Shown: piece after piece, positions 1 to 64,000 of the stretch
Numbering within the stretch: the stretch's first letter is position 1
Layout: each line of letters starts with the position of its first letter
Source: Rhodobiaceae bacterium
GTDB taxonomy: Bacteria > Pseudomonadota > Alphaproteobacteria > Parvibaculales > Parvibaculaceae
Length of the DNA stretch: 64,000 bases
Assembly (NCBI GenBank): GCA_003330885.1
Contig: CP030277.1
Span: 2,418,001 to 2,482,000, forward strand
Direction: 5' to 3'
Notes under the pieces: generated by a model
What the model was told of the DNA's origin: nothing
What the model saw: the letters and a program-made list of their open reading frames with translations, nothing else
Database searches by the model: none
Translations under genes and position numbers: made by a program

Positions 1-991
1 GTTTGAAGACAGCCTCCTTCTCGGGGTCATAAACAAAGACAGGCGCCTTATTCTGCTCCCTAGATTGCACCCCTTGAGCACCAAGGTCGGCATCCTTGAT
101 AGAGATCGCGGTCAACGGAATAAGAAATGCTTCCCGCCCGTTCAGGTAGGACTGGAAGTTGAACGTCACTTTCGCCGTCATGCCGGTTCGAATATCCGCC
201 TCGCGAAGCTCCACAAGAGCCACCTTCACAGCGAAAGCGTTTCCGGCTTCCGCACGAGAGGCAATCTCTGAAACAGCGCCCCCAAAAAGCTCACCCTTCA
301 AGGTCGGAAAAGAGACCGAAACAGGCTGTCCATAATCCACTTCGCGGATGATGGTCTCAGGCACCAGGACTCGAACTTCCAGGTCTCCCGCTGACTGAAT
401 TTCAAAGAGCGTTGTCCCGACGGATACTTCCACAAAGGGGTCAATTTCCCGACTGGAGATCGTGCCCGCAAACGGTGCGGACAGGATGGTGCGATCCAGG
501 TCTTTTTGAGCACGTTCCACATCACTCGTTGAAACACTCACACTGGCGGCAGCTGCATCGTAGGCGGCCTGGGCACTGTCGACAGCGGCCTGCGTCACGA
601 AGCCTTTGTCGATGAGAGCAAGCTTGCGGTCCAGATCCTCTTTCGCTTCAGAGCGCTTCGCCCGCGCGCTGGTAAGCTGGGAGCGCGCGCTATCAAGCGC
701 AATCTGATAGTTGGTGCGATCCAGAAGTGCAAGCACCTGCCCCGCAACCACCGTCTCACCCACCGAGACATTCACTTCTGTCACCCGCCCGCCAACCTGG
801 AAACTGAGGGCTGAGCGATCCGACGCCTCGACGACGCCTGAAATGCTGCGCACCTGCCCGGTTGCCCGTTCGCTCACGGTCTCCAGTTTCACAACCGGCG
901 GTGGCGCGACAGGAGCCTCATCGACGTCTCCGTCACACCCCGCAACACCCAGTGACACCATAATCGGAAGGAGAAGTGACCAGCTTCGCAT
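1..991 (-). CDS. RND efflux periplasmic adaptor lipoprotein (membrane fusion protein), 3' end cut by window edge
   Basis: It reads from an ATG at 991 to the window edge, about 330 codons without a stop. The N-terminus MRSWSLLLPIMVSLGVAGC is a lipoprotein signal with a lipobox ending at Cys19. A proline-rich linker follows, then a biotinyl-lipoyl-like half (FQVGGRVTEVNVSVGE), a helical stretch, and a beta-barrel part near the edge (APVFVYDPEKEAVFK). Such adaptors bridge an inner-membrane RND pump and an outer-membrane channel. The pump gene would lie beyond position 1. The gene is divergent from the MFS gene at 1201 across about 210 bp. The family call is firm; the substrate is unknown. Confidence 0.88.
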   Translation of the reverse strand, partial: MRSWSLLLPIMVSLGVAGCDGDVDEAPVAPPPVVKLETVSERATGQVRSISGVVEASDRSALSFQVGGRVTEVNVSVGETVVAGQVLALLDRTNYQIALDSARSQLTSARAKRSEAKEDLDRKLALIDKGFVTQAAVDSAQAAYDAAAASVSVSTSDVERAQKDLDRTILSAPFAGTISSREIDPFVEVSVGTTLFEIQSAGDLEVRVLVPETIIREVDYGQPVSVSFPTLKGELFGGAVSEIASRAEAGNAFAVKVALVELREADIRTGMTAKVTFNFQSYLNGREAFLIPLTAISIKDADLGAQGVQSREQNKAPVFVYDPEKEAVFK

Positions 992-1200
992 CGCATACCC
1001 TCGTTTGCGCCCGCAGATTCGCAAGGCTTAGACTGAAAGGACTGTGACTCGTGACTAACCAGGGTACAAGCACTCAATCTACAGGGGGATAAAGTTTTGC
1101 CCGAAATTTCAGAGTTTCAAAAACAGCGCCTATAGTGGAATTTCAAACATTCAACCTCATTCACTTTTGACCGTCCCCGAAGACGGCCAACGGAGTTTTT

Positions 1201-2484
1201 TTGACCTCAGCCGCCCCCCAAAAATCCCTCGCAGAAGCTGAAAAAGAGTTCGACGAGCAAGTTCGGCGCGATCTACCTCGAAACTACGCCGTCAACATGG
1301 TCCACGGCCTTTTAGGACAGACCGGTTTCCGGCTGGTTCAGGCGCCGACCTTTGTACCCGCCTTTATTTACATCCTCTCCGGATCTGAACTGGCGGTAGG
1401 TCTCGCCCTCGCCGCTCAACATTTTGGCGCGGCCAGTTCATCCCTTTTGGGTGCTACCCTTATCGAGCATCGCAAGAAGGTCATCCCCATCGGCTTTGTC
1501 ATCGGCGGCCTTATGCGCATCCAGGTGCTGGGTTTGGCACTCGCAGGCCTCTTTTTGGATGGTGAAGTCGCCTTGATCGCGGCTTGTCTCTTCCTATGTC
1601 TTTTCGGGTTTTTCAACGGCATGCAGGCGGTTGTTTTCAACTACATGATGTCAAAAGTCATCCCGGTGAACCTGCGCGGGCGTCTAACCGGCTTGCGCAA
1701 TTTCATGGCGGGCCTCACAGCCTCTGGCGTTGCCTATCTGGGCGGTCAATATTTCATCGAAACAAACGCGCTTGGAAATGGCTATTCTGCGACTTTCCTG
1801 ACGGCGTTCATTCTGACCAGTGTTGGGCTCGGTCTCTTGGCTTTTATCAAAGAGCCCATACCGCCAGTGATCCGCGCACAGGCAAGTTTCTTTGGCCGCA
1901 TGAAAGAACTTCCAGCGCTCCTCCGCGCCGACCCCGGCTTCACAAGGTTTTTCATTGCGCGATCTCTGGGCGCACTCGGCACCATCGCTGTGCCTTTCTA
2001 TGTCCTGTATGCCGGTGAAGTTGTGGGCCTGAGCGGGACCAATCTCGGCATTCTTTCTCTTGCCTTTTTGCTGAGCCAAACGGCCACAAATCTCGGATGG
2101 GGGGCGCTTGCAGACAAGACCGGCAACCGTTTCGTCTTCATGGCGACTCTTGTCACCTGGATCCTGTCGACTGTGTTGCTCTTCTTTGCGACAGACATAA
2201 TCCTGCTTGGGTTGGTGTTCGCAGGGCTTGGAGCAGGGCTGGGCGGCTTCCAGATTTCTTCGCAAAACATGGTGTTGGAGTTTGGTGACCGACAGGACCT
2301 GCCCATGCGGATTGCCATCTCCAACATGGGCAATTCCTTCATGATGGGGCTCGGGCCCCTCATGGGTGGTTTCGTGGCCCTTTGGTTTTCCTACACGGCT
2401 GTTTTCTGGTGCGCCATGGCCTTCATGTGCATCGCATTGCTGATGGTTGCCCTGCTGATAGACGAACCAAGAAACCGTACCTAA
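1201..2484 (+). CDS. MFS transporter
   Basis: A 427-residue hydrophobic protein with about 12 predicted membrane segments and a soluble N-terminal stretch of about 35 residues. The arrangement (two six-helix halves, with a charged loop near residues 210-240 containing FFGRMKELPALLRADPGF) is typical of the major facilitator superfamily. The start is TTG at 1201, chosen because GGAG at 1192-1195 precedes it at a suitable distance and no better ATG lies upstream. It is convergent with the dipeptidase gene, with only 12 bp between the stops. The substrate cannot be told. Confidence 0.85.
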   Translation: MTSAAPQKSLAEAEKEFDEQVRRDLPRNYAVNMVHGLLGQTGFRLVQAPTFVPAFIYILSGSELAVGLALAAQHFGAASSSLLGATLIEHRKKVIPIGFVIGGLMRIQVLGLALAGLFLDGEVALIAACLFLCLFGFFNGMQAVVFNYMMSKVIPVNLRGRLTGLRNFMAGLTASGVAYLGGQYFIETNALGNGYSATFLTAFILTSVGLGLLAFIKEPIPPVIRAQASFFGRMKELPALLRADPGFTRFFIARSLGALGTIAVPFYVLYAGEVVGLSGTNLGILSLAFLLSQTATNLGWGALADKTGNRFVFMATLVTWILSTVLLFFATDIILLGLVFAGLGAGLGGFQISSQNMVLEFGDRQDLPMRIAISNMGNSFMMGLGPLMGGFVALWFSYTAVFWCAMAFMCIALLMVALLIDEPRNRT

Positions 2485-2496
2485 GAGACACCAAGA

Positions 2497-3765
2497 CTAG
2501 TTTGCAGCACCGCCCTGAAGACGCGCCGCAACCCCGTCGACTTCCGTCCAGACCCGCAGGAAATTGCCACTCCAGAGTTTCTCAATCTCCTCATAGGTGT
2601 AGCCGCGCTTGAGGAGCTCTGCGGTGACATTCCCCGTCTCGGACGCATCGTCCCAACCAACCACACCACCGCCGCCATCAAAGTCCGATGAGATGCCCAC
2701 ATGGTCGATGCCCATCACTTTGATGGCATGGTCAATGTGATCAACAAATTGCGCAAGCGTCGCCCGCGGATAAAGCCGATTGATCTCCGCCATCCCTTCG
2801 CGGAATTCCGGCAGCTTGCCATGAGCGAGATAGCTGAAGCGCGGCGCCCCCTGCTCTTGAGCAATGCGATTGCGCAGGGCCATGCCGGCAGCGGTCCGGC
2901 CTGGGTCTGCCTTCACATAGGTTGAGAAGGCAACGATCTGTGCAATGCCGCCTTTGGCAGCAAGGGCGCGCATCTGATCATCAGTCAGGTTTCGTGGGTG
3001 ATTTGCCAATGTCATAGTCGATGAATGAGAGGCAATAACGGGAGCCTCGGACAATTCAACTGCCTGCATCATGGCGTCGTGAGAAGCATGAGAGATATCG
3101 ACCATCATGCCAAGGCGGTTCATTTCTTTCACCACCTCACGACCGAAGTCGCTCAAGCCCCCATGCTCTGCAGGCGCATCGCCTAAATCGATGCGCGGCA
3201 TGGAGCTGTCCGCAATATCATTATGACCGACATGACCGAGCGACATATAGCGCGCGCCGCGATCATAATATTCTTCAACCAGCGACAGGTCTTTCCCGAT
3301 CACATAGCCATTCTCAATCCCGATCATGGCGACCTTCCGACCCGACCCGTGAATATCGACCACATCTGCTGGCGTCGAGGCGAGACCGATACGGCTCGGA
3401 TAAAGCGCATCCGTCATTGCGTGAATAGCGTTGAATTTAACAAGAGCAGCCTCTCTGGCAGCCGCATAATTTTCTTCTGTCCGCGCCGTCTGCCCCACAT
3501 AGACGATGAAGAAAGCTGCATCAAGACCACCGCGCTCCATTTTGGGCAGGTCCACCTGAAGCTGTGTTTCCAGACCAGGGTCAACTTCCGGCATGGTTGT
3601 ATAGGTCGGCGGAATATCAACATGCGTGTCCAGCGTAAGGACAGGGCCATGCACCCTTGAAAACCCTCTAGTCTCCCCTGCTTCCTCCACCAATTCAAAG
3701 GCCAACCAGCCCAGACCGACCAGAACGGCAAACACAGCGATGATCAGAAAAATGGGTCGTGACAT
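2497..3765 (-). CDS. Membrane-anchored dipeptidase, peptidase family M19
   Basis: This family are zinc enzymes that cleave dipeptides or related amide bonds. An N-terminal membrane anchor (MSRPIFLIIAVFAVLVGLG) precedes a TIM-barrel domain. M19 signatures are visible: DTHVDIPP (first metal His and Asp), GIENGYVIG (bridging Glu region), the His-rich SLGHVGHNDIADSS, DISHASHD, IASHSS and GIDHVGISSDFDGGG. The start at 3765 is chosen because AGGAG lies about 10 nt upstream; a longer reading from 3834 has no ribosome site. The catalytic domain probably faces the periplasm. Cellular substrate unknown. Confidence 0.9.
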   Translation of the reverse strand: MSRPIFLIIAVFAVLVGLGWLAFELVEEAGETRGFSRVHGPVLTLDTHVDIPPTYTTMPEVDPGLETQLQVDLPKMERGGLDAAFFIVYVGQTARTEENYAAAREAALVKFNAIHAMTDALYPSRIGLASTPADVVDIHGSGRKVAMIGIENGYVIGKDLSLVEEYYDRGARYMSLGHVGHNDIADSSMPRIDLGDAPAEHGGLSDFGREVVKEMNRLGMMVDISHASHDAMMQAVELSEAPVIASHSSTMTLANHPRNLTDDQMRALAAKGGIAQIVAFSTYVKADPGRTAAGMALRNRIAQEQGAPRFSYLAHGKLPEFREGMAEINRLYPRATLAQFVDHIDHAIKVMGIDHVGISSDFDGGGGVVGWDDASETGNVTAELLKRGYTYEEIEKLWSGNFLRVWTEVDGVAARLQGGAAN

Positions 3766-3893
3766 GGGATTTCGTCTCCTGTTTTCGGGACGCTGGCACA
3801 GCCATCTACGTCTTGCAAGAGGTTCCGCAAGCAACAGTCTTGTAAGTCACTGTGGCCACCCTACATTGGGCTGAACTAAAAGGGAGAGATCAC

Positions 3894-4637
3894 ATGACCG
3901 CAGAAAACGCAGTTCAAAGCCTCAGTGTCATCATCGGCGTCGGCGCATCAAATGGTGTCGGCGGAGCCCTTGTGCATCGTTTTGCCAAAGGCGGCGCGCC
4001 GGTTCTGATCGTTGGACGCACAGCAGAGAAGATCGAAGCCGTTGCGAAGGAAGTGACGGCGAATGGCGGCACGGCCTATACGCAAGTCTGCGATGTCACA
4101 AGCCCCGATCAGGTCGCTACCCTTTTTGAAGTTGCCAAAGAGCACGGGCCCCTAGGCTCCGTACTCTACAATGCAGGCAATAATGCCATCATCCCCTTTG
4201 AAGATGTGACGCCAGAGCAGTTCGAGCAGTTTTGGCGGACAGGCGCCTATGGTGCGTTTCTGGTGGCTCAACAGGCCTTGAAGGTTATGGCTGAACAGGG
4301 ATCAGGGTCCTTCCTCGTCACCGGTGCATCAGCATCCATGCGTGGCAAACCCAATTTTGCGCATTTCTCCTCCGCCAAAGGGGCTCTCAGAAACCTCACC
4401 CAGTCCCTCGCACGGGACTACGGTCCGAAAGGCGTTCATGTCGGGCATGTCGTGATCGACGGCGTTGTGAACGGAGACATGGTCCGAAACCGCTTCGCTG
4501 ACTATCTGGACGCCAAAGGCAATAATGGCGCACTTGAACCAGATGCGATCGCCGAAGCCTTCTGGCAACTCCATGTTCAGCACCCAAGCGCCTGGACCCA
4601 TGAAATCGATCTGAGGCCGTTCAAAGAGGAGTGGTGA
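3894..4637 (+). CDS. Short-chain dehydrogenase/reductase family protein with Phe in place of the catalytic Tyr
   Basis: A 247-residue Rossmann protein. The cofactor loop is GVGASNGVGG (residues 15-24), GRT follows beta2 (suggesting an NADP-type site), and NAGNN is at 93-97. The active-site segment reads HFSSAK (157-162), so the usual Tyr of the YxxxK motif is Phe158 while Lys162 is kept. Classical SDR chemistry needs that Tyr, so the protein may be a non-classical enzyme or non-catalytic. The start at 3894 follows an AGGGAGAG ribosome site. It is convergent with the aldolase gene, with 9 bp between the stops. Confidence 0.88.
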   Translation: MTAENAVQSLSVIIGVGASNGVGGALVHRFAKGGAPVLIVGRTAEKIEAVAKEVTANGGTAYTQVCDVTSPDQVATLFEVAKEHGPLGSVLYNAGNNAIIPFEDVTPEQFEQFWRTGAYGAFLVAQQALKVMAEQGSGSFLVTGASASMRGKPNFAHFSSAKGALRNLTQSLARDYGPKGVHVGHVVIDGVVNGDMVRNRFADYLDAKGNNGALEPDAIAEAFWQLHVQHPSAWTHEIDLRPFKEEW

Positions 4638-4646
4638 GCCACCCGC

Positions 4647-5681
4647 TCACCGGGCACCACCAGCAATAGAGAGAAACTGCTCCACTTCCTCCGCTGAAGT
4701 GGAAAACGATGTGACCAGGCGCACAGCAATCCCGTCTGGTTCCCGCTCCCATGGGTAGTAGGCGGCACCTGCAGCAAGGAGTGCTTTGTGTGCTGGCTTG
4801 GGAAGAACGGCGAACACCTGGTTTGCTTGCACTGGATGCCGCAGCCGCGCTCCCGGCAGCTTGTCGATGCCCGCAGCCAGATGCCCAGCCATCTCGTTTG
4901 CATGCGCCGCCATGCCCAGCCATAGATCGTCTTTGAGGTAAGCGCTCATCTGGGCACCGAGAAACCTGCCCTTGGACAGGAGCTGACCAGCGCGCTTGCG
5001 CATGAAGGGGAGGTTTGTGGAGAGAGCTTCATCGAAAACGATCACAGCCTCCACGCCCATCGCACCATTCTTCGTCGCACCAAAAGAAAGCACATCCACG
5101 CCCGCCTTCCAGGTCATCTCAGCGGGGCTGCAGCCCAGTGACACCAACGCGTTGGCAAACCGCGCACCATCCATATGCACACGCAGTGAGTGCTTCTTTG
5201 CCAGCGCAGACAGCGCCTCAATCTCCGCGACTGAATAAACCGTCCCTGACTCCGTAACCTGTGACAGGCTGATCGCCTGAGCTTGCGGATGATGAACGAT
5301 CCCTTGAGTAAACCCTTCCAAGCCCTGCTCTATTGCCGCAGGAGTGAGCTTCCCATGCTCTCCGCCGAGCGGCAGCAATTTGGCCCCATGCATATAGAAC
5401 TCCGGAGCTCCACACTCGTCTGTATGAACATGAGCGCGCTCATGCACAAAGACTGCGCCATGTGGCTGCGTGATCGCGGCAAGGTTGAGCGCATTGGCGG
5501 CAGTCCCAGTCGCCACCAAAAAGGCAGATACGTCTCTCTCAAAAATCTCGGAGAGGCGTTCACACGCCTCCTGCGTGAACTCATCCGCCCCATATCCCGG
5601 AGCCGCCCCCTCATTTGCAACACCCAGCGCAGACATAATCTCCAGCGCAACGCCGCTGCCATTATCACTCGCAAATTTCAT
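4647..5681 (-). CDS. ltaE: Low-specificity L-threonine aldolase family protein
   Basis: A PLP-dependent fold-type I enzyme of 344 residues, the normal length. The family cleaves L-threonine or L-allo-threonine to glycine and acetaldehyde. Visible signatures are the N-terminal FASDNGSG, the GTAANAL phosphate and ring region, HMDGARFANA (Asp contacting the pyridine nitrogen) and SFGATKNG with the Schiff-base Lys. It is divergent from the truncated haemoglobin gene at 5771 across about 90 bp. The family is firm; stereospecificity cannot be read from the sequence. Confidence 0.88.
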   Translation of the reverse strand: MKFASDNGSGVALEIMSALGVANEGAAPGYGADEFTQEACERLSEIFERDVSAFLVATGTAANALNLAAITQPHGAVFVHERAHVHTDECGAPEFYMHGAKLLPLGGEHGKLTPAAIEQGLEGFTQGIVHHPQAQAISLSQVTESGTVYSVAEIEALSALAKKHSLRVHMDGARFANALVSLGCSPAEMTWKAGVDVLSFGATKNGAMGVEAVIVFDEALSTNLPFMRKRAGQLLSKGRFLGAQMSAYLKDDLWLGMAAHANEMAGHLAAGIDKLPGARLRHPVQANQVFAVLPKPAHKALLAAGAAYYPWEREPDGIAVRLVTSFSTSAEEVEQFLSIAGGAR

Positions 5682-5770
5682 GAAATTCCCCTGAGACGAC
5701 CCGCCACATGCAATGAAACTGATTAATCTCTATATGCTAATGGTCGTTCCGTCTTCAGGAAAACAAGCCC

Positions 5771-6205
5771 ATGTCCGAGCACCGAAAACCGTTTCGAGAG
5801 CCTCTCCACCCCTCAATCAACGAGGCGCTGATTGAGGAGCTCGTACGCACGTTTTACGCGAAAATCCGTGCCGACAAGGAACTCGGGCCGATTTTTGGGA
5901 ATGTGATCACGGGAGACTGGGAGCCTCATCTTCAAAAGATGTTCTCCTTCTGGTCATCCCTGACCATGCTGACCGGTCGCTACAAAGGCCAGCCCATGGT
6001 CGCCCACATGAAACTCAAAATGGTTGAGCCTCAACATTTCGACAGATGGCTTTCCCTGTTTCGCGAAACAGCAGGCGAGGTCTGCCCTCCCCCGGCTGCC
6101 GCAATCTTCATTGACAAGGCAGAACGCGTCGCTGAAAGCCTGAGGCTCGGCATGTTCTTCAAGCCCGAGGAAGCGGCAGCAAAAAATTCGCTGCCGCCTG
6201 CATAA
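5771..6205 (+). CDS. Group III truncated haemoglobin
   Basis: A 144-residue globin of the 2-on-2 type. Features typical of group III are the FYAKIRADKELGPIF segment (A-B helices with the B10 Tyr region), the long WEPHLQKMFSFWSS helix, KGQPMVAHMKL (E7-F region with the likely proximal His) and HFDRWLSLF (G helix with Trp). Such proteins bind oxygen, NO or ligands at haem and are often linked to redox or NO stress; the role here is inferred. It stands alone between a divergent aldolase gene and a convergent MAPEG gene. Confidence 0.9.
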   Translation: MSEHRKPFREPLHPSINEALIEELVRTFYAKIRADKELGPIFGNVITGDWEPHLQKMFSFWSSLTMLTGRYKGQPMVAHMKLKMVEPQHFDRWLSLFRETAGEVCPPPAAAIFIDKAERVAESLRLGMFFKPEEAAAKNSLPPA

Positions 6206-6220
6206 GCTTGCGTGGCGCAA

Positions 6221-6619
6221 TCAAACAGCGTTTGCAAAGATCATCAGACCATAGACTGCAAAAGCCGCCATTGAGATGGTGGTGAATGCCATGCCTGCCG
6301 CGCGTCCAGCGCCCACACCACCGCCCGATCCCACAAAGTTGGCGGCGTGGATCAAACGTCCAAGAACCAGGCTCGCACCACCAGCAAGCATGAGCCAGGA
6401 AGGCGCCCCAGCCAGTTCCGCGAGTGCCATGGCGATCAAGACGATTGGCACGGTTTCCGTGAAATTGCCGTGGGCACGCATGCGCCGCAGCAATACATCG
6501 TCATCACCATGCATAAAATTGATGCCAACCTTGCCACGATAGACGCCCACCAGGGTGGTCAGGGCAATCTGAATGAAGATCAACACGCCTGCGAACAGAG
6601 CTGTGAGGTGAAGGGTCAT
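6221..6619 (-). CDS. MAPEG family membrane protein
   Basis: A 132-residue integral membrane protein with four predicted helices, the size and layout of MAPEG (membrane-associated eicosanoid/glutathione metabolism) proteins. The helix 2 region RMRAHGNFTETVPI is the family glutathione-contact segment (usually R-x-H-x-N-x-x-E). The start at 6619 has AGGAG upstream; a 12-residue longer reading has none. Members are often glutathione transferases or of unknown function. It lies in the same direction as the VOC gene upstream, about 70 bp apart. Confidence 0.87.
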   Translation of the reverse strand: MTLHLTALFAGVLIFIQIALTTLVGVYRGKVGINFMHGDDDVLLRRMRAHGNFTETVPIVLIAMALAELAGAPSWLMLAGGASLVLGRLIHAANFVGSGGGVGAGRAAGMAFTTISMAAFAVYGLMIFANAV

Positions 6620-6691
6620 AGCAATCTCCTGAGCTGCAGATAGACGCAGGCACACAAACGTGCCCGCCCTTGGTGGAAAACCATGAGCCCC

Positions 6692-7078
6692 TCAGGCCTG
6701 AGGGGCTTCATAGGAGATGAACGCAATGCTCGCGCCAAACGGATCGCGGATTGTCGCCATACGCCCGACACCTGGTGCGTCCGCAGGTGCACTCACCTCC
6801 TCCGCCCCAGCTTTCACCGCCGCGTTGAAACGCTGATCCACATCATCAACCGTAATGTAGACAACCCAGACCGGATCATTGGACGGTGTGTTAGGAATGC
6901 CGCCGATCGGACCTTCACCGACCATGATGCCCGGATAGCTTGAGCCGTCCTGCATCGGCATGTCGACCACATTCCATCCAAGCACGCCTTCATAGAACTT
7001 CCGCGCTGCCGCAGGGTCAGTGCTGTTATGGGCAATCCAACTTGGCATGCCGTGGGTTGTTGTGGGGTTCGTTGTCAT
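6692..7078 (-). CDS. VOC (glyoxalase/bleomycin-resistance fold) family protein
   Basis: A 128-residue protein made of two beta-alpha-beta-beta-beta modules. PSWIAHNSTDPAAARKFYEG opens module one; TVDDVDQRFNAAVKAGAEEV and ATIRDPFGASIAFI close module two. This is the common VOC domain near-duplicate of the glyoxalase I fold. The reaction is unknown. It sits just downstream of, and in the same direction as, the ECF sigma factor and YCII genes, and may belong to their transcription unit. Confidence 0.85.
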   Translation of the reverse strand: MTTNPTTTHGMPSWIAHNSTDPAAARKFYEGVLGWNVVDMPMQDGSSYPGIMVGEGPIGGIPNTPSNDPVWVVYITVDDVDQRFNAAVKAGAEEVSAPADAPGVGRMATIRDPFGASIAFISYEAPQA

Positions 7079-7159
7079 GTCTCTCTCCCTTGTTCGTTTC
7101 GAGCAAGTGCCCGATCACCCCAAGGACGCGTGGAGAAAGCCCAACCCGACAAGCACGAC

Positions 7160-8401
7160 TTACTTTTTGAGAGAGGAAAGACGGCCTTGAATATAGTCCC
7201 GTTCCGCATCTGACGGCCCAAGCATAAGCGCCTTTTCATACGCCTCTCGGGCGGCTGCCTCCTCACCCAATTCGGCGCAAAGCGCGCCACGGGTTGAGTG
7301 AAAATAGAGGTAGTTCTGTAGATCCGCCTCGATAGGCTCCATGCCTTTAAGCGCCTCTGCTGCACCTTTCACTTTAGACGCAGCGACCAATCTGTTGAGG
7401 GTCACCACCGGCGAGGGCTGCACCTGTTCCAAGGCTCGGTAGAGGCGTTCAATCTCCGACCAGTCCGTCTCTTCTGCATTTGGCGCGGCACAATGAACCG
7501 CGGCAATTGCCGCCTGAATCTGAAAAGCGCCGGGACGGCCACGACGCAGTGCCTTTTCCACCAAAACCTGACCCTCGGCAATTGCGGATCGATCCCAAAG
7601 ACTGCGGTCCTGTTCATCCAGAGGTACAAGCGTCTCAGACACATCCTGCCGGGCGGAACTGCGCGCATGGTGCAAAAGACAGAGCGCGAGCAACCCCATC
7701 ACTTCTGGTTGCGCTGGGAAGAGCTGCAGAAGGAGTCGCGTAAGGCGGATCGCTTCTTGGCAAAGCGCATGTCGAATGTGGTCTGGGCCACCATGGGAAG
7801 AATATCCCTCATTAAACAAGAGGTAGAGCATCACCAGAACGGCGTTTAACCGTTTCGCCCGCTCCTGCGGAGATGGCGTTTCAAGTGTCGCAGCCACAAC
7901 CGCGGCCTTTTTCTTGGCCCGCGTAATGCGCTGTTCCATGGACTTCGGTTTCACGAGAAAGGCCCGCGCGATTTCCTCAACTGAAAAGCCGACAACCACT
8001 TTCAGCGCAAGGGCCAACTGATCCTGAACCGATAGCTCATCATGGCAGCACATGAAAAGAAGCCGGAGCACATCGTCCCGATAGTCAGACATATCAATCG
8101 CTTCTGCATAATCAGCTTCAACGTCGACCAGTTCGGCCTCAATCCCGCTCTCTTCAACCACGTTCCGTTCTGTCTCGCGCCGACGAAGCGCGTCTATGCC
8201 GGCATTTCGGCCGACCAGGATGAGCCAGGCGGTGGGGTCTCTCGGCACTCCGTTGTTCGCCCATGACTTAATCGCCCGCATGCAGGCATCCTGATAGGCA
8301 TCCTCAGCCAGATCGACAGTTCTGAAATAGCGCGTGAGCGCCGCCATCGCACGGGGCCGCGCAGCGGTAAAGTGACGAGAGAGAGGTGATGACTTAGCCA
8401 T
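7160..8401 (-). CDS. ECF RNA polymerase sigma factor with C-terminal TPR-like extension (ECF42-type)
   Basis: A 413-residue sigma factor, about twice the length of a plain ECF sigma. Residues 1-90 carry region 2 (RAMAALTRYFRTVDLAEDAYQDA), about 105-165 carry region 4 (LALALKVVVGFSVEEIARAF), and the remaining 240 residues form a helical, TPR-like (DUF6596) domain containing LYLLFNEGY. Its ATG overlaps the stop of the YCII/DGPF gene by 8 bp. Sigma factors of this type are typically encoded beside DGPF proteins rather than anti-sigma factors, and the tail is thought to control them. The regulon is unknown. Confidence 0.9.
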   Translation of the reverse strand: MAKSSPLSRHFTAARPRAMAALTRYFRTVDLAEDAYQDACMRAIKSWANNGVPRDPTAWLILVGRNAGIDALRRRETERNVVEESGIEAELVDVEADYAEAIDMSDYRDDVLRLLFMCCHDELSVQDQLALALKVVVGFSVEEIARAFLVKPKSMEQRITRAKKKAAVVAATLETPSPQERAKRLNAVLVMLYLLFNEGYSSHGGPDHIRHALCQEAIRLTRLLLQLFPAQPEVMGLLALCLLHHARSSARQDVSETLVPLDEQDRSLWDRSAIAEGQVLVEKALRRGRPGAFQIQAAIAAVHCAAPNAEETDWSEIERLYRALEQVQPSPVVTLNRLVAASKVKGAAEALKGMEPIEADLQNYLYFHSTRGALCAELGEEAAAREAYEKALMLGPSDAERDYIQGRLSSLKK

Positions 8402-8771
8402 CTTCAGCAGCGATCACCTGCCCTGGGCCAAACCAGCTGATCGGCCTCACTTCGACAGATGCGATATCCAATGGCAACAGTTTTGCAGCCTCTATCGCTT
8501 CCTCAATCGTGTCGCACTCAATTGTGTAGAACCCGAGCAAATGTTCTTTCGTTTCAACAAAAGGGCCATCAGTCACAACCGGCACGCCCCCTTGTTCCCG
8601 CAAAGTCACCGCTGTTGCTGTCGCATGGAGCTTGGCCGCCGGACCGTTTTGCTTCTCCTCAGCGAGACGGTCCTGAAGGGCATAGTGCTTACTCATGACC
8701 GCTGCCTGCTCGTCCTCAGAAAGCTGATCGAACGTTCCGTCTTCCCCGAATATCAAAATTGAATACAGCAT
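8394..8771 (-). CDS. YCII-related (DGPF domain) protein
   Basis: A 125-residue protein of the YCII superfamily. The diagnostic stretch VVTDGPFVETKEHLLGFY contains the DGPF motif, followed by the acidic segment IECDTIEEAIEAAK. It is the first gene of the pair with the ECF sigma factor; the stop overlaps the sigma start by 8 bp, so the two are translated together. DGPF proteins are the conserved partners of ECF42-type sigma factors. Their exact job is not established. Confidence 0.9.
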   Translation of the reverse strand: MLYSILIFGEDGTFDQLSEDEQAAVMSKHYALQDRLAEEKQNGPAAKLHATATAVTLREQGGVPVVTDGPFVETKEHLLGFYTIECDTIEEAIEAAKLLPLDIASVEVRPISWFGPGQVIAAEDG

Positions 8772-8980
8772 GGTCCCTCCAAAATTGGCCAGTTCCTAGG
8801 ACGTGCGGACACGACGAAATCCGACATCACAGCAGATCGCACCGACAAGCTGGTCAAACATATGGCCTATTTTTGAAAAAGCTGAGCGTTTTCGCAGTTT
8901 TCAGCCTCATCCCAGAAATCGGCAAGATCTTAAGGGAAGGCAGCGCCACTTTTGGTCACAACACCAGAGGAGGTTTCCCG

Positions 8981-9481
8981 ATGTATCAACGCTTGCAATG
9001 GCTCGGCCCGCTCCTGGGGATGAGCTTGTTTTTTCTAAGCCCAGCCCAGGCGACATCACCCGACCAAGAAAAACTCGTCGGTCCCTGGGCAACACAAGGG
9101 TATGGCGCACAGGTTCTCATTACGCCATGTGGCAACGCAGGAGAGAAGCTGTGTGGGCAGATCATCTGGCTTTGGACGGACCGAGACGCCGAAGGGCGAT
9201 TGCTAACGGACAAACAAAACCCAACCGCTCATCTGCGTGATCGACCACTTATCGGCACACCCATATTTCGGAACTTCGCACGCCTTCGCGATGGTCGCTG
9301 GCAGGGCGAGGGAATTTACAACCCGGAAGATGGCAATACCTACGCAGCGTCGCTGACGGCCCGTGCGGATGGAACTCTGAACGTGACCGGCTGCGTGCTG
9401 GGTATCTTCTGTCAGACCCAGATCTGGCGGCGACCGCAATCCATCTGCCCCGCAACCATCACCCAAGCCCACAAGGATTAG
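8981..9481 (+). CDS. Secreted DUF2147 domain protein
   Basis: A 166-residue protein with a clear signal peptide (MYQRLQWLGPLLGMSLF, cleavage after PAQA). The mature part is the small beta-barrel-like DUF2147 domain: LVGPWATQGYGAQVLITPCG, LCGQIIWL, DRPLIGTPIF, YNPEDGNTY and CVLGIFCQTQIWRR with paired Cys. The start at 8981 is fixed by AGAGGAGG 8-15 nt upstream. Domain function is unknown; the protein is periplasmic or surface-exposed. It is followed after 9 bp by a methyltransferase gene in the same direction. Confidence 0.88.
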   Translation: MYQRLQWLGPLLGMSLFFLSPAQATSPDQEKLVGPWATQGYGAQVLITPCGNAGEKLCGQIIWLWTDRDAEGRLLTDKQNPTAHLRDRPLIGTPIFRNFARLRDGRWQGEGIYNPEDGNTYAASLTARADGTLNVTGCVLGIFCQTQIWRRPQSICPATITQAHKD

Positions 9482-9490
9482 GAGTATCGG

Positions 9491-10120
9491 ATGAAAAAAC
9501 CTCAATTCATCGCCCGCCAAGGCCGCCAGCCATCCGGCCTACTTGGCTCTTTAGTTGGGCGTATCATGTCGAAGGAAACCGCCGCCGCGAACGACATTGC
9601 CATCGCGCTGCTAAACGTGTCTCCGGGTGATCGGGTGCTGGATGTCGGCACAGGCCACGGCGCCGCGCTCGCCACTCTCGCAACACTTAACGATCCAGGT
9701 TCTTTGGATGGTATCGATTTTTCACCCACTGCCTTAAAGATCGCCCGAAGGAAAAACAGACTGCTCTTGAAATCAGGAAGGCTTCATCTGCACCAAGGTG
9801 CGAGTGACGTCATGCCTTATGCCGACAAGAGCTTCGACAAAATCCTGACCATGCATACGATCTACTTCTGGGGGGATGCTACCGCCCATTTCAAAGAGAT
9901 CTTTCGGGTGCTTATACCCGGCGGACGTTTCGTCGTCGGCTTTCGACCAGGAGATGATCCGGGCGCCACAGCAACCTTCCCAGACAATGTCTACACGTTC
10001 CGCACCATCGCGGCGGTAAGGCACTTACTGGAAATGGCAGGGTTCACCATCACGGAAACAGAACGGAGAGAAGACGCAAAATCAAAATTAACCTGGATCG
10101 CTGCTGAACGCCCCGCCTAA
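9491..10120 (+). CDS. Class I SAM-dependent methyltransferase
   Basis: A 209-residue methyltransferase (type 11 / UbiE-like). Motif I is VLDVGTGHGAALA (about residues 51-63), the acidic end of beta2 is LDGIDFSP, and motif IV/post regions are SFDKILTMHTIYFW and FRVLIPGGRFVVGF. The ribosome site TAGGAG overlaps the end of the preceding DUF2147 gene, so the two are probably one operon. The substrate is unknown. It is convergent with the DUF2461 gene, with 3 bp between the stops. Confidence 0.88.
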   Translation: MKKPQFIARQGRQPSGLLGSLVGRIMSKETAAANDIAIALLNVSPGDRVLDVGTGHGAALATLATLNDPGSLDGIDFSPTALKIARRKNRLLLKSGRLHLHQGASDVMPYADKSFDKILTMHTIYFWGDATAHFKEIFRVLIPGGRFVVGFRPGDDPGATATFPDNVYTFRTIAAVRHLLEMAGFTITETERREDAKSKLTWIAAERPA

Positions 10121-10123
10121 AGA

Positions 10124-10795
10124 TCAAAGACCCATCAGGAAATCGTGGATCGAGCGCACGGTCGCAAACGCTGTAACAGCCTGTTTAACAGCATCCTGAC
10201 CTGTCGCTTTGCCATGTCCCTTATTGTCGATCCAGGCACCAAGTCCCTTATATTGCAACAAATGGGCATAGGCCGGGTCGACATCATAGCCAGAGGGAAC
10301 CCGCTTCAGCTCAGGCTCACTCAACCGGCAACCCTTTTTGACAAGAGACGTCATGACCTTCTCTAGGATCGCGGCACGTTTGGGGTCGCACACAGCGGCG
10401 CGGTAATGCTCAAGCGCCTGCTTGTCCAAACCCATCGCACCCGCACCGTAGAAGACGCCCTTCGTATCAAGGGAGAAATAGAAACCGGAATGGGTGCCCC
10501 GGCCTGTCTTCCCTGGCTTTCCGAAAAATGCCATGCGGACATGGGTATTGTAGGGGGTCTTATCTTTGGAAAAGCGAACATCACGATGAATGCGGAAAAG
10601 CTTTGGGACGACCTCTCCACCGAGCTTTTTCTCTAGCGCCGCCTGAACCTCGCTCAGGAAGTGCTCAGCGGGAGCTTTCACATTCTGCTCATAGGTTTTC
10701 TTATTGTCGCCAAACCACTCACGTGAATTGTTTTTCTCTAGGTCTTTTAGAAATTTGATCCCCGCCTTTGGAAAACCTTCAAACCCGCCGCCCAT
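10124..10795 (-). CDS. DUF2461 / TIGR02453 family protein
   Basis: A 223-residue soluble protein of a widespread bacterial family of unknown function. Typical segments are FPKAGIKFLKDLEKNNSREW near the N-terminus, RIHRDVRFSKDKTPYNTHVR (residues about 67-86), SGFYFSLD, and YGAGAMGLDKQALEHYRAAV. It is a single gene with the MAPEG terminator upstream of it. No catalytic function can be assigned. Confidence 0.85.
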   Translation of the reverse strand: MGGGFEGFPKAGIKFLKDLEKNNSREWFGDNKKTYEQNVKAPAEHFLSEVQAALEKKLGGEVVPKLFRIHRDVRFSKDKTPYNTHVRMAFFGKPGKTGRGTHSGFYFSLDTKGVFYGAGAMGLDKQALEHYRAAVCDPKRAAILEKVMTSLVKKGCRLSEPELKRVPSGYDVDPAYAHLLQYKGLGAWIDNKGHGKATGQDAVKQAVTAFATVRSIHDFLMGL

Positions 10796-10894
10796 GTGCG
10801 CCTCCCAATCATTTCAGAACCATCTTTCACTTAAAGACGGCTCCGTCATCTGAAATCCGACAGACAAGACAATTTATGAGCAAAACGCAAAAAA

Positions 10895-10920
10895 GCCCGG
10901 TCGAGATATCTCCACCGGGC
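10895..10920 (-). terminator. Rho-independent terminator of the MAPEG gene
   Basis: A perfect GCCCGGT/ACCGGGC stem (10895-10901 with 10914-10920) is extended inside by a GAG/CTC pairing. On the minus strand it is followed by a run of six T. It lies 20 bp past the stop of the MAPEG gene at 10940, so it ends that transcript. Confidence 0.85.
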
Positions 10921-10939
10921 TTCTTGTTACCAGATTGGT

Positions 10940-11347
10940 CTAGAGAAGAACCTCTGCACCGATCATCAAGATCGCCGCCCAGGACACAAGGTAAACCGGT
11001 GTCCGGAGATAGGGCACACCTGCGATATAGACAATCGCATGCAGAACCCGGGCGTAGAAGAACACGGCCGCCCATTGTGCAACTGCCGCAGCGGTGCCTG
11101 TCTCAAGCATTGCTGCTGCAACGACAACAGCGATAAAAGCCGGCATGGTTTCCACCATATTGAGATGGGCTCGCTGCGCACGTTGTGCCCAGAGAGGAGG
11201 CTCAGGCTGACTGGCAGGAAACCCTTCTGGATAATTGTTCAGAAAATCCAACGGTCCCCAAACAAAAAGTCGAGCAACAATATAAGGCGTCCAAAGTAGA
11301 ACAGTGAGGACACCGCTTAGGGCGAGATAAATAAATACGTCTTGCAT
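10940..11347 (-). CDS. MAPEG family membrane protein
   Basis: A 135-residue protein with four predicted membrane helices. The cytoplasmic segment between helices 1 and 2 (RAQRAHLNMVETMPAFI) carries the MAPEG R-x-x-N/H-x-x-E pattern, and FFYARVLHAIVYIAGVPYLR is typical of helix 3. It is probably co-transcribed with the VOC gene 27 bp upstream, and a strong terminator follows it. A membrane glutathione-dependent role is possible but not shown. Confidence 0.87.
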   Translation of the reverse strand: MQDVFIYLALSGVLTVLLWTPYIVARLFVWGPLDFLNNYPEGFPASQPEPPLWAQRAQRAHLNMVETMPAFIAVVVAAAMLETGTAAAVAQWAAVFFYARVLHAIVYIAGVPYLRTPVYLVSWAAILMIGAEVLL

Positions 11348-11374
11348 GATCTTTTCCCAGAAATGCGCGTGAAG

Positions 11375-11764
11375 TTAGGAGGCGAAGCCGCCGTAGATGA
11401 CTTCAAGCTTGTTGCCGAAAGGATCGCGAACAAAGCCTGTGTAAACATCCGGCATTGGATAATCGGGCCGTGGACCGGGTTCCCCGGCACACACACCGCC
11501 GACCTTCAACGCGGTCGCGTGGAAGGCGTCGACAGCTTCCTTAGAAGAGGCTTTAAAGCAGATATGAACGCCGTTGCCCGCGGTCGCAGCCGCACCATCG
11601 TTTGGAAGCATGATGAGAAACTGGACAGCGCCATTGCCATAGGCAGCAAAGCCGTCTGTGGCGGCGAGGCACGCGCAATCAATGGTCTCCATCACGGCAT
11701 CGTAGAATTTTTTACCTTGGTCAATGCTGGGCACGCCAACGCTCAGGTGGTCGATAATGTTCAT
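11375..11764 (-). CDS. VOC family protein (glyoxalase-like)
   Basis: A 129-residue VOC fold protein. The first module starts IIDHLSVGVPSIDQGKKFYD with a His at the metal position of glyoxalase-like enzymes. The second includes GVHICFKASSKEAVDAFHA and ends VYTGFVRDPFGNKLEVIYGG, where Glu is the usual last ligand. It probably binds a metal and may be a lyase, isomerase or dioxygenase; the substrate is unknown. It sits upstream of the MAPEG gene in the same direction. Confidence 0.87.
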   Translation of the reverse strand: MNIIDHLSVGVPSIDQGKKFYDAVMETIDCACLAATDGFAAYGNGAVQFLIMLPNDGAAATAGNGVHICFKASSKEAVDAFHATALKVGGVCAGEPGPRPDYPMPDVYTGFVRDPFGNKLEVIYGGFAS

Positions 11765-11825
11765 CGAATTATTCCTAAAATAGAAAAGCGGAGACGAGGA
11801 GAGGACGAGCCTCTCCTCATCAGTT

Positions 11826-12308
11826 TTAGAGATCGGTTGCAGCTGTGTGCTCGATCTTGGTCCAGTTGGTCGCAGCCTTCGAGATCGTGCCTGCGCGGTC
11901 TTGGTTGAACGCTTGGAAAATTTCTTCGTTCAGGAAGACGTAGAGCTTACCGTCAACAACAGCCGCAAACTGCGGGTCACCATCGAACTTCTTGCCGACA
12001 GAAACACCAAACGTGCAAAAACCACCATTCTGAGGAACATATTTCTCAGGGTTGGCTGTAAACGCGTTCATGTTGGCTTCGGATGAGAAGTAGTAAGCAA
12101 CACCCTCATGGACTGCTGTGTAAGGCGCTGCACCGTCCAACCGGTTGCCGAGCTCGATGAAGGCAACAGGGTCTACGCCATGAAGGCCAAGCGGCGCACC
12201 AGCGGCGGTGAGACCAGCAGCGACATTGTTTTCGTCGGCGGCAAGTGCAGGAGCCGTCGTTGCCATGGCGGCCAGAGCAATAGCGGCAAGTGTGAGTGGT
12301 TTAGACAT
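11826..12308 (-). CDS. Periplasmic YHS-domain-like protein
   Basis: A 160-residue exported protein: the signal peptide MSKPLTLAAIALAAMATTAP ends near ALAA. The mature part has a YHS-like core, GLHGVDPVAFIELG, VHEGVAYYFSSEANMNAFTA, PEKYVPQNGGFCTFGV. This family often has roles near metals in the periplasm, but none is proven. The start at 12308 is chosen because GGAG lies 8 nt upstream; an in-frame ATG at 12341 has no such site. Confidence 0.85.
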   Translation of the reverse strand: MSKPLTLAAIALAAMATTAPALAADENNVAAGLTAAGAPLGLHGVDPVAFIELGNRLDGAAPYTAVHEGVAYYFSSEANMNAFTANPEKYVPQNGGFCTFGVSVGKKFDGDPQFAAVVDGKLYVFLNEEIFQAFNQDRAGTISKAATNWTKIEHTAATDL

Positions 12309-12466
12309 CCCAGAATCTCCTTGAATGGGGTTCGACATCAACGAGGATCTAGGTGCGCCCGTCAGGACGAATTATCAATCGAACAACAGTTGTTTGGGAC
12401 TAACCGCAAACCACTTGGGACGAATTGCAAAAAAGAAGGAAATTTGGGAAGGAAATGTCCGGCGAT

Positions 12467-13393
12467 CTATGCCTGCGCACGCCGATAGGCACTGGGTGCG
12501 ACCCCGAACTTGCCGGAAAAGGCACGACTGAAAGCAGCCGAGGATTGATAGCCGGATCGGCTCGCGACTTCCTGCATACTGCATTGCGACCCCTCGAGCA
12601 GCGAAAGGGCTTTTTGCAATCGCCAGTCAGAAAGATAGGCCATGGGACCTGTCCCCATCAGCTGCCTGAAACGTTCCGCAAAACGGCTTCGGGACATGCC
12701 GACTTCTGATGCAAGCCGTTCAACAGTCCAGGTTTCTGCAGGTGCGCCATGAATGACTTGAAGGGCTCTGCCAATCTGCTTGTCCTGAAAAGCCTCAAGG
12801 ACCGACGCGAGCTGAGGACTCTGACTAACCCCCACCCGCAGCAGTTCAATAAAGACAATCTCAGACAGCCGGGTGACCGATGCTGCCGATCCCATTTCAG
12901 CAGAGAAAGCCCGCCGAACAAGCACGCGCAGCATTTCATCGAGCCAGGGTTCGCGCGCCCGCATCGAAGTTGTCGTCACAAGATAATCAGGAAGGGCTCT
13001 GAGCACGGGGTGGTCAGCCCCTGGTCGAAACACGAAATGTCCGCAGACCATCTGCGTGGAAGCGTCCTTGTCTCCTGCTCCAACAGCGAGCACGCCCTCC
13101 CCGTCATATCCAACATCGCTTAGTACCGTCTCCAGATCCGGCGCGGACGCACAGGCCTGATCAGCAAGAATATGAGAGCGCCCACGAGGAATAAGAACCA
13201 AGTCACCGGGACCAAGCACAACGGAGGTTCCATCGGAAAACTGCACATGAGTGCTTCCCTGGACCACAAGGTGAAACCGCGCCGCCTGCTCGAGATCGGG
13301 CACAGTGACCGCCCATCGATCCGAAAAGTCCGTGCGGAAATAGAGCACACCTTTCAGATTGAGCGTATCGAGGATGTCATCAAGAATATCCAT
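12467..13393 (-). CDS. AraC family transcriptional regulator with cupin sensor domain
   Basis: A 308-residue protein. Residues 1-170 form a cupin-like sensor (FHLVVQGSTHVQF, VLGPGDLVLIPRGRSHIL), and about 210-308 form two AraC helix-turn-helix units (VERLASEVGMSRSRFAERFR and MQEVASRSGYQSSAAFSRAF). It would bind DNA as an activator or repressor in response to a small molecule. No target is evident. The nearest candidate is the YHS gene just downstream on the same strand. Confidence 0.9.
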   Translation of the reverse strand: MDILDDILDTLNLKGVLYFRTDFSDRWAVTVPDLEQAARFHLVVQGSTHVQFSDGTSVVLGPGDLVLIPRGRSHILADQACASAPDLETVLSDVGYDGEGVLAVGAGDKDASTQMVCGHFVFRPGADHPVLRALPDYLVTTTSMRAREPWLDEMLRVLVRRAFSAEMGSAASVTRLSEIVFIELLRVGVSQSPQLASVLEAFQDKQIGRALQVIHGAPAETWTVERLASEVGMSRSRFAERFRQLMGTGPMAYLSDWRLQKALSLLEGSQCSMQEVASRSGYQSSAAFSRAFSGKFGVAPSAYRRAQA

Positions 13394-13473
13394 GAGAGCA
13401 ATGTTGCTTCTCCGTCGGGCGGTTGCAACCGACTTGCAGGATCACATTTCCGCGAACGGCAACTCCGCAGCGC

Positions 13474-13800
13474 CTATTTCGGCGGCAGGCTCCCTGCAAA
13501 TTGTGCGGCAAAAGAAATCCAGTCTTTAAGCCCGGTCTCAATGCAGGCATCCGCTTCCACCCAGACCATGCCGCCCATGCGTCGCCCGTTAAAATCAATG
13601 ACCACCGCACCGGGTCGTGTCAGCGCCTCTGCTTCCAGGTCCTTACCGACACGAAACATAAACCGTCCCACCTCCACGCCACAGAGCATGTTGCCGTTCA
13701 ACATCCAGCAAAAACCGCCAAACATCTTCTTCTCTGAAATTCCCTTTCGGCGCTTTAATGCATCGCGCATCAGGTCCGCAAGATGAGGGTCATAAGGCAT
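13474..13800 (-). CDS. TfoX N-terminal domain protein
   Basis: A 108-residue protein matching the N-terminal domain of the TfoX/Sxy family: KKMFGGFCWMLNGNMLCGV and VDFNGRRMGGMVW-like strands followed by helix LKDWISFAAQFA. The C-terminal TfoX domain is absent, which is common outside gamma-proteobacteria. In Haemophilus and E. coli, TfoX promotes competence gene expression; the role of these short homologues is unknown. Confidence 0.87.
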   Translation of the reverse strand: MPYDPHLADLMRDALKRRKGISEKKMFGGFCWMLNGNMLCGVEVGRFMFRVGKDLEAEALTRPGAVVIDFNGRRMGGMVWVEADACIETGLKDWISFAAQFAGSLPPK

Positions 13801-13877
13801 GAGGTGTCCTTTACATGTGAGCGATCTTGCCTAGGACGCACACCGCCCGCCCAATCCGACACTGAGATTGGCGCCTT

Positions 13878-14204
13878 CTATCTCCAGGCATCCGGATCAA
13901 ACGGTCCTGCCCACCCATAGGTCTTCAGGTCGATCCGCCCACTGGCACGCCAGATAATGCCTTCTTTGCGCAGCAGGTCTCCTTGCAAGGTCTCATCACC
14001 CCCTTCGGCGCGGACGCTGATCTTTCCTTGCGAATTCACCACCCGGTGCCACGGCACCTTTTTGGCGCTCCTGCCATCAAGGGCACCCAGCGCCTGCCCC
14101 ACCTGCCGCGGACCACACCCGACAATCTTGGCAAGTTGCCCATAGGTCGCAACCTGGCCAGCAGGTATTTCAGCAATGAGTTTATAGAGGCGCGTATAGT
14201 CCAT
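13878..14204 (-). CDS. Alkyltransferase-like (ATL) DNA repair protein of the MGMT family
   Basis: A 108-residue protein with the MGMT DNA-binding domain (GQVATYGQLAKIVGCGPRQV, arginine finger region) and the active-site loop reading PWHRV instead of PCHRV. Trp replaces the alkyl-accepting Cys, which defines ATL proteins. These bind O6-alkylguanine without repairing it and flag the lesion for nucleotide excision repair. It starts 12 bp after the TetR stop, so it may share that transcript. Confidence 0.92.
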   Translation of the reverse strand: MDYTRLYKLIAEIPAGQVATYGQLAKIVGCGPRQVGQALGALDGRSAKKVPWHRVVNSQGKISVRAEGGDETLQGDLLRKEGIIWRASGRIDLKTYGWAGPFDPDAWR

Positions 14205-14216
14205 TATCTGCCGACG

Positions 14217-14858
14217 CTATCGCAACAACCCGTTCAACGCCATGTCCACATGTGCTTCCATGAACGCATCCAGGTCGAGCGGCGCAACAGGCTCAAACGT
14301 CATTTTCCAGACTGCTGCGAAAATCGCCGGGCCCATTATGATATTGGGCATCTTGCTCATGGGGCTGTCTCGAAACTCGCCTTGCTCAATCCCCCGTTGA
14401 ACAATCCGCTCAATTAGAGCCATACCTTTTGAAATTGAATCACGATAATAGTTAGCCGGGATATCCGGGAAGCGCGCACCCTCCGCGATGATGATCCGCA
14501 GCAGCACGCGAGCATCAGAGGCAACGATTTTCTCATAAATGACCTTTAGCACGAGCTTCAACAACTCGTCCGTTGGGCCGCCGTACCCATCAACCAATTC
14601 TTCGACATTATCGAGAGTTGAAATGATGCGGGATGTCACCGCTGCCTGAAAAAGCGCTTCTTTATTGTCGAAATAGCGATAGATCGTTCCTTTAACGACG
14701 CCAGCACGTGCCGCCACGTCAGCAAGACGAGCCCCGGCAAACCCTTTCTCCGCAAATTCTGCGAGCCCAGCTTCAATAATCTCTGCCGGGCGAGCATCTT
14801 TTCGCCTTTGCCTTTTCTTCGGCGCTGCCTCTCGGGACACTGTTTTTGGTTTTGTCAT
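14217..14858 (-). CDS. TetR family repressor of the DevBCA exporter
   Basis: A 213-residue TetR/AcrR protein. A basic N-terminal tail leads into the HTH at about residues 22-68 (EIIEAGLAEFAEKGFAGARL, AARAGVVKGTIYRYFDNKEA), and the helical ligand-binding domain fills the rest. It is divergent from the devB-like gene with a perfect palindrome at 14895-14920 between them, which strongly suggests autoregulation and control of the exporter. The inducer is unknown. Confidence 0.92.
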   Translation of the reverse strand: MTKPKTVSREAAPKKRQRRKDARPAEIIEAGLAEFAEKGFAGARLADVAARAGVVKGTIYRYFDNKEALFQAAVTSRIISTLDNVEELVDGYGGPTDELLKLVLKVIYEKIVASDARVLLRIIIAEGARFPDIPANYYRDSISKGMALIERIVQRGIEQGEFRDSPMSKMPNIIMGPAIFAAVWKMTFEPVAPLDLDAFMEAHVDMALNGLLR

Positions 14859-14894
14859 AATCAGGTCTGGATTCTCATCATCACTTCACCTATA

Positions 14895-14920
14895 TATTAA
14901 TGACCCAAGGGTCATTAATA
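14895..14920. promoter_or_regulatory. Palindromic TetR operator between tetR and devB
   Basis: Perfect inverted repeat: arm TATTAATGACCC at 14895-14906, spacer AA, and its exact complement at 14909-14920. It lies 37 bp from the TetR start and 32 bp from the exporter start, where binding would block both promoters. No other 12-bp perfect palindrome was noticed in the neighbourhood. Confidence 0.85.
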
Positions 14921-14951
14921 GTCAAGATAGCAATCGAAACCAACCATAGGG

Positions 14952-16199
14952 ATGAAGAAAATGGCGCAAACGCCCAAAGAGTCGACAGAGAGTGCCGACC
15001 TCCCCTTGGAAGCCGTTGATCGCTCCATGGATACACAGATGAACAAAACCAATGCGCTCTGGGCTAAAGCAAAAAGCTTCCGGATCATTCCCATCCTCAT
15101 GATCTGTGTCGCGTTTGGCGGCATTATGGGTCTCTATTTTCAGCCTCCTGGACTCCAGCTAGCAATGCGGACGCTTGACCTGGAACCAGGAGCGGGCACC
15201 TCAAGCCCCATAGCGGTCCCTCTCAATCACACCATCATCGCGGAGATTGATCCCTCGGCCACCCCTGGGCCCGATACGGTCATTGGTCTAGGTGCTCTAC
15301 TACCCGATGGAGATGTCGCAACAATCGCCCCGCCCTTTGGCGCAGGCGATGCGCGCGTAACGACATTGGTTGTCGATGAAGGCGACCAGGTAACCGTCGG
15401 TGACACCCTCGCCGTTCTGGACAATGAAGCACAGTACAAAGCAGCACTAGAAGCGGCAGAGGCCAATGTCGCACTCAAACAAGCAAATCTGGAACAGACA
15501 CGCACATCCATTGAGGCCAGTCTAAAAGAAGCGCGCGCAAGTCTCGGTAGTGCTGAGGCAGCAGCATTGAACGCCCGTAAAGACTATGAACGCGCGCAAT
15601 CCCTCATCCAGCGTGGAAGCATCTCAGAAGCCGTACTGGACCAGCGGCGAGCAACCAGCGACCAGGCTGCCAGGGCTGTAGAACAGGCCCGCGCCACACT
15701 CTCCCGCTACGTGGGCGAAATAGACAGCCAGGTTGATGTTGTGGTTGCTGCACGGAGCTACGATGCTGCAAAGGCAGAGCTCACACAGGCTGAGCGGGAC
15801 CTGGAAAAAGCCTATGTCCGCGCGCCCATCACTGGCACGGTCCTCAAAATTCATGTTCGTCCGGGAGAAAAGCCGGGCGCCGAGGGCGTCATGAACATTG
15901 GCAATATCGAGCGCATGACGGCGAAGGTCGAGATTTATCAAACCCAGATTGGGGACGTGACATTGGGTGACACTGTAAGCATTACGGCGAATGCCCTCCC
16001 CACGCCTTTGCAGGGTAGCGTCTCGCACATAGGCCTGGAGGTGGAACGACAAACCTTGATTGACGATGATCCAGCAGCAAACACAGATGCACGCATCGTA
16101 GAAATAACTGTACTGCTCAACGACACTTCGTCTGACATTGCCGCGCGATATACAAATCTTCAGGTGGTCGCGACAATCCAAACAGCGAATGGCTCATGA
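14952..16199 (+). CDS. DevB-like ABC exporter periplasmic adaptor (HlyD family)
   Basis: A 415-residue membrane fusion protein. A cytoplasmic N-terminus of about 50 residues precedes one membrane helix (RIIPILMICVAFGGIMGLYF). Then come a lipoyl half-motif (VTTLVVDEGDQVTVGDTLAV), a long alpha-hairpin rich in Ala and Glu (about 155-280), and the second lipoyl half (YVRAPITGTVLKIHVRPGE). Its stop overlaps the next ATG (ATGA), so it is translationally coupled to the DevC-like permease. It is probably repressed by the adjacent TetR. Confidence 0.9.
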   Translation: MKKMAQTPKESTESADLPLEAVDRSMDTQMNKTNALWAKAKSFRIIPILMICVAFGGIMGLYFQPPGLQLAMRTLDLEPGAGTSSPIAVPLNHTIIAEIDPSATPGPDTVIGLGALLPDGDVATIAPPFGAGDARVTTLVVDEGDQVTVGDTLAVLDNEAQYKAALEAAEANVALKQANLEQTRTSIEASLKEARASLGSAEAAALNARKDYERAQSLIQRGSISEAVLDQRRATSDQAARAVEQARATLSRYVGEIDSQVDVVVAARSYDAAKAELTQAERDLEKAYVRAPITGTVLKIHVRPGEKPGAEGVMNIGNIERMTAKVEIYQTQIGDVTLGDTVSITANALPTPLQGSVSHIGLEVERQTLIDDDPAANTDARIVEITVLLNDTSSDIAARYTNLQVVATIQTANGS

Positions 16200-17371
16200 C
16201 AGCTCTGCTCACAACACTCCTCGGCAGGCTGCCCATTGGCTGGCTACAGCTGAAACATAACAAGTCACGGCTTGCAGCAGCGATCGCCGGAGTGGCATTC
16301 GCCAACATTTTGATCTTTATGCAACTGGGCTTCCTCGGCGCGCTGGTTGAGACCACCAAACTCCCTTATCGGCCCATGGTGGCGGACATTCTGATTTCCG
16401 CATCCGATGCAAACACGCTTTCGGATGGCAGCAATGTTGCACGCCAACGGCTTTATCAGGCGCTTGCTGTTCCTGGTGTCGCCGACGCGAGCCCCTTCTA
16501 TCTCGGGAAATTCGACTGGCAGCGCGACAATGGAACGACTGTCAACTTCCAGGTCTTTGGCATTGATCCCACGAAGCAGATCTTCAACGATCCAGAGATC
16601 GACAAGGCTCGGGCACAGCTGCAACTTCTCGATACCGCCCTTCTCGACAGGTCAGCCCGCAACATTGAGCCCGAACTCGCCGCCAGTATTGATGGGGGGA
16701 TGCCACACCGGTTTGAGGCCAACGGGCGAACCTTAAGTGCCGTGAGAACCTTCTCAATCGGCGCGGGCTTCGAAGCAGACGGCTATCTCATCGTGTCAGA
16801 CCAAACCTTCCTGCAAATGTATCCACAGCGCACCGCTGGCGCGCCAACCCACATCCTGGTCACAGTAAAGCCGGGTGTATCACCACAAACAGTTGCGCAA
16901 GATCTGCGGAGCGCAATCCCGGAACAGGACGTCATCATTCGAACGGTTGACGAAGCTGCAGCCGCTGACGAGGCCTATCAGACCACAGAGCGCCCTGTCG
17001 GCGTGATCTTCGGCTTCGGCGTCATCATTGGCGTCCTCGTTGGGCTCATCATCGTCTACCAGGTTCTCTCAACTGATGTGGCTGATCACCTGCGTGAATA
17101 TGCGACCCTCAAAGCCGTTGGATATAAGCAGAGCTTCTTCCTCAGCATCGTCTTTGAAGAAGCGATCATCCTGGCCATCTTTGGCTTCATACCAGGAGTC
17201 CTGTTTGCCTTCGGGCTCTATGATGTCCTGACCAGCGCAACGGGTCTACCGGTCGAGATGACGGGCACGCGGGCCATAGCGGTCCTGTTTGGAACCAGCG
17301 CCATGTGCCTTATCTCCGGCGCCATCGCCACAAGAAGGCTGGCCGGCGCCAACCCCGCCGACCTGTTTTGA
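16196..17371 (+). CDS. DevC-like ABC exporter permease (FtsX/MacB fold)
   Basis: A 391-residue permease. One N-terminal helix (SRLAAAIAGVAFANILIFMQ), a large extracytoplasmic domain (about 45-265), and three C-terminal helices (FGFGVIIGVLVGLIIVYQVL, a mid helix, and AVLFGTSAMCLISGAIA) make the FtsX-type topology. DHLREYATLKAVGY is the usual coupling segment. The ATG overlaps the preceding stop. It works with the adjacent adaptor and ATPase to drive export across the envelope through an outer-membrane TolC-like channel. Confidence 0.9.
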   Translation: MTALLTTLLGRLPIGWLQLKHNKSRLAAAIAGVAFANILIFMQLGFLGALVETTKLPYRPMVADILISASDANTLSDGSNVARQRLYQALAVPGVADASPFYLGKFDWQRDNGTTVNFQVFGIDPTKQIFNDPEIDKARAQLQLLDTALLDRSARNIEPELAASIDGGMPHRFEANGRTLSAVRTFSIGAGFEADGYLIVSDQTFLQMYPQRTAGAPTHILVTVKPGVSPQTVAQDLRSAIPEQDVIIRTVDEAAAADEAYQTTERPVGVIFGFGVIIGVLVGLIIVYQVLSTDVADHLREYATLKAVGYKQSFFLSIVFEEAIILAIFGFIPGVLFAFGLYDVLTSATGLPVEMTGTRAIAVLFGTSAMCLISGAIATRRLAGANPADLF

Positions 17372-17378
17372 GGGCCGC

Positions 17379-18128
17379 ATGAAACTGTTCAACAAAGACA
17401 TTGCCCAGACATCAAAGGCCGCGATACCACCCGGCCAGCAGAGTCCCATTCACATTAAAGGGCTCAATCACTGGTTTGGGTCTGGCGAAGCTCGTAAGCA
17501 GGCTTTATTCAACATCGACCTCACCATAGAGCGCGGGTCACTCGTCATCCTCATGGGCGCATCAGGCTCCGGCAAAACGACACTGCTCACCCTCGCGGGT
17601 TGCTTGCGGGACGTACAGGATGGCAGCGTGCAACTTCTCGGTCAGGAGTTAAACGGCGCGGACGAAAACGTACTCGTAGCCTGCCGGCGGCGCCTGGGCT
17701 TCATCTTCCAAGCGCACAATCTTCATGAAAGTCTGACGGCAATGCAAAATGTCCGTATGGGGCTTGATGTGCACGACCCCCAGGCTCGCAAGGACTGGAA
17801 GGCACCAGCGACCCATCTCCTCAATCTAGTAGGCCTCGGTGACAGGCTCGACTATTTGCCGGGAAATCTGTCCGGCGGGCAAAAACAACGCGTCGCCGTC
17901 GCCCGCGCACTGGTTGGCAATCCGGACATTGTGTTTGCAGATGAACCCACCGCCGCTCTCGACAAGGAGAGTGGTCATCAGGTGGTAAGCCTCCTAAAGC
18001 GCCTCGGCACAGAGCGTAACACCACCACCTTGATGGTGACCCACGACAACAAGGTGCTGGAGATGGCCGACCGGATCATCACCATGGAGGACGGCCGCAT
18101 TGTGAAGGATGAGGCTATGCAGCGCTAA
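17379..18128 (+). CDS. DevA-like ABC exporter ATPase
   Basis: A 249-residue ABC ATPase. Walker A is GASGSGKTT, the Q-loop region is FIFQAHNLH, the signature is LSGGQKQR, Walker B is DIVFADEPTAALD, and the switch His is in VTHDNKV. The start at 17379 lies 7 bp after the permease stop; an earlier in-frame start inside the permease gene is unlikely. It powers the DevBC-like exporter. The cargo is unknown; in cyanobacteria DevBCA exports envelope glycolipids. Confidence 0.92.
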   Translation: MKLFNKDIAQTSKAAIPPGQQSPIHIKGLNHWFGSGEARKQALFNIDLTIERGSLVILMGASGSGKTTLLTLAGCLRDVQDGSVQLLGQELNGADENVLVACRRRLGFIFQAHNLHESLTAMQNVRMGLDVHDPQARKDWKAPATHLLNLVGLGDRLDYLPGNLSGGQKQRVAVARALVGNPDIVFADEPTAALDKESGHQVVSLLKRLGTERNTTTLMVTHDNKVLEMADRIITMEDGRIVKDEAMQR

Positions 18129-18222
18129 ATTTGGCTGTTTTTGGCGTATCAGCGCATCCACGTCTCTGGACTTTTCATGAGCCCCCTTCAGCGCTAACCT
18201 TTCTTCAAACGGGGGAAGACAC

Positions 18223-19416
18223 ATGACATATGCACAAGGCCGCTTCATTCACGACGCAGACAGCCACTTGATGGAATTGAGTGATTGCCTCGATCCCTAC
18301 CTGGAGAAAAAGCTGCTCGAGCGCTATCGCGCACTTCCCGCCTATCAGGAAAAACGCCGCCGAGAGACATGGGCCGAGACGGCACGCGCAAAACACAAAG
18401 ACCCCGAGTTTCGTGCCGACATGGGCGAACAGATCATGTTGCGCAAAGACTTTGATGCCCAAGGCTCTTTCCTTGCAGCCGATCGTCCCGCTGCTCTTGA
18501 TGCTATGGGCTTTGCAAGTCAGCTTGTCTTCACCACCTTCTGCCTTGGCAATTTCGGGCTGGATCAGGGGAGCGACATGGAGCTCTGCTATGCGGCCGCT
18601 GATGCTCACAACCGCATGATGACCGATTTCTGTTCTGTTGATCCGAGGCTTCTCGCAACAACCTACATTCCCCTAGAGGACTTTGATCGGGCGAAGGCTT
18701 GCACAGAAGCGGCGCTCAAAATGGGAACCAAAGCTCTGATGGTGCCCTCCCTCTGCCCACAAAACCATGCGCCCAGCCACATTGCGCTCGATCCCGTATG
18801 GGCCATGGCCGAAGAAGCAGGTATCCCCGTTCTCTTCCATGTTGGCGGTGAGGAGAAGCTCAATCTAACTTACAAAGAAAACGGTCTGCCGCCGGTTCCG
18901 GATTTTCACGGCGGTGACGACAACTTTACCTCGGTGAGTTACCTGCCTATCCCCAACGCGGTGATGCAGACGCTTGCGACCCTGATTTTCGATGGCGTCT
19001 TTGATCGTTTTCCAAAACTTAAATGGGGCGCTATTGAACTCGGCGCCTCCTGGCTACCTGGCTGGATGCGGGCTATCGACTCCGCGGCTCATGCTTTCGT
19101 TCGCAATGAAGAACGCCTGCAAAAACTCTCCGACAAGCCGTCAAACATCGCCCGTCGCCAACTACGCGTCGCGCCCTACCCACATGAAGATGCAGGTTGG
19201 ATTATTGAAAACTCCAGCGAGGAGATGTGCCTCTTCTCCTCTGACTTCCCACATGTAGAAGGCGGACGTAATCCACTGAAACGCTTTGACCAGAGTCTCG
19301 AAAACATCACGTCAGACATCCGAGAACGCTTCTACTCAGACAACTTTGTGGACCTGATGGGTGCGGGTCTCCCGCAAAACCTGCGGCGCCCACCAGAATT
19401 GAACGTCGCGTCCTAG
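18223..19416 (+). CDS. Amidohydrolase family 2 protein (TIM-barrel)
   Basis: A 397-residue metal-dependent hydrolase or decarboxylase-type barrel. FIHDADSHLME is the N-terminal metal motif (D-x-D-x-H rather than HxH), VLFHVGGE the mid His, and CLFSSDFPHVEGGRNP the last Asp-x-x-His. Relatives include 2-amino-3-carboxymuconate-semialdehyde and resorcylate decarboxylases and many uncharacterised catabolic enzymes. It is 94 bp after the exporter ATPase and heads a plus-strand set with a GST and a second amidohydrolase. Reaction unknown. Confidence 0.87.
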   Translation: MTYAQGRFIHDADSHLMELSDCLDPYLEKKLLERYRALPAYQEKRRRETWAETARAKHKDPEFRADMGEQIMLRKDFDAQGSFLAADRPAALDAMGFASQLVFTTFCLGNFGLDQGSDMELCYAAADAHNRMMTDFCSVDPRLLATTYIPLEDFDRAKACTEAALKMGTKALMVPSLCPQNHAPSHIALDPVWAMAEEAGIPVLFHVGGEEKLNLTYKENGLPPVPDFHGGDDNFTSVSYLPIPNAVMQTLATLIFDGVFDRFPKLKWGAIELGASWLPGWMRAIDSAAHAFVRNEERLQKLSDKPSNIARRQLRVAPYPHEDAGWIIENSSEEMCLFSSDFPHVEGGRNPLKRFDQSLENITSDIRERFYSDNFVDLMGAGLPQNLRRPPELNVAS

Positions 19417-19608
19417 ATGCTTGTTCACAAGAACAGCAATCAACCGCCAGTCAAAAATGATTAACGGTCGGTCGTGAATCTTGTCTTGATTATGAGCTGA
19501 ACTCTTACATATTCGATTGACCGTGAGCGCAGCAAACGTCCCCCACGGACAAATTTGCTCTCGCTGTTTGGTCGCGCTCGCCAAGCGGCGCAGTCTGGGG
19601 AGAAGCTG

Positions 19609-20610
19609 ATGTCGGCGATCATTCTTGTGGGATTGGGCTTACTCGTCGTTTGGTATATTTGGGAGCTGCAGCACCGCAAAACCCGCGCAATGTCAGGCGG
19701 GCTCCACTCTGACATCACGCTCCCGCATGAGCAGGAATGGGAGCTCTACCACAATGACTTCTCGCTTTGCTCCAAGAAGAGCCGCGTGTGTCTCGCCGAG
19801 CTTGGTATTCCTTACAAACCTCACCACATCGACCTCATCGAAACTGGGTCCTACGAAACACTCTCCCGGCACTACCTCAAAGTGAATCCTGGCGCGATTG
19901 TTCCCGTCCTCGTTCACAATGGGCACCCGGTTTACGAGTCCCACGATCAGCTTGAATATGCTGCCGCACACTCATCTGACCCCCATCTTCTTGTGCCACA
20001 GGATGTTGCAAAGCGGGAGCTGATGGACCATTGGGTCCACAAATCGTCTCTGATCGGCGACAATCCACTGGACGCTATCAACGAGACAGCGGGAAATGCA
20101 GTTCCGGGTCTCACAACTCCCATTTTTGCGGCAATGGTCAAGCACATACCCACAAGGCGCATTGTGACGGGGCTCCTGTTTCACAGATTGAAAGTGCGGG
20201 CTGTCTTTTTCCTCGCCCTCAAACTGTTCGGACTGAAAAACCTAGCCAAAATGAAACCCGTTATCGCATTGCTTCACAGCTCCAAGAAAGCAATGCAGAT
20301 ACATTTCGATGAGCTGGAAGCCGCGCTTGCAAACTCCGGCGGTCCCTGGATTGTGGGCGATCAATTCACCCTGGCCGATGTCGGTATCATGGTGATCTTC
20401 GACCGTCTGCGCGAAGGCGACTGGCTGGACGAGTTCCTCATTGAAGCTCGTCCGCATGTGAGGGCCTACTGGAAGGCTCTCCAAGACCGGCCAAGCTATC
20501 AAGCCGGAGTAGCCGACCACATGCACCCAATGGTGACGCAGGGTACGCAGGACATTGTCGATCTGAAACAGAGCGACCAGACCTTCAGAACCGCAATGAC
20601 AGGATCGTAG
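19609..20610 (+). CDS. Membrane-anchored glutathione S-transferase family protein
   Basis: A 333-residue protein. An N-terminal helix (AIILVGLGLLVVWYIWELQH) anchors it, followed by a thioredoxin-fold N-domain (WELYHNDFSLCSKKSRVCLA, PGAIVPVLVHNG, YESHDQ) and an all-helical C-domain with GPWIVGDQFTLADVGI. The start at 19609 follows GGGGAG; a TTG at 19555 lacks a ribosome site. It resembles the GST at 25413 in the N-domain, suggesting both act in the same catabolic process. Substrate unknown. Confidence 0.85.
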   Translation: MSAIILVGLGLLVVWYIWELQHRKTRAMSGGLHSDITLPHEQEWELYHNDFSLCSKKSRVCLAELGIPYKPHHIDLIETGSYETLSRHYLKVNPGAIVPVLVHNGHPVYESHDQLEYAAAHSSDPHLLVPQDVAKRELMDHWVHKSSLIGDNPLDAINETAGNAVPGLTTPIFAAMVKHIPTRRIVTGLLFHRLKVRAVFFLALKLFGLKNLAKMKPVIALLHSSKKAMQIHFDELEAALANSGGPWIVGDQFTLADVGIMVIFDRLREGDWLDEFLIEARPHVRAYWKALQDRPSYQAGVADHMHPMVTQGTQDIVDLKQSDQTFRTAMTGS

Positions 20611-20702
20611 CAAGGATCTATTGGCGGCCAGGCCTCCGGACGGCTAGTCTTCTCATAAAGTCTCTCATCAAACTCGGTTGAGAGAAAACGGGGAGAGAAA
20701 GC

Positions 20703-21701
20703 ATGTCTATGTGGAAAAACGATGAATGGCTGAACCAACGCACCGAAGACATCCTCGATCCCGGTCGTGAAATCGTCGACCCCCACCACCACCTTTGGCA
20801 TCAGGAAGCAACGCTCTACGATCTTGAAGACTTGTGGGACGACACGGGCAGCGGACATAACATCACCCAGACAGTGTTTGTGGAATGTGGTTCAAGCTAT
20901 AGGGGCACAGGGCCTGACCACCTCAAGCCTGTTGGCGAAACAGAGTATGTCGCAGAGCGCGCCAGACGCTCAGCGAGCACGGACAGGAAGGCAACCATTT
21001 CCGGCATCGTCGCCAGGGCCGACCTCGAACACAACAACCTGGATGAAATTCTCGACGCCCATGCAGAGGCAGGTGGTGATCTCTTCAAAGGCATTCGCCA
21101 TGCAGGTGCGCATGCCCATCACCCCGAAGTACTCTCCATCCCCGGCGGCGCACCGGCCGATCTCTATGAACGTCCTGCATTTAGACAGGGCGTTGCCCGT
21201 CTGGGCGAACGCGGCCTCACCTATGACACCTGGCATTACCACTATCAGAACAAAGCGTTTCGCGATCTCGCAAGAGCTGTCCCCGGCACTGCCATGATAC
21301 TGGATCACTTTGGTACCCCGCTTGGCGTGGGACCCTATGAAGAAAAACGCGAAGAGATATTTGCCGCGTGGAAAGACGATGTGGCGGCCATCGCCGAGTG
21401 CCCAAATGTCGTGGCGAAAATCGGCGGCCTCGCCATGCCGGATAATGGCTTTGGTTGGAACACGCGATCTACGCCGCCTTCATCAGACGAATTTGCAGAA
21501 GCTCAGTCACGCTACTACCTGCATATGATCGCCTGTTTCGGCCCGGAGAGGTGCATGTTCGAAAGCAATTTCCCGGTAGATCGGCTTTCAATCAGCTATC
21601 CCATTCTCTGGAACGGCCTGAAGAAGATCGCAAGCAGCTTCAGCGATGCAGAGAAAGACCAGATGTTCTCTGGCACCGCAAAGCGCGTCTATCGCCTCTA
21701 G
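20703..21701 (+). CDS. Amidohydrolase family 2 protein (TIM-barrel)
   Basis: A 332-residue barrel hydrolase with a clear HxH metal motif (IVDPHHHLWHQ) and later His and Asp segments (FKGIRHAGAHAHHPE, AMILDHFGTPLG, CMFESNFPVDR). Relatives are lactonases and decarboxylases of sugar-acid and aromatic catabolism. The start follows GAGAGAAAG. It is co-directional with the GST gene upstream and convergent with the enoyl-CoA hydratase-like gene. Confidence 0.87.
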   Translation: MSMWKNDEWLNQRTEDILDPGREIVDPHHHLWHQEATLYDLEDLWDDTGSGHNITQTVFVECGSSYRGTGPDHLKPVGETEYVAERARRSASTDRKATISGIVARADLEHNNLDEILDAHAEAGGDLFKGIRHAGAHAHHPEVLSIPGGAPADLYERPAFRQGVARLGERGLTYDTWHYHYQNKAFRDLARAVPGTAMILDHFGTPLGVGPYEEKREEIFAAWKDDVAAIAECPNVVAKIGGLAMPDNGFGWNTRSTPPSSDEFAEAQSRYYLHMIACFGPERCMFESNFPVDRLSISYPILWNGLKKIASSFSDAEKDQMFSGTAKRVYRL

Positions 21702-21717
21702 AGAATTTCCAAAAACT

Positions 21718-22440
21718 CTAGTGGGAAAATTTATCTGAGTTCTTGAGCATGTAAGCTGCCCCGTGCGGCAGATTGAGCGCAGCATGCTCCCCAAACAGAC
21801 GCTCTTTCTGTCCGCCATAAATCTCACGGTTCGCGCCTAAAGGTGCAAGCTCTTGCGCTTTTTGGGTTGCCAGTGGCAATAGCTCATCAAGCTCTGACAC
21901 ATATTGCACGATGCCAGCCTCCAGGGCTTGGGGCCCTGCCCAACGCCGCGCGAGCTGCACAGTTTCGAAAAAGGCGTTGGCTGGAACTTTGTGACGGAAG
22001 AGCGCCAACTCTGGTTCGGGAATTTTCATGCCGAGCTGCACCTCATTGGCACATACAAACCCGCGATCCACCCGCATCACACGAACATCATGGCAGAGCG
22101 ACATCATAAAGCCGGCGCCAAAGGCATGGCCGTTAATCGCGCAGACCGTAGGAACAGGAAGCGTGATAATGCGCCCCATCAGTGCCATAAACTCTCCGCC
22201 AAAAACCTGTCGATCGCCGCCGTCGGGATGTTCGTCCGGCGCCTGCACCCAATCTAAATCCAGACCATTGGAGAAAAACTTCTCATTGGCAGAGCGAGTT
22301 ACGAGAGCCGCAGCCCCTTCAGACGCCTCAACCTCGTCAAGCGCCTGTGCCACTTCACGCACGAATGTTGTATTCCACCGGTTTTCCCCTGCATCCATTG
22401 TCAGGGTGAAAACGTCTGCATCCCGTTCCAACTTAATCAT
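21718..22440 (-). CDS. Enoyl-CoA hydratase/isomerase family protein
   Basis: A 240-residue crotonase-fold protein. FFSNGLDLDWV and INGHAFGAGFMMSLCHDVR form the two oxyanion-hole segments, and NEVQLGMKIPEPELALF covers the catalytic region. The sequence is closer to delta3-delta2-enoyl-CoA isomerases (ECI-like) than to classical hydratases because a single Glu-type region is evident, but this is an estimate. It would act in beta-oxidation of fatty acids or ring-cleavage products. Its stop is 16 bp from the convergent amidohydrolase stop. Confidence 0.87.
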   Translation of the reverse strand: MIKLERDADVFTLTMDAGENRWNTTFVREVAQALDEVEASEGAAALVTRSANEKFFSNGLDLDWVQAPDEHPDGGDRQVFGGEFMALMGRIITLPVPTVCAINGHAFGAGFMMSLCHDVRVMRVDRGFVCANEVQLGMKIPEPELALFRHKVPANAFFETVQLARRWAGPQALEAGIVQYVSELDELLPLATQKAQELAPLGANREIYGGQKERLFGEHAALNLPHGAAYMLKNSDKFSH

Positions 22441-23112
22441 CCGTCACGCTCCGATTGGTGAGTTCCCGCTCGTCTTCTACTTGAGCGCAAGCTTCTAATA
22501 AGAAACAAGGAACAGCAACCTAAGAATGCGTAAACCATGGACATCAAAAACCAACAGCCCCCGCATAGCTCAAGACGAGGGGTTGAGGGCACCAAATGAA
22601 CCGAGATCACATATAGGGCAGATGAAAAGGTCGCTAACCGCCTAGAGAAAGAACCGCCAAATTTGGCTCGAGTGAACCGCCCAAGGCGCCCGACGCGAAG
22701 ACAATCAGGAACGACAGCAGTCCCAGCACACAGAAAAGCGCAACCCGAAAACCTACCTCATAGACAACCCTTTGCTTCGTCCCCCCTTAGGAGATCCGAA
22801 GTGCCTGTCGTTCAACCTATCACTCATGGTTACCCCCTCGGTCCGCAGCCCATCCAACAGCCATAACGCCGAGGGAGGGAAGCTTGCCGCCAAGCTGAGG
22901 AATCAATCTAGCAAACGGCCATGCAGGGCGATGTCACCAAGGTGACAAATACGGGCGATGCCGCGCAGATTTTTGACATGTGTTAATGCTGACCGGTAAA
23001 AACGCGCAGAAACTGGAGAAATCTCTGTAAGATTTGCATCCATCCACGACAGAAAAATCGCTAGGAATGGGATTCGGAAACGGACTAGCGACCGCATTGG
23101 GGGAGAAGCAGT
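22441..23112. other. Intergenic region with one palindrome, no convincing gene
   Basis: About 670 bp between the divergent enoyl-CoA hydratase-like and Crp/Fnr genes. Short open frames occur on both strands, but none has a ribosome site or recognisable product. The only structured element noticed is the palindrome at 22932-22947. It should hold both promoters. Confidence 0.6.
22932..22947. promoter_or_regulatory. Perfect palindrome upstream of the Crp/Fnr-type regulator
   Basis: TGTCACC, spacer AA, GGTGACA: seven-base arms. It lies about 165 bp upstream of the regulator start. It resembles a helix-turn-helix dimer site but matches neither the Fnr (TTGAT-N4-ATCAA) nor the Crp (TGTGA-N6-TCACA) consensus exactly. 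The binding protein is unknown; autoregulation is one option. Confidence 0.55.
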
Positions 23113-23919
23113 TTGGGAACGCGCCTTTCAGGCCAATCAGACATCATCGCATCGACGCTGGAGCAGGTTTCATTCTTCTCATCATGGCCTGCTGAAGCAA
23201 TGAGTGTCCTTAAAAACACAGCAGAGCTTTGGCGTTTTGACAAAGGCGAGGCGCTCATTCCCGCTGGTCAAAATGTGGATGCTGTCATTGTGCTGGCTAA
23301 GGGGTCTGTTACCAACGACCGCACCTGGCCCAACGGCAAACACATGATGACCGCGGTCTTACGAACGCACTGGCCGCTTAAAGTTCACGCCGTATGGGAC
23401 GGCCTGGAAGCGCCCTATGGACTCACCGCTCGAGAAGAATGTGTCGCCGTCTTTATTCCACGGTCAACCTTCCTGGGCGTAGTGAACAACGATGTAAATC
23501 TTCTAACGCAAGTGATGACCTTGATCTGCAATCAACTCCGTCAGGAGATGATTGCTGTCCAGATGAAGACGGTGTTTTCTTTACGATGCCAGCTCGCCCT
23601 CTACATCTTCTACCACGCCCAGACCTCCTTCCACACCATCACGACCGATGAGATGAGTGCCGAAACAGTGCCGATGGATGTCACCCAGGACGAGTTCGCT
23701 GCCATGCTTGGCTGCTCGCGTCAGAAGGTGAATCGCCTGATGAAAGAGATGGAGCAGGAAGGGATCATACATCGTCGCGGACGTCTGGTAGCAATCGCCG
23801 ACCCCCTCCTTCTAATGGATGCTATGGAGGAAGATGAACCTCTCTCTCCAGAGCTGCGCGCCTTCATCGCAGAACAACGCGAACTCATTCTGAAAAAGGC
23901 GAGACGAAAAACCGACTAA
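23113..23919 (+). CDS. Crp/Fnr family transcriptional regulator
   Basis: A 268-residue protein. Residues about 20-130 form a cyclic-nucleotide-binding-type beta-roll (FDKGEALIPAGQNVDAVIVL), followed by a dimer helix and a winged HTH (MDVTQDEFAAMLGCSRQKVNRLMKEMEQEG). The four Fnr N-terminal cysteines are absent, so it is not an oxygen-sensing Fnr. Start TTG at 23113 is supported by GGGAGAAG just upstream. It may control the adjacent catabolic genes; a palindrome lies in its upstream region. Confidence 0.88.
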   Translation: MGTRLSGQSDIIASTLEQVSFFSSWPAEAMSVLKNTAELWRFDKGEALIPAGQNVDAVIVLAKGSVTNDRTWPNGKHMMTAVLRTHWPLKVHAVWDGLEAPYGLTAREECVAVFIPRSTFLGVVNNDVNLLTQVMTLICNQLRQEMIAVQMKTVFSLRCQLALYIFYHAQTSFHTITTDEMSAETVPMDVTQDEFAAMLGCSRQKVNRLMKEMEQEGIIHRRGRLVAIADPLLLMDAMEEDEPLSPELRAFIAEQRELILKKARRKTD

Positions 23920-23928
23920 ATGTCTCTA

Positions 23929-24996
23929 CTAAAAAAAGAGCGCGGACAGGCTCGGGACCGTCTCGCGCACCTCTTCAACCGCTTCATTGGGCATGGAGAG
24001 ATTAAAAGTCGACGGAACGACAGGACCATATTGCGCAAGAATTGCGTCACGCGCAGGTGCATCAACCGGTGGTGCGGACGCATCCAACAAGTCTCCGTCC
24101 GTCCAGTGCTCAAGGATGAAGCCGGCCGGGTCCCTCCAGTAGTCATACATCTGACTGCCAAGAAGGTGTCGTCCGACACCCCATTCATGAGTATATTTTT
24201 CAATTGTTTTCATATGGAAATGGCCAGCCATCAGGTCGTCCACAGACTCTGTCAACTCATACCCGGCATGCCCGAAGGTCCCATGGAACTCAGCCTGATG
24301 GGGTGGCAGAGCCGTAATATTGATTGTGTGATGATCTGCTGGTGTGTCGCCCAAATCACAACGCATAAAGGCACCCATCAAAATGTCGCCAGGCGCGACA
24401 ATATTGTCTGAGACCAAGAATCCCAGTGTTTGCGCGTACCAGTCCATGGACCGTTTGGCATCAGCCACATTGATCGCCGTATGCCCCAACCGCATGACGT
24501 TGGACGTCAGTTCGTAAACAAGCTTTCCATCATGTGCCTGCCATTCGTCAGCCGCCTTTCCAAACCGCTGAAGATGGTTTTGCCGCGGCTTGTCAAAGCC
24601 ACTATTGAGAGCCGGGGCATGTCGCGCGGGAGAAGCAGTCCGCTCCATCCCATAGAACACCTCAACACCCAAACCATCAGGGTCGCTCAAGACGACCTTT
24701 TCGCCACCGCCTGGCTCCGTGCTTTGCACAATGTCGACATCAAAATGATCCGCAAGACGCTCAAGATCCGCACGCGCGCCCACCCGATAGCCCGAAGATA
24801 CAAATTGATTTTCGGCGCCCTTGGTCGCGGCATATATGAAGGGGTCAGCCCCTGTCCCCTTAAAATAGATCGCATCGCCCGTCTCTAGGGCAGGCCGCAT
24901 ACCAAAATGCAGCAGATATTCTTTCTGCGCCTCTAGGTCAGCAAGTTCAAAACGAACAAATACGATGTCCACTACTTTACAAATTGGGTCAGCCAT
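23929..24996 (-). CDS. Extradiol ring-cleavage dioxygenase (VOC type, BphC-like)
   Basis: A 355-residue two-domain VOC protein. The C-terminal module carries the metal triad of type I extradiol dioxygenases: His in RLGHTAINVADAKRSMDWY, His in GTFGHAGYELTES, and Glu in GFILEHWTDGD. These use Fe(II) to split catechol-type rings next to the hydroxyls. It starts 3 bp after the CMD stop and is last in a five-gene operon with FAD monooxygenase, FAH hydrolase, GST and CMD. Native substrate unknown; convergent with the Crp/Fnr gene. Confidence 0.9.
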   Translation of the reverse strand: MADPICKVVDIVFVRFELADLEAQKEYLLHFGMRPALETGDAIYFKGTGADPFIYAATKGAENQFVSSGYRVGARADLERLADHFDVDIVQSTEPGGGEKVVLSDPDGLGVEVFYGMERTASPARHAPALNSGFDKPRQNHLQRFGKAADEWQAHDGKLVYELTSNVMRLGHTAINVADAKRSMDWYAQTLGFLVSDNIVAPGDILMGAFMRCDLGDTPADHHTINITALPPHQAEFHGTFGHAGYELTESVDDLMAGHFHMKTIEKYTHEWGVGRHLLGSQMYDYWRDPAGFILEHWTDGDLLDASAPPVDAPARDAILAQYGPVVPSTFNLSMPNEAVEEVRETVPSLSALFF

Positions 24997-24999
24997 AGC

Positions 25000-25383
25000 T
25001 CAGCCCTCCGCTTCCTGATCCATTTCGTCCCACACGTCGGTTAGCACTGTGTTCGCGGTAATCGCTGTCGGCCAGCCGCTATAGTGTGCGAGGTGAAGGA
25101 TGACCTCTTCGATCTTCACTTTTGAAATTCCGAGATTGCGTGCGCCGCGGAAATGCAATCGCAGCTCGTGCTCCCGATTAAGGCTGATGAGCGAGGCCAG
25201 TGTGATGAGGCTGCGCTCTTCAAGCTCAAGGCCTTCACGAGTCCAAATCTTTCCAAAAAGAGCAGAAATAGTATGTGCCCGCAGGTCGTCACTAAGGGAA
25301 GGATTGGCTTTGGCTAACAGGCCAAGCTTCTCAACAATCTCCATCCCCGCTTTGAGTGTCGCCTCATTGGTTTCGTAGGCCAT
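25000..25383 (-). CDS. Carboxymuconolactone decarboxylase (CMD) family protein
   Basis: A 127-residue all-helical protein. LTLASLISLNREHELRLHF-type and IEEVILHLAHYSGWPTAI are the conserved CMD helices, with ARNLGIS between them. The start at 25383 has a textbook GGAGG 7 nt upstream. True 4-carboxymuconolactone decarboxylase acts in protocatechuate degradation, but this operon has an extradiol rather than intradiol enzyme, so the exact reaction is uncertain. Confidence 0.85.
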   Translation of the reverse strand: MAYETNEATLKAGMEIVEKLGLLAKANPSLSDDLRAHTISALFGKIWTREGLELEERSLITLASLISLNREHELRLHFRGARNLGISKVKIEEVILHLAHYSGWPTAITANTVLTDVWDEMDQEAEG

Positions 25384-25412
25384 CAACTGTTCCTCCAAAT
25401 TTCCGATCCACG

Positions 25413-26291
25413 CTATGCGGTAGATCTATGTTCAGCGATCATCTCTTTCAGATAGGGAAGATAGGGAGAGGGCCTACCGCCATACACGTCTTCCATAGCT
25501 TCGCGCCATTCCCAGCTATGTTGTGCCAACATGGCGGGCTCATAGCTCGGGCGCGCTTGAAGCCTTTCCCAATAAGCTTTGATATTAGGGAAGTCGTCAG
25601 ACAGGAGTATGTCTCCCAGCGCGACGTCTTCCAGCCGGTGGAAGTGCGCCGTCATCATCGTGTCGATCATCGTGTAATCGCCAAACAGATAGTCTTTGCC
25701 GTGATCGAGTGCAGTCTCCGTCGAAAGCAGGCCGGTCGCCAAACTGCTGACAAATTTCTTGTAGAGCTTGTCGGGCAACCCACCACGCAACCGAAGTATT
25801 GTGAAGGCGACCGCTCTCTCCTTCATGGGGTGCTTGAGAAAGTAGTCCCAGATCACAGCCAAAGCCGGACGCCGCTGCAGGATATTTGCGAGAAGATAGG
25901 TGCTTGCACCGGCGACAGAGGTTCCAAAGTTCCCGCCAAGCTCCACGTCCCGATCCAGCGCATTCTCCATCATGACGGCCTCGATCACATTTTGGCTCGC
26001 CTCATCTTTGGGCCAAAGAGGCGTGCCTTGCTCCGGGGCATACCGATCAAGATATTTGAGAATCTCCCAGCTGTCATAAACCGGCATTCCCTTGTGAACG
26101 AGCACGGGTACAACAGCGCTCGGATTAATCTTTCGAAAGTCCTTGGTGAGGTTCCCCGCATTCAGCTCCAGATGCATGTGATGCGACTTATAGGGGATTT
26201 GTTTTTCCTCCAACGCAAGGCGCACCATCTGAGAGCAGAGGGATTCCCCATAATGATAGAGCTCAAATTCGTCGGTATGCTCAATGCTCAT
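25413..26291 (-). CDS. Glutathione S-transferase family protein
   Basis: A 292-residue soluble GST. The N-domain shows FELYHYGESLCSQMVRLALE, PSAVVPVLVHKG (cis-Pro) and YDSWEILKYLD; the C-domain is helical. In aromatic degradation operons GSTs often open maleylacetone-type or glutathione-activated intermediates. It lies 8 bp upstream-direction from the FAH gene start-stop junction, so it is in the same operon. N-domain similarity to the GST at 19609 is plain. Confidence 0.88.
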   Translation of the reverse strand: MSIEHTDEFELYHYGESLCSQMVRLALEEKQIPYKSHHMHLELNAGNLTKDFRKINPSAVVPVLVHKGMPVYDSWEILKYLDRYAPEQGTPLWPKDEASQNVIEAVMMENALDRDVELGGNFGTSVAGASTYLLANILQRRPALAVIWDYFLKHPMKERAVAFTILRLRGGLPDKLYKKFVSSLATGLLSTETALDHGKDYLFGDYTMIDTMMTAHFHRLEDVALGDILLSDDFPNIKAYWERLQARPSYEPAMLAQHSWEWREAMEDVYGGRPSPYLPYLKEMIAEHRSTA

Positions 26292-26298
26292 AAATCAC

Positions 26299-27177
26299 CT
26301 ACCCAATAACTGTGCCGACGGGATCTGCGACCACTTCGTTCTCAATGGCGCCAAGCTGATCGATCTCGACGCGAACCTTGTCGCCTTCTTTGAGCCAAGG
26401 CTGCCCCGGCATCCAAAGCGCAACACCGGAGGTCGTGCCCGTCAGGATCACATCTCCGGGCATCAGCGTGAATGCCGTCGAAACATGCTCGATGAGAGTG
26501 GGAATATCGAAGATCAAGTTCGACGTATTTGACTTTTGGCGAACCTCTCCATTGACTGTACAGGTGAAATCGAGATTAGTCGGGTCAACCTCATCCAAGG
26601 TGACAATCGAAGGACCGAGAGGACAATGACTGTCCCAGGACTTGCCAATGGTCATGGTTGGCGACGCCAATTGCCAATCGCGAATAGTGACGTCATTGTT
26701 AATTGTGCTTCCCGCGACAACTTCCATCGCTCGCTCTTTTGGGACGCGGCGCGCGCGCTTGCCGATCACAATCGCAAGCTCGGCCTCATAGTCCAACTGC
26801 TCGGACTCTTTCGGCAGATAGATCGGGTCATAGGGCCCATTCACTGAAGTGTTCTGCTTGGTGAAGAGGATCGGCACCGTAGGTGTTGGGAATTCAGGCC
26901 GCGCTTCCTGCACTTCTTCCAGGTGGTCACGGTAGTTAAGCGCAACTGCGAGCATTTTGGACGGCCGCAGCACTGGGCTCTCAAGTTTGACGTCTGACAA
27001 TTTGAGGTGATCGCCTTGAGCCGCTCTTGCTGCATCCATCGCCACATCACCGGCCTCCAGAAAGGCCACCATATCTGTCGGCAGGTCCGGGTTTGACTGG
27101 CTCAGATCCGTAATATTCTCACCGGTCAGCCGACCGATGCGGGTGCTACCATTGTGCGTGAATGTGATGAGGCGCAT
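26299..27177 (-). CDS. Fumarylacetoacetate hydrolase (FAH) family protein
   Basis: A 292-residue protein. The FAH fold metal site is visible as DYEAELAIVIGKRAR (Glu-x-Glu type), with NDVTIRDWQ, KSWDSHCPLGPSIV and LTGTTSGVALWMPGQPWL following. Family members hydrolyse or isomerise ring-fission products, or decarboxylate oxo-acids. The start at 27177 is chosen over 27192 because GGGAG precedes it at good distance. It acts downstream of the extradiol dioxygenase by inference from operon context. Confidence 0.9.
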   Translation of the reverse strand: MRLITFTHNGSTRIGRLTGENITDLSQSNPDLPTDMVAFLEAGDVAMDAARAAQGDHLKLSDVKLESPVLRPSKMLAVALNYRDHLEEVQEARPEFPTPTVPILFTKQNTSVNGPYDPIYLPKESEQLDYEAELAIVIGKRARRVPKERAMEVVAGSTINNDVTIRDWQLASPTMTIGKSWDSHCPLGPSIVTLDEVDPTNLDFTCTVNGEVRQKSNTSNLIFDIPTLIEHVSTAFTLMPGDVILTGTTSGVALWMPGQPWLKEGDKVRVEIDQLGAIENEVVADPVGTVIG

Positions 27178-27246
27178 GTGTTTTTCTCCCATTCAGCAGC
27201 CAAAGTGCTGCTCTTGTTCTTAAAACGAATTTGAAATTGAGGGTCG

Positions 27247-28797
27247 CTATCGCAGGCCCAGTTTGGCACCGAGTTCACCAATCAGATCATCAAGTGATGT
27301 GCTTTCATCTGTGTGACCAAAAACATGCCGGTCAGGCCGAACAATAGCAGCGGTCGCATTCTCAAAAAGCGGGTCAAAACTCCCCTTAACAACCTCCAGG
27401 CCATCAAGAGAAGCCAACTGAACACCAAGCTGGCCGAGAAGGTTTTGCGACGCCGGTGAGATTGGGCCCTCCCCTTTTGTCACCAGCGCGAACCCGCCGC
27501 CCAATGCTTCGTCGAGCAGGAACTCTTTACCCGAACCATTGCGTACGAGCGGTTGCCTGAAAAGGTATCCCGTCGACCCGGTATCACTCACCTGTGGCAT
27601 ATGGACGACACCTGCGCGCAGGGGTGGCGCGTCCCGTCCCTGTCCATATCCAGATTGCTCAAGCGCCTCTGGCATCTCCGGCGGGGCCGAACCCTCACGC
27701 TCAGCCTTTTCCGTCGCCGCCAGGTGCTCCATCAAATGCCCAATCGACACAGCCCACTGCACCAGGTCTGTTGCATGGGCCCCGCGCTCATTCTGATACG
27801 TATCCAACAAGGACTGCGGAGCCGCGCCAGACACAACAAGCGGCAGTTTCCACGCAAGATTGAAGACATCCCGCATCCCGGCATTCATACCCTGACCCAG
27901 GAAGGGAGGCGTTTGATGCGCCGCATCCCCGGCAATCAACACACGGCCAACCCGCCACGTGTCTGCTACCGCCGCATGGAACTGATATACCGCTGTGCGC
28001 AAGATGGAATAGGTGTCACGTGGCGTCCAAGGATCCAGGAGTTCCTGAATTCGTTCTGGATTCAGCATTTCCTCACGGGTTTCACCGTCATTGAGTTTAA
28101 ATTCCCAACGACGATACGGGTCCTTTGTGCAGACATAGGTCGCGAGCCGGTCTGGATCGCAGACCTGGACAGTTGAGTGGGTCAGTGTGTGACCGGGTTT
28201 TGCTTCTATGTCGACCACCAGCCAATCATGATCGTAGCCAAGGTCATCCCACCCAACGCCCATCGTTTTGCGAATGAAGCTGTTGGCACCATCACAGCCA
28301 AGGAGATAGGACGCTGTTACTTCTGACGTGTCGCCTGTTTCAGCATTGCGCAGGGCGACCATCACTTGGTCCGCACCATTTTCAATCGCCGTCGCTTCCT
28401 CACCGAGGAATGCGGTCACATTTGCATGTGCGATCGCGTTCTCGCGCAGATAGCCGTCTACTTCTGGCTGATGGAACATATTGATGGGTGCCCAGCCATT
28501 GGAAGCAAAGGAGACAAAATCCTGACCAAACAACCATTCGCGGTTGGAATTGCTGAAACCAGCACGCTCTCCCTCCCGCGTGGGCTGAAGCAGTGAAGCG
28601 AGATCATCGCCCAAGCCGATGCGCTGGAATCCACGAACGATTTCACCATCCATCATGACGGCTCTCGGAAGCTGGTAAATCTCCGGATCGCGCTCAACAA
28701 CCGCCACCTGAAGCCCCGCCGAAGCAAACTGGATAGCAGCAGCACTTCCTACAGGACCAAGCCCCACAATCACGACGTCAAACCCTTGATTTTCCAT
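27247..28797 (-). CDS. FAD-dependent aromatic hydroxylase, MhpA-like
   Basis: A 516-residue group A flavoprotein monooxygenase. FAD motif VVIVGLGPVGSAAAIQFASA is at the N-terminus, the DG motif region is YLLGCDGANSFIRKTMG, and the second FAD motif is VLIAGDAAHQTPPFLGQG with NAGMRDVFNLAWKL. Closest in layout to 3-(3-hydroxyphenyl)propionate hydroxylase, it would hydroxylate a phenolic ring to give the catechol cleaved by the extradiol enzyme. It is first in the operon, divergent from its likely TetR regulator at 28865. Confidence 0.9.
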   Translation of the reverse strand: MENQGFDVVIVGLGPVGSAAAIQFASAGLQVAVVERDPEIYQLPRAVMMDGEIVRGFQRIGLGDDLASLLQPTREGERAGFSNSNREWLFGQDFVSFASNGWAPINMFHQPEVDGYLRENAIAHANVTAFLGEEATAIENGADQVMVALRNAETGDTSEVTASYLLGCDGANSFIRKTMGVGWDDLGYDHDWLVVDIEAKPGHTLTHSTVQVCDPDRLATYVCTKDPYRRWEFKLNDGETREEMLNPERIQELLDPWTPRDTYSILRTAVYQFHAAVADTWRVGRVLIAGDAAHQTPPFLGQGMNAGMRDVFNLAWKLPLVVSGAAPQSLLDTYQNERGAHATDLVQWAVSIGHLMEHLAATEKAEREGSAPPEMPEALEQSGYGQGRDAPPLRAGVVHMPQVSDTGSTGYLFRQPLVRNGSGKEFLLDEALGGGFALVTKGEGPISPASQNLLGQLGVQLASLDGLEVVKGSFDPLFENATAAIVRPDRHVFGHTDESTSLDDLIGELGAKLGLR

Positions 28798-28864
28798 AGT
28801 TATCTTGACTCAGTTCTTTTTTGAATGTATTCACAATTGCATTCGTTCAAAGCAGAGTCAACAC

Positions 28865-29509
28865 ATGAACACCTCAGCAATGGCCCGCACCCCCTCGCCT
28901 CGCGTCGCGCAAAAACAAGCCCGAGCACGAAACAGCATCATCGAAGCCGCAGATGAGCTGACGAAAAACCGGTCCGTTGACGACGTCTCGATCAAAGACA
29001 TCACTGAAGCTGCTGATGTTGGTCAGGGCACGTTCTACATCCACTTCAAATCGAAGAACGAAGTGCTGATACCCATTATGCAGGCAGATGCCGCCCACCT
29101 AGACAGCGCTATGCAGGCGGTTCTGAAGAAAACGGAAGACCCCGTCGGCATCCTCGCAACATCAGGACGCATCATGGGTCGCTACGTGACGTCGGATGAG
29201 CGTTGGAGATGGGTCTTGAGAAACTCGAGCGTGCCCGTTGAGGAAATGCAGCGTGCCTTCGGACAATTTCGAGATCGCGACTACCAAAAAGGTCACGTCT
29301 CTGGCGATTTCATTAAGTTGGACTCATCGATCACCGCGAGCTTCACCTTCGGTGGTTTCGTCAATGTGCTAGTTGCGAACTTGGATTCTCAAGAACGCGA
29401 ACATGCCATCGATCAGGCAATTGAACTCGTATTACGTGCTCTTGGCGTAAACGAAAAAAGGGCACACCAGCTCGCCACTCAGAAACTTCCGGAAATTCAA
29501 CTCGCCTAA
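28865..29509 (+). CDS. TetR family regulator of the aromatic operon
   Basis: A 214-residue TetR protein. The HTH lies at about residues 20-65 (RNSIIEAADELTKNRSVDDV, EAADVGQGTFYIHFKSKNEV); the rest is helical. A start at 28865 or 28880 is preferred over the upstream TTG at 28805, which lies within a likely promoter (TTGACT at 28805-28810 followed 15 bp later by TGTATT). Divergent from the MhpA-like gene, it probably represses or activates that operon in response to a pathway compound. Confidence 0.87.
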   Translation: MNTSAMARTPSPRVAQKQARARNSIIEAADELTKNRSVDDVSIKDITEAADVGQGTFYIHFKSKNEVLIPIMQADAAHLDSAMQAVLKKTEDPVGILATSGRIMGRYVTSDERWRWVLRNSSVPVEEMQRAFGQFRDRDYQKGHVSGDFIKLDSSITASFTFGGFVNVLVANLDSQEREHAIDQAIELVLRALGVNEKRAHQLATQKLPEIQLA

Positions 29510-29746
29510 CTCTTCGACTCACACCACAAGATGCAAGATGCGGTGAAAATCAAAAAGAGGGCCGCCGCTCTGCTTGCAGAAAAAGAGAGCCTGCTGTTCA
29601 ACTGGGTGGGCAGTTGCAGGTGTACAATGCGCCCGTGAGAGCGGGTGCGTAAGTATCAGTTGATTTCATATCGATTGTGGAAAGAGAATTTTTCTCGTAC
29701 TTCTGTTCTATGGCATGAAGGCCGTGACTAAGGTGAGCATTTTCAG

Positions 29747-30841
29747 ATGATGGAATTACATCTCTTCCTATTTGCGATCGACGTTGTCGCCTTCATCACT
29801 ATCTCCCTGGTGGGAATAAACTTCCTCGTCTCACAGCCAAAAAATTTCAACGCGAGATTGTTGACGCTCATCTGCTTCAACACAGCGTGCTACATCATAT
29901 TTACCCGATATATTTATTCGAATCTGATCCCCAGCCCTTACCAGGTCGACCCCGGCGGTCTTCTCATCCCCATGCGTCTCGTGATGAATCTCACGCCAGG
30001 GCTTTTCATGATCCTCGCCCATTCTCTGTTCCAAGATGGCCAAAAATTCCCACGCTGGCTTCTTGCTGCGTTTGCCCTGCAAATCTTACTTGAAGAACCA
30101 ATCCCGCTGGCTTTGTCGATTGATGTTGCACTCGGCGATTTTCTTTTCGAGACGACACCCGCGCTTCTACAGCTTGTGTTCACCTGTCTCGCAATGGCCT
30201 GGACAATCGAAAACTGGCGAGCAGATATGGTTGAAGAGCGCAGAATATTGCGCGTAGCTTTTCTTTTGATCGTCGGGATCACCATCATTTTTTCCGTGCT
30301 CGCGCGAGTTTTAATCCCGCTCGGATTTGTCACACCGCTAGCGACCCACCTATCGTCTGCCATTCTGTGCGCACTCATGGGGGTCATGGGAATATTCGCC
30401 GCCCTTCGCAGGGGGACACACTTCTTCACCGAGCCAGGAAAACCGCTACCAGTACCAAACGTCCCCACCCCGGAAGATGTTCTGTCTGAGCGGGATGTTG
30501 CGACCATCCGTGATGCGTTCGAGAAGAACCATATTCACCGCGAAGGTGGCCTCTCTATTGGCTCTTTGGCAGCCAAATTGGCGATCCCGGAATATCGTCT
30601 CCGCAAGATCATTCATAAAAAGCTGGGATACCGAAACTTCAACGCCCTCGTTCACAATTATCGGATCCAGGAAGCAGCGAAGCGCCTGGTCTCTTCAGAC
30701 GAGCGCCATCTCCCCATCCTCACCATCGCACTCTCTGTCGGTTATCAGTCCATCAACCCGTTCAACCGGGCCTTCCGCGAGCTCAAAGATATGAGCCCAT
30801 CGGAATATCGAACACAACACAGTTTGAACAATCCCGACTGA
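29747..30841 (+). CDS. Membrane-bound AraC family regulator (seven-helix N-domain)
   Basis: A 364-residue protein. The first 220 residues are hydrophobic with about seven membrane segments. The last 110 residues are an AraC DNA-binding domain (SIGSLAAKLAIPEYRLRKII and ILTIALSVGYQSINPFNRAF, then MSPSEYR). It would sense a signal in or across the membrane and regulate while anchored. The start is ATG 29747 or 29750. It precedes the HlyD/MacB-like exporter genes in the same direction and may control them. Confidence 0.9.
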   Translation: MMELHLFLFAIDVVAFITISLVGINFLVSQPKNFNARLLTLICFNTACYIIFTRYIYSNLIPSPYQVDPGGLLIPMRLVMNLTPGLFMILAHSLFQDGQKFPRWLLAAFALQILLEEPIPLALSIDVALGDFLFETTPALLQLVFTCLAMAWTIENWRADMVEERRILRVAFLLIVGITIIFSVLARVLIPLGFVTPLATHLSSAILCALMGVMGIFAALRRGTHFFTEPGKPLPVPNVPTPEDVLSERDVATIRDAFEKNHIHREGGLSIGSLAAKLAIPEYRLRKIIHKKLGYRNFNALVHNYRIQEAAKRLVSSDERHLPILTIALSVGYQSINPFNRAFRELKDMSPSEYRTQHSLNNPD

Positions 30842-31004
30842 CCACGCGGAAAAGACGCGAAAAGCCGCGTCATTCATGCCAAAGCCTCCCCATTTCTTGA
30901 AATTGACCAACGCTTGCAATCATTGACGCGCAGGCGGCCGCCTCCCCATGACAGTTTTAGCCTCTGGCCCACACACCCGTGGACCAGGCAGCTGAGAGCC
31001 CGTC

Positions 31005-32078
31005 ATGGTTGATATACACATCGAAAAACGTGCCCTTCTGGACGAACTGGCGAGTGTGGGATCGCATCAAGACTTTTCGTCTCCCAAAGCGTCCAGTGGC
31101 GCCGGGCGATATGCGCTCGCTCTTGTCGTTCTTGGCGCGATTGTAGGGCTCATCGCATGGCAAATTGTGCCAGGAGAACAGCTTGCCTCCACAGAAGAAG
31201 CTGCTGAGGCAGAGGTCGAGCCGGCCCCCGAACCCGCTGCGCAAACCGTCACGGTGAGCGCCCCTGCGGCTCTCCCCTCACCGGTCGTTACTACTGTTCT
31301 GGACGCCACAGGTTATGTAGTCGCCCGGCGCCAGGCTGCCGTGAGTTCCAAGATCACAGGCAAGGTTGCTGAGGTTTTGATTGAAGAAGGCATGCTCGTC
31401 GAGGAAGGTCAGTTGCTTGCGCGGTTGGATGATCTCATTCCCCGCGCTGAATACAATCTTGCGATTTCCGAACTTGAGGGCACGAAGCTTGCCGTCAACG
31501 AACTTAGAATTTCCCTTGCGCAAGCCAGGCGCGATCTCCAACGCGTAGAAACCCTCGCCGAGAACGAGTTTGCAAGCCGGGCTATGCTGGAACGTGCAGA
31601 GACCAAAGTCGCTGAGCTGCGCGCTCAAATCTCAAGCGCACAACAAAGTGTCACAATGGCCGACCGCAGAGCTGCGGTCCGGGCCCAGGTTCTAGCAGAT
31701 ACAGAGGTACGCTCACCCTTCACCGGCATTGTGACAACCAAGTCTGCCCAGCCCGGTGAGATGATCTCGCCTGTCTCGGCTGGCGGCGGCTTCACCCGCA
31801 CCGGCATCTGCACCATCGTGGATATGAGTTCGCTTGAGGTGGAGGTCGATGTGAACGAGGCCTTTATCGACCGGGTTTACAGCGCGCAGCCCGTACAGGT
31901 TCTATTGAACGCCTACCCGGATCATCCATTTCCGGCAGAAGTCATCGCCATCATTCCCGCAGCTGACCGGAACAAAGCAACCATTCGCATCAGGATTGGT
32001 TTCCTCGAAAGAGACGCACGTGTCCTCCCTGGCATGGGCGTGCGGGTGTCGTTCAGAACAGAACCAGCGCTCAACTAG
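31005..32078 (+). CDS. Efflux periplasmic adaptor (HlyD/MacA-like)
   Basis: A 357-residue membrane fusion protein. A membrane helix at about 40-57 (YALALVVLGAIVGLIAWQIV) is followed by an acidic Pro/Ala linker, a lipoyl half (KITGKVAEVLIEEGMLVEEG), a short helical hairpin, the second half (EVRSPFTGIVTTKSAQPGEM) and beta-barrel parts. It is the first gene of a four-gene MacB-like exporter; the next gene follows after 22 bp with a perfect ribosome site. Confidence 0.9.
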   Translation: MVDIHIEKRALLDELASVGSHQDFSSPKASSGAGRYALALVVLGAIVGLIAWQIVPGEQLASTEEAAEAEVEPAPEPAAQTVTVSAPAALPSPVVTTVLDATGYVVARRQAAVSSKITGKVAEVLIEEGMLVEEGQLLARLDDLIPRAEYNLAISELEGTKLAVNELRISLAQARRDLQRVETLAENEFASRAMLERAETKVAELRAQISSAQQSVTMADRRAAVRAQVLADTEVRSPFTGIVTTKSAQPGEMISPVSAGGGFTRTGICTIVDMSSLEVEVDVNEAFIDRVYSAQPVQVLLNAYPDHPFPAEVIAIIPAADRNKATIRIRIGFLERDARVLPGMGVRVSFRTEPALN

Positions 32079-32100
32079 ATCGACAAATAAGGAGGTCCTC

Positions 32101-32799
32101 ATGTCTGATAGCACCACTGCTTTGATGAGCTGCCGCAACATAGAGAAGACATATGTAAAGGGACGAGAGAAGGTCAATGTCCTGAGCGGTATCAACCTGG
32201 ATGTCGCAGAGGGAGAATTCCTCGCGCTCATGGGGCCGTCAGGCTCGGGGAAAACAACCCTACTCAACCTTATGGGCGGCCTCGACCATCCAACATCTGG
32301 AGAGATTTTGATGAATGGTCGGGCCTTGCAGGACCTATCCTCCAACGAGCTCGCCCGCTGGCGGTCTGAAAATGTCGGATTCATCTTCCAGTTCTACAAT
32401 CTACTGCCTGTTCTGAGCGCACGAAACAATGTCGCCCTGCCTCTTCTGCTCACCAATCTCTCCGCCTCTCAGCGGAAGAAGAAGGCGATGACAGCGCTCA
32501 AAATTGTGGGTCTTGAAGCTCGCGCAAAACATAAACCCCGTGAGCTCTCTGGCGGACAACAACAGCGTGTCGCCATTGCCCGCGCCATTGTCAGTGATCC
32601 CAAGCTTATTGTTTGCGACGAGCCAACCGGGGACCTAGACAGGGCAACCGCTGATGAGATTCTTGATCTCCTGCAAGCCCTCAACCGCGATTTTGGCAAG
32701 ACCATCATCATGGTCACTCACGACCCAAAGGCCGCGGAACGGGCGGGCCGACTTCTTCATCTAGACAAAGGCCAATTGGTTGGGGAGTTGGTATCATGA
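32101..32799 (+). CDS. ABC transporter ATPase (LolD/MacB type)
   Basis: A 232-residue ATPase: Walker [11 protein letters not shown]-loop [10 protein letters not shown], signature LSGGQQQR, Walker [13 protein letters not shown], switch VTHDPK. The start at 32101 is fixed by TAAGGAGGT 7 nt upstream. Its stop overlaps the start of the first permease by 4 bp (ATGA). It drives a mechanotransmission-type exporter rather than a classical importer. Cargo unknown. Confidence 0.93.
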
Positions 32800-33962
32800 T
32801 CCCCCTAAGCCTCGGGAGGCTGACCGCCGCAAATCTTTTTCGCCACCCAACACGCACGCTTCTCTCCTTCACGTCGCTGGCCATCGCTTTTCTACTTTTC
32901 ATGTTGTTGAACGCGATCACCACCGCCTTTTCCAGCGGCCCATCTGAGGGAGCCGTCAACCGTCTCGTTGTCGATGCAAAATATTCCATGACAGACAATT
33001 TGCCGATAACCTACCTCCAGCAAATACGCGCATTGGACGGTGTCGCCAGCGCTGCAAGCGTCAGCTGGTTTGGCGGCTATTACCGCGATCCGAAAGAAAC
33101 CTTCACGACTTTCTCTGTCAATCCGAGGGAATATTTCGAGATCCTCACCGACTATGACATTGCACCAGAGGCGCTCGCACGATTTGAAGCCACACGGACA
33201 GGCGCGGTTGTATCCACAGCCCTTGCAGAGAAATATGGATGGCGCGTGGGTGACCGCGTGACATTGCGGGGGAACATCTGGCCACTCGCAGATGGCAGCT
33301 GGGACTGGGAGTTTGAAATTGTTGGTACGTTCACGGGTAATGCCTCCCAGCTCTCAGATACACTTTTTCTTTTGCGCCATGACTATTTCGACGATGCTGT
33401 AGCAAGCTGGGCCAAAAACCAGGTGGGTTTCATCCTTTTGAGTGTCGCGAAAGGTCACAAGCCAGAAGACGTCGCCAGCACCATAGATGCGCTTTACGAA
33501 AACTCATCTGATCCAACCAGAACGGCCAGCGAGGACCAATATGCCCGGCAGTTTGTCAGCCAGCTTGGGGACATAGGTCTGATGAGTACAGCAATTCTGA
33601 GTGCGGTCTTCTTCACCATCCTGCTCCTCACTGGCAACACCGCATCCCAGACTTTTCGGGAGCGCGTGCCAGAGCTTGCCGCGATGAAGACCTTGGGTTT
33701 TACAGATGCCTCCGTCGCCGCACTGGTGCTTGGTGAAGCTGTGTTCCTGTGCGTGGCGGGCGGCGCCTGCGGCATTACCATCGCTTTTGTTATGGAACCA
33801 GCCTTGAACGACAGTATCGGCGCGGTGCTGGGTGGTCTTGAAATGAACATGGCGAGTGCCCTCATCGGCCTGGCTCTAGCCGCGGGCATCGGTGTTCTGA
33901 TCGGTGTCCAGCCTGCATGGTCTGCAAAGCGTCTTAGCATCACCGATGCTTTACGGGAATAG
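32796..33962 (+). CDS. FtsX/MacB-type ABC permease, first subunit
   Basis: A 388-residue permease with one N-terminal helix (LLSFTSLAIAFLLFMLLNAI), a large periplasmic domain and three C-terminal helices near residues 265-380. RVPELAAMKTLGFT is the coupling helix region seen in this fold. It overlaps the ATPase gene by 4 bp, so synthesis is coupled. It likely pairs with the second permease to form a heterodimer. Confidence 0.9.
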   Translation: MIPLSLGRLTAANLFRHPTRTLLSFTSLAIAFLLFMLLNAITTAFSSGPSEGAVNRLVVDAKYSMTDNLPITYLQQIRALDGVASAASVSWFGGYYRDPKETFTTFSVNPREYFEILTDYDIAPEALARFEATRTGAVVSTALAEKYGWRVGDRVTLRGNIWPLADGSWDWEFEIVGTFTGNASQLSDTLFLLRHDYFDDAVASWAKNQVGFILLSVAKGHKPEDVASTIDALYENSSDPTRTASEDQYARQFVSQLGDIGLMSTAILSAVFFTILLLTGNTASQTFRERVPELAAMKTLGFTDASVAALVLGEAVFLCVAGGACGITIAFVMEPALNDSIGAVLGGLEMNMASALIGLALAAGIGVLIGVQPAWSAKRLSITDALRE

Positions 33963-33974
33963 ATGGAGAACAAC

Positions 33975-35135
33975 ATGTTTGATCAATCAAGAGCCATCAC
34001 AACCATGAATCTTCGCAATTTAATTCAGCGACCGGGTACGAGCTTCGTCGTCATAATTGGCATCGCCGGCGTTGTCGCCGTCCTCGTTGGTCTTCTCGCA
34101 ATGGCAGCGGGATTCAACGCAGCACTCACCACCACGGCAGCGCCTGACCGCGCTATTGTCCTGGGACATGGCAGCCGCAATGAGATGAACTCCTGGCTCA
34201 CAAATGAAGAACTTAACATCATGTCCCAGCTGGAGGGCCTTGAGGTCGCAAGCGGTGAGCTGTATGCCGTCGTCGATCTCACGCAACGTGACAGCGGCGA
34301 ACAAGCTTATGTTGTAGGGCGTGGCATTACCCCTGCTGCCTACGCCGTACGGCCGGAACTCACGCTCGTTTCGGGGCGTTTTCCGCAAGCGGGCCGTTCT
34401 GAACTATTGGTGGGCGCAACGGCGGCGCGGGAATATCTGGGACTTGCTATTGGCGATGAAGTGAAGCTACGCGATAGCGTGTGGCAAGTTGTCGGTCATT
34501 TCGATACGGGCGGAACAGCAAACGAGTCTGAGGTCTGGATGGACCTCTCCCTTGCCAAATCTGTCTTCCGTCGAAATGGTGTGAGCACCATGCGCGTGCG
34601 CCTCTCGAACGCAAACCTTATGGCCTCGGTCCAGGAGCAAATTGCAGGCGACCCACGCCTCAACATTTCGCTGGTGAGCGAGGAAGAATTTTACGCCTCC
34701 CAGGCCGAAGCACGTACCAGCCTGATTGAAACCTTCACCTATTTCATTGCAAGCATCATGGCCGTTGGCGCAGTTATCGCCGCGCTCAACTCCATGTATG
34801 TCGCCGTTCATTCTCGCAAAGTGGAGATCGCAACATTGCGCGCGCTGGGGTTTGGGCAAGGCCCCATCATTTCATCGGTGATGGTGGAAGCTCTTTTTCT
34901 GTCCGCCATCGGTGGAACAGCTGGCGCTGCCCTCGTCTATTTCGGCATGAACGGGTACACGACCTCAACACTCAATGGCGCGTCAAACACCCAGGTTGCG
35001 TTCAGCTTCGCTGTCTCGCCAGAACTGCTCGCCTTGGGACTCGTCAACGCTCTGGTGTTAGGGCTCATCGGCGGCTTCCTGCCTGCAATCCACGCGGCAC
35101 GGGCACCGATAACAAGTGCGCTATTGGGGAAGTAG
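33975..35135 (+). CDS. FtsX/MacB-type ABC permease, second subunit
   Basis: A 386-residue permease of the same topology: N-terminal helix (TSFVVIIGIAGVVAVLVGLL), periplasmic domain with VVGRGITPAAYAVRPEL, and three C-terminal helices. RKVEIATLRALGFG is the coupling segment. The start at 33975 is preferred because GGAG lies at 33965-33968; an ATG at 33963, immediately after the previous stop, would leave that site inside the gene. It is convergent with the autotransporter gene. Confidence 0.9.
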   Translation: MFDQSRAITTMNLRNLIQRPGTSFVVIIGIAGVVAVLVGLLAMAAGFNAALTTTAAPDRAIVLGHGSRNEMNSWLTNEELNIMSQLEGLEVASGELYAVVDLTQRDSGEQAYVVGRGITPAAYAVRPELTLVSGRFPQAGRSELLVGATAAREYLGLAIGDEVKLRDSVWQVVGHFDTGGTANESEVWMDLSLAKSVFRRNGVSTMRVRLSNANLMASVQEQIAGDPRLNISLVSEEEFYASQAEARTSLIETFTYFIASIMAVGAVIAALNSMYVAVHSRKVEIATLRALGFGQGPIISSVMVEALFLSAIGGTAGAALVYFGMNGYTTSTLNGASNTQVAFSFAVSPELLALGLVNALVLGLIGGFLPAIHAARAPITSALLGK

Positions 35136-35197
35136 TTCAAATAGGACAGGCAGTAGGTTTGAAATGTATCAGTTGAAGCGAAGAAGCCATACTGACC

Positions 35198-38100
35198 TCA
35201 GAAGGGCAACACGGCTCGCACAAACCCACCGTGACTCTGGCTCACCTCTCCCAGACGCCCGTCATATCCAATCTTGATCGACGCGTTATCTGTGGCCTGC
35301 CACTCAAGCGCACCCGAAAGATTTCCCACAACATCATCAAAACTGCTTGTTGTGGTGAAGCCGGCAGTTCCCGCCGGGGCGCCCGCAAACCGCGCTGCGG
35401 ATGTAAATCCGCTCTCGGAAAATACGCTGACGCCCGCCTTAGCACTTACATTCACTTTATAATCTTCCGTCGCCAGCAGCGTACCGAGCGCGCCGATGGC
35501 AGGTGTCACCGAATAGATCCATTCATCTGAATCTGCCACGATCAGGTTTGCAGCCCCCGCACCTGTCTCGCTGATACCCCCAAAGGAAACATAGGTCGCC
35601 GCAAGATCAAGCATTGGCACAAGCCGTACACCGCCCATCTCATGCGAATAGGAAAGCCGCGCAACAGAAGAGACAGAACCAACATCATGATCGCTCTGAG
35701 CAGGACCAACGCCCGCAAGCCCGATCAGTCGCGTCGTGTCGTAGAAGGCCAATCCGCCAAAAACGCCCAGGCTTGTTTCCCAAGCCCCAAATGATTTTTC
35801 AATCTTGGCACCGACCGTCACCCGCGTTCCGTCTGAGAAAGCGCCGCTATTTGTCTCTGCATCACTTGTTTCTAGTGCAAAGGAAATACCCGCACGAACA
35901 TCCTCGTCGATCGGTGCCTCAAAGCCGCCTGAGAACCCCCACACCGTCTCTCGTCCGCCGACATTTGTTGTGCTGCGTTCTGTATCAACAGAACGCCCTT
36001 CCACACGGCCCCATATACACTCTTCGCCTGCGACCTGAACCTCCGCGCCATCAAGACGTGACGGACAAGAGAGCAGGTTTTGGACAAACAAGTGATTGCT
36101 GCCGAAAAGCTTGCCGACCTGGTCTAAGAAGGCTTCGCCCTGCAGCTGATCAAGCGCCGCCTGATAGGCGGCCGGATCGGTAATGCCGAGAAGGCCCGTC
36201 GCAACGGCACCACCTCCACCAGCTGTAAACAGCGCGTTCAGCCCCTCGCCCACCAAGGTCTGGTTTGGTGTAAGCCCTGCCGTCAGGGTCGCTGGTGTGA
36301 AATCCACACCATAGGTCACCGCAACTTCATTAGCATTGGGATAGGTAAGCGTTACATTGACCGCCACAGGGCTCCCAGCCGCTGTGATGCCGTTATTGGT
36401 TACGCCGCCTGTTGCAGACAGGATCGTGACGATGCCTTGTGTCGGGCCAAGGTTGCTAAAGTCGAGGGCAACAGAACCTGCAAGATTTGCCGTACCTGTG
36501 ATGTTAAGACGGTCCGCGCTTGCCGCGCCTGCATCAACATCGACTGCGAAAACTCCAACCGCCGTCTGCACAAAATTGCCCGTCAGCGCTGTTGTCAGCA
36601 TCGTGCCCATACCACCCGGGGACACAGTACCGGCATTGGTAAGCGCATTGCCCGCGCCAATCATGACCGTCCCCAACGTCTCAAAGACACCGCCAACGGA
36701 ATTGTTGAACGCGTTCAGCCCACCACCAAGGTCAACAAGACCGCTCACACGCCCGGCATTCGTCACAATGTCATCACTGTTTCGATCAGTAGTACCGCTT
36801 GTGAAGATGGCATAACCACCGCCCGTCACAGACCCACCATCCACAATACTGATCTGGTTGCTGCCGTGAGCATAAACTCTGATGCCGGTATCCATTGAGG
36901 TCACGGCACCGCTTACGGCAATCTCCGCCCCACCTGTTCCATCATTCCGGGAGAAAATCCCCCATTGTCCGCCACTTACATCACCGGAAGTGGTGACACG
37001 CGTGCGACCCGCAGTGCTGGAGCCTTGCAAAGTCCGCACCCCGGCATAGAGGTTTGCTGAAACATTGACTGCGTTGACCGTCAGATCGCCAGCACCGGTA
37101 AGGCGAGCCTCAATACCATTGACATACCCTGTAACGCTTCCCGTTGTCGTGACGTTTGCACCAGAGGTTACATAGCTGGCGCCATACGCATAGACACCGC
37201 TCTCCTGCGCACTGGTGACATCGGTTGCATTGACGCTGATTGAGCCGGTACCACCATGTCGGGCATTGATGCCAAACTTCTCTGCCGACACAAGGCCCGA
37301 GGCGCTGACCGAAAGCCCTGTGCTTGTGGCAAAGACAGTCTGGGCAGCAATACCAGATTGCGACTTCCCCTCAACAGACGCCGCATTGATCGTCATTGAT
37401 CCACTGCCGAGACTTGTCGCAAGAATACCGAAATCAGCACCACTGACATGACCAGAGGAAGAAATCACAACATCACCCATACTCGCAGCGTTGTAATTCT
37501 GAATAATCAGGCCGTTCCCCGTCATGCCCGTCGCAGACGCCACATCAATGGTGAGCGCACCCGTCCCCGTGTGAACAGCAACAACACCGTTGGTCGCCCC
37601 AGTCACGCTTCCAGACGCTGTGATCGCAAACCCCGCGCCATAACTGCTCCCATAGACGCCAATTCCAGTTGTACTCGTGACATCGGCAACATCAAGAGCA
37701 AGCATGCCAGTACCGCTGTGGCGAGCAAGTATCCCATCCCAGCCACCGCTAACCGCGCCAGTCGTCGTGATGCGCAGATCCTGGCTGGCCGCATTTTGAC
37801 TGATTGCGCGGATCCCGTTGCGGCTTGTCCCGGCGACAGACGTGGCGTTAATCACAAGGGACCCAGTACCAAGAGTGCTTGCTGTGATGCCATAGGACCC
37901 TCCCTGCACCGCGCCTGTTGATGTAATGTTCACATCGGTGCCGAGATTAAAGAGACTATTCACCCGAATGCCGGAGACTGCACCCGTCACTTTCCCCGCA
38001 TTGACGTTCAGGGCACCACCTTGTGCAACGTGACGAACATGGATGCCGTTAAGGGCGGCACTCGTCACCTCCCCTGAGACAGTGATGCTCGCGTCGCTCA

Positions 38101-40039
38101 AAGTCCCGACAATATTGGCATGAAGACCATTGCCCGTGGTGCCTGTCACATTCATCGCGTTAATCGTCACAGCTCCTGCGCCTGTGCTCAACGCATCAAT
38201 GCCGGAATACCCACTGACCGTTCCAGTCGCATTGATGGTCAGGTCACCACCAGTAGCCACCCCAAGGACACCAGTAGACATCGCGCTGGTCACATCTGCC
38301 ACATTGATGGTGGACGCCCCCGTGCCTTGATTGGTCGCATAGACGCCAACGTCCTCAGCCATAACAGCACCGGATGTTGTTATGGAGAGGTCTGTTCCAT
38401 ATGTCCGTCCGAAAACCCCCCTGCCAGTTGCCGTTGAAACGGCGGCCGTATTGATGGTCACGGCGCCACCGCCATCGTGGTTCACAGAGATACCACCGGT
38501 GTCGCCACTGACGGCACCTGTTGTGGTCACACTGATATCGCTCATATTGGCGGCATTGGCGCTGCGCGCGACGATCCCCGTCGCAAGAGTACCTGTAGCC
38601 ACCACTGCATTGATGGTGATCGCGCCCGTTCCGCTATGAAGAGCATAGATCCCGTTTTGAGTGCCCGCCAGAGTCCCGGTTGAGGTGATATTGAGGTCCC
38701 CACCAACAACTGTTGCCTGCTGGCGCGCATTAATCGCACTTCCAGTACTGCTGCTAACGTCAGCGACATTTATCGTCGTGTCGCTGGATCCGTGATGCAC
38801 CGTGTAAACACCATTGGTCACCCCGGCAACGGCGCCAGAGGCGGTGACAGTCAGACCCGTGCCATAACTCCGCGCAAAAATGCCGGTGCCACCCGCACTG
38901 GCATCAACGGCCGCTGTATTAATCGCCACCGCACCCGTGCCGTAATGCGCTGCGAAAAGGCCACCGTTCCCAGTGACGGTTCCCGTCGTGGTCACACTGA
39001 GGTCGCCGGTATTTGCAACATTGGTGCTGCGGGCAACGATCCCGGTCGCAAGCGTGCCCGTAGACGCCACCGCATTAATATTGATCGCACCTGTTCCGCT
39101 ATGCAGAGCATAGATCCCGTTGAGATTGCCCGTCAGCGTCCCCGTTGAGGTGATATTGAGGCCTCCACCAACGACCGCTGCCTGTTGGCGCGCATTAATC
39201 GCACTTTGGGTGCCCCCGGTAACATTCCCGACATTAATATTGGTATCGCTGGACCCGTGATGCACCGTGTAGACACCGTTGGTTGCGCCCGCAACTGTGC
39301 CAGACGCAGTCACGCTCAAGCCTGTGCCATAGCTGCGCGCGAACACACCATTACCGCCCGCACTGGCATCAACGGTCGCTGCATTAATGGTCACAGCGCC
39401 CGTGCCGTAATGCGCAGCAAAGAGACCTGTATTGCCGCCGCTGATTGTTCCCGTCGATGTGATCCGCAAATCACCGGTGTTCGCACCGTTGGTTACCCGT
39501 GTCGCAATACCGCTGGCTGCTGTGCTGGATGCGCCCGCCACATTGATCGTGGTCGTCCCAACACCGGCATTGAGGGCATAAATACCACCGATCCGGCCGA
39601 TCAGGTCCTGCGTGGATTGCACATAGATGGAGGCGGCGGGCAATCCATTGCCAGCTTGAATATCAAGCCCTCGCAGATCACCGCGAACCGGGCCGCCATC
39701 GGTATTGGTGAACGACAAAGCACCGTCGCCAGTAATGATAATCGCACTGCCCATGCCTGCACTGGTATCCACCGATGCACCGGGCGCCATGGTGACAGCA
39801 GCATTGTCGGCGGTAATCGTCTGAGTCACCGTCTCAACACCGGAGCACAAATAAGTACTTCCACCAGTATTGGCACAGGCCGCATAGGCCCGATTGCCGC
39901 CATATCCAAAGATGGCAGGCACAGACAGAGCCGTACTCAACATCAACTTCTTCTGGAAGGTCAGTAAGTGCGCACGCGTCGAGTTACCGCTTGTGGTCTC
40001 CTGCGGGAGACCTCCCAAGCGCCGAGAAAGGCTGACCAT
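35198..40039 (-). CDS. Large autotransporter (type Va secreted, beta-barrel) with repetitive passenger
   Basis: A 1613-residue protein. An extended signal region (residues 1-53, core MLSTALSVPAIFGYGG, cleavage near AYAA) leads to a passenger of about 1280 residues rich in Gly, Thr, Ser, Ala and Val with recurring units such as GTGAVTINA and TSTGTLTG. This predicts a beta-helix. The last 275 residues form the beta-barrel, ending in Phe (GGFVRAVLPF) as required for assembly. Only two Cys pairs are visible outside the signal region. Two 155-residue blocks are tandem copies. It is probably an adhesin or surface protein; no protease triad was recognised. Confidence 0.92.
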   Translation of the reverse strand: MVSLSRRLGGLPQETTSGNSTRAHLLTFQKKLMLSTALSVPAIFGYGGNRAYAACANTGGSTYLCSGVETVTQTITADNAAVTMAPGASVDTSAGMGSAIIITGDGALSFTNTDGGPVRGDLRGLDIQAGNGLPAASIYVQSTQDLIGRIGGIYALNAGVGTTTINVAGASSTAASGIATRVTNGANTGDLRITSTGTISGGNTGLFAAHYGTGAVTINAATVDASAGGNGVFARSYGTGLSVTASGTVAGATNGVYTVHHGSSDTNINVGNVTGGTQSAINARQQAAVVGGGLNITSTGTLTGNLNGIYALHSGTGAININAVASTGTLATGIVARSTNVANTGDLSVTTTGTVTGNGGLFAAHYGTGAVAINTAAVDASAGGTGIFARSYGTGLTVTASGAVAGVTNGVYTVHHGSSDTTINVADVSSSTGSAINARQQATVVGGDLNITSTGTLAGTQNGIYALHSGTGAITINAVVATGTLATGIVARSANAANMSDISVTTTGAVSGDTGGISVNHDGGGAVTINTAAVSTATGRGVFGRTYGTDLSITTSGAVMAEDVGVYATNQGTGASTINVADVTSAMSTGVLGVATGGDLTINATGTVSGYSGIDALSTGAGAVTINAMNVTGTTGNGLHANIVGTLSDASITVSGEVTSAALNGIHVRHVAQGGALNVNAGKVTGAVSGIRVNSLFNLGTDVNITSTGAVQGGSYGITASTLGTGSLVINATSVAGTSRNGIRAISQNAASQDLRITTTGAVSGGWDGILARHSGTGMLALDVADVTSTTGIGVYGSSYGAGFAITASGSVTGATNGVVAVHTGTGALTIDVASATGMTGNGLIIQNYNAASMGDVVISSSGHVSGADFGILATSLGSGSMTINAASVEGKSQSGIAAQTVFATSTGLSVSASGLVSAEKFGINARHGGTGSISVNATDVTSAQESGVYAYGASYVTSGANVTTTGSVTGYVNGIEARLTGAGDLTVNAVNVSANLYAGVRTLQGSSTAGRTRVTTSGDVSGGQWGIFSRNDGTGGAEIAVSGAVTSMDTGIRVYAHGSNQISIVDGGSVTGGGYAIFTSGTTDRNSDDIVTNAGRVSGLVDLGGGLNAFNNSVGGVFETLGTVMIGAGNALTNAGTVSPGGMGTMLTTALTGNFVQTAVGVFAVDVDAGAASADRLNITGTANLAGSVALDFSNLGPTQGIVTILSATGGVTNNGITAAGSPVAVNVTLTYPNANEVAVTYGVDFTPATLTAGLTPNQTLVGEGLNALFTAGGGGAVATGLLGITDPAAYQAALDQLQGEAFLDQVGKLFGSNHLFVQNLLSCPSRLDGAEVQVAGEECIWGRVEGRSVDTERSTTNVGGRETVWGFSGGFEAPIDEDVRAGISFALETSDAETNSGAFSDGTRVTVGAKIEKSFGAWETSLGVFGGLAFYDTTRLIGLAGVGPAQSDHDVGSVSSVARLSYSHEMGGVRLVPMLDLAATYVSFGGISETGAGAANLIVADSDEWIYSVTPAIGALGTLLATEDYKVNVSAKAGVSVFSESGFTSAARFAGAPAGTAGFTTTSSFDDVVGNLSGALEWQATDNASIKIGYDGRLGEVSQSHGGFVRAVLPF
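38571..39500 (-). repeat. Two tandem 465-bp (155-residue) repeats inside the autotransporter passenger
   Basis: Corresponding landmarks are exactly 465 bp apart (for example TGCACCGTG at 38796 and 39261; ACGATCC at 38571 and 39036). Both copies encode GLFAAHYGTGAV, VDASAGG, FARSYGTGL, NGVYTVHHGSSDT, INARQQA and NGIYALHSGTGAI in the same order. Boundaries are approximate. A more divergent third unit continues on either side. Confidence 0.85.
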
Positions 40040-40441
40040 ATTACTCGTATGTCCTTCGCCAGCCCCGCGCGCCGCGCGTCCACCGGAAAGCAGTGGTTCC
40101 CCCCAGGCTGAACTTTATGTCTATCACCCACAAAGCTGTCAGCGAAGAAAATAAGCGGTCGGAGCGACGTTTTCGCAAGAAGAAAGTAAAACCGAGATTA
40201 TTATCAACGCCAGCACCCAAGCACGGCCATGCCGCATGAAACCCAACCATGGAAATTTGGCTTTATGTGCCGAACACCGAGAAGCACGTGAAATGTCTCG
40301 TTGATCTACAAGATACATTTCAAATGAGAAACATGACTGCGTAGCAAAGTGTGTAGGTTTTGGTCCCTTTTACAGGTTGGGCGACTTGTCCATTCAAGGT
40401 CTGAATGCGAAGCCATTTCTGGATCTAGCGCTTTCATCACC
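40040..40441. other. Intergenic region upstream of the autotransporter
   Basis: About 400 bp between the autotransporter start and the SMP-30 stop, both on the minus strand. It must contain the autotransporter promoter. A GAAGGA ribosome-site-like stretch lies 11 nt before its ATG. No convincing gene, terminator or palindrome was seen. Confidence 0.55.
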
Positions 40442-41308
40442 TCAGTAGAGAGAAGGAAGCCCTGCTCCTGGGACATCAACACGTATTGTGTAGAGACGCC
40501 CCGAACGCTTGCCATCAATCACAGTACGGTCGTGACTCACTGGCGCAGTGATCAGCAAGGTCTTTAGATCATCGCCGCCGAGCATACATGCCGATGCCTT
40601 ATAGGAGCCCATATCAACATGATCAGTGATCTCTCCACCTTCGAGAACGCGGTACACGTGTTCGTGCGTCGTCACCCAAATGCCGCCTTCAGCATCCAAG
40701 CAGATGCCATCAGGCGCTGAGTCCGGGATCGTTGCGAAAACTCTTCTATTCGACAACACCCCATCTGCGCCCAGGTCATAGGCAAACAAGCAATGCCAAC
40801 CTGTACTTGCGACAATTAGTGTGCCGCCGTCAGGGGTAACAACGAAGCCGTTTGGAAAAAGCATATCATCATCGGCAACCGACACAGTTCCATCTTGTTC
40901 GACCCGAATAATGGGCCCCGGCACCTGATCAAAAAGATCTGTTGCGCCTTCCGCAAACGTTAGACCGCCTACGTAGCAATCGCCTCTCTCCGTGCGGATC
41001 ATGTCATTTACAGTTGAACAACCGGTGTCACTCAGGTCGGCGAATTCAGTGATTTTGTCTCCGTCCCAGTTTAGCAGTTTCCTTTTGGTGATAGAGGAGA
41101 TCACCATTTTTTCGCTATCTCTATCGAGAAAACAGAACCCCGATACCCAGTCGTCGATATCTACCAGAAGGACTTTGGACCCGTCCGCGCCGATCCGGTA
41201 GATCAGACCCTCATCAATGCTGCAGCAATAGAACGAGCCGCGATGCCAGCGCGGTGTTTCCGGAAATACGAAACCATCGCAAAGTAGATTCAGTTCATGC
41301 TCTTTCAT
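40442..41308 (-). CDS. SMP-30/gluconolactonase/LRE family lactonase
   Basis: A 288-residue six-bladed beta-propeller. Metal ligands of the family are visible: Glu in FVFPETPRWHRGSFY, Asn in TVNDMIRTERGD, Asp in SAPDGICLDAEGG. Members hydrolyse sugar or other lactones with a divalent metal. It is last in a minus-strand operon headed by a TetR gene and following an alpha/beta hydrolase and small membrane proteins. Substrate unknown. Confidence 0.88.
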   Translation of the reverse strand: MKEHELNLLCDGFVFPETPRWHRGSFYCCSIDEGLIYRIGADGSKVLLVDIDDWVSGFCFLDRDSEKMVISSITKRKLLNWDGDKITEFADLSDTGCSTVNDMIRTERGDCYVGGLTFAEGATDLFDQVPGPIIRVEQDGTVSVADDDMLFPNGFVVTPDGGTLIVASTGWHCLFAYDLGADGVLSNRRVFATIPDSAPDGICLDAEGGIWVTTHEHVYRVLEGGEITDHVDMGSYKASACMLGGDDLKTLLITAPVSHDRTVIDGKRSGRLYTIRVDVPGAGLPSLY

Positions 41309-41332
41309 GTGATTTCTTCTTTCATTCTGACT

Positions 41333-41764
41333 TTAAGCTGGTTCGTTTTTTGACTTGCTCAAGAAAAATCCTGCAAGGGTTAGGATCGTAAAAATCACCA
41401 GAGCTCCCAGGGGCGGTTCGCCGGGGGTGTGCTTCATCACTTGGCTTACGGAGTGGATGGCCGGAATGGTTTCGATCAAACCCATGAGCAATATGCCCCA
41501 CCGCACCCACGACCCGCCTCGTTCAAGGGCGAAAAATGTCATCATCGCTATTGCGATGCCGCCGCCCAAAAAGCCGGAGGCAGCGCCGCGTTGGAACGCT
41601 GTAATTATGACCTGGTATTGCTGAGGGAGATCGCTCCATGCAACCTGCATCGCATCAAGATGATAGGGCATCGGAGTACCGAGAAACATATAGATCAGCC
41701 CCGTACCGAAGAGGCCAATTGCAACAATATAAAAGCAGAGCTTTGCAATTTTCAAACGCGTCAT
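41333..41764 (-). CDS. Small four-helix membrane protein of unknown function
   Basis: A 143-residue protein with about four membrane segments (FYIVAIGLFGTGLIYMFLG, GFLGGGIAIAMMTFFAL, WGILLMGLIETIPAI, ALVIFTILTLAGFFLS). No family is recognised. It lies 12 bp after the alpha/beta hydrolase and 24 bp before the SMP-30 gene, so it belongs to the same operon. Confidence 0.75.
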   Translation of the reverse strand: MTRLKIAKLCFYIVAIGLFGTGLIYMFLGTPMPYHLDAMQVAWSDLPQQYQVIITAFQRGAASGFLGGGIAIAMMTFFALERGGSWVRWGILLMGLIETIPAIHSVSQVMKHTPGEPPLGALVIFTILTLAGFFLSKSKNEPA

Positions 41765-41776
41765 ATTCTGTCGCTC

Positions 41777-42667
41777 CTACGGCGTTGTCGCGGGGACGTG
41801 TTTTTTGAGAAAAGCGATTTGATCGGCGACGAACGCTTCGAATGTTTCGCCAAGATAGGGAGAAAAATGGTCTGTTTCGTAAGTCTTTAGGGTGCCATTT
41901 GGCAATTTCTTCACAAACTCTATCGCGGCACTCGCGGGCGTGGTCTGATCATTGATCGCCGCTTGCACCAGTGTCGGCGCCGAAATCTTCGTTGCGTTTC
42001 TGCCCGGCGAATAATTCATCATCTCGAACACCGCTCGCGCTGCGACGGATTGGTCGAACACGAACCCGTCAGGAACAAGTTTCAGATAGCCCGCTGCTTC
42101 AGGTGCATTCATGAAAGAAACGGATCCAGGCCTCCCCGATGCTGGAAGGTAGTGTGGTGTTCTACCAAGTATCCTACCGCCTTCGTCCCAAGTAGCGTGA
42201 AGCAGCAAACTAAGCTTGCCGCTTGCCGTGCCGGTTTTGGCTGCGGCTGACGCATATATATGAGGAACCTGCGCGATCACACCTGATAGGCCGGAAGTCT
42301 CTGCGGCCAGCGCCAGAACATGCCCGCCGGACAAGGAACTACCCCACAATACAATCCTCTCGGGATCAACTTGATCTTGTTCGCGTGCAGATACAATTGC
42401 AGCCCGCCAATCTTCATGCTGCATCTCAATATCGACAACACGCCGAGGGTATCCTTCGCTTGCCCCAAAGCCCCGATAGTCAAAAACTAGAACGTTGTAG
42501 CCCGCGTCGCAGAACCGCGATGCATAGGCATCCAAACGCATCTCCTTTACCGCTCCAAATCCATGAGCCATGACAATGCACGGGCGAAGGCCATCAGCCT
42601 TGGGCTTATAGAACCAACCGCTGCACAAGCAGTCATCGGATAGGAAAGAGATATCTCTTCGAGTCAT
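41777..42667 (-). CDS. Alpha/beta hydrolase
   Basis: A 296-residue hydrolase. HGFG is the oxyanion segment, WGSSLSGGH the nucleophile elbow (G-x-S-x-S variant), an Asp in AAINDQTTP and His in ETDHFSPYLG complete the triad. Similar proteins are grouped as esterases or X-Pro dipeptidyl-peptidase-like hydrolases. The ATG at 42667 has GAGGAAA upstream, so it is preferred to the GTG at 42706. It is in the TetR-headed operon; substrate unknown. Confidence 0.85.
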   Translation of the reverse strand: MTRRDISFLSDDCLCSGWFYKPKADGLRPCIVMAHGFGAVKEMRLDAYASRFCDAGYNVLVFDYRGFGASEGYPRRVVDIEMQHEDWRAAIVSAREQDQVDPERIVLWGSSLSGGHVLALAAETSGLSGVIAQVPHIYASAAAKTGTASGKLSLLLHATWDEGGRILGRTPHYLPASGRPGSVSFMNAPEAAGYLKLVPDGFVFDQSVAARAVFEMMNYSPGRNATKISAPTLVQAAINDQTTPASAAIEFVKKLPNGTLKTYETDHFSPYLGETFEAFVADQIAFLKKHVPATTP

Positions 42668-42710
42668 TTTCTTTTCCTCATCGGCAAGTCTGTTGGGTTC
42701 AGACACAGTT

Positions 42711-43265
42711 TCAGTTTTTCGTCATGGACTTTCGTGACATCAAACCCAGGAGTGTGAAGGCGATTGCGATCGGAGCGCTTGATAGAAACAAAACCCATTT
42801 CACATTGGTGAAAAATCCGCTGATAGGGACCCAAGGGTTAGCGATGAGGCTGGGCTCGATCAGAAACAATACGTGCATGCTGTTTTCAATGAGGTCACAG
42901 ATGCCCGCAACAAATGGAACCAGGATCAAGAAATTGTAGGACGCTGATCTGTTCGAGAAATTCAAGCCACCAGAAATACACGCAGACAGAAAAAGCCCGT
43001 ACCAAATCGGATGAGGGAAATCGAAAAGAAAGTGCCGCCAATAGACATCAATTACGCCGGTATCCAGCCATCCTTGCTTGATCTAGGCAAATACTTCCGG
43101 TGAGAAAGTTGTCTGCAGATTGAGAACCTCTGGGCCAAGTGGGTCAGGGACCGTAAGTATTGTGACTTGCGAAGCCAAATAGATGGCGCCCGTGACGATG
43201 ATCACCTTCCCCCGCCCAAGGAATGATCGCATGCGCACTAGTATGCCAGTGGGGTCATGAGACAT
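42711..43265 (-). pseudogene. Small membrane protein gene interrupted by an in-frame amber codon
   Basis: One frame runs from ATG at 43265 for 60 codons, hits TAG at 43085-43083, and continues in the same frame for 123 codons to a TGA at 42711. Both halves read as one membrane protein: helix KVIIVTGAIYLASQVTIL, then LNLQTTFSPEVFA, the stop, then HFLFDFPHPIWYGLFLSA and two further helices. The continuity of composition and hydrophobicity across the stop argues for a recent nonsense mutation. The neighbouring genes use TAG as a normal stop. The start lies inside a 76-bp tandem duplication. Function unknown. Confidence 0.8.
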
Positions 43266-43371
43266 CGGAGCGTTCCTCGCGGCTTATGGAGGCTAGGAAT
43301 GATCGCATGCGCACTAGTATGCCAGTGGGGTCATGAGACATCGGAGCGTTCCTCGCGGCTTATGGAGGCTA
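43220..43371. repeat. Perfect 76-bp tandem duplication spanning a tetR end and a membrane-protein start
   Basis: 43220-43295 and 43296-43371 are identical. Each copy holds the last codons of the TetR gene and the ribosome site and first codons of the membrane-protein gene. Before duplication the TetR TGA and the next ATG overlapped by 11 bases. The duplication separated the genes while leaving TetR intact. The absence of any differences implies a recent event. Confidence 0.95.
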
Positions 43372-43993
43372 GAAATATTCGACACAGCCGATCTAGTTCC
43401 TGCTTCGACTTTTTGTGATGTGAATTTTTGTCGAAGCCCGGGCCAAGACCGAAGAAAAGGTCTTGATCCAAAATGGAGATAATCGTCAACACCGCCAGCT
43501 CAACCTCGTTGGCCATATGCTCGCCTCGTGCGGGTGGTACATCGATCAGCGTGGCAGCCTGTGCGGAAATCGCCCTTACCAAGCCGAGCGCTCGTTGCGC
43601 GAACCGCGGATCAACGAGAGATTCCATTAAGGCAGCCCGAAGCACGCCTCTGTTCTTCAGATGCCCCTCAACAAGACCCTCAATCATTTGTCGACAAAGC
43701 TGATCAAGCGGCATCTTCACACCACCACGCGCAGCGACCTGGTCACGGGTTGCCTGAATTGATCGCTGAGCGAACCTCTCATGCAGCGCATGGAGCAGAG
43801 CATTCTTGTCCGGGAAGCGTGCGTAAAACGAACCTGATGAGGATTTGGCCTCACGAACGATGTTGCCAACCGTGACATCGGCAAAGGACTTCTCCGCAAG
43901 CAACTGCTCGGTTGCACTTAAGAGAGCTTCCAATGTTGCGCGGCTGCGCTTTTGTAAAGGCGGCGAAACGGCAGCTTCATCCAGGCTCATCAT
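43331..43993 (-). CDS. TetR family transcriptional regulator
   Basis: A 220-residue TetR. HTH region TLEALLSATEQLLAEKSFADV, then GNIVREAKSSSGSFYARFPDK; the C-domain is helical. It heads the minus-strand operon (membrane protein, hydrolase, membrane protein, SMP-30) and is divergent from the CMD and P450 genes across 120 bp, so it likely controls both units. Start is 43993 or 43990. Its last codons lie in a 76-bp duplication. Confidence 0.88.
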   Translation of the reverse strand: MMSLDEAAVSPPLQKRSRATLEALLSATEQLLAEKSFADVTVGNIVREAKSSSGSFYARFPDKNALLHALHERFAQRSIQATRDQVAARGGVKMPLDQLCRQMIEGLVEGHLKNRGVLRAALMESLVDPRFAQRALGLVRAISAQAATLIDVPPARGEHMANEVELAVLTIISILDQDLFFGLGPGFDKNSHHKKSKQELDRLCRIFLASISREERSDVS

Positions 43994-44113
43994 GAGACGG
44001 GTCTCTTTATTAGAATTAGATTGCTGGTTCTATTTAGGTTTGATAGGAGTCCTTGTCAAGCGATAACGATCTGACGCGGCAAGCCGCGAGACACCTATTA
44101 GGAGTGGATAACC

Positions 44114-44677
44114 ATGGCTAGATTGCCGTTACTAACAGCCGAGAACGCTGGGGAAGAGGCACGGGGAGTTTTGGAAATACTTCCTGCAACACTGAACATA
44201 TTCAGGATAATGGCTCACGCTGAAACGACCTTTGCCCCACAGTTGCAACTTGGGTCCGCGATCCTGACACGTCAGAAACTGAGTCACATTGACCGCGAAC
44301 TTCTGATCCTTCTGGTGTCCAAGGTAGAAGGTGGTGAGTATGAGTGGCATCAACATTGTCCGATTGCCCTTGCTGTAGGCATCACTCAATCCCAAATCGA
44401 CGCGTTAGAACGTCTTGAGTTCAGCGCTGATCATTTCTCGCCACCACAACAGGCGCTGCTCGCATTCGGACACCAGGTGATCGAAAATGTCCGCACCGAT
44501 AGCGAAACATTCGGAACGCTGAAGGAGAACTTCTCCGACCAGGAGGTCGTCGAGATGATCCTAACAATCGGCTTTTACATGACGATGGTGCGTTTAACGG
44601 AAACAACAGAGACGGACCTAGACGATGCAGACGGCGTTCATGTTTTCGAATCCGCACGTGCAGAAGCCGATAGTTGA
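44114..44677 (+). CDS. Carboxymuconolactone decarboxylase / AhpD-like family protein
   Basis: A 187-residue helical protein. The family core is ILTRQKLSHIDRELLILLVS and GGEYEWHQHCPIALAVGI, followed by LLAFGHQVIENV. It has one Cys in the motif rather than the CxxC of AhpD, so thiol peroxidase chemistry is unlikely. RBS: AGGAG at 44100. It lies 180 bp upstream of the P450 gene in the same direction, suggesting a shared pathway. Function unknown. Confidence 0.83.
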   Translation: MARLPLLTAENAGEEARGVLEILPATLNIFRIMAHAETTFAPQLQLGSAILTRQKLSHIDRELLILLVSKVEGGEYEWHQHCPIALAVGITQSQIDALERLEFSADHFSPPQQALLAFGHQVIENVRTDSETFGTLKENFSDQEVVEMILTIGFYMTMVRLTETTETDLDDADGVHVFESARAEADS

Positions 44678-44857
44678 TACCTCGACCACTCACGCAGTGC
44701 TGAACGAGGCAATAGGCCAAGCCACACTCAAAGAAATTGAAGCATGCAATTTTCTGCTCTGAGTTCTGAGGGGAACTGAAGCAGGGCGAAGACCGCAAAC
44801 GATCATCGGCGCGGACATGCGTTATCACACCCTTATTGACAAATGGAGCCGACGAAT

Positions 44858-46096
44858 ATGACCAATTTGTCCACAAGAGACACATTGTTACAGCACGCAG
44901 CCTCAGTGCCACTCAATGAGATGGACGTGAGCGATTTTGATTTGCACGAGCACAATGCAACAGCGCCCTACTTTGAGCGTCTGCGCCATCAAGACCCGGT
45001 GCACTATCTAGCTGATAGCCCGTATGGACCTTTTTGGTCCATCACCAAGTACGACGATATCAAAGCCGTTCACGCTGACAATAGGAGGTTTTCATCCGAG
45101 GGTAGCATCCACCTTGAGGATAGGCCTGAGGACTACAAGATAGAGATGTTCCTTGCCATGGACGAACCGAGACATGGCGAGTTACGCAGAGCGGTTTTTC
45201 CAGCGGTCAGCCCCAAGTCACTAGGTGGATTTGAGGACATTATCCGCGCGCGTGCCATCACAATTCTCGACAGCTTGCCGGTCGGAGAGACTTTTAACTG
45301 GGTGGAACGGGTGTCGGTTGAGTTCACCACTCAGATGCTCGCAACGCTGTTCAACTTTCCGTTCGAAGATCGCGCCAAGCTCACACGTTGGTCTGATGCG
45401 GCAATGTCTCAGGAGATGCCTGATGAACAGCGACTCCAGGAATTCACAGAGTGCTACACATGCTTCGCAGAGTTGTGGAAGCAACGCAGCGAAGAAGAAC
45501 CATCTTTTGACATGATCTCCATGCTCGCTCACAGCGATGTGACCAAAGACATGGTCAACAATCCAATGGAGCTTCTCGGAAACATTCTATTGCTGATCGT
45601 TGGAGGCAACGACACCACGCGCAACTCCATTAGCGGCGGCGTGCTAGCCCTGAATGAGTTTCCAAAAGAATATCAGAAGCTGCGTGAAAATCTGGATGTC
45701 ATTCCGAACATGGTCTCGGAAATCATCAGATGGCAAACCCCTTTTGCATATACCCGCAGGACGGCCTTAGAGGACGTTGAGCTCGGGGGAAAACTGATCA
45801 AAAAAGGCGACAAGGTCGCGGCGTGGTACGCCTCGGGAAATCGTGACGAGACAGTATTCCCAGAGCCCGAAAAACTGATCGTCGACCGACCCAACGCTCG
45901 AGATCAAATTTCATTTGGCTTTGGCGTTCATCACTGCATGGGAAGTCGCTTCGCTGAAATGCAACTACGCATCTTGTGGGAAGAAATCATGCAGCGCTTT
46001 GAATTCATTGAGGTGGTTGGTGAGGCTCAACGAGTGCGGTCGAACATCGTACGAGGATACAGTCAGTTGCCCGTACGGTTGCATCCGCCCAAGTAA
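44858..46096 (+). CDS. Cytochrome P450, CYP153-like (alkane hydroxylase family)
   Basis: A 412-residue soluble bacterial P450. The I-helix is GGNDTTRNSISGG, ExxR is in SEIIRWQTP, and the haem loop is FGFGVHHCMG with the Cys ligand. WYASGNRDE and the wording around ExxR are typical of CYP153 terminal alkane hydroxylases. The start at 44858 is preferred over 44843 because GGAG is at 44845-44848. No ferredoxin or reductase gene is nearby, so electrons must come from elsewhere. The gene lies next to the tRNA att site. Confidence 0.87.
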   Translation: MTNLSTRDTLLQHAASVPLNEMDVSDFDLHEHNATAPYFERLRHQDPVHYLADSPYGPFWSITKYDDIKAVHADNRRFSSEGSIHLEDRPEDYKIEMFLAMDEPRHGELRRAVFPAVSPKSLGGFEDIIRARAITILDSLPVGETFNWVERVSVEFTTQMLATLFNFPFEDRAKLTRWSDAAMSQEMPDEQRLQEFTECYTCFAELWKQRSEEEPSFDMISMLAHSDVTKDMVNNPMELLGNILLLIVGGNDTTRNSISGGVLALNEFPKEYQKLRENLDVIPNMVSEIIRWQTPFAYTRRTALEDVELGGKLIKKGDKVAAWYASGNRDETVFPEPEKLIVDRPNARDQISFGFGVHHCMGSRFAEMQLRILWEEIMQRFEFIEVVGEAQRVRSNIVRGYSQLPVRLHPPK

Positions 46097-46303
46097 GACT
46101 TAGAGCCAAAAAAGGTTGCAGGACGCACTCATGCTTCTTCAGATCAATGATTTGTAGGAAGTGTGTAGGTAGTCAGGACAAGAGATTCATGCCTTCTGAT
46201 CCCGATAAGCCTTCTTATTCAACTACATAGACAGGTAGCAACGAACTACAGACACACATCCATCAGGTTTTTCACTCGAACACCGTAGGTCGCGTCAAAA
46301 GCA

Positions 46304-46338
46304 AAAAGCCCCTGATGCGTGAAGCACCAAGGGCTTTT
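46304..46338 (-). terminator. Terminator following the tRNA fragment
   Basis: AAAAGCCC at 46304-46311 pairs with GGGCTTTT at 46331-46338 around a partly paired loop. Read on the minus strand it lies 3 bp after the tRNA CCA end and is followed by T-rich sequence. It is probably the terminator of the original tRNA gene. Confidence 0.75.
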
Positions 46339-46341
46339 CTT

Positions 46342-46388
46342 TGGTTGCGGGGATAGGATTTGAACCTATGACCTTCAGGTTATGAGCC
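46342..46388 (-). other. 3' fragment of an initiator tRNA(fMet) gene: integration site (att)
   Basis: On the minus strand the anticodon loop CTCATAA, stem 3' side, variable loop, a perfect T-arm (ATAGG/CCTAT around TTCAAAT), the acceptor 3' strand CCCCGCA and ACCA are intact. The 5' half (acceptor 5' strand, D-arm) is absent; the sequence beyond 46388 does not pair. This is what remains when an element inserts into a tRNA gene 3' end. The complete gene should be at the other end of the element. Confidence 0.85.
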
Positions 46389-46682
46389 GAATAGTGCAAC
46401 CCCTAAGCATCTGATTTAACTCATATATTTCAGATGAGAAATATGAGTGTGCTAGAAAATGTGCTAATTTCGGCCAATTCCAGGTCTTTTGAGCGCCTCC
46501 TCATTCTTCACTATGAACGAATGTCGCTCGAACCCTTTTGCCACTGCCTTCCTACTTCCAATCCTGCATTAAATTTACATAAAAATACCGTTAAACATAT
46601 CAGATAGTCAACCACCCGCCCATATCGTTGAGCAAACGTTAGAGAATTGGACCAACGCACAGAATATTTCGAACCACAAAAA

Positions 46683-48392
46683 CTATTCGTCTACAGCTTT
46701 TTGCTGCGGAAACAGTAGCTGGCGCCAGTCAATCGGCTCAACAGGATCAAGATGGGCCTCGAGTTCTAAAAGTGCTCGATTGCCCGGCGAATTTTCAACT
46801 GCTGCTGCTACCTGCTTCTCAAGCGCGGTAGGTTGGTCAGCTATTCTAATTCGTTCCGCCAAGAACAGAATTGCAGCTGTTTCAAGAAGCTGAGGAACTC
46901 GAAGCTTGTTCTTTTTGTTTCTTTCCCGAAAGTAGGTGTCCAATACATCTTGATGCGAAGACAAGCTCCATGTTGGAACCAAACCAAACAATAGGTGCAC
47001 AAACATTGATACAACGGAGGGGTCTTCTAATTCCGCCAAGTATTTCCCTCTAATTTTCTCAAAAGAGTCCATTTTCTCATTGGATGAAAGGAAGTGGTTG
47101 AAGAGAAAATATAGAGCCAAAAATGGGCGACGTTCGACAGATGTTGACACATCGAACAGACTCTCAGCTTTTGCAAGCATCTCTCGCAAATCTGTTAGAG
47201 CCGCTCCCTCCTGCCCTTGTATGACGGGCAGCAATTGCTCCAAGAATCCCTCTAGTCTCCTCATCCCATGTTGGATCGTCAGCCCTTCTGAACGCCAAAT
47301 CCAATATTGCGCAGCCATCTGCATAGACATTATGCCCGATTTTTCCATGAGATAGTCATACGGCTCACAATCAGTCTTTGGTTGAGTTTCAACAAACCTG
47401 CGGATCACATGTCGGACGAGACGAGTTAAACCTTGAAACGAAAGCACACTGTTGCCGCTGATCTGCACCACTTCGCCGTACTGCCGATCCAGAGTAAGTT
47501 CTTTAGGTAGCTCCTTCAATTTGTGCACGTATTGGGAGCGGAGATTGTAGGCCTGCCTCAAGGCACCGGGAAGCTCTGCTCTGCTGATAGGCCCGGGCTG
47601 GCCCAATGCTTCTTCTCTGAAATAGGAAGAACTTACGGTGGAGAGCACATATTCTCTGAACCTTCTAGCGAGCGAAACATGTTCTTGCTCCAACAAAACT
47701 TCTCTCACTCGCGCACCTATTGCCGGTTCATATTTATTCAGGACACGATCTATTTTACGCCTCTTCGTTTCATCATAGTCGCTCCAGACAGTTTCATGGC
47801 CGTCAAATTCCTGCACCAGCGACTCGATCGAGGCCACAAGCATCGTGTATGCAAGTTCGAGATCATCTGACAGCCTATGAAGGCCTGTCACATATGTCCG
47901 GATCGCCCTCATGGCTGCGAGGTAGCTCTTTCGCTCTAGGGCAATAAGGTCTTGCGCAAGCGCAATCAAAAGCTCTTCGTCCTGCGGCTTACACCACACC
48001 TCATTGTCAAAGACTCGTCTCACGAGTTTATCTGGGGGCGTAGCTACAGAGAGGGTTCCTTTTCCACTTGTCATGCGAGATGCCAAGTCATAGTCCGGCG
48101 TACTTACTACATTGAGAGCGAAGGACAACACTGCAGAAAAGTCTTGGATGTACGGCTCCATCCCGTGCGAAACTAAGACACCAGGTCCTTTCTCCTCCGC
48201 TTCAATCCGCTCAGTGAGCTCATAAACTACCGCCTTTGCCTCCCGCAATGTACTAGTTGGCTGCAGCCGCCCCATCGCTGTTTCAATCGGTCCGTCACGA
48301 CCCAATCTCAGGTTTGTGTATATGATCCCGCGCAGTTCATTCTGACGCCCAACTTCGCGAGTGAAAAGTTTACCCGAATTTATCTGCAGCAT
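46683..48392 (-). CDS. Unknown protein with a HEPN-type RxxxxH motif
   Basis: A 569-residue, mostly helical soluble protein. Residues 281-290 (AYNLRSQYVH) contain Arg285 and His290 in the R-x4-H arrangement of HEPN ribonucleases, in a helix preceded by a basic region. No other domain is recognised. HEPN proteins are often toxins or antiphage RNases, and its place at the edge of a defence island fits, but activity is inferred. It is alone, with its start at 48392 about 195 bp from the hipA stop. Confidence 0.65.
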   Translation of the reverse strand: MLQINSGKLFTREVGRQNELRGIIYTNLRLGRDGPIETAMGRLQPTSTLREAKAVVYELTERIEAEEKGPGVLVSHGMEPYIQDFSAVLSFALNVVSTPDYDLASRMTSGKGTLSVATPPDKLVRRVFDNEVWCKPQDEELLIALAQDLIALERKSYLAAMRAIRTYVTGLHRLSDDLELAYTMLVASIESLVQEFDGHETVWSDYDETKRRKIDRVLNKYEPAIGARVREVLLEQEHVSLARRFREYVLSTVSSSYFREEALGQPGPISRAELPGALRQAYNLRSQYVHKLKELPKELTLDRQYGEVVQISGNSVLSFQGLTRLVRHVIRRFVETQPKTDCEPYDYLMEKSGIMSMQMAAQYWIWRSEGLTIQHGMRRLEGFLEQLLPVIQGQEGAALTDLREMLAKAESLFDVSTSVERRPFLALYFLFNHFLSSNEKMDSFEKIRGKYLAELEDPSVVSMFVHLLFGLVPTWSLSSHQDVLDTYFRERNKKNKLRVPQLLETAAILFLAERIRIADQPTALEKQVAAAVENSPGNRALLELEAHLDPVEPIDWRQLLFPQQKAVDE

Positions 48393-48586
48393 TTCTTTGA
48401 CCTAAAGCTAGCCATGCAGAGCTGATGTGCTCAAAAATGTTTGTCGGATCCATATAGTAATCACATTGCAACTTAGACTTCAGCGCATGCAAATTGCAGT
48501 TGAAGTGCGCAGGAGTATGCTGCTTCCCATTTCAACTCGGTTGGGAAGTGGCAGAGATCATTTCTTTGCCTATCACTTGCTCTTCA

Positions 48587-49906
48587 TCAATTCATGTTTC
48601 CAACGATAGCAGCAGCACGTTCTCTCATGCCTAAGCCAATAGCTTCCGCAAGCCTGACTGGGAACCCATCAGGCATTGACCTAATTGTCTCTTGCAATGC
48701 ACCATCTAACGAAAGTTGAATTTCCTCGTATATTTCGATGGCCAAGTTAGTAGACAACGCAGCAGCCTTGGCAGACTGCGCGAAGTGTCGAGGGTGAATA
48801 CGGGAAAGGGCATAGTAACGGCTGTCTCCTGCAGCCATCGCGAGCTTTAGGTCACGCCTCCTCAGCTCGCCTGCCACATAGTTTGGTTGTGCCGACAGTA
48901 CGTCATAGAGAGGTGTCATACGAAAACGCCCTCCTGGCCGCAGAAAGACGCTGAAATTTTTGGCATGCCCGTCGGTGGCCGCCATCATCCAGAAAACTAT
49001 TTGTGACTTTAGAAAAAGACGCTGGTCTTCGTCTGGCCGGTCACTTGTTTTGAGGAGTCTCAGGCATTCGACAATACCAGGGCCTCCCTCAGAGTTATAC
49101 TTTTGAGCGGGTGGAACGGAGAGTGCCTGACAAAAATCTTCTTGAGGCAGCCGAAGAAGCCGTCCATCTTTTGTCCATGAACGGTCAAATCTCTCCACAG
49201 ATAGAACTCGGATGTCTTCAAAGTCGAGAATTTCGGTTTGCGCAACAGGTAAGCCGAGAGCCGAACAGAGGCGCATGCAAAAGTGTTCATTCTCAACGCT
49301 TTCAGTCATGTCTAGACCGTTAGGGAGCTTTCCAATTCGTGGCTTTAGAATATGGGTGGTTGCTGTTGCGCCGATAGGCTCCTGCCACAGACCATCGGAA
49401 AATAGTAATGCGGTTTTTTCCTGTGCACCAGCAATTGATATTCGGAAATCGCGATCATCACCCATTGTTATACCAAGAGGATTGGTGCGAAGCTCGCGGA
49501 GCAATTGGGCAATTTCGGCATTGTTTAACTCGTTGCCGCGTATGTACCCAACCTCTTCGATCGGTTCGTCGATTGGCACAAACTGAAGAGCACCAACACA
49601 GTCTCGCCCAATTTTTGAAAGGAGACTGAATGCGTCTGTATTGATCGCACCAGTTCGTTCCGCCAATCGTTTACGAATAACATCATTATCTGGAAGCAAA
49701 TTCTCAAATACAGCAGCTACTGGCGCACCGATATATTTCTGACGCCGTAGCTTGAGTGACAAAGAAATTGGAAAAGCATTCCGCCAATCCAGCCAGTCTT
49801 CTGAGTACACAAAGGAAATCGCACCGCTACTCGCACGTTCGAGGATGCCCACATTGCGCCCATTGAGGACGACATGCAGTTTTCCACTTAGGCGCGGGGG
49901 AGCCAC
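48587..49906 (-). CDS. hipA: HipA family serine/threonine kinase toxin
   Basis: A 439-residue HipA. The regulatory P-loop is RISIAGAQEKTAL (Ser157 equals the autophosphorylated Ser150 of E. coli HipA), HILKPR holds the ATP Lys, DGHAKNFS the catalytic loop, and PLYDVLS the metal Asp. In E. coli it phosphorylates glutamyl-tRNA synthetase and causes growth arrest; the target here is unknown. Start is GTG at 49906, sharing one base with the hipB TAG (TAGTG), so translation is coupled. Confidence 0.93.
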   Translation of the reverse strand: MAPPRLSGKLHVVLNGRNVGILERASSGAISFVYSEDWLDWRNAFPISLSLKLRRQKYIGAPVAAVFENLLPDNDVIRKRLAERTGAINTDAFSLLSKIGRDCVGALQFVPIDEPIEEVGYIRGNELNNAEIAQLLRELRTNPLGITMGDDRDFRISIAGAQEKTALLFSDGLWQEPIGATATTHILKPRIGKLPNGLDMTESVENEHFCMRLCSALGLPVAQTEILDFEDIRVLSVERFDRSWTKDGRLLRLPQEDFCQALSVPPAQKYNSEGGPGIVECLRLLKTSDRPDEDQRLFLKSQIVFWMMAATDGHAKNFSVFLRPGGRFRMTPLYDVLSAQPNYVAGELRRRDLKLAMAAGDSRYYALSRIHPRHFAQSAKAAALSTNLAIEIYEEIQLSLDGALQETIRSMPDGFPVRLAEAIGLGMRERAAAIVGNMN

Positions 49907-50175
49907 TAGAAGATATCCTCGATCCGCGCACTACTCTGACTACGCGTCTGGATGACTATTTCGATGTCGAGGGCGGCGATGACATCAAAAATTGTTTGGA
50001 GTTTCACCCCAGGTTGGCCAGCTTCAATCTTTGATATCGTTTTTTGATACGAACCGATCTTTTTCGCTAGATCGGTCTGAGTTAGCTCCAAATTCCGACG
50101 TCGGTTTCGAAGCACCTGTCCGAGCTGCTCTGGACTCCGGGCAATTGCTTCAGACATGGCCTTTTCATATGACAT
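49906..50175 (-). CDS. hipB: HipB antitoxin/repressor (Xre family)
   Basis: An 89-residue protein. The HTH is EQLGQVLRNRRRNLELTQTD followed by LAKKIGSYQKTISKIEAGQ. It would neutralise HipA and repress the operon. Start at 50175 is chosen because the longer reading to 50247 covers the repeat-containing promoter region. Three TATACCC(C) elements spaced 27 bp lie just upstream and are likely its operators. Confidence 0.9.
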   Translation of the reverse strand: MSYEKAMSEAIARSPEQLGQVLRNRRRNLELTQTDLAKKIGSYQKTISKIEAGQPGVKLQTIFDVIAALDIEIVIQTRSQSSARIEDIF

Positions 50176-50183
50176 ATCCGGAA

Positions 50184-50357
50184 TATACCCTAAACGACAT
50201 ATATTGTCAATATACCCCAAATAGGATAAAAATAAAATATACCCCAAAGAGTATATTTACAATGTCAACGAACAAGACCGTAGAGGACACCCACCCATTG
50301 ATCGAAACTTACATTGTAGTCAGGTATATTGGGTTGGAATCCACCAAAGTATACCCC
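50184..50357. promoter_or_regulatory. Array of TATACCCC elements between hipB and the CBASS operon
   Basis: TATACCC(C) occurs at 50184, 50211 and 50238 (exactly 27 bp apart, same orientation), again as the reverse complement GGTATATT at 50323-50330, and as TATACCCC at 50350-50357. The last two flank a weak inverted repeat 55-90 bp before the CD-NTase start. HipB operators in other bacteria are similar short repeated sites; control of both divergent operons by HipB is an inference. Confidence 0.65.
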
Positions 50358-50411
50358 ATATAGATTTATGGACATTTGGACATCTTAAGACTCAGCTGGA
50401 CAACCAAACCA

Positions 50412-51434
50412 ATGACCCCCAACGCCCGGTTTACAGAATTTATTACCGACATCACGCCTAGCACAACAACAAATAACCGCTCGGCGGCGGCTCATACATC
50501 GGTGAGAAATGCACTAACGAACGACGCTGATTACAAGAATGAAGTTATCCGTACATTTCTTGGGGGATCATACAAACGCAAAACAGCTATACGACCCGTT
50601 ATGAAAGACGGGGAGACCGAACGGCCCGACGTTGACATCTATGTTGTTGTGAACGGATCAGAATGGTCGAAAAGCCCAGAAGACATCATCAACGACCTAT
50701 ATTCCGCACTCAATCGAAGCCGCACCGAGCTAAACATCACTCGCCTAAAACGCAATAGATGTTCCATCGCAGTATCAACTGACAAAGCAGATATGGATGT
50801 ATCTCCGTTGCTGGAAAGAAGTTGGTCCGGTTTCTACCGTATTGGAAACCGCAACACGGGTGAATGGTACAACACAGACCCCGAAGGCCACACGACATGG
50901 TCAGCCAGCGTAAACAAAGGCGCGGGAAATCGATTCAATCCAATGGTCAAAATGCTGAAATGGAATCGACGCGAGTTTCCAACGAAAAACAAACATCCGA
51001 AAAGCATCGCATTGGAGGCTCTGGTAGCAAAACACATGAGCCGAACCGAGACCCACTATGGAAAATTGCTCCACGACACATTCGATGACATTGTTTCTGC
51101 GTATTCCATGAGCAGATTTCTCGGCACCTGCCCAACCATTGAAGATCCTTGTGTTCCCGGCGGCGATCTGCTCGGTGGTGTATCAGGAGAAGCTTTTTCC
51201 GCCTACTACGACAAACTCGAATATTTCCGCGATGAGGCCCGCAAAGGTTTGGATAGCGCGACGCAGGAAACAGCGACCAAGCATTGGCGGCGCATATTGG
51301 GACAACGCTTTCCCGCACCAAAATCAACCGGAACAACAAACTCGTCAGCTCTAAAATCTTCCATAGGCGTATCTCCACTATCATTTCCAGCAAAAGCATC
51401 AACCCCCCCCAACAAGCCTGCTGATTTCGCGTGA
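50412..51434 (+). CDS. CD-NTase (cGAS/DncV-like nucleotidyltransferase) of a type II CBASS-like operon
   Basis: A 340-residue nucleotidyltransferase. The active-site motif is FLGGSYKRKT (G51-G52-S53) followed by RPDVDIYV with Asp73 and Asp75; a third acidic site is DMDV (Asp127/129). This is the GGS-x(n)-DxD pattern of cyclic-oligonucleotide synthases. On phage infection such enzymes make a second messenger. Start ATG 50412 is preferred to TTG 50376, though its ribosome site is weak. The stop overlaps the next start by 4 bp. The product nucleotide cannot be read. Confidence 0.88.
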   Translation: MTPNARFTEFITDITPSTTTNNRSAAAHTSVRNALTNDADYKNEVIRTFLGGSYKRKTAIRPVMKDGETERPDVDIYVVVNGSEWSKSPEDIINDLYSALNRSRTELNITRLKRNRCSIAVSTDKADMDVSPLLERSWSGFYRIGNRNTGEWYNTDPEGHTTWSASVNKGAGNRFNPMVKMLKWNRREFPTKNKHPKSIALEALVAKHMSRTETHYGKLLHDTFDDIVSAYSMSRFLGTCPTIEDPCVPGGDLLGGVSGEAFSAYYDKLEYFRDEARKGLDSATQETATKHWRRILGQRFPAPKSTGTTNSSALKSSIGVSPLSFPAKASTPPNKPADFA

Positions 51435-53161
51435 CTATATGGTGGATGGAAAACCACTTACGGCTCAGTGAGGAACGCACCTCAATAGACGACCTGCGGT
51501 CAAAAGCTGATTGGCTGGAGAACGTGGAATGGTCGCTGGATGACAACAGCTGCATACGCATCATATTCGACATAAGACTCGACCACGATACTTTCAACCT
51601 TCAACTCACCTACCCGAATACATTTCCCAGTTCCGTTCCAAATATCACTCCTACTTGCAAAATTCGACTCTCGGAACACCAATATGGGAATGGCGACCTG
51701 TGCCTGGAAATACGACCAGACAATTGGCGGACCGAGTTCACCGGCGCTGACATGATTCAAAGCGCATTTAACCTACTAGACACGGAAAGGCCAGGCGTTG
51801 ATGGAACCAGTACCACAGCACCATCAGCTCACGATGTGCCAGAAGCTATCAGCATTCGTCACGAGATAAGCCGCTTCTACATCAGCCCTGAACATTTAGC
51901 AGTCATCACCACTGAAGCACACCGAGGGCTTACAGCAACACTTTGGGCATTATGGACAAACGAGAGCTTCATAGTTACCCACATCAAATCGCTCGAAGCA
52001 AATGATTGGTCTTGGGTCAACACATCAGTTCCTACGGCACTAAAGGAAAATACGCTCCCCCGAAAAGCGGTTGTGATCAAGACCGAGAAAAAGAAGTCTG
52101 CCTTTGGCAAAGTATCAAAAACTGAAGATCTCGGTAATATCTTGGGCAACCATCAGGAGCTAACCAAGACAAGTTACCATTGCATAGTCATCACCGCAGA
52201 CAATGAGGTCCTTCTCTTTCACCAAATCGAAGAGGTTAAGGGCTTAATACGCTACCGCACAATTATTGCTCCAAACGAAAACCAGCGACGATCAGGGGAG
52301 GAATATGCGGAGGTTGATAAAGTCCGAATAGGAATTGTGGGACTAGGCTCACTTGGATCAAAAATCGCAGTGTCTTTAGCCCGCGTTGGCATTGGTCGTT
52401 TCGATCTAATAGACGGAGATATTCTACATCCCGGAAACTTAGAACGCCACGACGCAGATTGGCGCGACATCGGCGCACATAAAGTCGATGCAGCCAAACA
52501 ACGAATGACACTTGTATCGCCAAATATTGAGATATCTGCTCGCCGCGTTTCCATCGGCGCACAAGTATCTGCAACCGAAGCTAGCAATGTCAACGGCGCC
52601 CTCGATAATTGCGACCTGATAATTGATGCAACGGCCAACCCAAATGTTTTTAACCATTTAGCTGGCATTACTACTGCATCAAGAAAAACACTGGTGTGGG
52701 GGGCTATTTACGCCGGAGGAATCGGTGGGTATATCGCACGCTCCAGACCAGACAAAGATGCCGGCCCATTTTTGATTAGGCAAGCGCTAAACGAGTTTTA
52801 CGAAACTATTGACGAGTCTCCCCCTACTACCGACAGAGAAGGTTATGATGGGCGGCGCGGAGACGAAGTGTTCATCGCTACAGACTCGGAAGTGTCAGTT
52901 ATCGCAAACCATATGACCAACTTCGCGCTCGACGCTTTGTTAGCAAGGGAGCCATCCTATTACCAAGATGCTGTTTATTTCATTGGTCTAAAAAGAGAAT
53001 GGGCATTTGAAGGGCCATTCCATGTCCAACCGATCAGCGTCACAGCATCAAATCACGGAAAGCAGAAAACAGGAAAGTGGGATCCTGTCCAGGCAGAGTT
53101 TTTGGGCGAGTTACTGGACCTGAAGCGCAATGAAATTGAGAATAGAAGAAAAAACAGTTAG
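51431..53161 (+). CDS. Cap2-like E2-E1 fusion (ubiquitin-transfer-like) protein
   Basis: A 576-residue fusion. Residues 1-120 are an E2-like domain with the Cys91 site in NGDLCLEIRPDNW. About 140-290 is a linker domain, and 298-520 a ThiF/E1 adenylation domain (GIVGLGSLGS at 301-310, LIDGD, NLERHDADW, DLIIDAT). In type II CBASS, Cap2 joins the CD-NTase C-terminus to a target and primes it. No cysteine occurs after Cys394, so the usual E1 catalytic Cys is not apparent. Start GTG at 51431 overlaps the upstream stop (GTGA). Confidence 0.88.
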   Translation: MTIWWMENHLRLSEERTSIDDLRSKADWLENVEWSLDDNSCIRIIFDIRLDHDTFNLQLTYPNTFPSSVPNITPTCKIRLSEHQYGNGDLCLEIRPDNWRTEFTGADMIQSAFNLLDTERPGVDGTSTTAPSAHDVPEAISIRHEISRFYISPEHLAVITTEAHRGLTATLWALWTNESFIVTHIKSLEANDWSWVNTSVPTALKENTLPRKAVVIKTEKKKSAFGKVSKTEDLGNILGNHQELTKTSYHCIVITADNEVLLFHQIEEVKGLIRYRTIIAPNENQRRSGEEYAEVDKVRIGIVGLGSLGSKIAVSLARVGIGRFDLIDGDILHPGNLERHDADWRDIGAHKVDAAKQRMTLVSPNIEISARRVSIGAQVSATEASNVNGALDNCDLIIDATANPNVFNHLAGITTASRKTLVWGAIYAGGIGGYIARSRPDKDAGPFLIRQALNEFYETIDESPPTTDREGYDGRRGDEVFIATDSEVSVIANHMTNFALDALLAREPSYYQDAVYFIGLKREWAFEGPFHVQPISVTASNHGKQKTGKWDPVQAEFLGELLDLKRNEIENRRKNS

Positions 53162-53609
53162 AGATTGGCGCCGCTCTCTACTCAACGCGATGACGCGGGA
53201 AATAGGAGGCGTCCTTTATGGAGAGCACGTCGGAGAAGCAGATTTTCGGGTTGTGGCCTTCAGCACGCAAACCGTCGGAGGCGATCAAACGAGTTTTCGC
53301 CGTGATGCACTCATCGCAAAAAGAGAACTTAGCGAAATGGCAAACGTGTTCGGAAACGAGCACAGTCGCTTCAATTACCTTGGTGAATGGCACTCCCATC
53401 CAAACGCGGAAGCACTACCTAGTCCAAAAGATATTGCCACCATGCACAACCTTTTGACGGATCCAACAACCAATGTAAATTTCCTAATACTCATAATTGT
53501 TCGACTCTCTCGGCACAACACTGTTGAAGTATCAGCACACACCTTTTTGGCCTCGGGACATACATTGCAGTGCGAAATTATGATTGAGAAAGGCGAAAGA
53601 GAACAATGA
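53130..53609 (+). CDS. Cap3-like JAB/JAMM isopeptidase
   Basis: A 159-residue metalloprotease with a complete JAMM site: Glu24 in REIGGVLYGE, His88-Ser-His90, and Ser98/Asp101 (E, HxH-x7-SxxD). Cap3 enzymes remove CD-NTase from its conjugation target and antagonise Cap2. The start overlaps the Cap2 gene by 32 bp and its stop overlaps the next ATG (ATGA), so the four genes are tightly coupled. Confidence 0.9.
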   Translation: MKLRIEEKTVRDWRRSLLNAMTREIGGVLYGEHVGEADFRVVAFSTQTVGGDQTSFRRDALIAKRELSEMANVFGNEHSRFNYLGEWHSHPNAEALPSPKDIATMHNLLTDPTTNVNFLILIIVRLSRHNTVEVSAHTFLASGHTLQCEIMIEKGEREQ

Positions 53610-54334
53610 CTGACTGGTCTCTACCCGTTTTGTTTAAGGGCCTCAGCGATACAATACAAAGAAAACTGGAGGTAACTCGCCAGACAATCGGGCACCCCGG
53701 TAGCAAGGGAGATGCAAGCGAGAAAGTTTGGCTGGACCTATTCAGACAATATCTACCTCAGAGATATCAAGCGGAAGCTGCTCACGTGGTCGACAGCGAA
53801 GGAAACTTCAGTGAACAGATAGATGTTCTGATTTTTGATCGACAGTATTCTCCCTTCATTTTTCAACACGAGGGTACCTATGTAGTGCCCGCAGAAAGCG
53901 TATACGCAGTTTTTGAGGCAAAGCAGACGATGAACGCCGGTCTAGTTGAATATGCACAGAAGAAGGTTGCTAGCGTCCGGCGCCTAAAACGCACAAGCCT
54001 CCCGATACCATACGCTGGAGGCATATATCGACCAAAAACTCCAATCAATATCCTAGGTGGTTTGCTTACGCTGGAGAGCGATTGGAAGCCTCCTCTTGGA
54101 GAGTCACTACAAAAGTCATTGTCAGGCGACCAAGAAGATGGGCGTCTTGATATGGTATGTGTTTCCTCACATGGATTCGCCATGTACGACGGAGGGCTCG
54201 GCAAATACTCGGTCACAGAAAATGGAAAGCCTGCAACCGGCTTTTTGTTTCGACTAATTTCCAAACTTCAATTTTGCGGAACGGTTCCTATGATAGACGT
54301 TGACGCCTACTCAAAGTGGCTCGATGTAGGTTAG
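53606..54334 (+). CDS. DUF6602-like, PD-(D/E)XK-type putative CBASS effector
   Basis: A 242-residue protein in the effector position. GHPGSKGDASEKVW, LPQRYQ and FSEQIDVLIFDRQYSPF match the DUF6602 pattern. Glu39, Asp73 and Glu104-x-Lys106 (FEAK) form a PD-(D/E)XK-like set, suggesting a nuclease. No SAVED, NucC-like, HNH, TIR, patatin or membrane domain is seen. The C-terminal 110 residues are uncharacterised and could bind the messenger. That it is the effector is inferred from operon position and coupling. Confidence 0.75.
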   Translation: MTDWSLPVLFKGLSDTIQRKLEVTRQTIGHPGSKGDASEKVWLDLFRQYLPQRYQAEAAHVVDSEGNFSEQIDVLIFDRQYSPFIFQHEGTYVVPAESVYAVFEAKQTMNAGLVEYAQKKVASVRRLKRTSLPIPYAGGIYRPKTPINILGGLLTLESDWKPPLGESLQKSLSGDQEDGRLDMVCVSSHGFAMYDGGLGKYSVTENGKPATGFLFRLISKLQFCGTVPMIDVDAYSKWLDVG

Positions 54335-54395
54335 CCTTTAGTAAAGCCCCAAAAGTAGCACCAAATGCCGACTGACCCTTACTTAATGCGGAACG

Positions 54396-55007
54396 TTACA
54401 GTTCCAACGCATAGAGCTCCTGAATTTCCTCCGACTGGATACAGAGGTACTCCAGCGTCTGCTGCTGTGTAGCATGACCGAACGCTTCCATAAGGAGAGG
54501 AACTGCTGCGCGGTTTTGAACCCGCTGATGGTAGCCCCAGGTCTTGCGTAGTGAGTGAGAACCAAAGTTCCCCTTCATACCAGCGGTGTCACACCAGTCT
54601 TTGACCATATTGGTGATGGTGGAGACGGTGAGCGCTGAACCACGTTTACGCGAAACAAATAGCGGCGATTGTGGCCGGGGGTCAGGGTGCACTGCAATCC
54701 AGGACTGAATTGCATTCACGACCAATTGATTAAACGTGGTCGCCCGATATTTCTTTGTTTTTTGTTGTTTGAGCTCAAATCGATCTCCGACTCCCAGGTG
54801 AGCAACATCACCTACTCTTATGCTGAGCAGTTCACTTGCCCGATAGGCTGTGTTGATACCGATGGTAAAAAGACAGAGGTCACGCGGCATATCTACAAGC
54901 CGCTTTTTGATGCGTTTGATATCTCGAAGGTCGCGGATTGGTTCAACTTTTATGGTCGAACCCTTCTTTGGATGATTGGGGTTTTTCTGTCTTTTTGGCA
55001 TGCCCAT
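54396..55007 (-). CDS. Small tyrosine recombinase (catalytic domain only)
   Basis: About 203 residues with the full catalytic set: Arg in NTAYRASELLSI, Lys region QQKTKKY, His-x-x-Arg in SHSLRKTWG, His in FGHATQ and Tyr in TLEYL. The usual N-terminal arm- and core-binding domains are nearly missing. It resembles plasmid resolvases (ResD-like) more than tRNA-site integrases. Start may be 55007 or 55001. It is convergent with the CBASS operon. Confidence 0.85.
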   Translation of the reverse strand: MGMPKRQKNPNHPKKGSTIKVEPIRDLRDIKRIKKRLVDMPRDLCLFTIGINTAYRASELLSIRVGDVAHLGVGDRFELKQQKTKKYRATTFNQLVVNAIQSWIAVHPDPRPQSPLFVSRKRGSALTVSTITNMVKDWCDTAGMKGNFGSHSLRKTWGYHQRVQNRAAVPLLMEAFGHATQQQTLEYLCIQSEEIQELYALEL

Positions 55008-55219
55008 CCATCTCTCTGATCTTTCAAATCTGAATCCCAACTATTATCTAAAAGTTGGGATAAGTATATGCCGACTGCTCTTCAGAGCAACTTCTTTCTG
55101 TGAGCCTTCAACTCGACATCAAGAAAAACCCTTGCCACAGGGCGTTAGCGGCTGAATGCCAAATTCTAGATAAATTCATTGATTTATTTTGGTTCAAAAA
55201 AGCCGCCAACTGCGCACAG

Positions 55220-55507
55220 ATGGACGACCAACGAATGCCCAAGCCAATCAAAGACACGGCAACTAAAGCCCTCAGAACCCATCTCATCGGCATGGCAATG
55301 ATAGTTCTGGGTCCGGTCAGCTGTGTAGGAGGAATAGCTCTGTTTCCGCCACAAGGAATGAACGACAAATCTTGGGTATCAGCCTTTCCCATTTTCATCT
55401 GCCTACTTTTGATCTTCGGCGGACTAATAATGGTGGTGACCAGCAACATCCGGGCGGCCCGCACTGCCGCACGAGCGGTCGACAATGTGGCAGATCAAGC
55501 CCAATGA
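55220..55507 (+). CDS. Unknown small two-helix membrane protein
   Basis: About 95 residues. Two membrane helices are clear (LIGMAMIVLGPVSCVGGIALF and FPIFICLLLIFGGLIMVV). The start is uncertain: ATG at 55220 or 55235. Its TGA overlaps the next ATG (ATGA at 55504), so it is paired with the secreted protein that follows. No family recognised. Confidence 0.6.
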   Translation: MDDQRMPKPIKDTATKALRTHLIGMAMIVLGPVSCVGGIALFPPQGMNDKSWVSAFPIFICLLLIFGGLIMVVTSNIRAARTAARAVDNVADQAQ

Positions 55508-56184
55508 AACCTTTTCATTTCATAATCAAAGCAATGCTCTCCGTAGTCCTTGTTGTTTCATCAGCTTACGCAGACGAAGGCACAAGTCCTCATGAACTCA
55601 CGTTGAGTTCAATTGAATGGGCATATTTTTTACACGCTCTGGACAAAGGTCTGCCCGCTCAAAATCTCGTCAATTGGCGATATGAAAGCTACCGCCAAGC
55701 CAAAGATGAGTTTGAGCGCCGTCGCATGCTGAACGAACTAAAGCCCGCAGTTGAAGAAACCTCAGCTCGTATCAGCGCAATAGATACGTTCACTACTCAG
55801 TTCACTGGGAAGTTCAAAGACTACCGCTTTGATGAACAATTACTTCCGCTAGAAAGCGACTTTCACAGCGAATATGGCTGGGGTATTGAAATTGAGAATG
55901 CTGAACACCTTGATATTCGCAGCGACTACGATTTTGAGGCATCACCACAACCCAGCAATCACTTTCGATTCTTGCCATTGGGGCCTGAGGACGCAGAATC
56001 GATTGTACGCGCAACACATGACACCGACCGGAAAGTGGTCGTGATCGTATCCTTCACACCCGCCAAACGGCGATATGTAACCGTGTACGTGGATATAACG
56101 AGGATTGACGTACTTCACCCTGAAACTATGCAGATCCTAGTATCCTGTGCACCAGGGGAAGAAATTCCAATCTGCGATCGTTAG
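55504..56184 (+). CDS. Unknown exported protein
   Basis: 226 residues with a signal peptide (MKPFHFIIKAMLSVVLVVSS, cleavage near AYA). The mature part is hydrophilic: ELTLSSIEWAYFLHALDKG, a helical YRQAKDEFERRRMLNELK, and a beta-rich C-terminus ending CAPGEEIPIC with two Cys. The start at 55504 overlaps the upstream stop by 4 bp. No family is recognised with confidence. Confidence 0.65.
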   Translation: MKPFHFIIKAMLSVVLVVSSAYADEGTSPHELTLSSIEWAYFLHALDKGLPAQNLVNWRYESYRQAKDEFERRRMLNELKPAVEETSARISAIDTFTTQFTGKFKDYRFDEQLLPLESDFHSEYGWGIEIENAEHLDIRSDYDFEASPQPSNHFRFLPLGPEDAESIVRATHDTDRKVVVIVSFTPAKRRYVTVYVDITRIDVLHPETMQILVSCAPGEEIPICDR

Positions 56185-56275
56185 AGATACAACCCAAAGC
56201 GAACAATCAAGGCACTTGCAATTTTTTCCAACAAGTCCAATACTATCCGTATACGAACTATGAAAGACGGAGTAT

Positions 56276-56623
56276 TTGGGATTCAAAAAAGAGAAGAAGA
56301 TAGGTGGACATTCAGCTGACGAGCGCGCTCGTTGGCACAAAGCAACAAAGCAGGCTGCTCCAAACACGTGGCGTACGGTAGAGCAGATAAAGAAAGATGC
56401 TTTTCAGGGGGCATCAGACGCCTTTCTACGACGCTTTGAAGAGCACGAAGATCTCATTGATGAAGGCCGCGCACATCGGGCAGAGCAAGCTTCAAAGAGC
56501 GCGGAAACGGCTCTATACATCGGGCCGGGACAAATACGCATCCCGAAAGGTTGGCCATCACTCCTGGAGTGGACAAAGGGCACACCACTCCCACCTGATG
56601 ATGGTAAAGACTTAGAGTATTAG
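56276..56623 (+). CDS. Small unknown protein, probable cargo gene
   Basis: 115 charged, helical residues. The start is TTG at 56276, with GGAG at 56269-56272 unusually close. KPxGWPSLLEW-like RIPKGWPSLLEWTKGTPLP is the most distinctive stretch. It overlaps the convergent relaxase stop by 4 bp. No function can be assigned and the frame itself is moderately certain. Confidence 0.45.
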   Translation: MGFKKEKKIGGHSADERARWHKATKQAAPNTWRTVEQIKKDAFQGASDAFLRRFEEHEDLIDEGRAHRAEQASKSAETALYIGPGQIRIPKGWPSLLEWTKGTPLPPDDGKDLEY

Positions 56624-57624
56624 AGATCATGTTCATCCAGATCGTCACGCACCCTGCTGGCGATCTTGTCTTTTCTGGGACGCTTTAAGCGTTCCATCAT
56701 GCTGAGTTGACGGCCAAACACCCAATCCCTCAAGGTGACCCCTGCACGGACGACACGGTCTTTCAGCCCCCGTGCTAAATCCCAATAGTTGGCAGGCTGC
56801 TGGCGCTCGTCATGTCGTTCCTCGGCATAGTCACTAAACGACTTTCCGAAACGTTCTTCCAACTCAGTCTTCCGAACCTTTTTGCCCATCTCCGAGAGTT
56901 TCGCGTATTTCTCTCCATTGGTAAGTATGAGACCAGGGCCTTTGGCGTAGAGCGTTACCCCTTCCTCCTGAAGCTTCTGCTCCAGAATTTCCCAGCTATC
57001 AGCTGCTTCGAAGGCAGGAGTGAGCCTATCCTTCAGCTCCGTCACATCTTCCTTGCTCCAATGGTCGAGGGTTGTCACATCCAATCGCTCGGCCATCCTC
57101 TGTTCGCCTTTGTGTGGGCGACGAGGCTCCTTCTCGAACCGCTCCTCACTAGACAGCCTCCCTGGCACTTCAGTCAGGCCCAGCTCCTTCTCCTGGGCCT
57201 TGAGCGACTTTTCCAGGCGCGTCTTGTATTTCCACTTCTCCCAGGCAACGCCTGTCTCCGGATGCACCCGATTGACCATCACATGGAGGTGGGGGTGATC
57301 CGTATCGTTATGGGCAACGATAATGGCCTGATGCTCTTCCAAGCTAAGATCGGCAAGGGTCCGGTCTGCGACCTTGAGCATATCTTCTTGGCAGAGCTGC
57401 TCATATTCAGGCCAACTAATGGAATAATGAAAAACGGGGTCTTCCACCCGTTTCGACAAGGACGCTGTCGCTCTCATCATGGAGGGAACCAGGTCAGGGT
57501 CCGCTGTCGGCAAATTGCGGGCCGCCGTCCATTCTACCCTTTCTGGACTATCGCCCTTTCGACCGAAATGGAGATATTTGGCCAGCCCGCTAAAGCCGGA
57601 TCCTGTACGGGCGTCTCCAATCAT
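56620..57624 (-). CDS. Relaxase / mobilization nuclease (MobA/VirD2-like)
   Basis: A 334-residue relaxase. The metal-binding motif III is HNDTDHPHLHVMVN (His105, His110, His112, His114). Tyr17 in LAKYLHFG is a candidate nicking Tyr. The C-terminal half is charged and helical with no primase or helicase domain. It would nick oriT and pilot DNA to the coupling protein. It follows MobC by 14 bp in the same direction. Confidence 0.9.
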   Translation of the reverse strand: MIGDARTGSGFSGLAKYLHFGRKGDSPERVEWTAARNLPTADPDLVPSMMRATASLSKRVEDPVFHYSISWPEYEQLCQEDMLKVADRTLADLSLEEHQAIIVAHNDTDHPHLHVMVNRVHPETGVAWEKWKYKTRLEKSLKAQEKELGLTEVPGRLSSEERFEKEPRRPHKGEQRMAERLDVTTLDHWSKEDVTELKDRLTPAFEAADSWEILEQKLQEEGVTLYAKGPGLILTNGEKYAKLSEMGKKVRKTELEERFGKSFSDYAEERHDERQQPANYWDLARGLKDRVVRAGVTLRDWVFGRQLSMMERLKRPRKDKIASRVRDDLDEHDL

Positions 57625-57638
57625 GTTTGGAGGCCTCC

Positions 57639-57968
57639 CTACCCGATCCGGCGCACAGCCGAAAGAACTTCCCCTAAGGCCGTTTCCAGTGCCTGAGCGA
57701 CTGGAAACTGGCCTGCATGGGCAAGCTTCGTCAGTTGGTTGAGGTTATTCCCGAGAGCCGTTAACTGACGGATAGTTTCGGCTGCAACGCGTGTCGGTTT
57801 TGCCTTAGGCTTCTCGCCCAAAGCTGACGCGCGCACAAATGCTGCATGGGTTAACCCGCTGGCCTCAGCTGCTTCTTGCAGCTGCGCGAACTCTCCCGCT
57901 GTGAAGTAGGCCTTCACGCAGCGGGTCCGTCGTTCGCTCTCTGGCTTGCGGTAATCCCTGGTTGGCAT
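57639..57968 (-). CDS. mobC: Relaxosome accessory protein MobC
   Basis: A 109-residue protein. RTRCVKAYFTAGEFAQLQEA, GLTHAAFVRASALG and LTALGNNLNQLTKLAHAGQ are the usual MobC segments. The N-terminus is ribbon-helix-helix-like, for DNA binding. It helps open oriT for the relaxase. Its start is 75 bp from the candidate oriT inverted repeat. Confidence 0.9.
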   Translation of the reverse strand: MPTRDYRKPESERRTRCVKAYFTAGEFAQLQEAAEASGLTHAAFVRASALGEKPKAKPTRVAAETIRQLTALGNNLNQLTKLAHAGQFPVAQALETALGEVLSAVRRIG

Positions 57969-58042
57969 TTGTCATAAGCTCCCGGCGCTTGAGGGCAAGC
58001 AGGGCGTCGAGCCAACACCTCCAGGTGGCGATGAGATTGCCC

Positions 58043-58078
58043 AGGTTTGGAGACCATTTTTGGGCCCAAACCTCCTGC
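58043..58078. other. Candidate origin of transfer (oriT)
   Basis: Inverted repeat AGGTTTGG (58043-58050) and CCAAACCT (58066-58073) followed at once by TCCTGC (58073-58078), similar to the nic region of MOBP-type plasmids (ATCCTG-C). It lies between the mob genes and the coupling protein gene, the usual place. Not proven. Confidence 0.5.
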
Positions 58079-58198
58079 TTGCTCCTAAAACCAACACTAC
58101 CCTTTACATAAAACGCTACAGGCCGACTAGGAACACTTCAAGCTTTAACATAAACTATATGTTTTACTCATCGACACGTCAGCACACAGGAAGCCCAA

Positions 58199-60484
58199 AT
58201 GTCAAAAGGTGCAAAATCTCTACTAGCGGCTCTCGGCATATTCATCTTTGCCTTTCTGTTCTCCAATATCATCCCGAGTTTCACAAAACCGCTGATCCAA
58301 TTGTCTTTTGTCAGCTGTCTCGGGTACGGCCTTTACAGGGTCAGCAAAGATAAATACACCGCTTCCATGGCAGCCAGGACCGATGAGCCGAAAGTTACAA
58401 ATCCAACCCTTCTCGAAGCCGCTCGTGCCGAAGGCGAAAAGATAAAGGCCGCACAGCAACACTCAGTCACGCCAGAAAATGACGATAGGGCCAAACGCTG
58501 TTCAGAGATCCTCTCTCTGATGGATGATGAGGCAGCGATTGCCGTGTTTAATGCGGGGGCCGTCATGACGGATGAAGAGCATAAGAACTTCAAAAAGACC
58601 GTCGATCGAGAGACCAGCGAACCGCACAAGTTTCAGGGAATAGATGCCCAGGCGCTGGGCAACGCCGCTGGTCACATTATCGGAAGGGAGATCGGTAATT
58701 TCGCCCGGAACCTCTCAACCGGACGCTATCCAAACGATGTGTCCTTTAGCTCCGCAGTTGGCAGCATCTCTGAGTCCAACCGCCAATTTCTGAGGATTGG
58801 AAGCATCTTGATGAAACACGAGATTCTTGAACAGGAATGGTTAGAAAGCGCCCTTGCTAGCGTGATCTTCACGAGCGGGAACCAGTCGGTACATGAAATC
58901 AAAAACAATGCGGAACGTTGGACAATTGCGTTCAAGGTGTTGTTAGAAACACTGGGAAACTGCCTAGTGAATGAGGACCATCTCCAGCAAGAGATGGTTA
59001 GCATCACTGCTCAAATTCAAAGAGAGCAGCCACACTCCAAAGTTGGGCAGGAATTGGCGAAGCTGGCGGATGGGGGCGCCGCCTGGCTCAACGGTGCCGA
59101 CATTCCAAACAGCATCTACAATCCGATCTTGGGAAATGGCCTCTTCTTGGGTGAACTGGAAGACGGAACCCGGCTGAACTACGATGGTGAAGGGTCCCTC
59201 TTCACCATTGCTCCTCCCGGTGCAGGCAAAAGCCGTTGTCAGGTCATCCCAAACTTACTGGTCTACGATGGTCCCGCGATCGTGCTCGATATCAAGGGCG
59301 AGTGCTACGAAGATACAGCCGGACATCGCTCGCAACGATATGGCAAAGTCATTCGCTTTGCCCCTCACGATAAAGAAACGTCGGCCCGGTATAACCCGCT
59401 TGAGTTCGTAAGAAGTGACCCGGAGCACATCGCATCGGATGCCCGCAAAATGGCAGACATGCTGATCGTCTCAGATGGAAGAACAAAAGACCCTTACTGG
59501 CAAAATAAAGGCCGAGATTTTCTAACAGCCTATATTGCCTTTATCGCACTCCTTCCCGAAAGTGATCCAGAGCGTACGATGCAGTCGGTCATGGATATGA
59601 TGTCACCAACTGAGGACATGCTCACAAACGCTGTCGATGAGCTACGAAAAACCGGGATCAAATATCTTGGTCGGATCGCAAACCAGATTACGACCATGCC
59701 GGAGAAACAGCGGGAATCTGCGATGGACGTCGCAAGAGAACAGCTTAGTGCGTGGGATTTGGGCGACCTGGACAGTGTAACAACCCATTGTGATTGGAAG
59801 CCGGAGGACTTTAGAAGCTCAAGCAGCCCAACAACACTTTACCTCTGTGTTCTACCTGAAGACATTGACCGCTTTGCATCTGTGCTGCGGGTAATCATTG
59901 GTCAGCACCTTGAGTACTTCATGAAGGAGATACCTGAAAAAGCAGAACGACCCATTGTCTTCTTCCTCGATGAAGTGCCACAGCTTGGTAACTTCGAACC
60001 ACTTCCCAAAGCTGCGTCTCTTGGACGGCAGTATGGACTACAACTCTGGCTGTTCGCACAAAACCGCGACCAGATAGAGAAAGCATACAAAAGCGCCGAC
60101 ACAATACTTGGCAACGCCGTCGTGCAATGCTGGATGAATTGCGATGAAGATTCAGCAGCTAAGCTTGAAAGAAACCTTGGCACCTCACGAGGCCTTCTGG
60201 ATGGCAAGACAAAACCCCTTGTCCAATCACACGAGCTGCGGGGGCCAGAATATGATGACAAGATAATTGTCGTTGGCCGGGGTCAAAAGCCCGCCAAGCT
60301 CACTAAGCGCATGGTGTTTGATGATCCTGAGCTTAGCGGGCTTGTCGGACTTGATTTCAACTCAGGTAGTGGTAGTGCTGTCGTCGAGGAAGCGATCCCT
60401 TCCCCTTCTGCCGTCGACGAGATACCGGAGACAGCGGTTGAGCCTGACATTGGACAGCCAGTTGAAACCAGTCAGCCCAGGTGA
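58199..60484 (+). CDS. VirD4/TraG-type coupling protein (T4CP)
   Basis: A 761-residue ATPase. Two N-terminal membrane helices (LLAALGIFIFAFLFSNIIP and LIQLSFVSCLGYGLYRV), a long helical insert to about 310, Walker A APPGAGKSR near 340, Walker B IVFFLDEVPQLG, and QYGLQLWLFAQNRDQI further on. It links a relaxosome to a type IV secretion channel. The start has CAGGAAG upstream. Its presence without other transfer genes indicates that the island borrows a channel. Confidence 0.9.
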   Translation: MSKGAKSLLAALGIFIFAFLFSNIIPSFTKPLIQLSFVSCLGYGLYRVSKDKYTASMAARTDEPKVTNPTLLEAARAEGEKIKAAQQHSVTPENDDRAKRCSEILSLMDDEAAIAVFNAGAVMTDEEHKNFKKTVDRETSEPHKFQGIDAQALGNAAGHIIGREIGNFARNLSTGRYPNDVSFSSAVGSISESNRQFLRIGSILMKHEILEQEWLESALASVIFTSGNQSVHEIKNNAERWTIAFKVLLETLGNCLVNEDHLQQEMVSITAQIQREQPHSKVGQELAKLADGGAAWLNGADIPNSIYNPILGNGLFLGELEDGTRLNYDGEGSLFTIAPPGAGKSRCQVIPNLLVYDGPAIVLDIKGECYEDTAGHRSQRYGKVIRFAPHDKETSARYNPLEFVRSDPEHIASDARKMADMLIVSDGRTKDPYWQNKGRDFLTAYIAFIALLPESDPERTMQSVMDMMSPTEDMLTNAVDELRKTGIKYLGRIANQITTMPEKQRESAMDVAREQLSAWDLGDLDSVTTHCDWKPEDFRSSSSPTTLYLCVLPEDIDRFASVLRVIIGQHLEYFMKEIPEKAERPIVFFLDEVPQLGNFEPLPKAASLGRQYGLQLWLFAQNRDQIEKAYKSADTILGNAVVQCWMNCDEDSAAKLERNLGTSRGLLDGKTKPLVQSHELRGPEYDDKIIVVGRGQKPAKLTKRMVFDDPELSGLVGLDFNSGSGSAVVEEAIPSPSAVDEIPETAVEPDIGQPVETSQPR

Positions 60485-60725
60485 TCGCAGAGAAGTTCTA
60501 GAAGGTACTTTTTCTGAGGGCGGAAAGCGGAAAGCTTCGAAGTCCCAATTGGCCCTCAACCCATTGCTCGCCGAAACAATATCCCTCACCAATACGTCTA
60601 AGGATTGCGCCGCCGAGGGTAGCCACGCTGCCGTCGATAAGGGTGAAGCTGGGTGGGTCGAAGTTTGCGACCACATTGCGCCAACCGACACCAATCGACC
60701 CAAGTGATCGTGGAGAAAGCTAGAA
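60446..60725. repeat. Degenerate direct repeat around the T4CP end
   Basis: 60446-60503 and 60670-60725 are roughly 70 percent alike by eye, sharing CA-GTGATCG and GAGAA-TAGAA landmarks at matching places. The first covers the coupling-protein stop. On the minus strand both encode FS-x-ITW-x-DW-x2-LA in the same frame. It may be the scar of an old duplication. Confidence 0.45.
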
Positions 60726-60993
60726 ATTTGTTCGTCTGGGCGACGAAGGCTGGGAGTTCTGTCTCCTCAAACTTCCACGCCTCGGTCACAATTTCATAGG
60801 CACGCCGACCCGTTTCAACATCCTGTAGATCACAAATGAACTGCCAATCACGACCATTGTCATCGGGCTGAGCCGGTTCAATCCAATAGTGGACGCTGTG
60901 ATTGCCGCCATATCCGGAGCTCCGGTTCACATATATGCGCCGAACAACATCTTCCCGTGTCCTGGGGACCGGCCATGGATTAAGTGTGATCAT
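60598..60993 (-). CDS. Unknown protein, possibly frameshifted at its C-terminus
   Basis: 131 residues. The first 95 (VVRRIYVNRSSGYGGNHSVH, WQFICDLQDVETGRRAYEIV) look like a real soluble domain. The rest is unusually rich in Arg and Cys. Another frame, from about 60700 down to 60497, reads a more protein-like stretch (GVGWRNVVANFDPPSFTLID, ATLGGAILRRIGEGYCFGEQ). A frameshift near 60700 would join them into a protein of about 165 residues. No family recognised. Confidence 0.45.
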   Translation of the reverse strand: MITLNPWPVPRTREDVVRRIYVNRSSGYGGNHSVHYWIEPAQPDDNGRDWQFICDLQDVETGRRAYEIVTEAWKFEETELPAFVAQTNKFLAFSTITWVDWCRLAQCGRKLRPTQLHPYRRQRGYPRRRNP

Positions 60994-61325
60994 TCTTTAA
61001 GCAAATCCCAGCCTGTTTGGATGAACAACCAAATCTGACCGAAGCAGTCCATATCGATGAATTTCGTGCGCTTGGTCAGACAAAGGATGACATATGTCAG
61101 ATCAACCGCAGACGCCCGGTCCACGTCCTGCTTCTCAAACGTAAGGAAACTGCGGTTAGTTTTAGGTCATCCCATTGGAGAGGATTTCTTTCCGGTAGAC
61201 GATGCGGCTTCTCGTCTGTTGTCATTATTTCAAACGGGACAGGAAAAATCAGACGACGCAACAAACCAGATACAAAAAGGGTGCTTCACAAAACAGATTT
61301 GTCTTTTGAGCAGAACCGACATGTC

Positions 61326-61781
61326 ATGAACGAGACATACGCTGAACTAGCAACACTTCGGCACGTCAGAGTCGATGGCCGAGCAGCTCTAGACTATCTC
61401 GCCAGCCAAATCGACAGCCTCGTCTACGAGCTGCAACTCAAGAACCAAAACCTGGAGAAGCTAAACACGACCTACGCAGCCCTCAATCAAGTTCGGTTGT
61501 ATTTCCAGCTGCACTACCGTGAACAGCCCTTAGATCATTTTCGGCGCAAACTGAACAAGGTCATTTCCGAAGCCGCCGAAAAAGCAGATATGAGAACGGC
61601 CGCAAAAGTGAGAATCTTGCTTGATGACGCGGTAACCCATTGCATTGAGTCAGGTCAGCTGTACGAAACTACCGCTGAAGACGCAGCTCGGTGGCTTCAA
61701 GTAGCTACGATGGCGAGAGAGACTGCCAGGCAACACCACAAACACACTCAGGACCATTCCTCCGACACAAAGACAGTGTAA
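61326..61781 (+). CDS. Unknown helical protein at the island end
   Basis: About 151 residues from ATG 61326; the same frame is open back to 61017, but the upstream part is low-complexity and basic. The body is helical (VDGRAALDYLASQIDSLVYE, RRKLNKVISEAAEKADMRTA). It ends with a His/Thr-rich tail. No family or ribosome site recognised. Probable cargo of the island. Confidence 0.5.
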   Translation: MNETYAELATLRHVRVDGRAALDYLASQIDSLVYELQLKNQNLEKLNTTYAALNQVRLYFQLHYREQPLDHFRRKLNKVISEAAEKADMRTAAKVRILLDDAVTHCIESGQLYETTAEDAARWLQVATMARETARQHHKHTQDHSSDTKTV

Positions 61782-61972
61782 TTCACTATCTGGCACCCCA
61801 ATTTCTGGAGGAAGGCGGACGCCCCACCCAAACAAGTTATTCAAATAAATTCAATATCTTACGGTCACAGTGGACAGTGAATGTGTACCACGATTGTGTA
61901 CCATCTGCCAAAGCATCGATCTTTGAGAATCCAGGTCGGATCTCTGTTTCCCAGAACTCACGCTACCAGCGT

Positions 61973-62524
61973 TCAAGAAATTAGAATGTCCAACACACTT
62001 TTCTGAAGCTTTTCATATGAGAGCCCCGGGAAGGTTCTATCTACATCGGTAACGCCCAACGCATGAACCATGAACGCCCTCACTTTGGCATCTTGCGGTG
62101 CGAACCCCATATCCTTGAAAATTCGCACAAGGTTTTTGCGCGAGACGTCATCCAGCTTCTGGATTGATTGTGCAGCAACTTCATTGCTTTTCGCCCAGGC
62201 CCGCATCGCGGACATCAGCCGATACCCATCGTCAGCTTCAATGATTCTTCTTATGGCTTCAAGCTCAACAATCGGGTCACCTTTGGCTTCTTCCCGGGCG
62301 TGATCAAAGATCAGACTAAGATGGTCGCCGGAAAAGTAATTCGCCAGATCGGTCAGGAAGTCATCAAGGCCCCTGAAATGGTGATAAAAGCTCCCCTTGG
62401 TAACGCCCAGCCGGTCGGTCAGTGACTTTACGCTGACACCATCGACCCCTTCGACCCGCAGGATGTCCTGACCGGCATGAAGCCAGTCTTCCTGTAATAG
62501 TCCCGTACCCAATCTGCTCATCAA
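61973..62524 (-). CDS. TetR family regulator
   Basis: A 183-residue TetR. HTH: DILRVEGVDGVSVKSLTDRL followed by GVTKGSFYHHFRGLDDFL; the C-domain is helical. It is divergent from the alpha/beta hydrolase at 62654, whose upstream region holds a short inverted repeat. It likely controls that hydrolase and the VOC gene after it. It marks the return of host-like sequence. Confidence 0.87.
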   Translation of the reverse strand: MMSRLGTGLLQEDWLHAGQDILRVEGVDGVSVKSLTDRLGVTKGSFYHHFRGLDDFLTDLANYFSGDHLSLIFDHAREEAKGDPIVELEAIRRIIEADDGYRLMSAMRAWAKSNEVAAQSIQKLDDVSRKNLVRIFKDMGFAPQDAKVRAFMVHALGVTDVDRTFPGLSYEKLQKSVLDILIS

Positions 62525-62600
62525 ACCCTCGTCTGCGCTACGTCAAACTGATGTAGAACATTTTGCTTGCCATTCCAAACCATACTTGAGAGCATGTTTA

Positions 62601-62622
62601 AAAGATACCCGAAGGTATTTTT
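62601..62622. promoter_or_regulatory. Candidate operator or hairpin between tetR and hydrolase
   Basis: ATACC (62605-62609) and GGTAT (62614-62618) are perfect arms around CGAA, extended outward by A/T pairs with one mismatch. It lies 31 bp from the hydrolase ATG. It may be a TetR site; an RNA hairpin is the alternative. Confidence 0.4.
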
Positions 62623-62653
62623 TGTACTCGTTAACTGAGGCATGGGGAGTGTG

Positions 62654-63490
62654 ATGAGGACAGAAACACACATACTGAATGAACTACACGCGATCCGGTA
62701 TGTGCCGGATAGCGCGGAATACGCCCTCGTCATTTCCCACGGCCTCGGCGGCTATGGCGGTATCTACGATGTCTTCTGTGAACACCACGCTGCCAAAGGC
62801 GTCGACATATGGTCTTACGACGCGCCGGGCCATGGCCGTTCCACCATGAACCGCGCCAGAGGCACCTGGACGATGGAAGAATGGGCACAAGCCAGCCGGG
62901 ACTGGGCAGCTCATGTGAAACAGAAAACAGGTCTCCCCGTCTTTCTTCTTGGATCGAGCCTGGGGGCCGCGGCAGCAATTTCGGCGATCGACGAGGACGC
63001 CGTAGACGGTGTCATCATCATGGGCTCCGCCGCCGTCCCTGGCAGCGCACTGGTTAGAGCGGCAACAGAAGATTGGCGTAACCCTGCGGTCAACAAAATC
63101 ATCGAAAGCCTCGGACGCGCGGTCAGGCTGGACATCGACATCATGTTCAATTTTGACGAGGACTATGGATATAAAGGCGCCTCTGAACAAAAGAAGTCAG
63201 ACCCGCTCAACACCTGGTCATATGACCTCGCCTCCTGGGCGTCTTTTCTTCAATACGACCCCCCTCAACCCCTCAGCGACAACACCAAGCCGGTCCTGTT
63301 CACGGCAGGTACTGATGATCCCAATTTCCCGCCCGGCACCGTCGAAGCGATTGCAAGCGAAGTCGGCGGCCCGGTGAGCGTTGAAATATTCGACGGCGCG
63401 CATCATCAGCTAATGCTGTTTGAAACCGATAAATTCTCAACATGCACCGACCAATTTTGTCGTGCCAACATCCAATCCGCGGAGTCCTGA
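62654..63490 (+). CDS. Alpha/beta hydrolase (lysophospholipase-like)
   Basis: A 278-residue hydrolase with the whole triad visible: oxyanion segment SHGLGGYGGIYD, nucleophile in LLGSSLGAAAAI, Asp in TAGTDDPNFPPG and His in DGAHHQLM. It fits monoglyceride lipase or lysophospholipase-type enzymes. The start at 62654 has GGGGAG 4 nt upstream; ATG 62642 is an alternative. The VOC gene starts 1 bp after its stop. Confidence 0.87.
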   Translation: MRTETHILNELHAIRYVPDSAEYALVISHGLGGYGGIYDVFCEHHAAKGVDIWSYDAPGHGRSTMNRARGTWTMEEWAQASRDWAAHVKQKTGLPVFLLGSSLGAAAAISAIDEDAVDGVIIMGSAAVPGSALVRAATEDWRNPAVNKIIESLGRAVRLDIDIMFNFDEDYGYKGASEQKKSDPLNTWSYDLASWASFLQYDPPQPLSDNTKPVLFTAGTDDPNFPPGTVEAIASEVGGPVSVEIFDGAHHQLMLFETDKFSTCTDQFCRANIQSAES

Positions 63491-63491
63491 A

Positions 63492-64000
63492 ATGTCCAAA
63501 CTCAATTCGGTTCATCACATTGCGATTTCCACAGGCGATATGAAAAAGCAAATCGCTTTCTTCAGCGATGTCTTGGGCATGGAACTCATGGCCCTCTACT
63601 GGATGCATGGTGCCGAGAATGCATGGCACGGATTTATGAAGTTGGGCGAGGAGTCCTTTGCCTTCGTTTATGTTCCAAAAAACGAAGAGATAGAATCGAC
63701 CACTGGCGTCACCCATGCAGGCAATGGCGCAGGAGGTTCTGCCCCCGGCACGATGCAGCACATCGCGTTCAATGTGGCGACACGAGACGACCTCCTCCAC
63801 ATGCGCGACCGGATACGCTCCCGCGGCGTCAACGTTCTCGGCCCTGTGCTTCACGGCCTTTGCCAGTCCATCTATTTCGCCGGCCCCGAGGGGCTGGTCC
63901 TGGAAGTAAGCACATCCGAAGGTGCAACAGCTCCGCTTGATACAAATGGTACATGGATTGACATGGAAGTCGTCGAGCTTGCGGGCATCTCTTCTGACGA
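63492..64000 (+). CDS. VOC family protein, 3' end cut by window edge
   Basis: At least 169 residues. The start at 63492 follows the hydrolase stop by one base. Module one: SVHHIAISTGDMKKQIAFF with the first metal His; module two: GTMQHIAFNVATRDDLLHMR and YFAGPEGLVLEVST with the final Glu. It is a metal-binding VOC enzyme, perhaps a dioxygenase or lyase acting with the hydrolase. The gene continues past the window. Confidence 0.85.
   Translation, partial: MSKLNSVHHIAISTGDMKKQIAFFSDVLGMELMALYWMHGAENAWHGFMKLGEESFAFVYVPKNEEIESTTGVTHAGNGAGGSAPGTMQHIAFNVATRDDLLHMRDRIRSRGVNVLGPVLHGLCQSIYFAGPEGLVLEVSTSEGATAPLDTNGTWIDMEVVELAGISSD

Follow-up and report, generated by a model that had tools for sequence, protein, structure and literature searches.

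The tRNA fragment at positions 46342–46388 of the window (the whole stretch of DNA analyzed, 64,000 nucleotides long, corresponding to positions 2418001–2482000 of the single-contig, 3,862,255-bp genome of a Rhodobiaceae bacterium, hereafter G000) is very probably (about 0.94) the attR site of a 34.3-kb integrative mobilizable element inserted into the only host-type initiator tRNA gene of the genome. The sequence itself shows a 57-bp direct repeat, the geometry of the two ends, the integrase, an empty site, matched arm repeats, a sister element, and the mobilization genes; the precise point of exchange, the ability to excise today, and transfer via the secretion channel of a helper are inferred.

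The fragment lies on the minus strand and all its 47 bases (47/47, 100%) are identical to positions 31–77 of an intact tRNA-Met(CAU) gene (G000:C1:2498652–2498728), a stretch that begins with the final two bases of the anticodon stem on its 5′ side and runs through the CCA. The precise 3′ half of tRNA(fMet) described in the original prediction was therefore found to equal the 3′ end of the intact gene without mismatch. The next 10 bp past the CCA also match, which gives an exact direct repeat of 57 bp (46332–46388; the other copy, at G000:C1:2498642–2498698, is 100% identical), and the bases flanking the two copies differ at both sides. Since the repeat is perfect, it is not due to chance. The second copy is located 34,310 bp away, to the right of the window end, and both the rightward extension of the element and the intact tRNA(fMet) gene anticipated at its far end were thus confirmed. 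An element extending leftward was also considered and is excluded by the polarity of the tRNA and by the junction in a relative (G003). Since no tRNA was called in the window by either ARAGORN or Rfam, the 47 bases are a fragment. When it was used as a query against the genome, only three matching places were obtained: the fragment itself, the intact gene (hereafter tRNA_B, 100%), and a second, island-borne initiator tRNA (tRNA_A, 88%); host-type tRNA-fMet is therefore present in one copy according to this similarity search. The hairpin just past the CCA of the fragment is a strong terminator (Table 1), which had been correctly recognized as still attached. The border with AT-rich DNA was upheld only in part: the G+C content drops from about 0.50–0.58 left of the fragment to 0.45–0.50 at 46–56 kb, but this drop is not sustained, the value being back to 0.57 at 57–58 kb and the catabolic genes further rightward being richer in G+C.

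At the far end, past the window, the order on the minus strand is, reading leftward, tRNA_B, a terminator, a 405-aa tyrosine integrase, tRNA_A, and the cargo. The integrase gene is located directly 3′ of tRNA_B, between the intact tDNA and the displaced fragment. Its Pfam score (22.7) is under the Pfam gathering score (27.1); in a strong nine-member alignment of relatives of the integrase, the motifs RGKRG and SLRHTYI and the final tyrosine, which we take to be catalytic, are kept. The tRNA_B sequence is identical to that of the tRNA-fMet of three other genomes of the genus (G002, G003, and G005), and the terminator following it in G000 and G002 differs from the native one and is of the element type.

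Six other genomes belonging to the same genus (G001–G006) were searched. G003, G005, and G006 each contain one intact tRNA-fMet, and in these relatives without the island, which had been proposed for comparison, neither the tRNA fragment nor an integrase of this island's family was found. When the ends of the island are joined, the result is colinear with the G003 site along the 5′ flanking DNA, the complete tRNA gene, and its native terminator. The terminator adjoining the fragment in the window is therefore the host's own. The empty-site junction was matched in this way for G003, and for G005 and G006 the empty site is based on the single tRNA with no fragment or integrase of this family. 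It might be argued that a decayed tRNA copy of unrelated origin accounts for the fragment and that the change in composition is a coincidence, since the left flank is variable and similar fragments occur in G001 and G004 without an integrase of this family; in view of the perfect 57-bp repeat, the integrase, the arm repeats at both ends, and the clean empty site, this is extremely improbable, and a decayed tRNA without any element at all is contradicted by the empty site. We take the G001 and G004 fragments to be remnants at a recurrently used site. The 3.4 kb between tRNA and fragment in G001 contain TetR-like, oxidoreductase-like, and membrane-protein ORFs, as assigned from their translations. 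Fragments are also present elsewhere in the bacterial family, and the initiator tRNA site is used repeatedly. The G002 genome carries two fragments 14.8 kb apart (L058:13198 and L059:8041) downstream of one tRNA-fMet, with only one integrase of this family at the locus, which is a tandem array including a remnant.

The DNA to the left of the fragment does not consist simply of core chromosome. The fragment of the sister element in G002 adjoins the counterpart of window positions 33963–35135, and the tRNA of G005 adjoins that of positions 13474–13800. As this flank is not conserved core, an older neighboring insertion or a rearrangement is possible. The approximately 11 kb at positions 35200–46100, which encode a 1613-aa ORF, an SMP-30-like protein, a hydrolase, a TetR regulator, and a P450, have no counterpart at the G002 junction and are possibly an older insertion.

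Table 1. Coordinates of the attachment site and of the genes of the island (window positions, or contig positions where L024 is given)
Feature	Position	Strand	Evidence
Native tRNA-fMet terminator hairpin, outside the island	46303..46339	-	-25 kcal/mol, z -6.1; same in G003
attR, 57-bp direct repeat with displaced 3′ part of tRNA-fMet (46342-46388)	46332..46388	-	Identity to G000:C1:2498642-2498698
attR arm-type direct repeat TAGCACATTTTCTAGCACA	46448..46466	-	Two occurrences in 97 kb
569-aa protein, first gene within the island	46683..48392	-	No family match
HipA-like kinase toxin	48587..49906	-	HipA_C 1.3e-51, Couple_hipA 4.1e-27
HipB-like antitoxin	49906..50247	-	couple_hipB 2.4e-14, under NCBIfam cut-off
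CBASS cyclase (CD-NTase)	50376..51434	+	SMODS 2.1e-42; PADLOC Cyclase 3.9e-134
CBASS E1-E2 (Cap2-like)	51431..53161	+	PADLOC E1-E2 5.2e-183
CBASS JAB protease (Cap3-like)	53130..53609	+	PADLOC JAB 3.1e-46
CBASS effector nuclease NucC	53606..54334	+	PADLOC NucC effector 5.7e-104; Pfam DUF6602
Second, short tyrosine recombinase, 214 aa, mainly catalytic part	54396..55040	-	Phage_integrase 1.8e-18; phrog_216 integrase
MobP-type relaxase	56620..57624	-	Relaxase PF03432 3.9e-29; TraI/MobP 2.6e-48, under cut-off
MobC/NikA-like mobilization protein	57639..57968	-	NikA-like 4.6e-19, MobC 1.1e-9
Type IV coupling protein (TraG/VirD4-like)	58199..60484	+	T4SS-DNA_transf 2.6e-63
Catabolic cargo cluster, start	61973..64000		Pfam; runs on to genome ~2,496,900 (L024:15864)
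Spare initiator tRNA (tRNA_A)	L024:16028-16104	-	ARAGORN; beyond window
Tyrosine integrase, 405 aa	L024:16317-17534	-	Beyond window
Regenerated tRNA-fMet (tRNA_B)	L024:17652-17728	-	ARAGORN; beyond window

The first gene within the island encodes a protein showing no match in Pfam, PADLOC, NCBIfam, or PHROGs, and is followed by a HipA/HipB-like pair and by a complete type II CBASS, the CD-NTase, E1-E2, JAB, and NucC genes of which are adjacent and on one strand (50376–54334, +). The cargo located after the coupling protein consists of genes for TetR regulators, acyl-CoA synthetases, dehydrogenases, an HsaA-like monooxygenase (below the cut-off), a sulfatase, a permease, an enoyl-CoA hydratase, a ChsH2-like protein, and a thiolase. 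A relaxase and accessory mobilization genes were identified with Pfam, and no type IV secretion channel proteins were found among the island proteins scanned with Pfam, in which small ORFs were partly covered; this combination is that of an integrative mobilizable element. Elements of this kind, such as SGI1, encode an integrase and mobilization genes of their own but no secretion channel, and the same holds for the present island, from which SGI1 reportedly differs in its integrase, target, and cargo. The sister element in G002 also has a spare tRNA, and its proteins are 75% (integrase), 32% (coupling protein), 59% (MobC), and 51% (relaxase) identical to those of G000; the short recombinase has a 78% identical counterpart at the matching place. 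The remaining G000 cargo, including the catabolic cluster, has no match in the G002 element.

A paired direct repeat consisting of TARCACA, 4–5 bp, and TARCACA occurs exactly twice in 97 kb when both strands are considered, once near each end of the island: as TAGCACATTTTCTAGCACA at 46448, some 60 bp into the island from attR, and as TAACACACCTCTAACACA between the integrase gene and tRNA_B. The expectation is 0.003 per shuffled island, a value based on single-base shuffles and on a motif picked after viewing the ends. In G002, the counterpart at attL is TTACACATTCGCTACACA, and those at the two fragments (attR) are TTACACATTTTGCTACACA and TTACACACTTTGCTACACA; the G002 element carries a variant of its own at attL and both attR sites, so that each element has its own matched variant. 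As regards the crossover, the sequence TTCGG is found just before the loop CTCATAA in five fragments (one in G000, two in G002, and one each in G001 and G004), where the host tRNA has TCAGG, and this difference fits a crossover inside the anticodon loop; a sixth fragment, on contig 21 of G001, does not have TTCGG. Strand exchange would therefore most likely take place in the anticodon loop (CTCATAA), with the arms of the anticodon stem serving as core binding sites. This position corresponds to subsite A of the Islander classification, which is a common one according to the available sections of that study (2083 of 3919 islands; PMC4383910).

The arrangement of the two ends can be accounted for by a mechanism in which the 405-aa tyrosine integrase, encoded next to attL, would have recombined attP with attB. 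The element would have supplied its own tRNA 3′ half and terminator, thereby restoring a complete host tRNA at the right end; the original 3′ half, together with its native terminator, would have been displaced to the left end.

The second initiator tRNA, tRNA_A, has paired acceptor, anticodon, and T stems and keeps the C1xA72 mismatch, which we take to be the initiator hallmark. Its anticodon stem is CAAGG/CCTTG, as against TCAGG/CCTGA in the host tRNA, and the anticodon loop is unchanged. The cloverleaf is supported by ARAGORN, by Rfam (60.1 bits), and by stem-by-stem pairing; minimum-energy folding gave no cloverleaf. The copies in G000 and G002 are 96% identical, as compared with 26% over the 100 bp downstream and 58% upstream, where a conserved block is present (ungapped comparisons). 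The possibility that tRNA_A might be a second host gene was rejected, as G003, G005, and G006 each have one tRNA-fMet and a 25-base pattern carrying the CAAGG stem was detected in only 2 of 385 genomes of the class (G000 and G002), both times inside islands. The integrase family is present in 21 of 385 class genomes from the same kind of sample, and the chance of both CAAGG genomes being among those 21 is about 0.003, a figure which makes the evidence look stronger than it is because the two belong to the same genus and one is the query genome. The pattern was also found in 1/247 genomes of the family of the Neorhizobium genome and in 1/33 of the genus of the Ensifer genome described below, in both cases the genome already known.

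Among 80 loci encoding related integrases, which were obtained from named records, the integrase gene is immediately preceded by a tRNA-Met(CAU) in the same orientation in 27, and three of these 27 have a second tRNA-Met(CAU) downstream: those of Ensifer (L151), Neorhizobium (L164), and a Hyphomicrobiales bacterium (L174), in the last of which the spare is in the opposite orientation. All five spares (G000, G002, L151, L164, and L174) have the CAAGG stem, and the other tRNA-fMet copies found in the L151, L164, and L174 genomes are host-type; the five are not independent, G000/G002 and L151/L164 being close pairs. Within the first 76 positions, the L174 spare shows two differences from that of G000, and the last base differs as well. 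The neighboring genes of these elements differ, including a MobA/MobL protein in L151 and a coupling protein in L174. The view that such a spare is standard equipment of all these integrases was discarded, since apart from G000 and G002 only 3 of the 27 fMet-adjacent loci, several of which have short downstream flanks, carry one near the integrase; the spare is therefore optional. In 11 of the 80 loci (L111, L114, L122, L125, L137, L143, L146, L157, L165, L171, and L184), the integrase is followed, 57–136 bp downstream, by a tRNA-Leu in the same orientation, which suggests a branch of the integrases with another target or geometry. Close integrase relatives also occur on contigs labeled Nitrospinaceae (L107), Gammaproteobacteria (L119), and Methylococcaceae MAG (L136), the first two of which also carry an alphaproteobacterial-type tRNA-fMet; these three are likely to be misbinned contigs.

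Elements with this integrase family are not the only carriers of the CAAGG stem. The stem was found in at least 120 stretches of viral contigs, and with an open stem pattern CAAGG accounted for 12 of 80 viral loci and the host-type TCA/TGA for 15 of 80; in all, 21 stem types (pairs of outer anticodon-stem triplets) were observed in these initiator-like tRNAs, with pairing mostly kept. A phage origin of the spare is plausible, since this stem is common in viral contigs. Similarity searches for initiator-like tRNAs gave 142 of 50,697 phage records and 437 of 72,556 plasmid records. Seven viral contigs (L330, L331, L338, L341, L350, L356, and L366) have a host-type initiator tRNA within about 200 bp of the start of the stretch, as expected for prophages cut at an attL in tRNA-fMet.

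As the host tRNA is rebuilt exactly in G000, the spare looks redundant once the element is in place. It could be of use while strands are being exchanged, on entry into a new host, or where the 3′ half of the element is ill-suited to the host. Of the roles considered, the likeliest, at nearly even odds, is that tRNA_A guards translation while the single host gene is being cut and rejoined, or in case the rebuilt copy is imperfect. A poor fit between the 3′ half and the host may be what is seen in Ensifer (L151): G-U pairs occur in the acceptor stem and in the T stem of its rebuilt tRNA and are absent from the two other host-type copies, and the spare is well paired. The rebuilt tRNA of Neorhizobium (L164) shows no such G-U weakness. 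The weakened rebuilt tRNA of L151 is possibly the first sign of a path leading from regenerating to tRNA-dependent integration. A more tentative idea, to which we give rather low odds, is that the spare may be integration-proof: the altered stem positions coincide with the inferred core sites, and the paired replacement of TCAGG/CCTGA by CAAGG/CCTTG would keep the fold and spoil the core sites of the integrase, so that the spare would be immune to its own integrase and unusable by rivals, and regeneration together with a spare would be the missing step from standard integration at a tRNA toward tRNA-dependent lysogeny. None of the six fragments read in the genus has CAAGG; all are host-type or close to it.

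Two other roles were weighed against these. The spare might be a functionless relic, either a tRNA acquired from a different host or a leftover of an earlier tandem insertion: what looks by eye like a decayed copy of the 3′ end of the integrase gene is present just past tRNA_A in G002, and the tandem fragments indicate repeated insertion. This is unlikely in view of the 96% identity of two copies whose downstream DNA has diverged to 26%, of the stems and C1xA72 being kept, and of the opposite orientation of the L174 spare, which is unexpected in a relic of tandem att sites. It is quite improbable, too, that tRNA_A is counter-defence cargo, the altered anticodon stem of which would survive host VapC-type anticodon nucleases cutting the host initiator tRNA. 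The hypothesis that phage tRNAs evade anticodon nucleases has been published (PMC10264068, available sections), and the frequency of the CAAGG stem in viral contigs (12/80 with the open stem pattern; at least 120 stretches) is in line with it; the evading mutations described in those sections are in the loop, however, which is unchanged in tRNA_A, and tRNA_A adjoins the integrase and not the defence cargo.

An island with such an attachment site is of a well-known kind, tRNA genes being the usual targets. In this genome, an intact tDNA, a downstream fragment in the same orientation, a tyrosine integrase between the two, and an empty site in relatives were all found. As in the Islander-type tDNA islands described in the available sections of PMC4383910, the intact tDNA and the displaced 3′ fragment bound the island, the integrase is inside, the fragment has the correct orientation and position, and the crossover region includes the anticodon loop; unlike those islands, the present one contains, in addition, a complete second tRNA of the same isotype as its target. 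In tRNA-dependent lysogeny, as presented in the accessible part of PMC10865867, integration destroys the host tRNA, so that an element-borne tRNA is needed. The G000 island resembles that system in using a tyrosine integrase at a single-copy essential tRNA and in encoding a tRNA of the target isotype (tRNA_A). It is a mobilizable island, whereas the system described there is a phage, with attP and attB sharing about 10 bp and the tRNA not being rebuilt; such a short common core with an unrebuilt target was not found in G000, where the core is 57 bp long and the tRNA is rebuilt exactly. Prophages and islands of Sinorhizobium meliloti have extra tRNA-fMet genes unlike that of the host, for which the portions of PMC11476347 available give no evidence of reuse as integration sites. 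Those elements are likewise alphaproteobacterial, located in tRNA genes, and equipped with an additional tRNA-fMet; in contrast to the G000-type spares, the same portions report neither an anticodon-stem signature nor a tie to a single integrase family. The phiLM21-like prophages are reported, in the part of PMC12429752 available, without tRNA-dependent lysogeny.

In a partial literature search, no paper was found on exact regeneration together with a stem-recoded spare of the same isotype in mobilizable islands, and it is this combination that we call new. Its interest lies in the fact that an essential single-copy tRNA is rebuilt exactly alongside a second initiator tRNA with a distinct stem, and that regeneration plus spare recurs across elements which share one integrase family and have different cargo and mobilization genes. 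Should the spare turn out to shield the host or to resist integration, it would explain how these elements can exploit a gene the loss of which is lethal, and would outline a path from regenerating to tRNA-dependent integration.

Follow-up and report, generated by a model that had tools for sequence, protein, structure and literature searches.

A 27-bp-phased array of predicted HipB operators at a hipBA promoter adjoining a divergent type II CBASS operon

The operators of the Escherichia coli hipBA promoter, TATCCN8GGATA, are bound by HipB (PMC3376134) and represent the published HipB sites (PMC3376134; PMC3920265); inspection of the E. coli K-12 sequence revealed four of them, set at distances of 28, 39 and 28 bp. 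For the hipBA1 and hipBA2 promoters of Caulobacter crescentus, PMC7029023 describes inverted repeats at regular intervals, which its authors compare with the HipA/HipB/promoter complexes of E. coli. Known regulators of CBASS and other immune operons are CapW/BrxR, CapH together with CapP and CapK together with CapS (PMC13373217). Both kinds of genes meet in the genomic region of a Rhodobiaceae bacterium investigated here (the 64-kb stretch of DNA that was analysed as a whole, hereafter the window). A preliminary description of this DNA had interpreted the region between the hipBA and CBASS operons as a 27-bp-phased array shared by both promoters, with HipB controlling the defence operon as well as its own. 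According to our analysis, the phased array is very probably the autoregulatory operator array of a hipBA module located on a mobile element, with CBASS as exchangeable cargo; this reading is based on the anatomy of the repeats, their conservation among relatives and the position at which DNA homology ends.

The hipBA genes and the operator array

The array is adjoined by genes for an HTH protein and a kinase that were identified as hipB and hipA by Pfam and NCBIfam. The hipB gene (49906–50175, − strand) encodes an antitoxin and HTH repressor (HTH_3) of 89 aa when read from the ATG at 50175, an alternative start being the ATG at 50157; its matches to the couple_hipB (TIGR03070) and HipB models were below the curated cut-offs, and solved E. 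coli HipB chains were among the structures nearest to it (E about 1e-6). The hipA gene (48587–49906, − strand) encodes a Ser/Thr kinase toxin of 439 aa (HipA_C, 1.3e-51; Couple_hipA, 4e-27). The 569-aa protein encoded downstream of hipA (46683–48392, − strand) matched no Pfam, NCBIfam or PADLOC model and had no match at the related hipBA loci compared.

An exact word scan placed TATACCC on the + strand at 50184, 50211, 50238 and 50350 (as TATACCCT at the first and as TATACCCC at the other three positions), and the exact 27-bp spacing of the first three copies, as reported in the preliminary description, was confirmed. The word is enriched in the window (seven occurrences versus 1.29 expected; none of 100 shuffles reached seven). 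Because the relatives show it, the true repeat unit was recognised as an 18-bp inverted repeat, TATACCC-N4-GGGTATA, present in three copies, and not as an 8-mer. With a position weight matrix derived from nine operators in the arrays of three close relatives (L002, L071, L031), full sites in the window were obtained at the three array positions only: the predicted operator nearest to hipB, which is the third array member (50184–50201, − strand; TATGTCGTTTAGGGTATA on the hipB strand; 16.4 bits, among the three best scores of the whole window), the predicted middle operator (50211–50228, − strand; TATCCTATTTGGGGTATA on the hipB strand; 15.7 bits) and the predicted outermost operator (50238–50255, − strand; TATACTCTTTGGGGTATA on the hipB strand; 20.9 bits). 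The last-mentioned is the sole site in the 3.86-Mb genome that differs by at most one mismatch from TATACCCN4GGGTATA; the left halves are degenerate in two of this genome's operators. When the array search was applied to 300 shuffles of the promoter itself, the observed score was never reached. A genome-wide HipB regulon did not emerge from the scan at up to three mismatches, which yielded 40 places versus 115 for the reversed pattern and thus no excess.

The best promoter of the region overlaps the array (50182–50210, − strand): its −35 box TTGACA (50210–50205) and −10 box TATATT (50187–50182) are separated by a 17-nt spacer and agree with the consensus at 11 of 12 positions. Most of the −35 box is situated in the linker separating two operators; the −10 box overlaps the right half of the hipB-proximal operator. 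It stops 6 nt upstream of the hipB ATG (50173–50187, − strand); the hipB transcript may be leaderless unless the ATG at 50157 is used.

By analogy with E. coli HipB, HipB dimers would bind the three 18-bp inverted repeats 27 bp apart, probably with HipA as co-repressor; given that the linker holds most of the −35 box and the hipB-proximal operator carries the −10 box, HipB on the array would block RNA polymerase at the hipBA promoter. The earlier proposal that HipB binds the array is supported by homology to this extent, and a second regulator could share the sites. As judged from its sequence, the array is of the ordinary HipB operator type, the presumed self-control switch of a toxin-antitoxin pair.

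The array in related hipBA loci and on a related mobile element

About 110 hipBA loci were collected for comparison. Among 93 hipBA upstream regions (this one excluded), self-identity rose from a background of about 0.25 to 0.42 at a lag of 27 bp and peaked again at 54. The 27-bp palindrome array scored above the best shuffled control in 89 of 93 regions (92 relatives and this one; median score 24.7 versus 14.7 in shuffles), and periods of 24–26 and 28–30 bp gave background scores only in the same 93 promoter regions. The half-site reads TATACCC in the closest relatives (HipB 62–66% identical); elsewhere it reads TATACGC in many loci, TTTACGC in many Rhodobacteraceae and TATGATC in a few. Its sequence varies with the HipB lineage while the 27-bp spacing is kept (loci L002–L110), and the distance from the array to the hipB start is variable. 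Repeats phased at 27 bp are, in consequence of these data, the standard hipBA promoter layout in a large, mainly alphaproteobacterial clade; the operator specificity of HipB can be read from sequence over about a hundred loci, whose shifting half-sites and constant spacing offer natural variation for studying which DNA HipB recognises. The motif search in related hipBA loci that the preliminary description had suggested bore out the array. Exact extra half-sites beyond it were rare, with six hits among 81 loci when this one and its duplicate record are counted, and some of these hits are extensions of the array.

A coding origin of the repeat is hardly conceivable in view of these comparisons. 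The frame is indeed open from a TTG at 50247, from which hipB would begin with MGYILFLSYLGYIDNICRLGYIPDM, and 27 bp, a multiple of three, would correspond to nine codons; yet it is a DNA palindrome and its phase that the relatives preserve, while the halves differ and the distance to the hipB start varies, and the TTG would lie upstream of the −10 box of the sole good promoter.

The affiliation of the array is further illustrated by a genome of the same genus (G009), in which DNA similarity detected by blastn covers window positions 48753–50258, i.e. hipBA and the three operators, ends at 50258 (3 bp beyond the outermost operator) and resumes at the genes for an integrase (54404), a relaxase and a TraD-like coupling protein. 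Between the shared blocks, G009 contains an HTH gene, a caspase-like gene and SIR2 and Argonaute genes, and no CBASS. As the homologous segment comprises hipBA and its operators next to other cargo, the array is to be assigned to hipBA, and it is the defence genes that have been exchanged: in this genus, hipBA stays on the mobile element while the adjoining defence cargo is swapped.

The two stretches (window 46683–61700; G009:C1:2133300–2152455; L122, L140) represent mobile elements that are homologous between two congeneric species; hipBA, integrase, relaxase and TraD-like coupling protein are common to both, and the cargo differs (type II CBASS with NucC here versus HTH, caspase-like, SIR2 and Argonaute genes in G009). 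A search for direct repeats at the ends of the mobile element yielded no convincing pair. A general location of hipBA in defence islands was considered and rejected: only four PADLOC families, with one protein each, were represented among 69 neighbouring proteins.

The CBASS operon and its upstream region

The divergent operon comprises the genes for a CD-NTase (50412–51434, + strand; SMODS, 1.9e-42; PDLC00773 over residues 1–340), Cap2 (E1-E2; 51431–53161, + strand; PDLC00855, 5e-183), Cap3 (JAB isopeptidase; 53130–53609, + strand; PDLC00893, 3e-46) and the effector nuclease NucC (53606–54334, + strand; PDLC00745, 6e-104; PDLC01051, 6e-60), which together in one operon constitute a type II CBASS with NucC. 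The ATG at 50412 was adopted as the CD-NTase start, as the alignments with homologues and with the PADLOC profile begin at residue 1. The divergent orientation and the gene identities given previously for both operons were borne out.

The matrix scan found no full HipB operator at the CBASS promoter. Upstream of CBASS, a solitary perfect half-site is predicted at 50350–50358 (− strand, TGGGGTATA; 13.9 bits with the half-site matrix), the sole half-site hit of at least 11 bits in the window besides the three operators; its partner half is absent, and the full-site score is only 5.5 versus 15.7–20.9 at the array operators. A weak half-site (50320–50328, + strand, TCAGGTATA) scores 7.3 bits, which 39 places in the window attain, and overlaps the −10 box, TATATT (50325–50330), of a weak promoter-like sequence that would read into CBASS; this promoter-like sequence matches the consensus at 9 of 12 positions, about the number expected by chance. 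Of the two CBASS-side copies reported in the preliminary description, the one at 50350 was found as stated; the reverse copy at 50323 was not, the sequence there being GGTATAT, which holds only TATACC on the − strand and, with an A before it on the + strand, reads TATACCT. Likewise, the 27-bp phasing held for the three copies at hipBA, with the 18-bp inverted repeat as their unit, but does not extend to the CBASS side: 50350 is 112 bp from 50238, and the element at 50323 has the opposite orientation.

Three of the six copies of the word TATACCCCA in the 3.86-Mb genome are located here. In shuffles of the 156-bp CBASS side (50256–50411), TATACCCCA arose in 0.6%, TATACCC in 4.4% and at least two TATACC in 1% of cases, and the 18 nt at 50346–50363 are identical to the outermost operator region at 15 positions, an agreement attained by 2 of 150 shuffles; these tests overlap one another and were chosen after the word had been seen. 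Such words arise in AT-rich promoters too: of the three copies of TATACCCCA elsewhere in the genome, at least two fall where no long open frame is present, one of these within the −10-like context GGGGTATATT. The half-site at 50350 is therewith mildly surprising, but it is no operator.

It is unlikely, on balance, that HipB uses the half-sites at 50320 and 50350 and the adjacent array to repress the divergent CBASS operon as well, in which case the toxin and the antiphage system alike would be freed when HipB is lost. The location of one of only four half-sites of at least 11 bits within the CBASS upstream region, its likeness there to the outermost operator region and the word probabilities (P 0.006–0.04) point in this direction, as do the known repressors of adjacent CBASS operons (CapW, CapH with CapP, CapK with CapS; PMC13373217) and the title of Lin et al. 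2013, as cited in PMC7029023, according to which E. coli HipB regulates multiple promoters. However, the CBASS side is devoid of a full operator, its half-sites are oppositely oriented and do not keep the 27-bp phase of the array, similar words also arise in AT-rich promoters, and additional half-sites past the array are not general in hipBA promoters. Moreover, the association itself is not conserved: CBASS adjoins no other hipBA locus examined, and the sister genome retains hipBA and the array with other cargo. No CBASS protein had a match at the other hipBA loci compared, and hipBA was absent from the annotated stretch of four plasmid relatives of the CBASS operon; the power of this comparison is limited by the rarity of the CD-NTase family (present in 1 of 385 and in 2 of 398 genomes when this one is counted; one other relative found). 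The assumption of an array shared with CBASS, by which CBASS would come under HipB, thus meets one perfect and one weak half-site, and a single half-site is all that carries the proposed connection of persistence with antiphage defence at this locus. That CBASS shares the control by HipB is a weakly supported possibility, which the sequence does not establish. Quite doubtful, too, is a scheme in which HipB(A) at the array and the distal half-site holds CBASS down until stress destroys HipB and frees the HipA kinase along with the CBASS operon. No toxin-antitoxin repressor acting as CBASS regulator was found in the literature searched, and such control might be new.

The CBASS promoter might also be served by an unrelated regulator on an imperfect dyad at 50323–50355 (GGTATATTGGGTTGGA/TCCACCAAAGTATACC), the likeness to a HipB half-site being coincidental. 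Its 16-nt arms are 75% complementary and 1 nt apart, although the statistics are weak (an equally good dyad appeared in 15 of 500 shuffles) and hipB is the only candidate regulator gene seen beside the operon; as RNA, the CBASS leader folds no better than its shuffles (z −0.33). This explanation is regarded as very improbable. If the array serves the autoregulation of hipBA, the isolated half-site close to the start of CBASS would be incidental or, at most, provide a weak accessory contact.

Comparison with described systems

The arrangement resembles CapW/BrxR, CapH with CapP and CapK with CapS in that a repressor gene adjoins an immune operon, and CapK with CapS additionally in the pairing of a kinase with a repressor. 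In contrast to CapW, which is released by ssDNA (PMC13373217), HipBA is a toxin-antitoxin pair with its main sites at its own promoter; it also differs from CapH, a repressor cleaved by its protease, and from CapS with its STAS and wHTH domains (PMC13373217). WYL domains, an HTH combined with a protease, or STAS-wHTH with an anti-sigma-type kinase were not encountered at this locus, HipB consisting of a single HTH domain with HipA adjacent. The series of regular inverted repeats is shared with hipBA1 and hipBA2 of Caulobacter crescentus, for which the excerpted text of PMC7029023 mentions no CBASS neighbour, whereas CBASS is present here. As in E. coli K-12, several copies of an 18-bp inverted repeat with 5-bp halves and 8 bp between them are located on the promoter of a HipB-type HTH repressor and a HipA toxin; the halves read TATAC(CC) here versus TATCC in E. 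coli K-12, and three copies at intervals of 27/27 bp stand against four at 28/39/28 bp.
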